Assembly: GCF_009389715.1 (NCBI RefSeq)
Contig: NC_052393.1
Location: 1,488,001 to 1,552,000 of the forward strand
Source of the DNA: Phoenix dactylifera
Taxonomy: Eukaryota; Streptophyta; Magnoliopsida; Arecales; Arecaceae
DNA: 64,000 nt
Direction of reading: 5' to 3'
Shown here one piece after another: positions 1 through 64,000 of the stretch (position 1 is the first letter of the stretch; each line of letters begins with the position of its first letter). The translations under genes were made by a program, and so were the position numbers. The notes beneath the pieces were generated by a model. It was not told where the DNA came from. It did no database searches and saw nothing but the letters and a program-made list of their open reading frames with translations.

Positions 1-309
1 AATTGGAAGTATGAAATAAAGAAATTGTATTGATAAGATGTATTTTCTCAAAATTAGGATCAAGTATATGATTGCATGTGATTCATGAATTTGATCAAAT
101 AGCATTCCTTCGTGAATATATGATTGGGTATGAATTAGAATTATGATAGATTGCATGGAAATGATATTTGTGGCATGATCATGAATTTTATGCATAATGA
201 TGCCATTTGTCACTTTTCAACCTATATATGAAGATATGATTTATGAAAAAGAATAATGATTTATAAAAAAATAATGATTTATGAAAAAGAATAATGATCT
301 ATAAACTCT

Positions 310-605
310 CATATTACCATGTACGGCCCTCGCCAGCGGGTTATAATAGCTCAGTGTACGGCCCTCGCCAACGGATTATAATAGCTTGGTGTAGACCCTG
401 CCAACGGAGAATAATAGTTGGCAAAGATTAGGGCCCTCGCCAGCGGATTATAATAGCTTGGTATAGACCCTTCCAACGAGGAATAATAGTTGGCAAAGAT
501 TATGGCCCTCGTCAGCGGATTATAATAGCACGGCATATGGCCCTGCCAACGGATAATAGTAGTTGGTAAAGATTACGGCCCTGTCACGGGTAATAATAGT
601 GACCA
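310..605. repeat. Tandem repeat, about 36 bp half-units in pairs
   Basis: Repeated variants of a unit built around GGCCCTCGCCAACGGATTAT alternate with units built around CCCTGCCAACGGAGAATAAT, giving a higher-order period near 70 bp and about four copies. The pattern makes short repetitive open frames on the minus strand that I do not regard as genes. Confidence 0.8.
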
Positions 606-636
606 TAGCTGCATTACCTTCTGAGAGCACGGTTTT

Positions 637-836
637 TGAAGTATGAATAATAGCAACTACGGATTTCAAAGTATGGATGATGGCAAGTACAGATTTCAAA
701 ACATTAATAATGGTGATTACTATTTCAAAGCATGAATAATGCCAAGTACAGATTTCAAAGCATGAATAATGGCAATTACGGATTTCAAAGCATGAATAAT
801 GGCAAGTATGGATTTCAAAGCATGAATAATAGCAAA
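637..836. repeat. 30 bp tandem repeat, six to seven copies
   Basis: Successive variants of GCATGAATAATGGCAAGTAC followed by GGATTTCAAA run head to tail. The same unit occurs in reverse complement at about 6817-6935, so both places derive from one repeat family. Confidence 0.85.
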
Positions 837-1302
837 AATTTTATATGATGCATATTCATATTTATGAGTTTTCATTGATGGAACATGCATTGCTTTATTA
901 TTACCTGATTTGTGTATATCATCTATAAAATGCTTTATTTTGCCATAACTGTTAGCTTCTTAAACACTGCACTGGCATAATTATGTTTGATCCAATAAGA
1001 TAGTACTTTGTTACTTATTGAACTGTGTAGCTCATATCTTTTTATCTATTTTTTTTCAAACAGATGAATAAGACTTCTAGGAGCAGGGAGCTTGGTGTTA
1101 TTCAGGGTTGGGGTAACTGAAAATGTTATGTAATAATCAAATTTTAGAAGCTTTGTACTGTTCCAATTTCATGAATAATGTTATGACATTAGCAAATGAA
1201 ACTATTTATTTTTGTTATGAAATTTTAAGTGGCTTCGTGTTATTGTGTGCATAAGATTGCAATAGTACGGCCGTGTCATAATCCGGATTCGAGGCGTGAC
1301 AA

Positions 1303-1613
1303 AAAATATAATTATTGGGGGCTGAAACCATTCTGAAATCTGCATTTTCTTTTTTGTTCCCTTCTTATGTATATTTATCAATCTGTACAATATTTTGAAT
1401 AAAATGTGGATGGCTTAGCCTCTTTTTTCCTTACAAAAAAAGGTCATCCAACTAATTTACAAAAAGGTACAAAAGACAATCCTAAGATAAAAATTGCATA
1501 ATGATGGACATAATTATTCGCCAGCTTAAAAATTTTAATGTGCTAAAGCAAAGTCGACACTACTAGATTTTTGCTTCACTATACCTTTGCTCGTGAAAAT
1601 TATATTTTTAAGC
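1303..1613. repeat. Duplicated block, copy A (pairs with 6999-7345)
   Basis: The block starts TATAATTATTGGGGGCTGAA and is alignable with interruptions to TATAATTGTTGGGAGCTAAA near 7005. Shared landmarks include 'CCAACTAATT', 'ATCCTAAG' and 'GCTTCACT' in the same order. It is non-coding and diverged, so the duplication is old. The match is lost at about 1613. Confidence 0.75.
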
Positions 1614-1906
1614 ATGAATTATGATGGGAGGCAAAATGGATTGTCCTACTTCGGCATGAAGTCACCCAATTCCAGCCGAGCAGACCAAGAGCCAGGCAGA
1701 CCTTGGCCCCGTCAAGAGCCGAGCCGACCTCAGCCAGAGGCCAGGCCGACCTCAAACCCCCTGACGGTCGAGCCGACCTCGACCAGAGGCAGACCTTAGC
1801 CCGCCAAAGACCGAGCCGACCTCGCCACTTCATGGCTTGTTTCCTTTCAACACCTTGGTAAATCTAGTAAATGTTTACTTTTGAGACGGAGGAGAACCTT
1901 GAAAGC
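1614..1906. other. GC-richer repeat fragment without a recognisable gene
   Basis: Contains several copies of the motif GAGCCGACCTC and variants with irregular spacing (1675-1825). Short frames exist on both strands but match nothing I recognise. It is probably part of an inserted repeat, because it interrupts the duplicated block that is continuous at 7345. Confidence 0.4.
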
Positions 1907-1909
1907 TAA

Positions 1910-3379
1910 GGCCCTATTTGGGGGAGCTTTTGAAGGGCCAAAAAGCACTTTCTGGCCCTCCAAAAATACTTTCTGTTAAAAAATGGTGTTTGGTAAAAAT
2001 TTCGGAAAGCTGAAAACAGCTTTTGGGAAGAAGCTCCAATTTGAAGTTTTCCGAAAACGTTGTTTTCAGCTTTATCGAAAAGCTGTATTTTTGACAAAAA
2101 TACCCCTATTTAAAAGCTCCTTTTTTCTTCCAAAATCTTCCATCCCACCGCCTCTTCCTCTCTCACCCTTCCCTCTCTCTCTCCCTCTCTATCTCCTTCT
2201 TCTTCTCACGCCGTCGGCCCTTTTTTTTTGTTTTGGGAGGCAGCTACCACACCGGCCACCACCCATGGCCGCCTCCCCAGCAGCCACTTCGGCATGTCAC
2301 CCCGACGAGCCGGCACGGACGTCCGACTCGCCGCTGCGACCCACCACAACCGTCGGGCGGTGGGAAGCAAAACAAACAAAAAAAAGAGGAATGGGAGGAA
2401 GAGGCAGCCATGGCCGCCGCCTCCCCGGCAAGCGCTGTAGCCCGCCGTCCCAGCACACTCCCGCCCTCCCTCCCCGCCCCGCAGTTGCCGCGGCCCGCCG
2501 TCCCAGTCCCCTCTCGAGCCCCCTCCCACGGCCGCCGCGGCCCGCCGTCCCGGCCCCCTCCCATGGCTCGGCCCCCTTCCGGCGCCACCGGCCTCGCGGG
2601 AGGAGTAGAAAGGAGAAGAAGGAAAGAGAGGAAGGAAGGAGAAGAAGAGAAGAAAAAAGAAAAGAAAAAAAAGAAAAGAAAAGAAAAAAAAGAGAAGAAA
2701 AAAAGGATGAAAAAGAAAAAAAGAAAAAATAAATAAATAAATAAATATGTATATAAATGAATGAATAAATAAATTAATAAGGTAACAAATAAAAATATTT
2801 TAATGAAATAAAATAATAAATAAATAAATATATTAGTAATTATTTAACCAATTTTATCATTTAGCTAGAAAATTTGTTAGAGAGATAAATGGTCATCAGA
2901 AGAGTAAAAAATTAATTTACACTAATAATTATAATATTTTATACATTTATTATTGTATTATACTATAAATATAATATAATATTATATTATATCATAATAC
3001 ATTGATATGTTATGTTAAATAATTTAATATTATATTAAATTATTATCCTATAGTATATAATGTTATAGTACTATATTATAATAATATTATATTATATTAC
3101 ATTAATATTATACTATATCATATATTTATGTATTAATATATATTATATTTTATTATGCTCTGTTGTATAATACTAATAATGTCCTTTATGGTTATTTTGC
3201 CATATAAAAGTACTTTCTCAGATTGTTTACCAAACAAATGTTAAAGCGCCACAGCACTTTAGAAATGTAGTTACCAAACAGCAAACAGCTTTTTATAAAA
3301 AGTTCTACTTCCAATAGCTCTATTTTCAACAGCTCTATTTACAACAGCTTCACTGCCAACAGCTTCCCCAAACAGGACC
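1910..3379. mobile_element. Non-autonomous PIF/Harbinger-like TIR element with TAA target duplication
   Basis: The left end reads GGCCCTATTTGGGGGAGC and the right end, in reverse complement, reads GGTCCTGTTTGGGGAAGC. Each end is flanked by TAA (1907-1909 and 3380-3382), the 3 bp target type of PIF/Harbinger elements. The subterminal parts carry AGCTTT-rich inverted stretches. The interior has a GC-rich block (about 2230-2620), a polypurine tract (2600-2740) and a very AT-rich stretch (2730-3170). No transposase is visible. The frames in the GC-rich block are Pro/Arg-rich and look compositional; a captured gene fragment is possible but unproven. Confidence 0.7.
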
Positions 3380-3382
3380 TAA

Positions 3383-3979
3383 GTCATATCAGCTCTGGCC
3401 TTTTCTTGGTTGGGGGGCAGCTGATTGGGATCTGCCTCTTTGACTTGATATTTAAAGAAAAAAAAGAGAGTGGGGGATGGAGAGAATCTGTAGCACCATA
3501 AAAATTTTGGAAGTGCAAGAATAGCAGGAACTGCTTTTTTAGTTCACGATTATAAGAGAATCTATTGAACATTAAAATTTTGCATGGTTTGCGGAGAAAT
3601 TAAAGGAATCTACTAGCAGCAAAACAAAGTAAAAGCATATTCTCCAAGCTGTCCCAACAATTCACAATCCATGAGATTCACCAACTGGTACATTACCTTT
3701 GCATCTTGGCAGAAATGCATTTAAATATAAAAAAGTTCGCAATTACTTTTACTTGCTAATATTCTAATGAAATGTTTCATGAAGGTGCGCCATCAAAAGT
3801 GAATTTCTAAGCGCCCCTTCTTGAGTGAAATAATTGAACAAAAATACTGGAATTTGTCAGGTTATGATCTCAAACAAAATAGACTTTGCACCAGCAGCTA
3901 TAGATCTTGCTACGACTAAGAGACTGTAAAGCTAATAGAGTAGCCAGTGAGACTAGCAACTCAGCAACTGTATCTAAGT
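3383..3979. other. Intergenic stretch, nothing recognised
   Basis: Ordinary AT-rich sequence between the TIR element and the duplicated block. I see no open frame, RNA gene or repeat boundary that I can support. Confidence 0.5.
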
Positions 3980-4200
3980 CCATAAGGATTTGCCAAGATT
4001 TTGAAGAATTAGAGAGTATTTGGGAGAGGCCTACCTACCATTCCATGAATTTCGTTTATGTATTTTTTCAAGAAGTTATGCTGCAACAACTTAAATGAAG
4101 CTGGATTTGTATTTGGGAGAAGGCTAACCCCAGTTGGCGAACTTTTTTTTGTTTTCAACGTATAGGACAATAACCGTGCCCCAACTGTATTTGTAAATGA
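3980..4200. repeat. Second duplicated block, copy A (pairs with 7895-8140)
   Basis: About 200 bp, including GAATTAGAGAGTATTTGGGA, TACCTACCATTCCATGAA and CAACTGTATTTGTAAATG, recur in the same order and orientation at 7895-8140. It lies a few hundred bases upstream of the F-box gene. Short frames here are shared by both copies but have no recognisable product. Confidence 0.8.
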
Positions 4201-4514
4201 GTTAGTGATGAGAAGGCTTTCTGGATAAACTATAATAACTTCAAGGAGCCTTTCTGGATGATAAGGCTGTCCAGCTGTGACGAACTTCATGAGTCAGGCT
4301 GGAAGTGGTTTGGATTTGATACTAGTTGTTTCTCTTGTAGTTAGCTGAAGAAACCGTCTTTTTTTGTCTTCCCAATTCTACAAGGAGTCGGTGACCCAAG
4401 GAGAGGAAATCCGAGCTTATCCCAACGTTTTGGATGGGTGTTTGTTCCGATTCTCAAGCCCTCAATCTTATCACTCCATGTTACGTGGCTTGAGATCGGA
4501 TGGTGTTTCGCTAA

Positions 4515-4522
4515 TATATATA
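4515..4522 (+). promoter_or_regulatory. TATA box of the F-box gene
   Basis: TATATATA lies 87 bp upstream of the chosen ATG at 4609. A C-rich stretch follows it, which could hold the transcription start. The placement is typical of a plant core promoter. Confidence 0.55.
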
Positions 4523-4608
4523 ACCCCAACCCCAACCCTTCCTTCCTCCCTCAAACTACAAGCTCGATCCTTGTTCATCGATCTTCTGCGTCCCGAAAAG
4601 AGTTAGAG

Positions 4609-5775
4609 ATGGGTTGCTGGTCCGAGGACCTTCCTCTGGACGTGCTCTCGCTCATCTCCACTTTCCTCACCAAAAACTCCGACTACATCCGGTTCCGATC
4701 CGTCTGCGTCTGGTGGCGACGCGCAGCAGCAGCCGAGCCCCGCCATCTCCCTCTCCAGCAGCTACTGCTGATCCGTCCCAACATCCGTCCCAACACCGTC
4801 AACAGTGCGAATCGAGGCTTCTACAGCCTCTCCACCAAAAAAACCCACTGGATCCAGCTCCCGGAAACCCTCCAGAAGCGGTGCTGCGGCTCCTCCCATG
4901 GCTGGCTGGCCTTCGTCGACCGCAGCCCCGACGTTTTCCTCTTCAATCCACTCACCAGAGCTCGGATCGACCTCCCGGCCATAACGACCCTCGACTGCGT
5001 GGACCAAGCTTCTAAACGTCGGGACGAGTACCGTGTTCGATACCGAACCGGCCGCGAGGAGGTCCGTTGCTCAACATGGATGCGCGACTACTGCATTGGA
5101 AAGATCGTTCTATCCTCGAGTCCGCATGCAGGTGTTCCTTGGACCGCCATGGCCCTTCTCGGTTTAACAGGCGATATCATGCTCTGGAGGCCTGGGGACG
5201 CGAATTGGACCGTCATCGTTCGAAGAGCGCCTACACTTGATATCGCTTGCTGCAACGGGCTGTTTTATTCTTTCGACCGCGCCGGAAAACTTGCGGCGGT
5301 GGATGCTGATCCCTCCGCCGATGCCAAAGCGACCGACGTCATGGGTGGCTTGTCCGCCTCAATCTGGTACAAGAACTACCTGGTGGAGTCCGGTGGCGAG
5401 CTCTTGTTGGCCGTCCGGCATGAATATGATTTGGACGCCCGGCCCGGTTGCAAGACCTGTTGTTTTGACGTTTGCAAGCTGCTCGATCTGAAGGGAAAGC
5501 CCAAGCGCTCGATGGTGAAGAGTTTGGGCGACCGAGCATTGTTCCTGGGAAAAAACCATTCCTTCTCCCTGTCCTCCGCCGATATTCCTGGATGCAGAGG
5601 AAATTGCATCTACTTCACCGACGACTTGCTGGGCTACGTGCATGGCCACATCCGAGGACATGATTCACGCAGATGCAGCATAGAAGATGATAGCATACGG
5701 CCATCGCCATGCCCCCCTATTGCTTCCTGCGAGCTTTGGTCGCCACCTGTTTGGATTACCCCTAATTTGCGCTAG
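4609..5775 (+). CDS. F-box protein with DUF295-type C-terminal domain
   Basis: A single-exon gene of 388 aa. The frame is open from 4438, but I chose the ATG at 4609 because it lies downstream of the TATA box and starts directly with the F-box. Residues about 4-45 (SEDLPLDVLSLISTFLTKNS, then RFRSVCVWWRRA) form an F-box, the module that binds SKP1 in SCF ubiquitin ligases. The rest resembles the plant DUF295 family: 'HGWLAFVD', 'LFNPLTRARIDLP', and near the end 'ADIPGCRGNCIYFTDD'. Such proteins are presumed substrate receptors; the substrate cannot be read from sequence. The frame is intact and GC-rich compared with its surroundings, as is usual for monocot single-exon genes. The family is large and lineage-expanded, so orthology is uncertain. 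Confidence 0.9.
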   Translation: MGCWSEDLPLDVLSLISTFLTKNSDYIRFRSVCVWWRRAAAAEPRHLPLQQLLLIRPNIRPNTVNSANRGFYSLSTKKTHWIQLPETLQKRCCGSSHGWLAFVDRSPDVFLFNPLTRARIDLPAITTLDCVDQASKRRDEYRVRYRTGREEVRCSTWMRDYCIGKIVLSSSPHAGVPWTAMALLGLTGDIMLWRPGDANWTVIVRRAPTLDIACCNGLFYSFDRAGKLAAVDADPSADAKATDVMGGLSASIWYKNYLVESGGELLLAVRHEYDLDARPGCKTCCFDVCKLLDLKGKPKRSMVKSLGDRALFLGKNHSFSLSSADIPGCRGNCIYFTDDLLGYVHGHIRGHDSRRCSIEDDSIRPSPCPPIASCELWSPPVWITPNLR

Positions 5776-5829
5776 ACGTTATCGAGGCTTCGGAATTTCA
5801 GTTAGAGTTATACTTTTTTCTTTTTATCT

Positions 5830-5830
<1 letters not shown>

Positions 5831-5869
<39 letters not shown>
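5831..5869. repeat. (AG)n microsatellite in the 3' flank of the F-box gene
   Basis: About 19 perfect AG dinucleotides start 55 bp after the stop codon, probably in the 3' UTR. Confidence 0.95.
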
Positions 5870-5872
<3 letters not shown>

Positions 5873-5874
5873 AT

Positions 5875-6545
5875 ATTTTGTTTTGAATTTAATTGTTTGA
5901 TTTTATCGTATGATCTGCAGTAAATAAACGACTTTCAATTTAGAATCTCATTGTCCCACTAAAAATCAGATGTTTCTTACGGCTGTGTTGGAAAAAACGA
6001 ACCAAATACTATGGATAATCTTGGGAGGAAAATGAACAAATATATGGGTGGATGTGTACTTTACCATCTTCTGAGTGAAACAATGGATCATCTCTTCTCA
6101 AAGTGCTATTTTTTCTCCACCATATGGAAGTAAATTTGCTTGTCATTTAGAACTCTTCATCCACAATCAACCTTTGAACACTTGTGCTTATATTGGAGGT
6201 GTAGATGTTTTTCTAAATCAGCCCAAACCTTTATTATTTTTAATTCTAATGTTATTTGTAACAATTTGCTGAGCTTGTTGGAAGGAAAGAGATGAAAGAA
6301 TCTTTTAATTCTAATGTTATTTGCATCAATTGCTAGGCTTGTTGAAAGGAAAGAGATGAAACAATCTTTCTTAACAAGCATGGTGCAGTATAATTAGTAG
6401 CTACAAGAGGCATGATACATTATTCAATGATTGGTCCGGTCAGAATCACCATCTAGATTTCTTAAAAGTTTGGAACAAAGTAAAAAATATCCCACCATAA
6501 TTATCCGATGGATAAAGATTCCCGTGCCTTGTCAACTTTTAGAGT
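5875..6545. other. Intergenic, mostly unremarkable
   Basis: AT-rich. A short internal repeat is visible: the phrase TAATTCTAATGTTATTTG followed by a GCTTGTTG(G/A)AAGGAAAG segment occurs at about 6240-6285 and again at 6305-6355. The last ~60 bp (6490-6545) resembles 6945-7003, bracketing the inserted repeat. Confidence 0.5.
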
Positions 6546-6945
6546 TAAAAAATATCCGAGCCGAGGATGGCTCTTGTCCGATGGCGGGAAAGGTGTGAGG
6601 CCCAATAGTTCCAGATCCTAGGCATATGAGGCGGGTGTCTCCATATCCTGCAGATGCATTTTGGATGGAAAACAAAATCGGAGAGAAGTCTCAGCGGCGC
6701 GTGCGGGCCCCAGAACAAGACAATATCTAGTAGGAAAGTCCCATGTTCCCCCCTCATGTGGCCCCCATGTGGGCACTGGGTGCCGCACGTGCCCCGCAGA
6801 GGCAGGGGCATCCGTAATTGCCATTATTCATGCTTTGAAACCTGTACTTGGCATTATTCATACTTTGAAATCCGTAATCATCATTATTCATGTTTTAAAA
6901 TCCGTACTCGCCATTATCCATTCTTTGTTTTAAAATATCCCTCCG
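6546..6945 (-). repeat. Inserted repeat with inverted copy of the 30 bp tandem unit
   Basis: GC-rich left part (6546-6815), then about four copies of the 30 bp unit in reverse complement (about 6817-6935: CCGTAATTGCCATTATTCAT and variants). Similar short sequences lie on both sides (6490-6545 and 6945-7003), suggesting an insertion or local duplication. This is probably a fragment of the same element family as 1-1301, in opposite orientation. Confidence 0.5.
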
Positions 6946-6998
6946 TAGGTATTTGATAGATAGAGATTCCCATGCCTTATTAACCTTCGGAGTTGAAG

Positions 6999-7345
6999 AA
7001 TATAATTGTTGGGAGCTAAACCAGTCTAAAATCTAGATTTTCTTTTTAGTTCTCTTTTTATGTAGATTTATCAATTTATATATTATTTTTTTAAAACAAA
7101 TTTAGGTGATCTAGTTTTTCTTTTCCTCAAAAAAAGAAAGAAAAATAAGAAAAAAAAAAGGCCGCCCAACTAATTAAAAAAAAGGTATTGAAGATAATCC
7201 TAAGTTAGACACTGAACAATGATGAATCATGAGACATAAAAATTGGCCGGCTCAGAAATTATGAAGTACTAAAGTACAGTTGACTTTATTAGGTTTCTGC
7301 TTCACTTTACCACCTGCTCATAAAATTACAGTTTTAGGCATGAAG
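6999..7345. repeat. Duplicated block, copy B (pairs with 1303-1613)
   Basis: Collinear with 1303-1613 in the same orientation. It contains AGGTTTCTGCTTCACTTTAC where copy A has AGATTTTTGCTTCACTATAC. Non-coding. Confidence 0.75.
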
Positions 7346-7894
7346 CAAGGGTGTTGTGGATCACAAGCGATTAACATGGAGAATGGTATTGCATGAGCTC
7401 GAGTCTCTCCCGGTGACCCCATGGTAAGACGAGTAAAATTGGTAATGTGCCCGGTGTCTCTCCCCCTTCTCCGCACTTTCATTGTAGGTTGGTACGTGAT
7501 CTATGGGATCGCGGTGGTTTCGTTATGCATTAGATTCACTATCTATTTGTTCAGGAAAGCCTGATGGCTAAAAAAGAAAGCATCGTGATGGATGAAGTCG
7601 CATTATACGGATGGGAGCTGCCACGGCTGTAAAAGCATAGGTCTAGTGGTTGTTGCCTTTGTAATTGTAGTTTTTACTGTTGTGGTCTTCATTCTACCCA
7701 CCCTATCATTTTTCTAAGGTTGTAAAACATATCTAATCTTTTAGATTATTACTCATATTACCTAAAAAGTGTCAAAATCAATCCTTATGCACTACTCTGT
7801 TATTATATAAGAAGATATTAACTAAATATATTGAGTTAATCAATTTATCAAGTCGGTGAAGCTCTTCGTACTTGAACTTAGTGATCAGGAATTG
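7346..7894. other. Intergenic, nothing recognised
   Basis: Unique-looking AT-rich sequence between the two duplicated blocks of copy B. No gene is supported. Confidence 0.5.
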
Positions 7895-8140
7895 AATCTC
7901 ACCTTTACCAAGATTTGGAGAATTAGAGAGTATTTGGGAGAGGCTTACCTACCATTCCATGAACTTTCGTTTATGTATTTTTTTAAGAAGTTATGCTGCC
8001 ACAACTTAAACAAGCTGGTTTTGTATTTGGGAGAGGGCTAAACGACAGTCTGTGAACTTTTTTGTGTTCTCTTTTTTTCAAAGTAATCTGTCTCCATTAT
8101 GTAGATTGCTGTCTTCCACACAGCAACTGTATTTGTAAAT
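7895..8140. repeat. Second duplicated block, copy B (pairs with 3980-4200)
   Basis: Same-order match to 3980-4200, ending with CAACTGTATTTGTAAATG. After that the two copies diverge. Confidence 0.8.
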
Positions 8141-9520
8141 GCCCCAATGCAATCTGTCCTCGGCCTTCCACCATTACCAACGTTTTCATGACCTGTTGGG
8201 CTGCGATCTTACAAATCACCACAACTTGGGCATGCATGCCGTTCATCATAACGTTCAAGTCGGAAGCGGTCGAACTGCTAAAGGAGTTCCAACTGCTATG
8301 AAGGTGATTGCAGTTCATACTGTTGTGGCCCTCATAAATATGACAATAATGTGGCAGTTCTGGGACTAAGTCATTAATTTTGAGAAAACACAGCAGTATA
8401 AACAAACATGTCATATATTGTTCTCCATTTCCGTTTGGAGAGCGTAAAATCAAGTATACCAAGACACTGCAGGAATTCCTAAACAAGCTCAGCACACCCA
8501 CACCATGAATCAACATGCAATTCCAAATAGGTAACATAAATTTTCTAAAAGGACATTTTCTCCTGTCGGTTTTAGTCAAATTTTTGAAGGGTTACTTTAG
8601 AAACTTTGAAAAACCAATTGCAATTTCAAATGCCCCTTGGCATAATCTGTCTTCTTGGTGTTTCATTTTCCTCTGAAACATGACTTTGGATAACACCCTA
8701 ATCTGGGCAGCATTTGATTCATTTATAATATTTGCCGAGGCAAGGTGGATGATAAGAACCATATCAACTCTCGAAAGAGTTTTGGCTGCTACGGTGTCAC
8801 AGCCGTTCTTCTTCCTAAGTAATTTCACAAAAACATAACAAAATTATGATTTTGTTACATGACAAAATTATGATTTTGCTTTTTCTCTTTGCTCTTCAGA
8901 CGGCATAAAACCTGGAAAACAGAGGAGGTCCTAAACAATCACAGGTACACCCACGATATGAATCAACAAGCAATTACTCGTAATGAAAAAAATTACTATA
9001 TGGAGCATTTTCTCCGGTCTAAGCTGAATTTAAAAGATCCCCTTCGAAACTTTGCAAGCTGATTTTAGACTTGATTCAATTCCCAAAGAATGTAGAAATT
9101 TTGCCTACCGAGTTCTCTTGAAATAATATGTCAGTTTGTTATCATGTCAGTCCACTCCCAATTGGCTTCCATAGAGGCATACCCAGCATTACAAAGAGGC
9201 AACGAGTTCAATCTCTTCAGCCTGGCTTACTCTGATTCTCATGTGGCCATTAAGCTGTTACAATCTATACGATTGAGATCAGTTCATTGGTACGGCATGT
9301 CTAAGAACACAAGTTTCTACCCCTTCATGACATATCTAAAGGGTATACATAGCTTATATACAAAGTGAAAAAGATATGTCCAAAACAATGTATAATTCAC
9401 CCACAGGATGCATCACTACAAACACATCATTACCTAGAACTTTCCTCTGACCCATGATCCATCTTAGTCAACACTAGAACATCCTTTACAAACCTTCGCA
9501 AGTCAAATTACAACCTATAA
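8120..9520. repeat. Three degenerate tandem units of about 450-490 bp
   Basis: The unit ends are the clearest part. 'ACACCCACACCATGAATCAACATGC', broken here as ACACCCACACC + ATGAATCAACATGC (8496-8520), recurs as ACACCCACGATATGAATCAA (about 8950) and as TTCACCCACAGGATGCATCA (about 9397). Each is followed ~100 bp later by an AAACTTTG or AACCTTCGCAAG segment. The starts of units 1 and 2 share AAATGCCCC(A/T)...CAATCTGTC/TAATCTGTC. Frames on the minus strand are short and I recognise no domain. It may be a decayed repetitive gene or a non-coding repeat. Confidence 0.55.
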
Positions 9521-9529
9521 ATGGCATAC

Positions 9530-10207
9530 CACATATATGATATCCTTCATGTTAGACCATATGCACCTCTTCAATTTAATTCTTTTTAATTTAGCAGCAA
9601 ACTTTAATGTCAATTCCTGGTCTCTAGATATATTAAGACTTAACTCACTAAACATCAAAGATTACCATTTTAAACGTCGCAACAAGAAATTCATTGATGG
9701 AGACCTATCATCATCATTTATAGCACAAATTTGAGTATTGACTATGCTCCTGGTATACAGATTTACTGCTAGGAACTAGACTATACAAAGCTGAAGGAAC
9801 CGACCCCCAAGCTTCCAAGAGAAAGTTCATCATCTATTTGAGTTCTGCAATTTTATTTTGATAAAGAGCTTTTCAAGAATACCTCATTATGTTTGAAAAA
9901 TAAGTTTCTCCGAACCAAAATAATTATAGCATCATTGGTGCAAGAAAGTTACCATTCTTCTCTTCATATGTTTAGAAATTCCCACATATTAGATCTCTAG
10001 CCATATCTAAACTTTCCACAATGTTCATTACATGCTTCAATTTAAACACTAATATTGAAGCAGTTCTAGATATAGGCTCATAAGAATAATGAAAAACATG
10101 TTCAACCAGAGCCAGGAAAAAAATACAAAATATATATATGAGTATATGGAATACAATACAACTAATACAATCCAAGGGATAAAAAAGAACAGGAAAATGC
10201 TGACCCA
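9530..10207. other. Intergenic and 3' UTR side of the zeta-COP gene
   Basis: No recognisable gene. The part next to 10207 is probably 3' UTR of the minus-strand coatomer gene. Confidence 0.4.
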
Positions 10208-13200
10208 TCATTTCAGAAGAGATCTTGCTAGATGCTCTCTTGCTGTAGCGAGAGCTTGAGTTATCGTCTGGCAGGGGAAGATCAGGCAAAACACAAAGCA
10301 TTTCATGTAAGTGTAGAAAATACTGAATTAGAGTAGGGTTCAGAATACAAGAAATGATGGATCAATTCTCCGAACTGATCAAACAAATTACCTGCTCAGA
10401 AAATGGAACAGCACCATCAACAGCATTGGCGGCAACCTTTCCAGCAATGGTGTTTGCATCTGTTTCCAAGATAATCCTGAAATTGTGCAGAAAAACCTGA
10501 GTCTAAACACTACTCATATGCTTAACGGTTTCAAGATTGATGTAACAAGGATAATGCGATAAGCTATAAAATCAATCTTTTATTATCAATTTAGTTTACA
10601 ATCACATGTGTGTTATCTATTCAAATATATAGTTCTTTGGACATGAATGCATAATACTATCCACCATGAGCAAGTAAAATAGGTCTCGATTTGGCCTATT
10701 TTCTATGGTTATTCTGCTTACCAAGAACAGGATGATTTGTGAGGAATGTTTCAGGAAACTCAATAGATGACAGAGCATTTTCTGTGGGCAAAGCCACAGC
10801 GGCAGTTTATCATTTAAGAGAGAGAGGGAGAGAGGGATTAGGAAACTCCTGGAGGAAAAGAGGTGGCTAGTTAAATTGGTGGAGATGAAGCCTTACTTAC
10901 CTAAAGCAGGAGCGGACTCTGTCACAGCTGTAAGGGCTGTGGGTTTCTCAAATAATATAGAATAAGGAGTCACTCAGAAAGCAGGTACATGAATGAGTTT
11001 CCAGAGAGAATACAAAGCAGATACATACCCTAGTAGAAATTTGCAACTACTCAATATCAACCAAGGTATGCTATCTCGGTGCCAGACCCTATAGTGGTAT
11101 CAATCTATTACTGTCAGTATGCCCAACATGGGGGCCGGTTAGGCATACCAATACTTGGTATACCCCCTGTACTGCACACCAATTTAGTACTAGTATGATA
11201 CGGGTCGGCACGCACCAATACTGACTGGTATAGCATTCCTCGGTACTATGAACACATCACCATCTTAGCCATTTGACAGCCAAGAAATTCATTCACAGCT
11301 AATAGAGGTTTGATCCCAACCTTAATTTTGCAAAATCAACCTAGGTAAATTGAACAAAATTGCCACTGAACAACAACTTCCATCATATGGTGCCCAAGCT
11401 AATATCTGCTAACTGGAACAAGTAATCTATGTAAAGCAGTAAACCAGAAACAGCCAACTAATCTTTCCATGGAAACCAAACCCTCCCCAAGAATTAGTTG
11501 TAAGGACAGTAATCGCATCAAGAAACCATGCTCTTTCCATGAAACAATCTGTGTCAATGCTTAACTTCTATCATGCCCTTTATTTAGTTCACTTTCCTTA
11601 CAAACCAGAAACAGATGTAAAACTATACAAAGTAACAAGGTCTCAAAGCATAACATCCATACCCTCCATCAACAATTTCATCAATGCAAAGAAGTATCAA
11701 ATCCAAGTTCTCAAGAGCAGTCCTCTTCTCTACGTCGTTCCTGGAAAAAGGGCTTTCAAACCATGATAAAATTGGCAAAAGAATCAAAACCAGGATATAC
11801 AACAAGTAATAAGCAAACAGACCTGAGAAGAAGTCCAACTGCATCACAGAAGCCCTGAAGAACAGATGCTAAGATGAGCTCATTCTCATCATCTCCCGCG
11901 GTGACAAAAAAGTGCAGGTCATGAACAAACTTATAGACAACAACATAACCGTCAAACATTGTTATCTCCACTGCATATGACAAACAATATCCATATAATG
12001 CAGCACTGTGAATATCAGGCCCCAGGTAATCTCGTTGAAAAGGTAGAAATTATAGCAGAATACAGCAAACACCAATCTGAAGTTTTCACACAATGCTTCC
12101 AGACTGTAAAGTATCATTTGTAAAGACTAAGTATGTCATATCAAAGGCATTTTAGAGGCCAGCACCAAAAATCAAAAGTATGGCTATTACAGTTTCCTAA
12201 ATATAATTTCATCAAGAGCATGAAGAAAACATAGTTTGGGAGTCTTTCGTAAGATGACTTCTTCAGCTCCTTGCATAGACACCAGAATTACATCAATGAT
12301 TAGGATTATGAAGAGAAAATATTTACTTTGGAAAAAGTAACAACAACTACTTGTGTTACATATGAACAGATCAGAATTCATAGTTCAACAGATCAGCTGG
12401 CTTAATCATTTGTTCTCCTTACGTCCACCAGCTCTATCAGTAAATCTGAACATACAGTACTTCTCGTATATGTACTCATACACTGAAGGAGTACATTAAT
12501 CATTCATCCCTTTAATCACTAACCATGCAGATGATATTGTGATGATTCATAGTGATATTGATGCATACCAATGCAATCCCACTTTAAACCTATGCATTTC
12601 ATAGCTCTTCTTGGGGTTCGTTTTTTCTTTTAGGGTTGGGGGCTTGGGGGGGAGGGGTGGGGGCATGGATGAGTTGGGGGAGTTCCATGAAGTTCTAAAA
12701 GCGCAATCAATTGAGAAAGCAAACAATGTTGATTATAAAAAAATGCAGAAACCATTGTTCTACATTGCATAAAGGCTGCAATCATTGTAAGACATCCATG
12801 AGTTTCCTGCAATGCCTGACACATAAGCTTCCTATCATACTAGCAGCACATGCATTGCAATTATAATATATAGCATACGGCATAATTATGCATCTGCCAA
12901 TTTATTTTAAACTTCTTTCTGTTCCAAATATGCAAAAACAATCGTGTAATTTTAGCTTGTAGAGTAGATTACTTAAGCACATATCAACCAGCAATAAGTA
13001 GATACTTAGGATGCTAAATTTTAGAGATTGCCAAAAGTTACACTCTGTCTACCTAAAAATGATATATGTAATAAAAAAAGATCAACGCATTAACCTCAGC
13101 ATGTCCACTGTTAATACATTTTATATCGAATTGTGTAGCAGCCCTTCATTAGTATAAGGGGATAGGCATGATTTGAACTACTTGAATTGTTGGTATAAGG

Positions 13201-16200
13201 AGCAAGAATGAAAACAACAAGATTATTTATGCACTTAGAATCTACAAGATTACTTTTTTTGCTTGTATTACCATTTAAAAAAATAATATTCACACAATAT
13301 CAAGGGAAATGGTTTTAATCTGGCAATGTCAAATGGGATATGTTTTATGAATTTTGATTCTCAGCATGAGTTAAACTCAGTAATATAATGATTACCTAAG
13401 GTCTCGTGCAACTTGTACAAGCCAATTGTTAAGCAACCACATTCAAAAGTACATTTAAACCACCGCGATAGTTTTGGATCATGTACATAACAACATTGAC
13501 ATGCTTAATTGCGATTGTGGCAGAGGAATGCATATATCAATCTAATCCAATTCTGAAGCATCAAATTGGATATGTATCACCTTCCGAGCGTGCATTTGTC
13601 TTCAGAGTTTTAGCAAACACAGATTTCTCAAATGCTAGCTTTGCACTGTGAGTAGGCCAATCATCTGAGAAGTATTTGACAGCCACACGCTTCCCTTCAG
13701 AGTCTAAAAGTAGAATGTTCTTCACTGAAGGGCAAGATTCCTGTGTAGCAAAACATACTGGATTACCATCTCAAGGGAAAAGTAACAAATGAAATTAGCA
13801 TAAGTTTAAATGTGTTTCAGTAAGATTATTGCAATATATTTTGATCAAGGAAGCCTTCATAGATGCTGTCTTATATTGCTGAAGTGTAATATGCTTTATT
13901 CTACAATGTTACATCAAATAAATCACATATAGGCAAATCTCAAAATATGTTTTATTGCACTGTCTACAAATGAATGCACCATGATCTTTAGTGCTAGCCG
14001 GATAAAGTTACCTATGCTTCAAGGACCCAAATATCCAAGCTTTTGTTCTGGCCACATAATTCATTTCCCAACTTGCAACAATCAAGCAGCTCAACGCACA
14101 AGCTGGACTACTACTAAGCACAGCATTTGAGAACGAAGGAAACGAACCCCAAAAAAAACTAATTTATTGAACATAACCAAAACAGAAGATGGCACTTCTT
14201 AGATGGTAGAAATTCTGCTTGACAAGCAAATATTTTAGTTCCATCTGAAAACAAATAGAGAACACAGCCTCTACTTTTCTTTTAGTTTTCTGTCAAAAGC
14301 CTCAAGTATCGGTTCATATTATCAGATCAAAGTTAATCAAGGAGCCTGAAATTGCTCAACCCAATTATGAAATTTTTAATGTTCTAAAAGTGAAACGCGA
14401 GTGAGCAAAGGAAACGATAATTCACCACAAATAGCAAGATAAAATTGTAAAAATGTTTAACCTACTGATCAACAGTATACGGTTGACATCACCATCATCC
14501 AAACCTTTCCCCATAAAACATGGAATTGAGCAAACTTTATTACAAAGAGTCGACCGGACAAGAACCTTGTATAAGTTGATGCCAAATTTCTTGGCAAAGC
14601 AAAATTAGGCAGGAGAAGGGCCTGCCAGGAAATCTTATTCCTTTGTTTCAACTCATGCAATCAAGAAGCAAGTGTACAAAATTTTCATAGACTTGGGAAA
14701 AATTTAAACTAGGAAAAGATGATAAAAATGGCAGCTCAATGCACGAGGCTTCCACCATTATGAGGTCTAAGGATGGTTAGATAACACGGCCTTACCCAAC
14801 ATTCGAACCCGTGACCTGCATGTCACAATGGAGCAACCGTACTGTTGCACTAAGGCTCTCTTTGAACTAGAAAAGATAATAATTTTTGATATATCAGACT
14901 GTGATCATCTAAAAAGTATGAGATTTGTCAAATAAATTATTCATAAATTATATATATTTTTTAAAGATATCCTGCACAACTCTGGTGTACAGCGCTTCTC
15001 TTAGCATTGGTAAGAGATCGCGGCTCGGGTACGGTGGAGGGGGAGGGGAGGGTGAAGTATCGGTTCGATGAGTTAAACGGGGAGAATTTGAGGGAGGGCC
15101 TGCGGAGGGCGCCGCGGATTTTGGTGGCGGCAGGTGCGGTGGAAGTGGGGACGCACCAGAGCGACGAGCAAAGGATGAAATGCAAGGGGATCGAGGAGGA
15201 GGACTTGGAGTTTTTGGATGGGATTTCTGCGGTGGGAGGTCCAATGTCTAGGAGAGAATTGTGGACCATCTATGGCTCTGCTCATCAGATGGGGAGTTGC
15301 AGGATGGGAGCGACCAAGGAGGAAGGTGGGGTGGATGAGAGGGGGGAGAGTTGGGAGGCGCAGGGGTTGTTTGTGTGCAACGGAAGTGTGCTCCCAAGTG
15401 CTGTTGGGATTAATCCTATGATCACCATCCAGTCCGTTGCCTACTGTCTCTCCAAGGGGATTGCAGAATCCTTGAAGAGAGGGTCTGAATGAGAGAGATA
15501 TTGTTATGGATTGATTTGGTTGTCCAAGACCACATCATTTACTAGTAACCTTTGACAACTACAGGACAATCTATATATGATAGATTTAAAATATCTATCA
15601 TGGTTACTGTCTCTTGTTATTACCCTCCAAAATATTGAACCTGGAGTAGGTTTGGGTTTTAATATATTCCATATAGTCCCTTCCATCCGTAAAACCACAA
15701 CTTCTATTACGACTGCGAATACTGCTCCTCAAAAATCTTGAAATCTTTTCGAATTCTGTTGCACGTCAAAGCCTTTATAGATCATTTTCTTTTTCTTTTC
15801 TTTTCTCCTTTATTTCTCTTCTTTCCCTATTTTCTTTTTTTCTTTTTCTTTTTTTTGCAGTGTTCGTCTGAAACATAATGTTTTGCCTTTCCCCTCATCT
15901 TTCAATATGAAGAAAAATAATTATATTTGGAGAATAAAGAAAAGTTGCATGACCAATAACATCGAAGAGGAGCCACGGCATCCCGATTCAGCCGTGGCCC
16001 ATGAACTCCTCCGTCGGTCAGCATATTTGGGATGCACCATCAGACTAACGGAATGATCAAGAATAGCTATTGCACATAGCAAACTTGTTCTCAAATGTCA
16101 GCAATTCATTTAAAGGAATTGACTTGGTAAATATTACAAAGGACATGCTGATATCTATGAGTAAGTTATTGACACAATGACAGGTATTTAGACTCCTATA

Positions 16201-17024
16201 GATATTCACCAGAGTCTATATGGCGTAAGGATTAAAATTCAAATGTCACTAAATTATAGCATTGAATTATGCTCCAGCTCCAATTTCTCATGCCAAATAA
16301 TATTGTGTAAAACATACAATACTCATTTCCCCCTTATAAGTTCATTTTTACTGTCAATCCTGGCTTCTAAGGGAGAGTACCATGTAGGTTGTGGGCCTGG
16401 GATCAAGATTCCGACAGATGGGTGGTGTGAAATGTAATAGTTTCTCTTATTGTAACAATGGCACTTGTTTGTTATTTATCCGAAGGCCAGGAGGGTTTGG
16501 GAGGTGGGGGGACAGGGAAGCTGGTAGACTCCCAAGTTTACAATGATCAGAAAGTAAAGTTTGAAGCGGATTGCTTGTAATCAGAGCAAAAGACAGTGTT
16601 ATGTTTATGCAGTTCCTTTGCCAACAGCAATAAAATTGGTAGCTAGCATACGAACTCGAACTGCCATCTAAAATACAACCCTTTTTATCTGATCTAAATT
16701 GGGTTGCATCAGTGCATCAAAGTGTTGAATTGGTGATTACAATCAGCTCAGCCACAAAAGCAATTTCAACCGAACGATGTATCATGTCTCTCGCCATATA
16801 TTATAAATATTAATCTCATCTTAACATAAAACCTACAGACCGAAGAATACAGAATAGAAGCTAATGGACTTTGATAAGCCATTTATTGAGCAAAATTTCA
16901 ACACAGGATTCACAAAGGAGCATCAAAATCCTTGAAATAAAATATAAGAAACACGAAAATTACTAGGGAACTTAGTAAAGTTACAGTGTCAGACCTTGGA
17001 GTAATCTTTGTACTCATGCCCCAT
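10208..17024 (-). CDS. Coatomer subunit zeta (zeta-COP)
   Basis: Six coding exons on the minus strand (join of 17024-16995, 13740-13581, 11970-11823, 11740-11663, 10476-10392, 10267-10208) give 561 nt, 186 aa, in frame with GT-AG introns. Recognition is by the longin-like core: [92 protein letters not shown], and the tail [18 protein letters not shown]. Zeta-COP is a small subunit of the COPI coat that pairs with gamma-COP and acts in Golgi-to-ER retrograde transport. Length matches the family (about 175-190 aa). The first coding exon supplies only ten residues ([10 protein letters not shown]) before the conserved start, so the initiator is the least certain part. A 5' UTR exon is likely at 17458 upward. 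Intron 1 holds a SINE and a duplicated FAO tail. Confidence 0.93.
11040..11250. repeat. Diverged GGTACCAG-type dispersed repeat in a zeta-COP intron
   Basis: Dense variants of 'CGGTATGxxACCAATAC' and 'GGTACTATG' (for example TATACCCCCTGTACTGCACA). A compositionally similar stretch lies at 59930-60110. No ends or target duplication could be fixed. Confidence 0.3.
14726..14864 (-). mobile_element. tRNA-derived SINE (Au-like) with target-site duplication
   Basis: In minus-strand sense the element begins near GAGAGCCTTAGTGCAACAGT and has the B-box-like GGTCACGGGTTCGAATG. It ends with GAAGCCTCGTGCATTGAGCT and a TGCCATTTTTATC tail, the layout of plant Au-type SINEs. It is flanked by a near-perfect duplication: AACTAGGAAAAGATGATAA (14707-14725) and AACTAGAAAAGATAATAA (14865-14882). 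It sits in the first coding intron of zeta-COP. Confidence 0.8.
14991..16021 (+). pseudogene. Duplicated 3' end of the long-chain alcohol oxidase gene
   Basis: Closely matches 25902-26961, from within the last FAO exon through its 3' flank. The homologous reading frame stays open from 15007 to the equivalent stop at 15492 ([20 protein letters not shown] ... [19 protein letters not shown]). It lacks one codon (EDLEFLDG against KDLEEFLDG in the gene) and has scattered substitutions, including SCRMG where the parent has SCRIG. There is no FAD-binding domain, promoter or upstream exon, so it cannot encode the enzyme. The flank copy lacks about 30 bp present near 26765-26800. It lies inside intron 1 of zeta-COP, antisense to that gene. 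A DNA-level duplication is indicated, because flanking non-transcribed-looking sequence is included. Confidence 0.92.
16022..16994. other. Remaining part of zeta-COP intron 1, nothing recognised
   Basis: AT-rich intron sequence between the FAO-derived segment and the small first coding exon. No repeat ends or genes seen. Confidence 0.5.
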
Positions 17025-17181
17025 GATCTCCGATTTCTGGAAAGAAAAAATAATAAACATAAAACAGTACTCAGAATCAACATCAAAATTATCCAAATAT
17101 CAACCAGATTCTCGATGCCTGGAGTGGCAATCAAGAACCCCCATGGGAAAATACAAAAAAACTGCAGATCGAAACCCTAGA

Positions 17182-17361
17182 TCCGTATCCATTAACTACA
17201 CTTGTATGGATCTGGCACTGGAGAGTACTGAAGAAAGAATTAGATCAAAAATGTCCCGGATCGGATGAAATCCAATATCCATAAACTACACTTGTATGGA
17301 TCTGGCACTGGAGAGTACTGAAGAAAGAATTAGATCAAAAATGTTCGGATCGGATGAAATC
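17182..17361. repeat. 90 bp tandem duplication in the zeta-COP 5' UTR intron
   Basis: Two nearly identical copies in direct orientation, each containing CTTGTATGGATCTGGCACTG (17201 and 17291) and GGATCGGATGAAATCCAA. The period is exactly 90 bp and only a few differences are visible, so the event is recent. Confidence 0.95.
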
Positions 17362-17457
17362 CAAGGCAGTCGAACAAAACGTAAAACAACAATCGAGAAC
17401 GCGAGACTCAAAACGATCATTCTAATATACAAGATCAAGAAAGAGAGAGATGCGTAC

Positions 17458-17530
17458 ATGGAATTCAAGGGTTTCCGAGAGAGAGAGAGAGAGCGCAGAC
17501 GCCGAGGAATGGTGGGTGAGGCAGGCCGCT
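17458..17530 (-). other. Probable 5' UTR exon of zeta-COP
   Basis: In minus-strand sense a donor GTACGC follows CCTTGAATTCCAT, with low end of the exon at 17458. The acceptor TTTCTTTCCAG precedes the small coding exon at 17036. A GA-rich stretch (17478-17494) lies within the exon. The upstream end is unknown and 17530 is an estimate. Confidence 0.45.
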
Positions 17531-17539
17531 GAAAATGGA

Positions 17540-19198
17540 TCCGATACGGATCAATATCCGTTCGGATATAGATCCGGGTTGGGCTGCAAGGACTCAAATC
17601 CAGCCCATAGTTGAACCAGATCAAAAAATTCGAATCCAAAACCTAGTCTAATTTCTTTGAAATTGCATGTTATCAGATTTAATATTAATTTGATCAAGTC
17701 ATTAAATTTCTCACATCAAATCGGGTAAAGAATAATTCAAACATAAATCATAATGCATATTTAAAAATAATTATCTAATCATATTATACGCATACACTGA
17801 ATATGTAAATATCGCCAAGATTATATTTTACCTAAATTCTTATATTCAACAAGGGTTTTGAGATATACAACATACTAGTTTTGAAATGGTTTGGGTTCGG
17901 ATTGAGAATTTAAAGATCCAAATACAATCCAAGTTCCAGACAGGTCATGGGTTTGAATCCGCACATAATCTAAATAGTTTTGGTTTGAGTTGGACCAGAT
18001 TAATTTCAAATCAGTTTCAAATTGAAAGTTACAACCCTAAATGCAAGTATTAGTCCAATACTGAATTTTATCTTCATATTTTATTTAGATAGATATGGAT
18101 ACAAATTGGATATTAAGTTTATGGATATAGATGTACATATAAATTAGATAGTTAATTTTTTGAACCACCAAATCAAAATTATCTTGAAAGAAAGATAAAT
18201 AAAATTAAAATCATGTTAATATCATTATTTTCTGAATTCACAAGAGCATATATAAAACTTCATGTATGTTATATATAATATTTATATTTTATATAGACTA
18301 CTTATTATGTAGGTATATTTTTATCTTCTTAGTTTATGTGTTAGCGCAGCATCCAGATTGATCAATGGTTGAGGTCTCCATCTTAGAAATATTAATCTCA
18401 TAAAAACTTCTTAAAACTTTTTTCCTTATCTTAAAATTTTTATTCAACTTGATCTAACCTAATTAATGCGATGCACGGAATTTAGTTTAAGATTGGGTTG
18501 GGTTCAGTTGAGTTGGGTTAGAGAAACCCTAATCAGGATAGGGATGAGTTAGACTAAAGCTGCCAGATTTAGAAGTAGGATTGGCTAGAGTCTATCTACA
18601 ACCTTACCCCACTCAAGTTGCATGAATGAGACTTGCTTGCTTGAACATGAAGTAAAACAATAATAATTTAGATATTCAACATATGATTCTTATAACAATT
18701 TATTTCCATGATCATCATCAAAGTTACCAGCTTATTATTCACCAAAATCTGCGTCGCATGATCTAATTTGGAAATAAAAAAATGGATACTATAAAAGTTG
18801 CTACCTTTATTTTAACGGTATATTAAAATTCCAAGAATGAGTGAGGCTTAAAATCCCTCCTCAAAGAGAAAACCTAGTATATACTACCTGGTGAATAGCC
18901 GTAAGTGTAGTTTACATCCATGCAGCTGCGTTGCCCATTGGCCAGCATGGATCCATATCAGAATTATAATTGATACCCTTATATGCTAAAGTAATGTAAT
19001 TTTCGTAAGACCGAAGGGTTATAATTGATTCATGCTTTAATCCATTCCTAACAGTCCATCCCTTCATCTTCCATATCAGAATGAATGACTCCTTTAGCAT
19101 TAGCAGTTTTGCCGCAAGTATGATTAAACTTTTATCAATGCTTTCATATAAGGAAGTATTATCTACATCAATTTTTTGACGCCATAATTTCTTAGGGA
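17540..19198. other. Intergenic, AT-rich, with degenerate hAT/MITE-like phrases
   Basis: No gene is supported. Stretches such as GGTTTGGGTTCGGATTGAGA (17888) and GATTGGGTTGGGTTCAGTTG (about 18490) resemble the 'GGGTTGGGTT' interiors of small plant hAT-type elements, but I could not fix ends or target duplications. Confidence 0.4.
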
Positions 19199-19206
19199 AC
19201 GTACAG

Positions 19207-19953
19207 TTAGGTGGCGGCAAAATATAACCCGATCCGCCAATCCAACTCGTGTTCGACCCGCCATAAACAGGTTTGGATTTGGCCTAAATAGGTTCGGATC
19301 ATAAATAGGTTGACCCGTTTAACCTGTTTACTAATTGGGTCAGATATATATTTTAGATGTCTGACCCGTTTAACCCATTTAATATATGGGTCGGGTTGGA
19401 CCTTTTCCTTGTTGGCGATTAAGATTAGGATTTTTCCAACTTCTTTCCTCCTCAAAGATCTGGGGTTTGAACCTTTGAGGGCAGGGGAGGAGAGGCGGGA
19501 GAGGGCGAGGGCGAGGGCATGGTCGACTGGGATGGGGAGGGGGAGAGGAAGGGTCGGAGCTCGTCGAGGAGGTTCACGAAGAGAGGGTAGGAGAGGTCGT
19601 AGAGGGAGCGCCACCGAGCATCGCGGGCGGCGGGGTCCATGGACCAGATGCGATCCGAGTTCAGAAGAGAGAAGAAGGCGGTGGCGGAGGAGGACGAGGA
19701 AGATCGGCGGGGCGAGGAGGAGAAGAGGAGGAGGAACTTGCGTCGTCCTCATCCTCATCCTCGTCGGAGTAGGAGGAGGAGGAACGGCCGTAGCGGTGTT
19801 TGTGGCGCCGGCAGAGGGAAGAGGAGGCGTAGAATTCAAATTGTAATTCTTGACCTATTTAATAAACATGTTAGGTTCAAAATTATGATTTTCTGATCCG
19901 ACCTGCATATGACCCGACCCGTTTATGTTTGACCCAACCCGATTGCCACCCCT
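19207..19953. mobile_element. Non-autonomous hAT-type element with perfect 8 bp target duplication
   Basis: Bounded by perfect 8 bp direct repeats ACGTACAG (19199-19206 and 19954-19961), the target size of hAT elements. The left end begins TTAGGTGGCGGC; the right end in reverse complement begins AGGGGTGGCAATCGGGTTGG. Subterminal parts are rich in TGACCCGTTTAACC and GGGTCGGGTTG repeats. The interior (19440-19840) is GC-rich and carries a minus-strand gene fragment described separately. There is no hAT transposase. Confidence 0.85.
19440..19840 (-). pseudogene. Captured 5' fragment of an ALP1-like (Harbinger-transposase-derived) gene
   Basis: In minus-strand sense an ATG at 19640 opens MDPAARDARWRSLYDLSYPL followed by FVNLLDELRPFL. 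That resembles the 'RWRSLYxLSYPxFxxxxxxLRP' segment I recall from plant ALP1/HARBI1-like proteins. The continuation expected for the family (LPIPVDHALALALSRLSSPA) is present but in another frame, so the copy is shifted. A hydrophobic Leu/Pro-rich stretch lies upstream in that second frame. The homology ends at about 19440, well before any catalytic DDE residues, so this is a fragment only. Recognition is from memory of the family and should be confirmed by a protein search. Confidence 0.55.
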
Positions 19954-19961
19954 ACGTACAG

Positions 19962-20959
19962 TCTACCGACTTACTAGTATGTTTGATCAATCCGAAAAAG
20001 GTAAGTTAGTGATCTTGTGCAGTACCTTTTATAGATGCCCTCATTTGAGATGAAAAGGTTAAGGACTTTCACATGTGTAGTTAAATCTTTTTGTTCTCAG
20101 TGTTGGAATTTCTCATTTGATCTTTGACTCAAGATATCATGAATGTTAAACAAAAAAAAGAAAAAAGAAAAAGGAGATCAATGATGAGTTTACAATTCTA
20201 TGCTCTTATCTCGCAATTCTCTGGTTGCCATCCTTATTTTGGATTTTTTATATAAATATAATCGACCCTGTGAAAGGTCATATTATATTTGGAAACCCAA
20301 GGAAGCGAGAAGAGAAAAGAAGGAAATTAAAAGAAAAAAAAAAGATAACAGGAAGTAAGTATTGCTTTCTTGTAGGAACCAGGCATGTGCAATGCATATT
20401 CATGGTAAAAGAATATAAATACAAAATTTTGAATTATGAGAGCAAGACTACTAAGAAAAATATTACGATATTTGGATGGAAGGTTCCAAATTGCATAACC
20501 ATGAATAAAAACTTTTGAATTTAGTTATTAGTTGATTTTGAATGCTTTCATTGATTTGAAATTGGATAAAGATGAATGAATCAAGAGATGAAGATAGAAA
20601 AAAGAAGGCATTTCTATGACTAGCCTAAAATCTGTTTAGCTAAAATCTAGGATTCAATGAAAGAGAGATCAGTAATTTTGGAAAGTACAGTATATATTAA
20701 TTGCAGATTAGGAGCTTCGAAGTAGGCAGAGGAATTAAAGCAAATGAATCGAACAACACACAAGGCACCTATTCTTTTCTCTCCGAATATCTCTGCTTTT
20801 AAAGCGATTAGAAAAGTGGGCCTGAAGAGAAGTCACCTCTTCTTCTCTGTATTCAATTATCTTGTTTCAAATGGTGTAAAAGAAGTATTGGAAGCAAGCT
20901 AAACCATAGACATCCAGCAGTTTGCCTGTCACACGCCTTTCCATGTGTCAAATATCGAG
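19962..20959. other. Intergenic, nothing recognised
   Basis: AT-rich, with short purine runs. The open frame at 20225-20518 has low-complexity Lys-rich content and no recognisable product. Confidence 0.5.
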
Positions 20960-20964
20960 AACAC

Positions 20965-21246
20965 CGTAAGAAAATATAAAATATATAAATAAATCTACCT
21001 CATCCTATTAGCTTAAGCTTTTGGGATAAGTGGTGATTTCAACATGGTATCAAAGCAGAAGTCCTGAGTTCGAACCCTGTCTCCGCACTCTTTAACCTCA
21101 TTATTAAAAATTTCACATATTAGGCTCACTCATTAAAGGAAAATCCAACCCATATATGAGGAGGAGTGTAAGAAAATATAAAATATATAAATAAATTTAC
21201 CTCATCCTATTAGTTTAAGCTTTTGGGATAAGTGGTGATTTCAACA
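20965..21246 (+). mobile_element. Complete TRIM element, family 1 (80 bp LTRs)
   Basis: Two 80 bp direct terminal repeats (20965-21044 and 21167-21246) end in TTCAACA. A primer-binding site TGGTATCAAAGCAG directly follows the left repeat and resembles the plant initiator-Met tRNA complement. A purine-rich GAGGAGGAG precedes the right repeat. The 5 bp target duplication AACAC is perfect (20960-20964 and 21247-21251). The element is 282 bp with no coding capacity. The LTRs differ at about three sites in 80, so it is not recent. It looks structurally whole. Confidence 0.92.
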
Positions 21247-21251
21247 AACAC

Positions 21252-21817
21252 TAGTTTTAATGTCCAACGAATCCCGTCAGAATCTGCCTATGATCTTGTT
21301 AATGAGTCCCTAGAGTCCCTAGGTGCAACTCATTTAGTGCTTTCACTTCTCTCTAAAATCCTAATCAAACTGAAAGTCGCAATGAATCCGATAGGCCATT
21401 ATCCATACTTCTCTCGTACTTGCTTTGGAGCAGAGCAGGACGGGTCAATAAAATTATATAAATCATTTTTTCAGATATATAAATCAATTTTTTATTTTAG
21501 AAAAAAAAATTGTGAAGAAATATATATATTCGGAGCGAGTTTTGCCGGTATCCATCTAGGATCCTTGCGGTTTGGATAAATCTATCCTCATTTGAATTGG
21601 ATCGGGTGGAGTAAATTGCGGTCTCTACGTAGCCTATAGCCTATAGCCTATAGCCTATCGATCTCTCAACTTTTCCACCAAAGCCCAAAGTCTATCTCTC
21701 AACTTTTCCACCAAAGCCGAAAGTCTACATAGACTTCGTCGCGGTCGCGGTCCCAAAGAGCCGACTCCCACAGACTCTTTTGTTAGTTTCTACTTTCTAC
21801 CAGAGAAAAATACATAT
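21252..21817. other. 5' flank of FAO
   Basis: Contains a short tandem repeat GCCTATA (21630-21660) and a duplicated TCTCAACTTTTCCACCAAAGCC phrase split as TCTCAACTTTTCC + ACCAAAGCC (about 21663 and 21697). The promoter of FAO should lie here, but no clear TATA box can be assigned. Confidence 0.45.
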
Positions 21818-23417
21818 ATGGAAGGAGGAGGAGAAGGGAGGAGGCAAGGCCACCCCCGGCTCAGGGGAGGGAGGAGGACCGAGAAGGGAGGCCACAGCCA
21901 TGGATTTTCTCCCTCCCAGATCCAATCGCTGGCTGCCATGTGCGAGGCTTTCATACCATCTCTTCCAATGGAAGAGCTCCACGTCAGCAGTGGCAAGGAG
22001 GACCCACCCACCAAGAGCCTCCAGGCCTTCTACCTGGCTTCCGGGTCTGAATCCCCAATACCAGATGAGGTGCTTCTTTTTATTTATTTTTTTCCCCAGT
22101 ATTTCTCTCCACAAATGCTTTTGAGGTGCTTCTTGTTTGGCTTTGTTTTTTGTTTTTTTGGTCCTTTTCCTCTTTGAATACATCATGCATGGATAGTCGT
22201 GGGTCAGTATGCAATGGCTGCTTTTTCTCATACTTATTTTGTTTCTCAGTTAAGGTGGTTGATCTATTACTTTCTTCTTCTCCTTTCTGTGACATTTTTC
22301 ATAAGAAATTTTTGAAGAGCATCATGATGTTTTTGGTTTGCTTTTATAATTTTATGATTAACTTTTTCTTTCTCCTTTGAGCACATTAACCATCTTGCAT
22401 TACCTCCATATACAATTTTAATATAAAATTATAAGTGACGCTACTAGATTTTAAAGTCAACACGGGTGAATTTGAAAAAGATATAAACAAATTAGATTTG
22501 TAGTAGTTTATATGGTCGACTGTTGTTTATCTGTTGCAGTTGTTATCAAGGAGTTTGAATAACTTTCTGTGCTAATACCAGAACCTTCTTTTGTCATAGA
22601 TATTTCCCGTACTGGGGACCCTATTTTCTGTCCCAATGTGATGTTTTATTCTTTTTTCAAGGAAAACCCACTGTGTTTTCAAAACATTAGCAAGTATTTT
22701 ACCATTAGCTATTTCTGTTTGCTGTTCTATTTTATTGGCTATTTATATCTGGCCTTTTGTTCTTGTTTTTTTTTTCTAAATAGCAGATATAACTTAACTC
22801 CTTTTTTTTTGGAGTAGGTTGCAGAGTTGTTGGTCAAGAGGGGCATGAAAGAGGCTTTACTTTTGGTCAAATTGGTATTATGGCTCCTTGCTACCAAGTT
22901 GGGCACACTTGTCCTCTGTAGGTCCTTGAGCCTATGTGGGCGATTCCCATTCATCAACAAGTTCTCAGACATGCCCATAGAGAAGAGGGAAGAAGTTCTT
23001 AAGAGATGGAACAAGGAAAAAAATTTTGTACCTTTAAGGATGGTATTTGTCATGGTGAAGATCTTCTGCCTTTACATCTTTTACTCCATGGTAACTTCCC
23101 TATAACTCCTTTTTACTTTGTTTTCTTCTGAAGAAAGAGCTACATCAGTTTTTGGCATTCAAATACCACTTCTTCAATATTTTATCCTTCATGACTGCAA
23201 CTGATGTGTCCTTGGAATTTAAAATTGTATCATGTTGTTTTTTTCTTCTATGTTCTAGAATTCAAGGTTCTTCTTATCTTTTGACATTCTTCCTTTATTT
23301 TTGTCTTTTTCATTAAGGTATGGACCAAGCCAGGGTTCAAGAGTGCAATCAACGAATCCAAAATAACCTGAAATGATAAAAAATAAATTTGAATAAGTAT
23401 ATCAAAACGTAAGAAGT

Positions 23418-23463
<46 letters not shown>

Positions 23464-26405
23464 GTTATATGGGATAAAATTGGGTTCACATAGCTTTTCA
23501 GATAACTCGTACAGGGTTCTACTAATGCTAGAAATAAGTCAACAACCAAAAAACATGTGCTCTTTCAGAGTTGCAATAAATTCAAAGACAAAGTTTTAAA
23601 TAACTCAACTGGGTTGCACTAAAATTTATATGGGACAAAATTGTTGGTGCTGGTCATGGTCATGACTTAATTTCATGTCCAAAGTAGGCCCAAGTTCACA
23701 CCCTCTAGCAACTTTATTTGTACTACCATGCAGCACACATGTTTTCTATGAAGCAGATTATCGTCAAACTTTAATCATGCTGAAATGACCCAATTTTCCC
23801 ATTCTCTAGATAAATTGAGCAGTTAGGGTAGTTGTGTTTATTGGAACATGATGCTCGTCATACATTTAGTGTGTGCAGTCTAATTTGATGAAACAAAAAC
23901 TCTACCTTTGCATTATTGAGAAAGCAAGGGTATGTTTTATTATCTATGCTTTATTTTACTACTAAGAGCATTAGATCATCACTTAACTAACTATTTTGAT
24001 CTTCTATGTTACTTTCTCTTTCTCAATTATCATTTCCAATTGGCACTTGCTGTAGATTGATAGGAACCTATAAGTTCTTCAAATACCAGTCTTAAGGAGA
24101 ACATAGAACTGTTTAATGCTCTAAATTGTCTTCTATATCAGAAAAACCAAAATATTGAAGGAATGCTTGCTCACAACTGGTATAACTTCTGTGCTCATGA
24201 TGCAAAAGATTACCCAATTAGAAAATATGCTTTCTATTTTGCCCCCCTTAAAACTGACTTCATCTATAATAAAGTCGGATCTATGAAGTCATAGAGAAAA
24301 CTTGTATGATTCAGAAGAAATAAATGTGAACTTATTACACTAGATTGTAATAGCAATAAACTACCATAAAGTAATGTTGGCAGCTAATTAGGAGAAGCAA
24401 TACTATCAACTTATTAGTTTCCTAGTCTTGTTTATATTTGATAGCAGTAACTGAAGAATTGCAGTTAATGCTCTCAATTAGCGGATTCGTTATTTTTTTT
24501 TTTTTTTGTGGGTGTACTTGTTCTTCTTCAAGAGAAATTCTTCTTCTCTACAGTTTCCTGTGGGGGATTAAATGACTCCTAACATTTTTCAATTTCTTAG
24601 AGGACCAAAGATGAGACCTAACATAGATCCGTTCTCTTTTTTCGCTACAGACTAATGAAAACTCTGAGAACCAGTCATGGAATGCCATTGGATATAGCTT
24701 ACCCACTGAGGAAAAGCCACCAAAATCCCAATCAGAGAGGCCTCTTGAGAAGGGTATCATAGAAACCATGGATCAAACTGATTCATCCCTCCTCCAGTCC
24801 CTCACTATGAAAGGCCTGGCAGTCTCCCAAGACCCAAACCAAAACTTGTACGAAATTAAATGCGACGTTGCCATAGTTGGTTCCGGCTGCGGAGGAGGAG
24901 TCGCTGCCGCAGTGCTCGCAAGCGCCGGTCGCAAGGTTGTAGTCATTGAGAAGGGCAACTACTTCACATCGGAAGACTACACCTCCATCGAAGCCCCCTC
25001 CATGAACGAAATGTACGAGTCCGGCGGAATTCTTAGCACTCTCGACGGGAAGATTATGCTCCTAGCCGGATCCACGGTCGGGGGTGGCTCTGCTGTGAAC
25101 TGGTCAGCTTGCATCAAGACACCAGACCATGTCCTCAAGGAATGGGCAGAGGAACGTCAGCTTCGTCTCTTCGGGAGCACAGACTATCTCTCAGCAATGG
25201 ACGCAGTCTGTCGAAGACTTGGAGTCACGGAGAATTGCACTGAAGAAGGATTTCAAAACAAGGTTCTTCGCAAAGGCTGTGAGAATCTTGGTCTTCAAGT
25301 AGATTCCGTGCCAAGAAATACCTCGGAAAGACATTTCTGTGGCAGCTGCTGTTATGGCTGTCGAGAAGGAGATAAACGTGGGACTGATACTACTTGGCTG
25401 GTCGACGCTGTTAACCATGGCGCCGTGATCATAACCGGATGCAAAGCTGAGAGATTTGTATTCAAAGAGAATGAGCCAGGGAAGAAGAAGACGAAGAAGT
25501 GCGTGGGATTGATTGCCAAATCTTTAAGCCGTATGGTGACGAAGAAACTAAGAATCCAAGCCAAAGCAACCATTTCAGCATGCGGTTCTCTCTTGACACC
25601 CCCGCTGATGATTTCTAGCGGGCTGACAAATTCAAACATAGGCAGGAACCTGCACCTTCACCCAGTAGTTTTCGCATGGGGCTACTTCCCGGATTCGGCA
25701 TCGGACCACCACCACCGAGGCAGAGCTTTCGAGGGAGGGATCATCACATCGTTGCACAAAGTGAAAGCGGTGGAGGATTCGGATTCGAGCTTGCGGGCGA
25801 TCATCGAGGCGCCGGCAATGGGGCCCGCGTCCTTTGCTTCGCTGGTCCCCTGGGTGTCGGGGCAGGACTCGAAGGAGAGGATGGCGAGATACAGCCGGAC
25901 GGCGCTTCTCTTTGCATTAGTAAGAGATCGCGGCTCGGGGACAGTGGAGGGGGAGGGGAGGGTGAAGTATCGGTTCGATGCGTTGGACAGGGAGAATTTG
26001 AGGGAGGGGCTGCGGAGGGCGCTGCGGATTCTGGTGGCGGCGGGTGCGGTGGAAGTGGGGACGCACCGGAGCGACGGGCAGAGGATGAAATGCAAGGGGA
26101 TCGAGGAGAAGGACTTGGAGGAGTTTTTGGATGGGATTTCTGCGGTGGGAGGTCCGATGTCTAGGAGAGAATTGTGGACCTTGCATGCCTCTGCTCATCA
26201 GATAGGGAGTTGCAGGATTGGAGCGAGCGAGGAGGAGGGTGGGGTGGATGAGAGCGGGGAGAGTTGGGAGGCGCAGGGGTTGTTTGTGTGCGACGGAAGT
26301 GTGCTTCCAAGTGCTGTTGGGATTAATCCTATGATCACCATCCAGTCCGTTGCCTACTGTCTCTCCAAGGGGATTGCAGAATCCTTGAAGAGAGGTTCTG
26401 AATGA
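21818..26405 (+). CDS. Long-chain-alcohol oxidase (FAO), GMC oxidoreductase
   Basis: Three exons (21818-22069, 22818-23090, 24651-26405) join in frame to 759 aa, the usual plant FAO length. The start is chosen because [20 protein letters not shown] follows closely, as in FAO N-termini. Residues ~97-118 and ~161-175 are hydrophobic helices, fitting a membrane-bound enzyme. The FAD dinucleotide motif [11 protein letters not shown] is at ~248-258. A Cys cluster [20 protein letters not shown] follows, and the GMC C-terminus has [13 protein letters not shown] (~687-699) and [19 protein letters not shown]. FAOs oxidise long-chain fatty alcohols to aldehydes using O2, releasing H2O2, in wax and lipid turnover. 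All splice sites are GT-AG. The 3' end was duplicated into the zeta-COP intron at 14991-16021. The gene converges on the succinyl-CoA ligase gene. Confidence 0.95.
23419..23460. repeat. (AC)n microsatellite in FAO intron 2
   Basis: About 21 uninterrupted AC units. Confidence 0.97.
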
Positions 26406-26961
26406 GAGAGAGATATTGTTATGGATTGATTTGGTTGTCCAAGAACACATCATTTACTAGTAACCTTTGACAACTACGGTACAATCTATATAATGATAGA
26501 TTTAAAATATCTATCATGGTTACAGTCTCTTGTTATTACCCTCCAAAATATTGGACCTGGAGAAGGTTTGGGTTTCAATATATTCCATGTAGTCCCTTCA
26601 ATCCGTAAAAACTACAACTTCTATTATGACTGCCAATACTGCTCCTCAAAAATCTTGAAATCTTTTCGAATTCTGTTGCACGTCAAAGCCTTCACAGATC
26701 ATTTTCTTTTTCTTTTCCTTTCTCCTTTATTTCTCTTCTTTCCCTATTTTCTTTTTTTTTCTTTTTTTTGTTCAAATTTCCAAACACATTCGACCCCACA
26801 CGCACGTCTGAAACACAACATTTTGCCTTTCCCCTCATCTTTCAATATGGAGAAAAATAATTATATTTGGAGAATAAAGAAAAGTTGCATGACCAATAAC
26901 ATCGAAGAGGAGCCACGACAATCCCGATTCAGCCGTGGCCCATGAACTCCTCCGTCAGTCA
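25902..26961 (+). repeat. Source copy of the FAO 3' duplication
   Basis: The segment from CGGCGCTTCTCTTTGCATTA to about GTCAGTCAGC has a near-identical partner at 14991-16021, including the pyrimidine tract (26701-26770) and the AGGAGCCACG/CCGTGG flank. The gene context at this end identifies it as the parental copy. Confidence 0.9.
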
Positions 26962-27106
26962 GCTTCGAGAATTGGTAGAAGCAAACCACTCTATTTCAAA
27001 GGGTTCGCCCAAAAATTCAGTTGCCCAAAAATGTAGCGAGTGCTCCTGGCAAATCATCAGAGCACCGGGTTTCTTTCTTATCCAAAAAAATTAGTCTTCA
27101 TAATTC

Positions 27107-30100
27107 TTAGCTTGAAGCAGCTTGTACAGCTTTTTCTGCAGCATCGTCCAAATCTTCTGCCGCGATCAAGGTCATCCCACTCTCCTACAAATTGTAACAC
27201 CACCACTCTCAATGTTATATTGGTTTCTTTACAACAGACAACAGAACAAAAAGGAGAAAAGAAAGTAGACAACAAAAAGATCTAAACTTATTGTTGGATA
27301 CCTTGAGAATTCTCTTCCCCTGATCAACATTGGTTCCTTCTAAACGAACCACCACAGGTACTTTCAGTGAAACCTGGCAATTACAGGGGGAAAAAAAAGG
27401 TTTAGTTCACTTCAGACTGCAAATATAAGCATGAAAACAAATATTTATTCATGTCTCAGAAAGGTGGAAAGTAAATACGTGATTCAACTAGCCTCTGGTA
27501 TCAACTAAAGCTATCCAATGACGAGTATCCATGAACAAGATAACTAGATCCAGCAAAATTTTACGTTCTTAAAATGTTGTCACAGGATGGCTCCTTTGAG
27601 AAGAGTACGTTTCCTCATGGTGGAATCAAGTTCAAGTGCAGCAGATATGGTGAATAATCTTAAGGTCCAGTTTTGAATGGAAAACTAATCAAATACAGAT
27701 CAAGTGCAAATTCATTGATACAAGAATTTTCAGGAAAAATTAGGAGCATGAAGAAATAGGTAAAAGATTTTCTTTTTACCTTGAAAATTAGATAATGATC
27801 CTCTCAGTTTACATTTCTTATGACAAAAAAGTATAGTCCACGGGAAGCCATTATGACCCAGGACTTTAACAACATTTTGAGGATTTCTCAAATCAATCAT
27901 CACAATCTAAATCTGCATCTTTCATAATCAATTCTGTTGAGTAACGTTTCAAATAAAGGAATAAGTTTCTACCACAATCATTTAAATAAAGCAAAGCATA
28001 TTTTATTAGGAGCATATGTTAGGTTGCCTTCTGATCTTAAGGACTGCATAGCCTCAAGAATAAGGGTGCTCTCGCTAACACAGTTACAGATCTACTTGGC
28101 ATAAAGGGAAGCAAAATATTAGTGCAAAAGTTAAAAAAAAAAAAGAGCGTTTAACAGAAAAGATACCTGTTTGGCTGCATTGACAATTCCACTTGCTATC
28201 ACATCACATTTCATGATTCCACCAAATATGTTGACCAAAATTGCCTTCACTTTATCATCAGATGTTAATATTTTGAATGCTTCCACCACCAGAAGAACAA
28301 CTTATCAAGTTAGGCATATCAATAGGAAATGAATCTTAAATGATGCATAAGCATGTTTATAATTAACAGAAAGATGAAGCACATACATATTAATGTGAAT
28401 TACCATCTTAAAAATAAAAAAGAAAATACTCCATCAAGAAATCTGGTTACCATACTCGTAACCACCAGCCAATAATAGATCTACAAATATTTGTTTCTTC
28501 ATTTTATCTTCTCAAGTTAAGGATAGATACTTAAAACATTGATTAGGCAGCTTTGCAGCTAAATAACTATAGTTGTTGAACTATTATTTGCACCTGGCCT
28601 TCTGAAGCATTTCCACCAACATCAAGAAAATTGGCAGGAGTACCACCATGCAATTTTATTATATCCATCGTAGCCATAGCCAGTCCTGCACCATTAACCA
28701 TACAACCAATTTCTCCATCTAACCCGATATAGTTCAAATCTGCTTTCGCAGCAGCAACCTGAAATAGAAAAGAGAATTTACGAAAATAAAATGCAAGGAA
28801 CACAAGGCTATGGTATGTTTCTTTGACAAGCAACGATATTAAATTAGTAAACCAGAATTTTTAGGCTTGTATATGTAGAAAGACTAAATGCTTAGTTCAA
28901 TCATATCCATCAGGCATTTTTTTTATAAACAGTTTAACAACTTCACACCAAAATGACTAGAACATGTGTTACACCTCTCTAGGATCTTCCTGGGATGAAT
29001 CACGGAGAGCAAATATCTCCTTCCGACGGAAAGCAGCATTGTCATCAAAGTTCAACTTTGCATCAGCTGCTACTAGCTGGTTATCAGATGTCTCGGCAAT
29101 TGGATTTATCTAACCAGCAGAAGTATTCAAATGTTAAAATAGGAATGATAGCTAAAGAGTCGAAAGAGCATTAAAATTGACAAAATTCACAAAGAATTTT
29201 GCAGCTAGGTCAAAATTCTGTGACTAAGTTACCTCCAACAATGTGCAATCACATTCACAAAAGAGTTTGTAAAGCTTCTTCACTTGTTCTATGGAAGCAT
29301 TTCTATCTGCTACCTTAGGTGCTAAACCATCAACAACTTTAGCTGCAGCTTCATCTGTGATTCCCTTGAAAACATCAACCGGAACCTTGCCATTGGAAGA
29401 AATGAGGTTTAGTATACCACTATACCAACCCAGAATCACTAAATTGTGAAATTAAAAAAAGACCTACATAGAAATAACAAACCAAACCTACTAATCATCT
29501 CCGAACAGTACTCTGATAAACAAGAATAGAAATGAGATGACCTTAATGATCATGTCAGGAAATTTTTCTGCGAGGTCCTCAATGCTAGTTCCTCCCTTTC
29601 TACAAGCTATGATGAGCTGAAAAGAATGATAACAAGTAAGACGAGCAGAAGATCCATATCTTGATTGGATAGTGCAGCTTAATATGAAGACCACATGAAA
29701 GTAAATAAACAAGTGACCAATCAAAAGGAATAAACAATTCCAGCTATATAGATTATTTAACATTATCAGTTCGATTTATGCATATGTATATTTATGATGT
29801 TTGTTAGTTTGCCCACAAAATCCACCTAGGTGTCTGCCTAAGTAGCCACCTTCTAACTCAGCACTAGGCAACACCCCAGCAGCGTACATAATGCAACTTA
29901 CTTCCAAAACACTACTTAAGCCAAAGTTCATGATTGCTATAACCCATGCTATTGAACAACTAACCAGAATGCACTCAAAGATCACATACACATAAAAAAA
30001 CTCAAATCAAATATTTCAAGTTGAGCATGGACTTGCATAGAAAGAATATTATTTAGCCATTTACAAATTGTAGCTGCCATATATGAGAATGTGTAATATG

Positions 30101-33100
30101 GAATAAATCAACCATTACCCTAGTAAATAGTTAACGCTTAGCACAAGAAGAGACTAAGACTCCCCTTGCATGAACGCTCCTTCAGCTCCTCCAGATAGCT
30201 CATATCTTTTGTCACACACCAGATTTTAAAAACTTAATTTGTCCATATTTTTTTTCTCCAAAGGGACAGGAAGTAAGACTAAAGTTACTAGCAGACGATT
30301 CCCAAATGCCTATACATGCTTTGAACAAACACCTTCCAAAAACTTTTTCAAAAAGTTTTTTTTTAAGAAAACATGATTTGTACAAAAAATGGATTAAGGC
30401 AGCATAAGGTTTCCATGAAAAGTGATTTCATTTTTTATTTACATGTTTTTCAGGAGTAAAAATGGTGAAAAAATCTTTTTACCAAATATTTGGCAACCTA
30501 TACAAACTTAAAGTTATCTACTTTTGGCAAAATCATATATGCCACTTATTTTTTTGAGAAGCTTCATAGAAAGGAAACCTAAAATATGATATTTAATTTT
30601 TATTATTTAAATGTTGTTTCTGAATTGTAATTGAACAAGTCGCATGCACCAGTGTACTGTGCCCATGATCAAATATCACACTACATGCCATATGGCACAC
30701 ACCAACATGGCCAGGTTCAAGTCCATGTTTTAAAGGATACAAAATCCTTTCTTTCATCATCTCCTTGATTTCAATCTTCTTCCTGAAATAAAGATTGTTG
30801 AGTTGTATAGAGCCTACTTGTGTCTGAGAATGAATGTGTGACTGTGTCCTTGTGTTGGAGGGAGGGGGGGAGGGGGGGGGGGGGGGGGGGGGGTATGTGG
30901 GGTGTGTGTGTGTGTGAGAGAGAGAAAGAGAGAGGAGGAGGGGGGGAGCCAGGAGGAGTGGGGCCAGATGAATTAAGTAAACAAAGCACCTAGGATTTCA
31001 AAATTTTGCATTGATTTTTTTTCTAGAATTTCGATCATGAAACATGGCTCTGATTGGAGACAATATAGAAGTGCTTCTCTTGAACATTCACCTTCCAAAA
31101 GAGAAAAATATTGATAACTTTGAGTTAAAATAGTAATTTTATGTAGCAAAAACCAAACGAAAAAAATCAAAAATAAATATCTGGTGACAAATGAAACATG
31201 TAAATACACAATTAAAATTTCAGGTCAATAGATGAAAATGTCTTATAGATCATGCAAAAGAGAACTGAACAGGGTACCAGAAACTTCCAACATGATTGGA
31301 GGACATACCGGACCAGCAGTTTTACGGTCAAGGGTGATGGCAAAGTACATCTCATTAACAAGTGATAGCTTCTCACACAAGTACACCTGTGACAAAATAA
31401 GGTGTTATTAACATTTTTAATGCCAAAAAAATATCTACAACAATTTCAGTGAAATGGATTAACTTCTATATCTATTAAGAATGCAGCATATGACAAAGTG
31501 AGTTCGAGATTCCACCCTCAGTCTCTAGAAAACAAATTTAAATATGTTTAGTGTTTACAAATATGAATCTGGTATAATGATTATGATCATGACCAGAAAC
31601 CAGTACCACGATATATATTACAATTTTAAAATTTGAATTTAAGACTAAAAATTCCTTTCAGTTCATCTAGCTATCTATAAGACTCGATGTAAGATCTCAA
31701 AAGTTGGGGCCCAAATCTTCCTTTGGTCCTTTTATTTTTCTTTCCCTTTTTCCCATTTTACTTTTCTTTTTTTGTGTGTGTATGGAGTTGGGGGTGAATG
31801 GGTTGGGCGGGCATTCTTAGCGACATTAGACTAGGTTCATCACTCATGAGTAGGCTAGCAATCTAGGCAATTAATTGTTCAAATCTTGAAATAAATTATT
31901 TATTTTTGTCAAATGCTTAACATTCTGAATAGATCAATACATAATAGCCATGACTTTCTCATCTTTTCTTTTTAATCTGTTTGTTCTCTGATATTTTCAT
32001 TACTTTGAAATTTAACAGATTGAAGTTCACACTTTCCAAGACTTACGAGGATGGATCTATTGAATTATGTACGATAAATATATGATTAATTTATAAGGCC
32101 TACAAAGTCCAAAAATTGCTTGAATGAAATATTCGCATAGATAAGAAATGCTACCACGTGAACCAAGAACCACTCTTTTAACTCAAAATTTGAAAATCAA
32201 TACTAAAGTGACACTAAATACCAAAAAAAAAAAGAAAGATCACACAATGACATTAAAGAGATAAACAATGGATAAATACAGTGTTTATGCTCAGTTTTTG
32301 TCAATTTCCATCAAAACTGACCGAAACAACTGAAAATGGCTTAGTGGACCAAAGCTTGTCGGTTTCGGCCAAAATTGCCTATAATCAGAAAATAACATAT
32401 TTCAGTTGCAATGAATTGGGTTTAGGCTGAAACTAGAACCTTGATATGCAGATAGCATCAAATCTGGGGAAGGGTTTGAATAGCTTTCATGTCCTTCGCA
32501 ACTCTTATTCAGAAAGACTAATATAAACAAATAGGTGCTGACACTTATTCATAAACAAAGTGCACATGTTACCTTTACTCACTTTCCATTTTGTTTTCTC
32601 AGTTTTGTATTTCTAGTTAATATTTTTTTTGCTTCTACTTAGTTATGTTCCGTATCTCCTTAATTCAATTTATTTATGTATTTTTTTTTGCATTTTTAGT
32701 TTAGTTTTAGTTTTGACTTTAATTTTATATATCTTCTATTATTTAATATTTTTTCCTAAAGTGCATTGCACATGTCTATTGGCTCAGTAGAACCTATTTG
32801 GATAAGGAGGATCTAAAACCATCTGACCAACTGTGCTTCACAATTTGCCATGCAGTCCATTTTTTCTTAACATGCAAATAATAGAGTTTTGCTTTCTCTT
32901 GTTACAAATTCTTGCAAGAAATATACACAATAACAAAGTAATATGATACAAAGCCACGACCTCCAAATAATATGTTTCACATGTCCCAACTAACAATGAA
33001 ATGTGTTGTTAGAGGAAGATGATTTACAATAGAGAAAAGGAAGAATGTTTTATATAACTACATTCTAAAACCTTGTTTATGAAATCAAAATTTTTTTATG

Positions 33101-36100
33101 AGTCCTCATCCACATGATTGATATTTGCATGCATCCTTTTATCATAGTCAATTTTACTATAACAATTAAAGTTGCAAGAATTTGTTTATGTGCATCAAAG
33201 TTTAATGCTTAAACATCTGCTAGCATAAGAAGGCTGTCTTATATGCAGTCTAATTCAAACTGAGGCAAGCTAGTTGGGTACTTAGCTTTAGTTGGTTGTT
33301 ATAGATTTTTAACTAATGTAGCCCAAACTTAGGTTCTTCTAGGATGAATGATGCTTTCAAGAGAAAATAAAGGAATCAACTGTGGTGTTATCAATATAAA
33401 TTATTCAGTGACATCAAATGATCAGTAAACTTAAATTATTTGATGCATTCCACTGTTAAAGCTTAAAAGACTTAGATTTACATACCAAAACCATACTTTA
33501 CAAAACTTAACACATACTCTATGAATCCTTTTTCATCACCCATTCCTATCACCTGCAATAGTACCTATTATTTATTATTCATTTATAGTGGCTAGAATTA
33601 CAATCCTATAGACAAAGTAGCAAAAAAAAGTTGATTGCATCCAAATCAAGAACTTACAAGAACATAACTGGCAAGTTATAGTTTCACATTGTATTTCCAA
33701 TGAGGCAGAAGATTTGAGGGAACCAAAAAAGAGAACACTCTAGGTGGGCATCTTGCTTTCCAACTGCTGAAAAGTAAGCAGGAAAGGACTCAAAACTAAG
33801 TATAATTTTATGCACCCCTTAAATATCTCAACTGAACATAGAAACCAGAGAGACTAAAACAGCTTCTATATAGACTGAATCCACCTCTAAACCAGGGCCA
33901 TGAATAAGACCATGAACTTCAGGAAGTGTATGTCCCATTTAACATATAATTAAGAATATAGAATGAATAGACAATAACACGAAAGACTGTAATGAAGAGA
34001 CATTATATTACCACTGATCATTGAGCATACAGCAAGAATAGAAAAGTTACCATGGAAATACCAAATTTAAGGTAAGGAACTGACTAATATACAAAGCTGT
34101 CTTAATCAGAAGTATTCCCTAACCTTGCTCACAATCTTTCCTTGGGGGCCAGTTTGTTTGGTGACCAGAATCTGGCCAAGCATTTTACCTGCAAAGAATG
34201 AGTGCATTCAGTTGAAACATAGAAGAATCCTGAAATGAGAATTAAATGACATATCATGAAATATATTCCAATAAATGTTCTAATCGTTTTATAAAAGCAA
34301 GCTCAGTAAACATCCTATTTTAACTGCTCCACAACATTCACCGTCTGCTAGGTGAATGCATCTCCCATCGGGCCTCTCATGTCTACGGAGAAGGCAACAG
34401 TGAAGCAGATTGGGTGGCCTCCTATGCGGTTCATCATTCAAGAGACTTCATCTGGGTGGACCAGGCTTATGTCCCGTCTTCCCTGCAGTCTATTTTACTT
34501 TCTGACTTTTTGGGCACTGCTCACACCCATTATGTGTGAGCCGCCGATGTACCAAAAAAAAAGCAATACCAAACGAGCCCTTATTTTTCTTTATTTGCCA
34601 ATTTAAAAATCTTTGCAACTTCGAACTAATAACATGTTTGTAAACTTGGGGAAAAGAAAACAAACTACAATTTTTGTATCTCAAGTGATGGATTTGACCC
34701 TCCATGTAGACTGGCTAGAAAAGAAGCAAACCGTTCCTTGACTCATGCATTCCAAAACTCGAATCTCTACTTGCATCTGTATGCTGCATGATAGCAGTCG
34801 GCAAATTTACAGCGAGGGAACCAGACGGAGATGTATATATGTTTTACAGTTCTAGCTCTTCTACCATCCTTCTCCTATATGTTAACTTTATCCCTGCAAA
34901 TCGTTAGTGTTTGTCTCATATATGGTACAGGCATTTGTTTTACATTAACTCATAATTTGCTGCAACCATTAAGCCTCCTTTCCCCTATGTTTTGCAATCT
35001 CTATGTTCATGTGTATTGCATACATTTTTCTATCATAACCATCAATGGTCAATACATATAGCTGATTGCGCCAAATGAGTAAATCTTTACAAATATATGG
35101 TACAAAATTAATGAGTGCATGAAAAAGCCAGCATCCAGATTTCAAAATTTTAACTTAGTTATCATGAATTCCTGTCATATATAGTGCTTGGGCAGTGTTA
35201 ATGGTATGTCACATGAGTATGAATTTGTGTTAGAATCCAACATACACAAGATGTTGGATTGTAGACACCTAAGAAAAAAAGTAGGAAATAAATATATGAC
35301 ACAATTTCGCTGGATTTTTTAAAGAAACGTCAAATGGGTCATAACTCAGATTTCATATTTCTTTTCTTCTTCTTTTTTGTTTGGGGGGGCGGGGGGGCTT
35401 AAGATTTCAGAAAAATATATATTAACTTGCTGATATAGTGAAGAAATAAAGCAAGACTCTTGGCCATTAAAGGCCAAATTCCTGAAAAGATATGCTCAGT
35501 TGTATGGAATCTTACATACAGGTGAAAGATGCAGCTCCTCCCTGCCAAATGGCACACTAGGTCATGACAAGCCTCTGTCTTCCTGAAAACTTGCCTTTCC
35601 TGGGAATTTGCTTTGGAGAAAGTTAAGTGAGGTTAAGTTGAGATCCAGTCCTTGAACATTCCCATATTTTTGGAATGGATCATATATCTTGATCTCTAAA
35701 GTAGAGAGCATACAAAATGGTTAAGGCTGGTAGGTTAAGTACAACTGTAACAACTCAGAACCTCACCCAAAATGGCTAGCCGGAAATTATTATTTGGGCT
35801 CCTTGATCCTGTATAAGTACTCAAGATCTACCCAGCGAATAACCGATGTGGGACTAAACACACGCCCGCACGGGTCCTTACATACTCCCCCCATTCATGC
35901 CCTGACGTCCTTGTCAGGCTAAGGGTTCATATCCATTCAAATCTAATCACAAACACCACGATTGGCCCGTGGTCAGCCCCAATGGATCCATGCTGCAGGT
36001 CCCCTAGTCCACATAGGTTATGGGCCGGGTCCGCTCTGATACCATTTGTAACAACTCAGAACCTCACCCAAAATGGCTAGCCGGAAGGTATTATTTGGGT

Positions 36101-39100
36101 TCCTTGATCTTGTATAAGTACCCAAGATCTACCCAGCGAATAACCGATGTGGGACTAAACACACGCCCGCACGGGTCCTCACAACAACAAAAGTTGAAAT
36201 TACATATTGTCAATGAACAAAAACTAGGGTTGGCTTATTTTGTGGTTTTATAGTTATATATGTTTAGAACAAACTCAAGGTTAACAAAATAATTTGTTGT
36301 AACCTGACAATTGACAGATGGTCCATCCATAAGAGAGCAAGTACAAAACAGAACAAGATGTATCTAACAATAGCTGAATCTGAGCCTAACTTAACCCATT
36401 CCATCCGCTTGCATACAACAGTCTAAGCTGGCAACATTTTTTTGTGGGGATTTAAATCATTTAAGTATCGGATAGATAACTTAAACTCTGGCTTCAATTT
36501 CAAGAAACATGCTAAATTCACAGGAGAGTTATTAAGAACAAAGTGACATGAGCGTACACTTACACACTGAAGGGCATAGTATTATCAAAAACATGATTAA
36601 CTTGTCTTCTTATTCCTACTCCATGTGCAGTGCATGCACGCTGTTACAATATCCTATCTACACTCTATATGCATAAGAAGAAAGGGCATTTGCATCAAAT
36701 ATATTTCATTCATCTTCTTATCTTCATCTGGGTGCATTTCCCTGGAGATCTTATTGTATAATATGGCATAGGTCTTGCCAGGCTTCACCACCATTATATA
36801 CGTCCCATATCCTTCGGGCAATGTATCAACCTAGTACCAATTATCATCTATCTCTATGCATCATAACCTATCAACAAGCAGGGTCTGAAACACAACAATG
36901 CATAGAAAGATGTATCAATACAATCAGTTCTTTTGTACACAAATTTTACTCAAAGTGTGTTTCTTGTAATATTCTTTCCAAAACAAAGTATTGTTATTAT
37001 TAATTTGGTCGTAGTGTCTTTCTGTTGATACATGTCATCTATCACAATGCATAACCTAGTTGTATTTGTTACATTTATAAAACAAGTAGTTTTATGTATA
37101 ATATTTTCCTCTTATAATCTTATCATAGAGCTGTCCAAAAAATTACATGTTCAAATTTGTCACATATTTTTGTGTGCTTTAGAGTATGCATCTATAGGGG
37201 TTGAGTACTGAATATAGCAGTGCTAGTGCATCCAGCATTGCGTACCTTGCAAGACCCACCTAGAATGAACACGATATACAACATTCCTGTCCTGGATATG
37301 TGGTACCTAAAATGTACTCTTCCTTTTTAAGTAACAATTCCCAAATAACTTCAAATAGGTTGTAGTTTTATCATTAAAAGAATGAGGCAGAGAGTTAGGC
37401 CTATTTAAAAAATGTAGAAAAGTGACTCTGGCTAGTCTCTATGATAGAAAAGAAAAAAGACTTACTCTAGCCTTCTTTAATATGAGAAGATTGCAAATAT
37501 TAAAATTCTTATTTTGATGAGGAATGAGAGATGAATGAAGATTCCAAAAGCCCAACAGATATTGATTTCATATCATCAGCCAGCAGCCTAATGTGAGGTG
37601 CTTACACATACAATATAATACATCCTATCCCTGAATTTTCTTCCATCAGGGATCCTAATCTATATATTCCATTACCTCCATACAAGATCATGATTCCTAA
37701 GCCTTTTCCAGTATCAGAAAAACAAACACTATCAGATTGTCTAATTTATAGATCCAGACAGGCAGGCTTAAATGGTCATCCCATCTTTCCACAATTATAC
37801 TGATAATAAACATATTATTAAACAAAAATAGAGATGAAAATATAGAATAGAATTATCCCTCATACCAGCCAAATCTTCTGCCTCGTCAATTTTAACAATA
37901 TGCACTCCACCCTTAAGTCCACTCTTAAAGGTTCCCAAGCCTCAAGAATTTGACTTTTCACAACCACCTGCAGCAACAACGTTGGCATTGTTTAAGATTC
38001 ATAGATTAGTTCAATTAGGGTAACCAGCATGTTGAGTATTGGCGCAAGAAAACCTGAAACAACGTCAGTGGATCCAGTAATCCATTCAACATACCAAAAT
38101 AGATAAATGCAAAGAGACATTGCGGACAAAAGTTGTAACAACCCAGAACCTCACCTAAAATAGCTAGCCGGAAATTATTATTTGGATTTCTTGATCCTGT
38201 ATAAGTACCCAAGATCTACCCAGTGAATAACCAATGTGGGACTAAATACACGCCCGCACGGGTCCTCACATACTCCCTCCGTTCAAGCTTTGACGTCCTC
38301 GTTAGGCTAAGGATTCAAATCTATTCAAATATAATCACAAACACCACGATCGGCCCATGGTCAGCCCCAATGGATCTGTACTGCAGTGTCTCTTAGTCCA
38401 CATAAGTTATGGCCCGGGTCCGCTCTGATACTATTTGTAACAACCCAGGACCTCACCCAAAATGGCTAACCGAAAGGTATTATTTGGGTTTCTTGATCCA
38501 GTATAAGTACCTAAGATCTACCCAACGAATAACCGATGTGGGACTAAATACAAGCCCGCATGGGTCCTCACAAAAGTACTAATAACACCATCACAATATA
38601 CAACACATCTTAGTATTGCCAGTGGCAGAGCATATAGAAAATGCTTCCTTGTCCCACATCAAATGCTCATATTTTAAAGCTGGCATGATAGCAGTGGTAA
38701 ACCATATCTGGCAACACCATATGATGCTACAGAGTTTCATATGTCTTGCAAATAAGATGATGTCTTGTCCAAATTACTTAATGCTGATTACATATTTGTC
38801 ATCATTTTTTCTTGAACTTTTGTTTCCATTAATTACTGATGCATCATTAAAAGATTACCATAGCGCATTTTCTATGCTTGCAGAGATTTATATAAAGAAC
38901 ACACAATATACAAACAATCGGAAAATGTTTCAAGAATCACCATGAATGGCATTCAGAGAGTCTCGTCACTAAAAAGGACAGAAGTGGCGGCTATCATTTG
39001 AAAAATCCTACACAGAACAGATCAAGAACCTGATATGCTATATACTAAAGAATAACTATACCTCCTTTTCATTGGGGAAAACATCTTTGATGGCCTTTTT

Positions 39101-39613
39101 CGCCTCCTCGGCAGAGCCAACAGCAACTCCCCTTGGAACATTTATTCCATGCTTTGACATCAATTCAGCGCCCTGCACGATACCAGTATTAGATTCCCAA
39201 CAGAAAAACAGATCCAACTTAAAGATGAAGGTCATTAAAAGAATACACAGCACTGAAAGAATGAAACAAAGAAAGAAAGAAAGCAGTGAAAATATGCCAA
39301 CAATAATTTAAAAAAAATATGAATTCTTTGCATGATAGCGAAAATTCTCGAACAAGACTTAAGGTATTGCCAGATCGAATAAAGATAAAAGCCAGTACGC
39401 ATAAGAAAATCATACATCTTTCTCCTTTTTCTCTGATAATAACACAGACCATCGAAGTAAGATCTAAAGAAAAAACACAGAAAGGAAACACGAGGAGGAT
39501 GGAATCTTGACCTGGTATTCATGGATGTTGAGGCGCCGGAGCTGTTGCTGCTGCCATCTACCGGCAAACGCGAGAGACCGGGACACGAGCTTTCCAAGCG
39601 ATCCCCCGACCAT
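27107..39613 (-). CDS. Succinyl-CoA ligase [ADP-forming] beta subunit, mitochondrial (possibly disabled)
   Basis: Twelve minus-strand coding exons: 39613-39512, 39172-39062, 37967-37866, 34188-34124, 31386-31309, 29616-29542, 29385-29233, 29109-28975, 28758-28594, 28289-28167, 27373-27302, 27184-27107; expected product ~421 aa. The N-terminus ([20 protein letters not shown]) fits a mitochondrial transit peptide, followed by [11 protein letters not shown]-grasp and ligase parts include [77 protein letters not shown] and [20 protein letters not shown]. The enzyme makes succinate and ATP from succinyl-CoA in the TCA cycle. Two defects are visible. Exon 3 lacks 10 nt exactly where the nucleotide-binding AGGRG should be (SQIL then directly GLGTF in another frame). 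The expected acceptor of exon 10 reads CTTCTG before GTGGTGG, without AG. Either the gene is decaying or the sequence has errors; identity is certain, function is not. Confidence 0.9.
30861..30957. repeat. G-run with GT and GA simple repeats in an intron
   Basis: GGAGGGGGGGA is followed by 22 consecutive G (30872-30893), then (GT)n, then a GA-rich run. It lies on the non-template-like strand of a succinyl-CoA ligase intron and has G-quadruplex potential. Confidence 0.95.
34330..34563 (+). mobile_element. 3' end of a LINE with RNase H-like tail
   Basis: One frame reads [20 protein letters not shown], then [20 protein letters not shown] and a stop after AHTHYV. This matches the C-terminal RNase H segment of plant LINE polyproteins (HVYREGNxxADxxA). 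It is followed by GCCGCCGATGTACC and an A-run, the usual plant LINE 3' end. It is 5'-truncated and lies in a succinyl-CoA ligase intron, antisense to that gene. I could not fix a target duplication. Confidence 0.7.
35746..36183 (-). mobile_element. Complete TRIM element, family 2, copy 1 (137 bp LTRs)
   Basis: Direct terminal repeats of 137 bp (35746-35882 and 36047-36183) begin TGTAACAACTCAGAACC and end CACA/TACA. In minus-strand sense the primer-binding site AATGGTATCAGAGC follows the 5' LTR (plus coordinates 36033-36046), and a GGGGGGAGTA purine tract precedes the other LTR. The target duplication ACAAC is perfect (35741-35745, 36184-36188). It is 438 bp with no coding capacity and looks structurally whole. 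The LTRs differ by a few percent. Confidence 0.95.
38134..38572 (-). mobile_element. Complete TRIM element, family 2, copy 2 (137 bp LTRs)
   Basis: Same family and orientation as the copy at 35746. LTRs are at 38134-38270 and 38436-38572, with perfect 5 bp target duplication AAAGT (38129-38133, 38573-38577). The LTRs differ at roughly one site in ten, so it is older than copy 1. It sits in an intron of the succinyl-CoA ligase gene. Confidence 0.95.
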
Positions 39614-39984
39614 TCTTCCCAAGAGCAAACCTTGGAATCGTATAAAACGTAGCGGAAGGAATAAGAGGAAGCGAAGAGGGAAGGAAGAAAAGATGCAACC
39701 TTTTATTTTCTTTTATTTTCCTTGGTTTTTTCCTTGTAATGAGGCCTCGATGTCGGAGTGCAAGGATTTTTAGCTGTACCGCCGGTGCAGCATAAATTAA
39801 GGTGGGCAGGCGCTGCCTTAGCCAGTCTGGAGCATGCCGACGGCCAATGTCATCCACCTCGAAGAGTCGAAGTTGATTTGGCTACCGGAACTGAGCGTGT
39901 ATGGGTGCTGCCACCACATACTTCGGAATATCTCTGGTGAGTATCATACGGATATATGTTTACCTTTACATCGATTATTTATTG
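39614..39984. promoter_or_regulatory. 5' flank of the succinyl-CoA ligase gene
   Basis: The promoter and 5' UTR of the minus-strand gene should lie here. I cannot assign a TATA box or start site with confidence, and no other gene is seen. Confidence 0.4.
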
Positions 39985-40355
39985 AATAGATATTAATATT
40001 TATATAAGATTATAAAATTCAAATAATATATATTGACTAGTTTTTTTGAGTAAGATTCTGAATTATGACAAATGGTATCAGAGTAGATCCGGCTCATAAT
40101 CTATATAAACTAGAAGATATTGCAGTATGGTTTCATTGAAGCTGATTGTAGTGCTTATGATTAGATTTGAATGGATTTAAATAGTTAGCTTGACGATGAC
40201 GTTGAAGCTTAAACAGCGCGCTCCACGGCTTGTTATATATTCACTTTTTTGAATATATTTATACTAAATTTATATTTTGATTTTTTTATATATTTAAACT
40301 AATTTTTTTTTTAGCTTTAGGTTTATACTAAATTTGTATAAGCCATTCGGTACAG

Positions 40356-40439
<84 letters not shown>

Positions 40440-40650
40440 TTAAAAATTACATAATAGAATGAAAACAAATATGCTGAATTTTGTGCACTGTTGTTCATTT
40501 AGTATTAGAGCAGATCCAGCTCATAACCTATACAAACTAGAAGACACTGTCGTACGAATTTATTGGGGCTGATCGTGGTGCTTATGATTAAATTTGAATG
40601 GATTTAAATCGTTAGCTTGATGAGGACGTCGGAACTTAAACGGTGCTCTG
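39985..40650 (+). repeat. Two diverged partial TRIM family 2 copies
   Basis: GAGTAAGATTCTGAATTATG (an LTR end, to 40070) is followed by the primer-binding-like AATGGTATCAGAG, then the family's internal sequence to about 40235. The same internal phrases (AGATCC(A/G)GCTCATAA, CTAGAAGA, GATTTAAAT, TAGCTTGA) recur at about 40496-40650. Both are broken, old remnants; a long TA microsatellite separates them. Confidence 0.75.
40359..40434. repeat. (TA)n microsatellite, about 37 units
   Basis: Uninterrupted TA repeat between the two TRIM remnants. Confidence 0.97.
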
Positions 40651-40794
40651 CAACTTGTTATATTTTTATTTTTTAAAATATTATACTAAATTTATATTTT
40701 TTATTTTTTTAATATATTTCTATTAGATTTGCAGCAATATATATATTAAACTTTTTAAAAATTACATGATAGAAAAAAAAAAACAAAAAAAAAG

Positions 40795-41085
40795 GTGCTG
40801 GATTTTGTGCACGGCTGCCCATTTGCCATGACCTATCATTTTGGTGCACATAAAAAATATATTTTCTAAAAATCACATGATGAACAAAAAAACAAAAAAC
40901 CGTGCTGAATTTAGCGCACTAGTGCCCATTTGTCATGACCTATCATTTTGGTGTACATAAAAAATATATATTTTTAAAAAATCTATTTTCCAAAAATCGT
41001 ATGATGAACGAAAAAACAAAAAAAACGTGCCGGCTTTTGTGCACAACTGCCCATTTGTCAAGACCTATCATTTTGGTGCACATAT
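40795..41085. repeat. Tandem repeat of about 120 bp, two and a half copies
   Basis: GCCCATTTGCCATGACCTAT with TCATTTTGGTGCACATAAAA recurs at about 40816, 40926 and 41050, separated by AT-rich and A-rich spacers containing ACATGATGAAC/TATGATGAAC variants. Confidence 0.8.
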
Positions 41086-41680
41086 AACAGGCACCTACCA
41101 TAGTTTCAACTTTGTAGATCATAATATCGCCGTTTGACAACCATTATGGGTAGGTTGCAATCCAAATCGTAGGACGCAAGCAAGAATTATTGTATGGAGA
41201 CAAACTGAGTATATATAGTATGCTCATCTATTTTTCCTTTTTATCATTTCTACCACATGCCTACAAATGAACCATATATAATAATTTTGATAGAGAATGA
41301 TTTGATAGATTGATGGTGCATATATGTGTGCTTGGCACACCTTCACTTCTGCTTCTCATTTATTTATTTTTTTGTTTAACCAAAAAATTCATACAAATAG
41401 AACGAATACATCCAACAAAATCAAAATTTGATACACCTATTTAAGGTACAGCCTTACCCACGAGTGACTACATGGCATAATTCAATACACTAGTATAATT
41501 CAGATAAAATCATCATTTCATATGAATTTAATTAACTGTAATACAATGGATGATTTTAAAAGTAATGTTCTAAATTCTGGTAGGATGAGAAGAATCTAGC
41601 CATCCGTTCCAGTTTCTGTGAAAGGATGAAAGTGAGACGAGGGCAGGACTTCGAAACATATCCTCGTGGGAAAGAAAGAT
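41086..41680. other. Intergenic, nothing recognised
   Basis: AT-rich, no gene or repeat boundary that I can support. Confidence 0.5.
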
Positions 41681-41838
41681 GAAAGAGAAAAAAAAATAAA
41701 AAAAGGAAAGGATAAAAAAACGAAGCGAGAAGAAAAAAAATTAAAGAAAAGAAGAAGGAAGGAAAGGAAAGAAAATCAAAAGAAAAGAAATAAATGAAGA
41801 AAGAAATAAAGAAAAGGAAGAAGAAAGAAACAAAGGAG
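41681..41838. repeat. Polypurine tract (GAAA/GGAA-rich)
   Basis: Nearly unbroken purines on the plus strand, directly before the PPR pseudogene. Confidence 0.9.
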
Positions 41839-41939
41839 AGGCGGTGATGCTGAGCAGGATAGTCAGTGAGTGGGACAGAGGGCTACTCTTTCAGTGGAGA
41901 AACCGGTATGCCTCATCTCAAGGGATTGAAAGCGAGATT

Positions 41940-42738
41940 TATAAGTTTTCTAATGTGATGAAGTCATTGGATGTTATGTGGGAGGAATTGTCTGGGATGC
42001 AATGCTCGGTGGCCATCTACAGAATGGGCAACCACAAGAAGTAATTGTATTGTTTTCTGCCATGAAGGGACTTGGATTTGAGCCTGATGAATTCACTTGT
42101 GTCAGCATTTTTGGTGCTTGTGCTTGTTTGGAGAATATAAATTTAGGCAAGCAATTGCATTCTGCTGTAATCAAGAGCAATCTTGAGGTCAGTCTCTTTT
42201 TGGAGTTTATGCTGACTTAGATGCTTTGGGAGATGGCAAGGAAGTCCACAGCCTCTTAGTATGCGAGCAGTGCTCTTATATAAGCGCTTCCCTTCAAGTC
42301 TTTAAGGCTTGGAATGTAAAGGAGACATGAGCTCATGGAACTCTATGACTTTTGGATTAGCAAAGAATGGGTATGCTGTAGGAGCATTCATGCTCTTCCT
42401 AGTGATGGATGAATCACAAGCAAAGCTGATGGTGTCACATTCCTCGGCGTCCGTCCGATGAGTTGATTGACGAGCTACACCCTGAAACTGATGGTGTGAT
42501 CTGGGCCACATTGCTTGCAGCTTGCAGAATTCATGGGGATGGAATGAGAGGGAATGAGCAGCTGAGAAGCTTATGGATTTGGACTCACATAAGTCTTCTC
42601 CTTATGTGTTGCTTTCTAGTATATATGCTGCATTTGGTAATGAAAGAAAAAACCCAGGTTGATTTGGCAGTTGTAATGAAAGAAGATTGTTATGTTGCTG
42701 AACTTGATCAGCTTTTCCTGGATGAAGAGTTTGGATGA
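41940..42738 (+). pseudogene. Pentatricopeptide repeat (PPR) protein pseudogene
   Basis: PPR-type segments appear in order but in shifting frames: WDAMLGGHLQNGQPQEVIVL then GFEPDEFTCVSIFGACACLE and LGKQLHSAVIKSNLE; GDGKEVHSLL; MSSWNSMTFGLAKNGYAVGA; DGVTFLGV; ELHPETDGVIWATLLAACRI; SSPYVLLSSIYAAFGNE. This is the plant organellar RNA-binding PLS class. Frame changes occur near 42190, 42240, 42300, 42428 and 42560, and parts of repeats are missing, so no functional protein can be made. A continuous copy elsewhere in the genome is the likely parent. Confidence 0.85.
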
Positions 42739-42740
42739 GG

Positions 42741-43188
42741 TCCCCTTGTATGTTCTTTCATGAATCTCAACATGTAAACTGTAAAGAGACCAAGGCCGTG
42801 GATATCAATTGGACTTTTTTTTTTTTTTTGAGGAAATATCGTTTGGACTTTAAATTACCCAAGGGATACTTGGTTACCACATCCTAAGAAGCTTGCTATT
42901 TATGTAGGAAGGTATTGCTTCCTCCTACCTTGGACTGTCTCTGAAAAATTGTAGTTCCAAATCTCATGACAGGAGAATTTGATCTAATTCACTAGCATTG
43001 CTTGCAGCTTATCAAAATCATAAAATGTATGGATGGCAGGTTCTTACATCTGACATTGCTTGAGGATCTGCTCAGGTTGGAATTATAGAACAGCTGCAGG
43101 AAAATTAATCATCTTCTCTTTCTCTCTCTTGAATTCTCATGTTCAATGAAATGGAAGTGCTATTTGAGCCCTGAAATTAGTCCCCTAA
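42741..43188. other. Intergenic after the PPR pseudogene, nothing recognised
   Basis: AT-rich, with a T-run at about 42816. It may include decayed 3' flank of the PPR gene. Confidence 0.45.
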
Positions 43189-44503
43189 GGGGGCGTTTGG
43201 TAACCCCAGCAGGATCACCACGGTGATCTAAGATCCCTGGTGATTCGAATACTGGGGTGATTTGATTCCTAGTGATCTAAGATCAATGTGTTTGGTAGGC
43301 TATGGTCCAGTGATTAAAAATCCCTGGGTATCCATGAGTAACTTGTTTGGTATGGTACGGGGATCCAAGATCACCGACCACATAATACCACAAATACCTC
43401 TGATATACCTTAGATGGATTTTTTATGTATTTTTAATTCTCATGAATCAAAAATATAAGTCAATATACTAAATTGTTACAACATTGTTCTTTTTATTCTA
43501 TTAAGACTACCATGACTCGGCCTAATTACCAAAAATTTGTAGTCGTTTTAAAGCCAAGTTTCTTTCCACTTGCTCATCATTTTTCATTTTTATTTATTTA
43601 TTATTTTATTTCTTTTTTTCCTTTCTTTTTTTTTTCTTTTTTCTTTTCCTTTCTTTTCTTTTCTTTTCTTTTCTTTCCTTTCTTTTCTTTTTTTCTTTTT
43701 TTTTTCCTTCTTTTTCTTTTCTTTTTCTTTTCTTTTCTTTTCCTTTTCTTTTCTTCTCTTCTTCCTGTTTCTTCCCGAAGCTTCTCCTCTTCTTTCTTCT
43801 TTTTGTTTCTCCTCTTCTCCTCCATTTCTTCTTCTCTTCTCCTTCTTCTTTCCAGAACTCCTTCCGACTTCTTCTCCTTCTTTCTTTCTTCTCCTTTCTT
43901 CTTCCACGAAGAAAGGAAGGCGAGCTCGGGAGGGAGGCTAGCGGGAGCCCACCCCATCGTGGGGAGCACAGGAAGGGCCTCCGACCGAGGATCGGCGGCG
44001 CTACGGCCATGGATCCACCGGTAAGTGGCCATTCCCTCCTCCTTCTTCTCTTCTTTTTCTTCTTTTTTTATTCTTCTTTTCTTCTTCCTCTTCTTTCTTC
44101 TTCTTTCCTCTTATCCTTTTTCTTCTTGTTTTTTTTCTTCTTTTCCTTTCCCGATTCATCAGATCTCCCCTCTTTTCCCACGAAGCAAGGGGGAGATCTC
44201 CCTGTCAGATCGCTCGGGAGGAGCTGGGCCGAGGCCGACGATGCCCGCGACCGGCTAGCAGCGCCCGCGGGACGGCTGCGGTGAAGGATAGTTTGGTCAA
44301 CATCAGATCACCGCGCTTTGGTGATGTTGGAAACCCGTCCTCAAGGACGGGTATCCGATCACTGGACTGGACGGTGATCTAAAAAGTGGGGTGATCCGAT
44401 ATCACCGCCACGTAGGATTACTAAGATGAAACCAAACACGGTGATTTCACTTCATCCGGATCACTCTTGATCCTGCGGTTATCACCCCATATCAAACGCC
44501 CCC
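43189..44503. mobile_element. Non-autonomous TIR element, probably PIF/Harbinger-like
   Basis: Inverted ends: left GGGGGCGTTTGGTAACCCC, right in reverse complement GGGGGCGTTTGATATGGGG, with further inverted subterminal GTGATCTAAGATCxC and GGATCACC motifs. The flanks are TAA (43186-43188) and TTA (44504-44506), consistent with but not proving a 3 bp TWA target. The interior has polypyrimidine tracts (43600-43900 and 44030-44160) alternating with GC-rich blocks (43905-44025 and 44160-44290). No transposase is visible; the open frames are low-complexity Phe/Ser or Lys/Glu/Arg artefacts of the tracts. Confidence 0.65.
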
Positions 44504-44841
44504 TTAAAAGATCCTGCGGTTATCACCCCATACAGCTGACATCCTCTATAAGCCGCTTTTCCAAACTCTGCAATTTTGACAGAAGTTATATTCTTTTGAA
44601 GAAATGTAATTCTTGACCTATTTTACACCATGATTATCTTAAAGCTGATTGTATTTTCCCTTTCAATAAATAGTTTGTTAATATCCTTGCTTTGGTGATG
44701 CAGTCATATGAATTATATAAGAAGCCTTTGATAAAGAAACACGGCGAGCAATTAAATGAAAGGCTAAAAGTAACCCTCCGTATTTTGCATGAATTTGCAA
44801 ACACTTTTCCGCATCTCCAATTGCAAATAACTTGCCACGCA

Positions 44842-45242
44842 TGTGAGAACTCATGCGAGCGTATATTTAGTCCCATATCGGTTATTCGCCGAGAAGATCT
44901 TGGGTACTTATACAGGATCAAAGAATCCAAATAAAATATTTTGGCTAGCCATTTTGGGTAAGATTCTGAATTGTTACAAATGGTATCAGAGCGAACTCAG
45001 CCCATAGCCTATGTGGACTATAAGACACTGCAGCTAAGTTTATAGAGGCTGATCACGTTGAATCCTTAGCTTGACGAGGACGTCAGGGTTTGATCGAGAG
45101 GAGTATGTGAGGACCCATGTGGGCATGTATTTAGTCCCATATTGATTATTCGCCGAAGAGATTTTCGGTACTTATGTAGGATCAAGGAACCCACATAATA
45201 CCTTCCGGCTAGCCATGTTGAGTGAGGTCCTGGGTTGTTACA
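44842..45242 (+). mobile_element. TRIM element, family 2, copy 3, opposite orientation
   Basis: LTRs of 137 bp lie at 44842-44978 and 45106-45242. The primer-binding site AATGGTATCAGAGCG follows the left LTR (from 44979), and GAGAGGAG precedes the right one. Flanks ACGCA/ACGTA are an imperfect 5 bp target duplication. It is diverged from the copies at 35746 and 38134 and lies in plus orientation. Structurally whole, no coding capacity. Confidence 0.9.
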
Positions 45243-45930
45243 ACGTATGCACAAGTGACAAGCTCTAACCCAATCGAAAGGTCGGTGGGTAACATAGCAA
45301 CATTCTGAAAAAATGAACAATGGTTATTACAACAATTGAAGATAGAGAAGGATATTCGCAAAATCATGCAAAATGTAGAGGATTATTTTTTTTTAGCCTA
45401 AATGAAAATAGAGCGAACATATGAAACAAAAGACAATTGTGAGAGGATATTTTACTATGTTGTTCCATATTTGGTTAATCGGCCCATTACATTCTGCAAA
45501 ATGAATAGAAAAGTTGTTCAATATATCAGCCACCATTCAAAAGATTTGCAAGTTTGCTGTTAAAAAAGGCAACAACTTTTATGCACGGTAGAGAATGTCA
45601 ACTCAAGGAGACCCAGAGTTCTGAAAATATTAATGCAAGTATAATGAAAGATTTCACAATAGTGAGAAATTTATAGCTAACAAAACCGTTTGTTGCTTCA
45701 ATGACAATCCAAATCATAACTTATATAACACACAGAGACAATCTAAATGGTTAGCTGTAGATCATCTTTAGTGCACGTTTATAGCCAACAAAGACAGCAG
45801 TATGATCCTTTGCAGCTAGCCGAACCATCTCCCGTTCTGGTGATAGTCCAAACTCCAAAATATGGTCAATAGAAGACAACTGCAAAAATACGGGGCATGC
45901 TATCTATTTCTCATCTTATTGGAGGGTGTC
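45243..45930. other. Intergenic, nothing recognised
   Basis: AT-rich, no supported gene. Confidence 0.5.
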
Positions 45931-45937
45931 ATGATAT

Positions 45938-46690
45938 ATTTGGCCGGGTAGAGTTAGGCTCTAAAATAGAAATGGAAATAAATGATTTCTACTCTAGCCG
46001 TTTAGTTGGGAGAAGTTTCATTTCCATTCCCATTCCCATTTTGGGAGAAATGGGAATACTCCAATCCCTCAAAATCCAATCCCGGCTCTCCCTCTAGTAT
46101 TCAAAATCCATTCAGCTAGTTTACTTAAAAACATTGAGGATGCATTTAGTTTGCGCTCGGAATCGGAATTAGAAGTCGAATGGATCGAAATTAGAACCGG
46201 AATGGTCCTATTTCCTGGTACCATGTTAAAATCACCACTTATCCCAAAAGCTTAAGCTGATAAGATAAAGTAGATTTATTTATATATTTTATATTTTCTT
46301 ACAACATTTAGTTCATGGCTGAAATCAAAATCGAAATCATATGTGAATATTGGGGGAGAGTTGGGATTGGGTTTTGGAGAATTGGATCATTTCTATTTTT
46401 CTCTAGAATCGGAATGAGATTAGGATTTCTTCTAACTAAATAGTTGGAATAGGAGTCACTTATTCTCATTTCTATTCTAGAGCCTAGCTCCCCCGACCAA
46501 ACATGCCTTGATTTTCCAAAAATACGTTTATGTTTAATTGATTTTCTAACAATACCTCATCTCGCTATTCTGATTCCGGTTTCAGTTACGAACCATGCTC
46601 ATTGGGAAATATGACCATTTTGATTTCCATTTTAATCCATTCCGATTTCGACTTTGATTCTTGTTGCAAGCCAAACACACCCGTAGGACC
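45938..46690. mobile_element. Two overlapping MITE-like inverted repeats
   Basis: Pair A: TTTGGCCGGGTAGAGTTAGG (about 45938) against the reverse complement of the sequence ending near 46507 (GTTTGGTCGGGGGAGCTAGG). Pair B: about 46138-46217 against 46606-46686, sharing GGAAT..GTCGAA..ATGG..GGTC(A/C)TATTTCC in inverted orientation. The two pairs interlock rather than nest, so one insertion plus rearrangement, or loss of one end, is needed. No coding content. Confidence 0.5.
46224..46303 (-). repeat. Isolated TRIM family 1 LTR
   Basis: An 80 bp reverse-complement match to the LTRs at 20965 and 21167, including CTTATCCCAAAAGCTTAAGC. A TGGTACCAGG-like primer-binding remnant is adjacent in element sense. 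No second LTR and no clear target duplication: an incomplete fossil lying within the MITE pair region. Confidence 0.85.
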
Positions 46691-47967
46691 TGTTTGAGCA
46701 TTCTTAAATGATTGAGGTGAAAATCCAATAGAAATAAGCTTGTTAGCCTATCTATTTTTCATTTTCTAAGAGCCTATTCAAACCCACTATAGATCCCAAC
46801 CTTTGGGTTGCAAAAAAAAAAAAAAAAAAAAAAAAATCCAATAGAATTTGGGTTGGGTGATATTTAGTTGATACAAGATCGTGCTCAAATAAATGGCATG
46901 ATCAAGTAGTTTTACGAAATTTTCAGCCTAATCCTATATAAATATGCAAACAAGCTCTTAATTGAATTTTCTTTCTCTTTTCCTATCTTACATGATTGAC
47001 TCAAACATGGCGTTGACCATCTTTCATTTGGAGAGAACTAATGCTAATCCATAAGTTTGTGGATAAGAGTACAAAAATTACACATCAGATTAGAGGGGAC
47101 AAATGCTTTTTTTTTTTTTTTTTTGTCAACCGCTATCCTCTTTTTTTGATACACTACTAATGTTATCCTTTAGAAGATAAATACTTCCTCGATAGGGAAA
47201 CCGTAGGAGCTACGTAGAATGGCCACGTAGCGTGTCCGACTCCCTTACCACCTCCGACCCGGCGACGGGTCCACCATTTCCTAATCTGTACTCCACCACT
47301 CCTTGGCCGTCGGATCAGTGGTTTCGCACAGGAGCCGGATGGATCATCCAATACGCGGTTCACTCGGCCACGGTCCAAGCTGACTCGGACCGTTATCCAT
47401 TGCGCCGGGAACTTGGAAACATAAACCACAGAACAAAAGAAAGAAAAAAAACGTAGACTTTAGATCAGGTTTGGAAATTTATTCTGTATCTTTTCTATGC
47501 ACCAAATGAGGATAATTAGATATAGGAGGAAGGAATTGTTATTTATTTTTAAACCATTATTCTTGTCCTTCACCAATAATAACATTTGGGATAAACTAAT
47601 CATAGGCTTTAGCTTAGCTTGTCCTTCCCCTCTAGTTTAAGCTCAAATCATGGTGAATGAGGCCTGTTTTGAGAACATGTTTAACATGGACGGACTTTTG
47701 GTCTAATAACTTTCTCTAGTGCACAATGTAGGTACCCAATATAAAATTGTCTTCAAATACTCTGAAATAGAGATCCCAACAACTCTGTACTATTAGATGG
47801 TCCACGTCCTTGCATTCATATCTGCTGTTCTACATGGGAAAATTCGTACAGAAGCAAAGGGGAAAATTAGTAGCATCACGGTCGAGCACGTCAAGGTCAG
47901 GATTTTTCTCTTCTTTTCTTGCGTGTGACAGTTTCTAATTTAGAACACCCAATCCCTCCGCTGTCTC
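46691..47967. other. 5' flank of the beta-glucosidase gene
   Basis: Contains A-runs (about 46808-46836) and a T-run (47108-47124), and a GC-rich stretch with short frames on both strands (47160-47460) that I do not recognise. Otherwise ordinary AT-rich intergenic DNA. Confidence 0.45.
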
Positions 47968-47975
47968 TATATATA
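47968..47975 (+). promoter_or_regulatory. TATA box of the beta-glucosidase gene
   Basis: TATATATA in a CTCTATATATACTC context, 82 bp before the initiating ATG at 48057. Confidence 0.6.
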
Positions 47976-48056
47976 CTCTTAACCAGGTGAATTCCCAGAA
48001 CACAATCTTTCCCGCTCCTTACTCGTATCCACCCTGGATAAGTTTGGTCCTGAAGC

Positions 48057-54949
<6,893 letters not shown>

Positions 54950-57617
54950 TCTATATAGTAGTCGATATGGAGTGTTGATGTCTTATAATGTAATATCTCA
55001 ATTAATGGGCAGCATATGGAGATATGGAGTTAAAGATGGTTTGTCCATTCATAATCCAATCACTTTGCTTCCCTCAACCAAGTGAAACTTGTCAACCCTT
55101 GATTCTCACTGCTGGCATATTTTTGATGGCTTGGCACTATATATTTGTTATGCTGTAACAATATTGCTTTCATAAATAACATAGTTTTATGTTAGACAGA
55201 GATATGCAACCACACCTTTTATGCTAGAGGGAATGACTGAGAGGGAGAGAATCAAGCAGTTCTTGATAGGTATTGGTTGTTTACTCAACAGGAGAAGAAC
55301 GGCAATCTGAGCTTTGTCCTTAACAGCTCAAATTTATGTGGTTCCAAGAAAATCTTGCTTTAAGTCATGACTGGCAATTATATACCAACAATTGGATGGA
55401 AGCCTACAATTCGCATTGAATGGATTGGTGATTTTGCACGACTTCTTGTCTGTTCTTCCCTCTGGAGAAAGATTCTCAAAATAATATCTACCATCTTGAG
55501 TCTCTTATCAATATTATGCATAATAATACTTTCACCTTAAGAATTTAAAGATGCATAAGAAGGTTGTGAACTGAAAATGAAGCCAAGGGATTTGATCCGA
55601 CAGGTTTTTACGTATAACATTTGTAAGATGAATGATTTGCTAAAATAAAGTCGTATGACAAGATCAGATATAAAATCACAAGGCATAAACATTACAAAAC
55701 CCTGGACAGTTCCTTACCTTGATAGATGGAAGTCTTTGGAAGAAATACTATCAGCTAGTAGCTATATCAAGAGTTTGATCTAATAATTTCATAGTTTATC
55801 AGAGGTGGATCTTGGCACCTTCCTTGATTAGGAAGCTAAAACAAAACACAAAACACAGAAAAAAGAACGTAATAGTTGATAAAGAAAACATATAGAAATT
55901 ATATAATGAACCTTTCTCCATCTTCACCGCCGCAAACTCTATCAGGTTAAACAACAGCAGATTTATATCGAGCAATTTATTGTGTCACTTGGAATCACAT
56001 CTCAAGACATTTATTAGCATTATAAGAATGTTTGGACTACAATCTGCCTACTCAACTCAGTTTTGAAAAGTAATGGAATTAAATATAGGTCTAAACTCTC
56101 TTGAAATTCACACTCTTGAACAGCATACCCTCCAATAGAATTGGTAAAGTCATTGGAGGTTGATATCAATGGGTTGGGTTCTGGTCCCACCCTCACCCAA
56201 ACTTTAATCGGGTTTCCATCTTAATTCTCAAAAAGAAAAAGAAAAAAAAAAGTACATATAAGCTATTTAAGAAAGCATTCTAAAAAAAATCATTAATCTT
56301 CACTTGGTTCTTTTTCCGTAGTCGAGCAACCAATTCTGGAGAATAAGAGCAGGGCATGAGAAGGCCGAGAACGGCTATAGCATTGCCAAGATTAACCGAT
56401 GCAATTATGATACAAATTCAGCTACTTTCGGTGGTTGCTTACTAAAAAAAAAAAAAATTAGTGTCAAAAGAATAAATTTTTACCAAACCTAATTGCACAA
56501 TATTAATTTATATAGAAGTTCAAAATAAAGAGATGCATAATTCTCTTAAGGACAACTTGGGAAATTCGAAATAATTTTCTCTTAACCTTTTGAAATCGGA
56601 ATCTGACAAGAAAGGGCTAGGATTCCGTAGCCTCCTCCAGCTTTCTTGTCGTCGCCTTCTCCCTTGCTTCTTTTTCTCGAATCCATCCATGGTGGCTGTC
56701 GTTACACCCAAATTGGAGTCCTCTCAAAAGCTTAGGAGTTTCTCTCTTCTTGAAAGTAGGTAACTTATTAAACCTTAGCTCTTCTCAATTCCAATCTACA
56801 TCTATATCTCTTCGGAGACACCCGATAAAATTGAACGACACACTACGTTTATATGATCTTGTTGCCATTTTCTTCCTCGATCTAGGGCTCAATTTCACTC
56901 TTCTTTTTCCACTTTCTTGACAAAAAAATTGATAATTTCTTCATATGATTCTTTTATTTAGTGCTCCTTAAAGATTTCATAGGTTTTAATGTAAGATTTT
57001 GTTTCCTTTCTACTTTCTTTCACCATTCACCCCCTACCACAGCGGGCCCCCAACACCCACCTTCTCGGTCGTCTTCTTCGATGCCCCCGAGTCAGATATT
57101 TGGAGCTATCAATTAAAGAGGGCCAGGATGGTAACTTCTAGCTTCACCTGTTCTTATGGGAGTTTTCCAAGAATTTTAGTTTAGTGAAGTTAGAATTATG
57201 CATCTATTGTTTAGATGACCCATATCCTAGCTTAATCCCAAGTCAAGATTATGGTTCATCTTTGGAAAATAATAATTCGAAATTACCAAAAATCTGATGC
57301 GATCTAGCTTCTCAAGATTCATATTTACCTGATTTCTATACCAATAATCTTGATTTTTTTAAAAAAATAATTAGAAATATTTATACACACTCAAGTGTAC
57401 AACACTGCTCTTGTATACATAAATTATCATTATCAAACTACTTGGCTTCTCCCTGTCATAGCATCTCTCTCGTGGCATCGTTTAAACTTCAAAATAATGG
57501 CTGTTAATTGTTTTATTTTTATAGTGACTGCCATAGCACTTTTGGATCTCTTGCATTACATACCATGTCTGAAAACAGAAATATAAAAAATAATGAACGC
57601 GTTAGAATGTTGTCATA
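54950..57617. other. Intergenic between beta-glucosidase and UGGT
   Basis: AT-rich. The first ~200 bp is probably beta-glucosidase 3' UTR. A minus-strand frame at 56520-56711 and a plus-strand frame at 56999-57184 are short, lack recognisable domains and have no supporting structure. Nothing else seen. Confidence 0.5.
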
Positions 57618-59879
57618 ATGTTCACCAGGACACGATCTAGGGTTTCTGTGGCATTCTTGATCTCTCTCCTCCTCATCCCGAGCTTCAACGGAGAGTTGTG
57701 TTTCGCCGAGAACTGTTGGCCGAAGAACATCCAGGTCTCGCTCCAGGCTAAGTGGGTCGACACTCCATTGCTGTTGGAAGCCGGGTAGCCTTCTTCTTGA
57801 ATCTTTTTTACATTAATGCGTTACTTTTCTGGATTCCTTTTGGATATAATATGCACGATGAACTTTCGTAATTTGGAAAGTGAGGTATCTGATTAGATGT
57901 GTAAATCTTGAATGTTACTTTGATCTATTCTTTGTTCTTTTTTCGCTAAATAATTGAATTCATGACATTGTCAAGATCTTGTTGATTTTTTATTTGGAAG
58001 AAAGGATTGGTGCTCGCTGGGTATGAACATACTTGATCTTCTTTTATTGTTAGGGAGCGATTGGCCTGCCCTCCATTATTTAGTTATAAAATTCATATGC
58101 TACTTTTATTTGATCCTCTATTGATGTTTTCCCCTCTTAACTGTAAGTTGTGTCGCCAACAATAAACTTAATCTTGCCTATAAGATGGAATTTTTCTGAT
58201 TTTGTAAAGAAAGTCAAGGAGTTGGTACTGAACTTATGTATCTCTGATTGCAAATGGTGTTAGTGATAATCTGGCATTGAGAATATCCCTTTATTTTAGG
58301 AAGAAGGCTTGGGAAATCTGCTGGTACAAGTGTAATAATTAACTTATCAAAAAGTAGGGGACTAAGATTTTCTTTTCCCCTTCCTGAACAAATGAAATTC
58401 CAAAGAAATTCAAAAGTAGGCTTACCTGATGGAATCTGGATGCTTGCCCTAGCCAAGAACTGTCTGTTGGTGGTAAGTAAAGGTGTGAGTAACTGAGAAA
58501 TCAGTGACTGTGTTGTTCTCTTGCATGATAATTTTTGTTTCTGCTTTCAGTTTATAGTTGCATTGTTGGCACTGGTGTATGACGCATTGTTGGCATTGAA
58601 GTATTATTTTGCTTGTTATTTGTCTTTTAAGTTTATACCTTCTTTGATTAAGGAGCACTTCAGTTTGATAGGTTACTAAAGAATTATTACAACATATATC
58701 AACAGAGAATTGCTCTCTAAGGAACAGAAAAACCTGTTTTGGGAGTTTACTGATCTCTGGTTAGAACCAGATAAAGGCTCAGATTGTTTGACAGCCAAAT
58801 GCTGCATTCACAAAATTGTGCATGATGGGCGCTTTTTTCTAAGTGAACCCTTGGGATCAGTTTTTGAATTTTCTCTTATGCTTCGGTTAGCATCTCCTAC
58901 ACTAGTGCTCTACTGGCAGTTGGCGGAGGATTCTTTATCTTCTTATCCTTCTGACGATGAAACCAACTCAGAACATGTTATGGGAGACTTGTCAGAGCCA
59001 ATTTCAAGAGTCAAGGCAGAGCCTTTTCTCATATGCAGAAACCTGTGAAGCCCTGGAGGAAGTAGTTGCTGGGTAGATACTGGTAGTGCACTATTGTTCA
59101 ATGTTACTGATCTTCTTTCATGGCTTGACACTTCAGCCAAACTGTAAGTCATATCCACCTTTTCTGTGTCTTTGTTGTATTTCTATTTCTGTTATTGCAA
59201 ATCTTGTTGATCTTTTTTGCCTCCTTGTTATATAGTGAGGTTTTATGTTTATTTGGATTTCATCAGAGCTGTGGGATCTGCTGAGTAGGCTGAACTTTTT
59301 GATTTTGATCACATATATTTTGGTTCAAGTATTGCCAGTCCAGTTGCTATTCTATATGGAGCTCTTGGACCAGAATGCTTTAAAGAGTTTCATGTTACCT
59401 TGGTGGAAGCATCAAAAAAAGGTATTAACTAATGAATCGTTATTTATTTTATATGAACAACAGTGAACACAGTCCTGTCCCAGTTAGAATGAGATGGCAT
59501 ATTGCAATTAACAAGGCACATACACATTCCTGTCTCAGTTAGATTAAGATGGCATGTTGTTAAGAAAAAAACTGCAAAACCAATCTCTTTCCTTGCATGA
59601 AATATGATCACTCAATAAAATTTAAACTCACTGATTGTTCCATTGATTTGTCCTTAACATGCTCATTAGTTTTTTACATCAAATTTTAATGAAATTTAGC
59701 ACATCTAGTGTTATCATGGAAGATTTACAATTACTTGATCAAATGAAACTTTTGATGTTTGTTTGGTTGAAGTGACTGCATAGGATGATTAACTCACAGA
59801 AATTTATGGGAAATAGAGAGGGAAAGAAGTACCGATGAGGAAGAGATAGGGGTGGAGGGAAACTTTTGATGCATGTTTG

Positions 59880-60115
59880 ATCAAGGACATGAAATCAATG
59901 TTTGAGCTGAAATGGGTAGTCAAAGCCTGGACCAAGGAAGCAAGCCAGGTTTCCTGGATTGGACCAGTGAGGTACCAGTGCCTGGGATGCCCTTGGTACC
60001 TGGGTCTTTTTGAAGAAGTTGCAACCTGGTTGGTACGATTCTATGCTGACCAGCACCAACCAGGACAGGACCAGCACCAGCTGGTTCTGCCTGTTACTGG
60101 GTTGTACTGACTCAA
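59880..60115. repeat. GGTACCAG/ACCAGCACCA-rich repeat in a UGGT intron
   Basis: Dense variants of GGTACCAGTGCCTGG and ACCAGCACCAACCAGGAC. It is similar in style to 11040-11250. Ends were not found; possibly a non-autonomous element. Confidence 0.3.
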
Positions 60116-61789
60116 AATGTTCTTTTTTACTCTCGATTTGTTCTCCTTTAGTTTACTCATAGATATCATATATCATGTCTTGCAATGCCTTTTTAGTATA
60201 ATAATTACGGCATTCTTATCTATTTGTTTGAGGCCCAACCTTCAGATTTGCCATTATGTGGACTTGAAACTTATTTTTTATTAGTAATTTCAATCTTACT
60301 AAATGAAAACAACTTAACTTACAGTTTCATTTATTATGTTGGTAACTTTTTTCAGTTTGTCTGCTCTTAGCCATTATATTTACTCTCTTTCTAGATTCAC
60401 TGTCAGAACTTTGCTGCCCTGTTCTTTTTATTTTTTGTTTAAATGTGTTTTCTGTTGTTCTTAGGGAAAAATTAAATATGAAGTGAGACCTGTATTGCCT
60501 TATGGATGTCAAGCAGCGAGCAGCTATTGTAGTGCTGTTGGTTCTTCGGACGTAGTAGGGTTGGGTATGGTGTGGAACTTGCTTTGAAGAGCATGGAGTA
60601 CAAAGCTATGGATGATAGCACAGTAAAGAAAGGTCATTGCAGGACTTTCAGTAAAATGCTATATGCCTAATTTTCAAATGAAGGCTTTTTCCTTCCTTAT
60701 CAGTGTTATCCAGAATTCGCAACAACTGACTTTTTTTATGACATTGAAGTTTCATAGGTTTTTTCTTGTATATCTGTTTGCAGACTTGATGATAGATATA
60801 CTTTAATTTGTACTCTTCTATGCACCAGTTCAACCTGCTACTCCAACTGATGTGCCACTTTGGACCAATCATTTGTTTTTTGTTAGGCTTTCATTTGGAT
60901 TACATTTTAGCTGATGTCATTGATTGCTCACTTCTTGTATATGTTGTGCCTAAGTTTTTGGAAAACTCTCAAGAAACAGTGCCTTGACCTTGTTGCCTAT
61001 CACATTTGTACTCTATCATTTCTTTACTCGCTTTATTTAGGATGGTCGTGTTACTTTTGTTAAATATACTTTTTAATTCACCCATAAGTCACAGTAGAAT
61101 TTTGATTTCTACAAACTAGCCAAAATGCTGTGCTTCCATTGAAGTCATAATATCTATTATGGAATAAGTACACTAATGGGTGTCAATATGAATTGCTGTA
61201 TGTGAAGCTTTAATTCACCAAAGTGATGGCAATTTCAGAGATAATACTAGAAATTTAAATGCTGTAGCATCTCTTAGTAAAATCTGCTCATGGTCTACGT
61301 TAAATTGTTATTATTTAAGCCTAAAAGCTGCCATTAACAAAGCCACAGAATAAACAGTCTCTAATTGAATGGTTTCCCTAGTTGTTTAAGTCTGTTTTAT
61401 GCTGCTTAAATATGTTGAAATGATCTAATGGCCTAGAAGTTGCAGGTGTGTAATTGGTGATTATCTTTTGAGAATTATTTTGCAAAAAATTAATTTTATG
61501 TTATAGAATGAAGAAAATATATTTAGAAGAATTCAAGAATTGCCACTTTTACTCTTTAGTTTATTACTCAAAAATTGTTAGCAGTCTTGTTTTTTGGTCA
61601 GCCAAACACCATTGACAGCCCACTGGAACCCACTGTCTTGCAGTGACATTTAGGCAAAGCTCTGCCCTGTGGGAAGTGGTGTCTCTATCACCAGACTGAC
61701 CAGCTTGAGACTATGAATCCTGTGCCATGCAACTAATGCATCTGAAAGAGCTCCATGCTTGCATGCATTATTTGATAGGTGTGCTTATA

Positions 61790-61970
61790 CCCGCATGTGG
61801 GCCTATGTGCATACGCAGATATGTACGTGTGTATGTATGTATTAATGTATATATGTACACATATATGTATATGTGTGTATGTATGTATTGTGTATATTCC
61901 GTATAGACGACATGCACAGACATGTGCCTTAGCGCATGCATGCATACTTGTCTGTATGTGTGCCTGTGTG
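61790..61970. repeat. GTAT/ATGTGT-rich simple sequence
   Basis: Degenerate GT/AT microsatellite (for example GTGTGTATGTATGTATTGTG) in a UGGT intron. It produces meaningless open frames in several phases. Confidence 0.85.
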
Positions 61971-63288
61971 CATTGACAACACTGGCTATTATCATGCCAA
62001 CCATTAAGAAATGGAGCTTTTTCTTTTGTATTTTTATTATTTTTTGAAAATCTTGCTTCCTTTTTGTATCAAGAAAAGATTCATATAATTATGTCTGTAT
62101 TGCAGGTTTTACTGTAGAAGATCATAGGACCGAGGATCTCAGTCCTGAAGTTAGAGGATTTATATTTTCCAAAATCTTGGTTTGTTCCCAAAGGCTCACA
62201 CGTAGATGAGACTTAACGCTGTAATTTAATCTATTCTTACATTCTGTTTTACTTTATCTTTGCAATTGCAGGAACGCAAGCCAGAGGTGACTACTGAGTA
62301 ATGGCTTTCTGGGATTATTTATTATCATCAACAATATCAGACACGCTGGAAGTTTGAGAATTGAAGGGTATTGGTTGTGATGATTGGTGCATGATAATAG
62401 CTGTATACAGCATCTCATCTGTGCTTGGTTGGTTTGATTTTTAGTTGATGATCTTTTATGCCCTCTTTTGACCAGTTTGGTTATCTTTTCTGCAGTTTTA
62501 GGACATCAAACAGCACAAAGGATAGTGCATACATCAGACCCTCTATGGTCAATGCAAGAAATCAATCAAAATTTTCCTAGTATAGTTTCTTCATTATCTT
62601 GCATGAAGGTACAAGCTTCTGTTAGACACTCGTTAAATTTGTAGGCATATATGATATCTTTGTTATTTCTGTCAGCTAACATATGCTTAAGCTATATGCA
62701 GCTTAATGATTCTGTTAAGGATGAAATACTTGTGAATCAGCAAATGGTTCCTCTTGGCAAGTCTTTAATGGCTTTGAATGGTGCTTTAATCAATATTGAA
62801 GATATTGATCTTTACCTATAATGTTTTCTTCCTCCACCATTAGCTCTGATATCTCACCTTATTCTTAGAGAACAAACTGGGTTATATCAACTGAGTGGTT
62901 GTACCTTATACCTTGGTTTCTCATTCTGCAACCTTTTTGTATTTTTGCTATGCCTTTATTTCACACACTTTTGCATTAAACTCCAGTTGATCAAAGCTTA
63001 GCAAAATAAATAATATTTTAGTTCTTTACCTATTGGTCCTAACTATTCTATTCTGGAGTACCATTTCGGCTTGGTGATTCTAGACTTATAAGATGTCATA
63101 TGACAAATAATCAATCAAAACATTCAGTCGTTTTGTTTTTGTGGTCATCATGGTCACTTGCACATGTGCATAGTACATAAGTTCTTACTCAAACACAATA
63201 TTTGAATAACATGTTTAGCCTTGCTGATTTACTTGCCCTTTATGTATAATTCATGTTTCTTGGCAGCCAATGGTCTTCCTAATCTATG

Positions 63289-63727
63289 GTGGGGTATAAA
63301 TGAGCCGAGCAGCTCGACTTGGGTCCAAGCTTGGCTCGACTCGACTATTACCAAGCTCAAGTAGCTCAACTAGTTTTTCGAGTCAAGCTTGAGTCGCAAA
63401 ATACTCGACTCATCATTAGTAATTAATATTTTAAATATAATATTTATATATTTTTTAATCTGACCTAACTCCCTAAATTTTAACAATATTTTTTTAATTA
63501 TCACCAAGGCTCGAATTCAAGCTCGAACTCAAGCTTGAGCATGGCTCGGCTGATATTCGAGTCGAGTCGAGTCGATCTCGAGTGTTCCTTTTTTTTGATC
63601 AAGTTGAGTTCGAGCTTGAATATTAAGGCTCAATTGATCTTGAGTTGAGTTTCGAGCCTGAGTATTTTGAATTGAGTTGAGCTCGAGCCTCTAGCTACTC
63701 AACTCAGCTTGGTTCGATTGTACCCCT
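63289..63727. mobile_element. Small non-autonomous hAT-type element
   Basis: The left end GTGGGGTATAAATGAGCC pairs with the right end in reverse complement, AGGGGTACAATCGAACC. It is flanked by 8 bp repeats AATCTATG (63281-63288) and AATTTATG (63728-63735), one mismatch. The interior is rich in AGCTCGA and GAGTCGAG motifs around an AT-rich centre. It lies in an intron of the UGGT pseudogene and resembles the ends of the element at 19207. Confidence 0.75.
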
Positions 63728-64000
63728 AATTTATGTTATGTTTTTTTACCTTCATCGAGACTGTTATTGTACTAGATATCACATTTGGCAACTATTTCAG
63801 TAATATATGTTTGATTATATTAAGCTATGTATACTATATGGTCTGGTATTTGATACTATGGTGCGGTGTTACTGTTTTTAAATGTTTTAACCATCCATTT
63901 GGGTCTTATAGGTTAATGGATCTGGTTAGTGAAGAGTTATCATTGGCCGATCAATTTTCAGAATTTAAGATGATCTATGCTGATCAAGGTTCGCCGGACC

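Follow-up and report, generated by a model that had tools for sequence, protein, structure and literature searches.

Which element copies a retrotransposon that is too small to encode anything? In the passages of Gao et al. 2016 (PMC4717578) cited here, no protein-coding relative was found for 278 of 289 TRIM subfamilies. A cluster of such elements lies in the window, as we call the whole 64,000-nucleotide stretch of date palm DNA that was analysed. The preliminary description had reported three whole copies (A, B and C) and two remnants (D and E) of one TRIM family, here called T, and the coordinates, LTR length and TSDs that it gave for the whole copies proved exact; their PBS and purine tract were confirmed too.

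27340..39623, minus strand: exons of the succinyl-CoA ligase (ADP-forming type) beta subunit gene; outer limits approximate
35746..36183, minus strand: TRIM copy A, 438 bp; 3' LTR 35746-35882, internal region 35883-36046 (PBS 36033-36044), 5' LTR 36047-36183; TSD ACAAC at 35741-35745 and 36184-36188
38134..38572, minus strand: TRIM copy B, 439 bp; 3' LTR 38134-38270, internal region 38271-38435 (PBS 38422-38433, one mismatch), 5' LTR 38436-38572; TSD AAAGT
39936..40220, plus strand: remnant D; decayed 5' LTR, PBS and internal region, 3' LTR not recognisable
40491..40646, plus strand: remnant E; PBS and internal region only
44842..45242, plus strand: TRIM copy C, 401 bp; 5' LTR 44842-44978, shorter internal region 44979-45105 (PBS 44981-44992), 3' LTR 45106-45242; TSD ACGCA/ACGTA

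The LTRs of A, B and C are 137-bp direct repeats of the form TGT...ACA, and a purine tract precedes the 3' LTR in each copy. Two nucleotides past the 5' LTR starts the PBS, TGGTATCAGAGC, which is exact in A and C and which we take to be complementary to the initiator tRNA (tRNA-iMet type). The TSDs agree at 5/5 positions in A and B and at 4/5 in C; random flank pairs in the window give a 5/5 match at a rate of 0.0018. Since the TSDs differ and the 250-bp flanks are without any mutual similarity, A, B and C must have inserted separately, as had been claimed. They also differ in age: their 5' and 3' LTRs differ at 6/137, 15/137 and 29/137 sites, respectively (K2P 0.046, 0.121 and 0.264).

An nhmmer profile built from A, B and C scored these copies, as it must, at E 5e-162 to 2e-135 and matched D at 39939-40216 (E 9e-36) and E at 40491-40643 (E 5e-27); the best match in a shuffled window had E 0.058, and the reversed window gave no match at E 10. 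Relative to TGGTATCAGAGC, the PBS has one mismatch in D and two in E. Both remnants were thus recovered, but probably not as two insertions: their similarity runs on through the 3' flank (40075-40295 versus 40502-40719, 81%), and they therefore probably represent one insertion that was locally duplicated. Segmental duplication of a single insertion, which fits D versus E, might also be considered for the whole copies, because the three lie within 9.5 kb and A and B have the same orientation. Their TSDs, flanks and LTR divergence all differ, however, and C is inverted; duplication with shared flanks, the alternative named in the preliminary description, is refuted for A, B and C, and we give it practically no credence.

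TRIMs are short, usually less than 1 kb, and are bounded by a pair of short direct LTRs that start with TG and end with CA. T is a TRIM family: the assignment of the copies to one such family holds on small size, LTRs, PBS, purine tract, 5-bp TSDs, lack of coding capacity and dispersal. No ORF of at least 150 aa overlaps A, B or C, the strand of A and B contains only stop-to-stop pieces of 40-70 aa, and none of the 25 ORFs of at least 150 aa in the window was seen by eye to represent an autonomous partner. At gathering scores, Rfam gave zero matches anywhere in the window; with the threshold relaxed to E 10, copy A showed no match to 5S rRNA and only weak ones, three in all, to snoRNAs or sRNAs, and neither ARAGORN nor Rfam found a tRNA in the window or in copy A. 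We thus rejected Cassandra, a Pol III TRIM, because the 5S sequence is absent from T. Helenus (TRIMp3) was rejected because a tRNA-like Pol III promoter is absent: matches to box A and box B, the generally known motifs used in the scan, did not exceed those in shuffles. We likewise dismissed the idea that the internal region had captured the anticodon arm of an initiator tRNA; the match is 11 nt long in A, with a shuffle p of 0.037, and shorter in B (p 0.44) and C (p 0.30). In prokaryotic and viral collections, a 22-mer had 0 matches. A 15-mer had 4, only short in the profile (best E 0.006), and a 21-mer had one in an alphaproteobacterial MAG, with a profile E of 1e-4 from that word alone; both were taken as chance. 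The LTR motif together with "retrotransposon" was not found in the literature searched, and among the 25 papers listed, of 48 that contain an LTR 10-mer, none was on retrotransposons by title.

The LTR is not confined to this locus, so the other refuting outcome named in the preliminary description does not hold either. In the same 773-Mb genome, all 40 scored matches, drawn from 2848 first-look candidates, spanned the full LTR at 95-100% identity and were spread over many contigs. From these we fetched 31 distinct loci, chosen by similarity and not randomly. Simple copies had a 5/5 TSD in 10 of 11 cases and a 4/5 TSD in the other, and the outer TSD was missing from resolution in 9 of the 31 loci. 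The quoted sections of Gao et al. 2016 (PMC4717578) list 9 date palm TRIM subfamilies with 777 complete and 13,358 total copies; T resembles these in structure, copy number range and 5-bp TSDs and, compared by description only, may be one of them. SMART (FRetro129) of grasses is a similarly tiny, often intronic LTR element whose candidate partner shares its PBS, PPT and internal sequence; in the account cited (PMC3281118) it measures 292 bp with 85-bp LTRs and is reported for grasses only, so that T differs from it in size.

Six of the 31 loci held arrays or complexes with 5/5 outer TSDs, and four held composites of T and other retroelements within perfect outer TSDs; these T arrays and T/retroelement composites are a new observation here. 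L021, L024 and L026 are single-strand arrays of three LTRs with 5/5 TSDs. In all four composites, each bounded by a single outer TSD, the join point is the LTR end/PBS. At L017, a second miniature element, X, is inserted at the PBS of T (TSD CCATC); X and other LTR ends are likewise joined to T. The remaining three contain a large element, Y. L025+L058 reads T LTR, T internal region, T LTR, PBS, Y internal region, Y LTR between ACAAG/ACAAG, so that a T LTR forms its 5' end and a Ty3/gypsy-type LTR of about 2.5 kb its 3' end; its LTR-PBS spacer at L025 is of the type found after Y LTRs and not that of T. L046+L052 (TSD TAGAC) and L047+L053 (TSD TATAG) read Y LTR, PBS, T internal region, T LTR, PBS, Y internal region, Y LTR. 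These are two young large elements that hold a T internal-plus-LTR module in their leader, and their outer Y LTRs are 99.25% and 99.92% identical, respectively, which implies that the module was present already at insertion. The outermost LTRs are thus alike in L017, L046+L052 and L047+L053 and unlike in L025+L058. A common element order was also found in L037, L038 and L041, whose T LTRs differ pairwise at only 2 sites, and these loci may descend from one event.

The ORFs of Y encode gag, protease, RT, RNase H and integrase zinc-binding domains, and it is a large Ty3/gypsy-type family, tentatively chromovirus-like. Its LTRs (2.1-2.5 kb) are unrelated to that of T; the purine tracts of the two are alike and lie beside the 3' LTR.

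Based on these findings, we favour, with moderate confidence, a working model in which T is an ordinary TRIM that was co-packaged with the PBS-sharing gypsy element Y, its possible helper. The RNA of T would be copied and integrated by the proteins of another element, and we infer that the RNAs of T and Y may be packaged together. Because T and Y share the PBS, plus-strand DNA of one could transfer there to the minus strand of the other. T-to-T transfer would yield LTR-internal-LTR-internal-LTR arrays, and T-to-Y transfer a composite with the T LTR on its 5' side and the Y LTR on its 3' side, as observed; the composite and this model together would make Y or a close relative the likely helper. 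A TRIM LTR and a gypsy LTR at opposite ends within one TSD would physically record that both were copied in one particle, and a TRIM-gypsy fusion at the shared start site of DNA copying hints at which large element copies the TRIM. Y is a concrete helper candidate of a kind, gypsy, that the portion of Gao et al. cited here (PMC4717578) does not report as a flowering-plant TRIM partner. Several points speak against the model: the order Y LTR-T internal-T LTR-Y internal-Y LTR needs further exchange beyond a single transfer, L025 is the sole case of mismatched LTRs and has the spacer of Y LTRs, and L037, L038 and L041 may trace back to one event. The iMet PBS also occurs outside Y, in a Ty1/copia-type element adjoining the Y of L046, and X and other LTR ends are joined to T as well. 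The choice of loci by similarity, the partly post hoc site-96 test and the tree of the window LTRs, both described below, count on the same side. A wider reading of the same sequence patterns, which we put forward only tentatively, is that TRIM and Ty3/gypsy elements might form one recombining pool through the tRNA-iMet PBS, with gypsy as the helper carrying the TRIM module as a mobile leader cassette, and that PBS transfer between co-packaged cDNAs might be the general source of arrays, composites and mixed LTR pairs.

The arrays and composites could instead be chromosomal by-products of an ordinary TRIM with perhaps a Ty1/copia helper, arising where neighbouring or nested insertions were later brought together by unequal or illegitimate recombination, with the short common PBS as the site of exchange. 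Copia-type partners were found in flowering plants, according to the excerpted text of Gao et al. (PMC4717578), chromosomal recombination accounts for most complex elements in Sabot and Schulman (PMC1950507), nine of our loci are without a resolved outer TSD, and a copia-type element with the identical PBS is present. We nevertheless consider this origin unlikely, since each of the four resolved composites, like the six arrays or complexes, has outer TSDs that agree at 5/5, against the random rate of 0.0018 in the window, and since the Y elements with a T module have near-identical outer LTRs. Less probable still is that the module in the Y leader is a passenger captured once and uninformative about the helper of free T copies. 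The common order and close T LTRs of L037, L038 and L041 are as expected after a single capture, but L025+L058 is arranged differently, its outer end being formed by a T LTR, and at least two events are therefore needed.

Several known systems partly resemble T and its composites. In rice, OsajRetroS10 and OsajLTRA10 are a TRIM and a larger element that have LTR and internal sequence in common, and a repeat containing the PBS flanks the break point; in the section cited (PMC4717578), that partner is a Ty1/copia element with the TRIM's own LTR, whereas Y has gypsy-type domains and unrelated LTRs. T/gypsy composites, seen here for T, are not reported in that excerpt. Tandemly arrayed TRIMs (excerpt of PMC4717578) and Cassandra arrays (excerpt of PMC7215508) have, like T, the LTR-internal-LTR-internal-LTR order, some inverted, within one TSD, and the Cassandra PBS is identical to that of T; T differs from what these excerpts describe in being without 5S and in having arrays that contain mixed LTR alleles and other families as well. 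Sabot and Schulman 2007 (PMC1950507) described complexes within a single TSD in which two elements were combined in the course of reverse transcription, and they name VejuL and BARE2 as examples of a jump from one RNA to a different one. Their complexes comprise one family joined via R with matching outer LTRs, whereas in those of T the PBS is where a miniature element meets a large one, and in one case the outer LTRs do not match.

A and B were described as intronic in the succinyl-CoA ligase beta gene and in its own orientation, and they indeed occupy two successive introns, both on the minus strand. With splice sites read by eye, the exons on either side of B are at about 39063-39171 and 37856-37967; A occupies the following intron, and the next exon is near 34183. 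As sequenced, the gene misses four residues and has a frame change in its third exon, and it may therefore be broken or misassembled here.

Paired LTRs carried discordant A/C alleles at site 96 in 3 of 12 pairs, namely those of A, B and L036 (expected 0.07; P 6e-5), a test that is partly post hoc because the question came from A and B; with only the nine fetched pairs counted, the figure is 1/9 (P about 0.02). A and B had suggested that 5' and 3' LTRs differ systematically; this was rejected, since the other copies are mostly concordant at this site, and the reading was reduced to mixed alleles in some copies. We also rejected non-monophyletic LTR pairs: the best tree of the window LTRs splits the pairs, and ordinary pairing was not rejected (AU p 0.30 and 0.25). 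The mixed site-96 alleles in A and B fit recombinant cDNAs or former arrays that are minus a unit.

T, the TRIM family under study, is a non-coding LTR element that integrates with 5-bp target site duplications (TSDs) and occurs in arrays and composites. Its members in the window are as follows.

35746-36183, minus: copy A; 137-bp LTRs, 5-bp TSD, primer-binding site (PBS), purine tract
38134-38572, minus: copy B; 137-bp LTRs, 5-bp TSD, PBS with one mismatch, purine tract
44842-45242, plus: copy C; 137-bp LTRs, 5-bp TSD with one mismatch, PBS, purine tract
39936-40220, plus: remnant D
40491-40646, plus: remnant E

In A, B and C, the PBS, which we take to be of the tRNA-iMet type, starts two bases past the 5' LTR, and the purine tract precedes the 3' LTR. 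All structures that the preliminary description had ascribed to these whole copies were seen, as was the unequal divergence of their LTRs, which differ at 6 (A), 15 (B) and 29 (C) of 137 sites. Very roughly, and at assumed rates that give no firm dates, this would correspond to insertion ages of 2-4, 5-12 and 10-25 million years. Relative to the majority of the six window LTRs, 40 of 65 changes are C>T or G>A. An origin by one segmental duplication was checked, and the sequences 250 bp to either side of the three whole copies proved unrelated to one another. The two broken copies described earlier are present; D and E, however, have a common 3' flank and are best read, from their sequences, as a single insertion that was duplicated. 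A diverged tandem repeat (40739-41087, three copies ~107-125 bp apart) adjoins them. Inverted repeat arms (44766-44823 and 45333-45390; 58 nt, 74% complementary) bracket C, which may thus be nested in another element.

A gene for a succinyl-CoA ligase beta subunit has its exons on the minus strand, between ~39.6 and 27.3 kb. B occupies the intron that follows exon two and A the one after that, both copies being in the gene's sense, as had been claimed. The third exon (37856-37967, minus), however, occupies two reading frames, and four conserved residues seen in solved homologues are missing from it. This points to a loss of ~10 nt or to an error in the sequence; the gene may therefore be broken, and A and B may not lie in introns of a working gene.

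A search of the window's own genome (773,078,369 bases, 2391 contigs) with the 3' LTR of A yielded 2848 first-look candidates. All 40 that were scored matched end to end at 95-100%, and only one was the query itself, so that the family extends beyond this locus. The scored matches outside the window were covered by 32 fetched loci, which represent the top of the similarity ranking and not a random sample; two have almost the same structure, leaving 31 distinct loci.

Arrangement of T at the 31 distinct loci
Simple copies with TSD: 11 (TSD 5/5 in 10, 4/5 in L014)
Same-strand three-LTR arrays, TSD 5/5: 3 (L021, L024, L026)
Complexes, outer TSD 5/5: 3 (L015, five LTRs; L031, inverted; L035, inverted, foreign LTR-like end)
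Composites with other retroelements, outer TSD 5/5: 4 (L017, L025, L037, L038)
Solo LTR with TSD: 1 (L019)
Outer TSD not resolved: 9 (among them L041, L042 and L045, each with a join to foreign LTRs or LTR-like ends)

The two similar loci, L023 (contig C1135) and L027 (contig C376), hold three T copies each in almost the same arrangement, and the assembly may therefore contain both haplotypes or a duplication. L029 (G000:C253:43300-47400) packs eight pieces of T LTR, some in each orientation, into a knot of ~1.8 kb.

The outer TSDs of the composites imply one integration each. L017 (TSD CCATC) reads T LTR, PBS, X (a second miniature element; 243-bp LTR), PBS, T internal, T LTR, with 2 site differences between its T LTRs. 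L037, L038 and L041 read LTR of Y (a large Ty3/gypsy-type family), PBS, T internal, T LTR, PBS and the leader of a larger element. In L037 (L046+L052; TSD TAGAC), the Y LTRs are 99.25% identical over 2123 aligned bp, and two ORFs (579 and 1160 aa), which share a frame and are separated by a single stop codon, encode gag, Ty3 capsid, protease, RT, RNase H, integrase zinc-binding and SH3_Tf2-1 domains; neither an integrase core nor a chromodomain was reported for these two ORFs. L038 (L047+L053; TSD TATAG) has LTRs 99.92% identical over 2482 aligned bp, and its one scanned ORF matched SH3_Tf2-1, with Chromo just below the Pfam cut-off. The label chromovirus is thus tentative for Y. The 3' Y LTR of L041 was not found in ~13.5 kb downstream (L054, L055). 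L025+L058 opens with a whole T (LTR, internal, LTR). A PBS and internal sequence of the Y type (91.5% to L053 over 1564 bp) come next, and a Y-type LTR of ~2.5 kb (88% and 71% to the LTR of L047 in two stretches) closes the composite; the LTRs at its two ends are unrelated, and the TSD is ACAAG on either side.

The spacer between LTR and PBS is AA in T, TT in X and GAG after Y LTRs, the last taken from T/Y joins only. In L037, L038, L041 and L017, the spacer matches the upstream LTR at each join (AG after T in L038), as expected if the plus strand that was transferred ended in the copied PBS; L025, with GAG after a T LTR, departs from this. We infer that T was co-packaged with Y, that strands were transferred between them at the common PBS, and that Y or a relative would be the helper of T. 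The order Y LTR, T internal, T LTR, Y internal, Y LTR would require an extra exchange, e.g. a one-LTR circle recombining at the PBS, which is the least secure step of this proposal. The PBS alone cannot single out Y, because the same one occurs in a copia-type element that neighbours the Y of L046.

TRIMs, their tandem arrays and complexes formed by template switching have been described before (PMC4717578; PMC7215508; PMC1950507). The T/Y composites differ in that the larger element is of the gypsy type and, in one of them, the outer LTRs are mismatched, whereas Gao et al. (PMC4717578) report copia-type partners of TRIMs in flowering plants. No earlier report of a TRIM/gypsy-type composite was found in the open-licence papers searched. 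T may be one of the nine date palm subfamilies of Gao et al. (PMC4717578).

In 72 ungapped T LTRs, the minor allele reaches 15% or more at four sites, of which site 96 (A 39, C 31, T 2) is the only transversion. Pairs were compared in 12 two-LTR copies: A, B, C and nine fetched ones with TSD 5/5 and 137-bp LTRs (L014 and L022, with a base missing from one LTR, were left out). The LTRs differed in 9/48 comparisons at the four sites versus 70/1596 elsewhere (Fisher p 3e-4; 12 copies), the old copy C contributing 4 of the 9. At site 96, A/C discordance occurred in 3/12 pairs (A, B and L036; expected 0.07, P 6e-5); this test was prompted by A and B, and the fresh evidence is 1/9 fetched pairs (P about 0.02, our own arithmetic). 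Both alleles are also mixed within L015, L024 and L031. A tree test of the window LTRs did not reject ordinary LTR pairing.

The window further contains a second TRIM, unrelated to T (20965-21246, plus), with 80-bp LTRs differing at 3 sites, TSD AACAC/AACAC and PBS TGGTATCAAAGC at 21045 with one mismatch. A lone LTR of this element (46216-46302, minus) is followed by a decayed PBS start. A possible DNA transposon of ~1.3 kb (43186-44506) carries terminal inverted repeats of 17 nt that are 94% complementary, as well as long stretches rich in pyrimidines. Duplicated stretches at 14989-16022 and 25899-26963 (91.5% identity) overlap GMC oxidoreductase reading frames.
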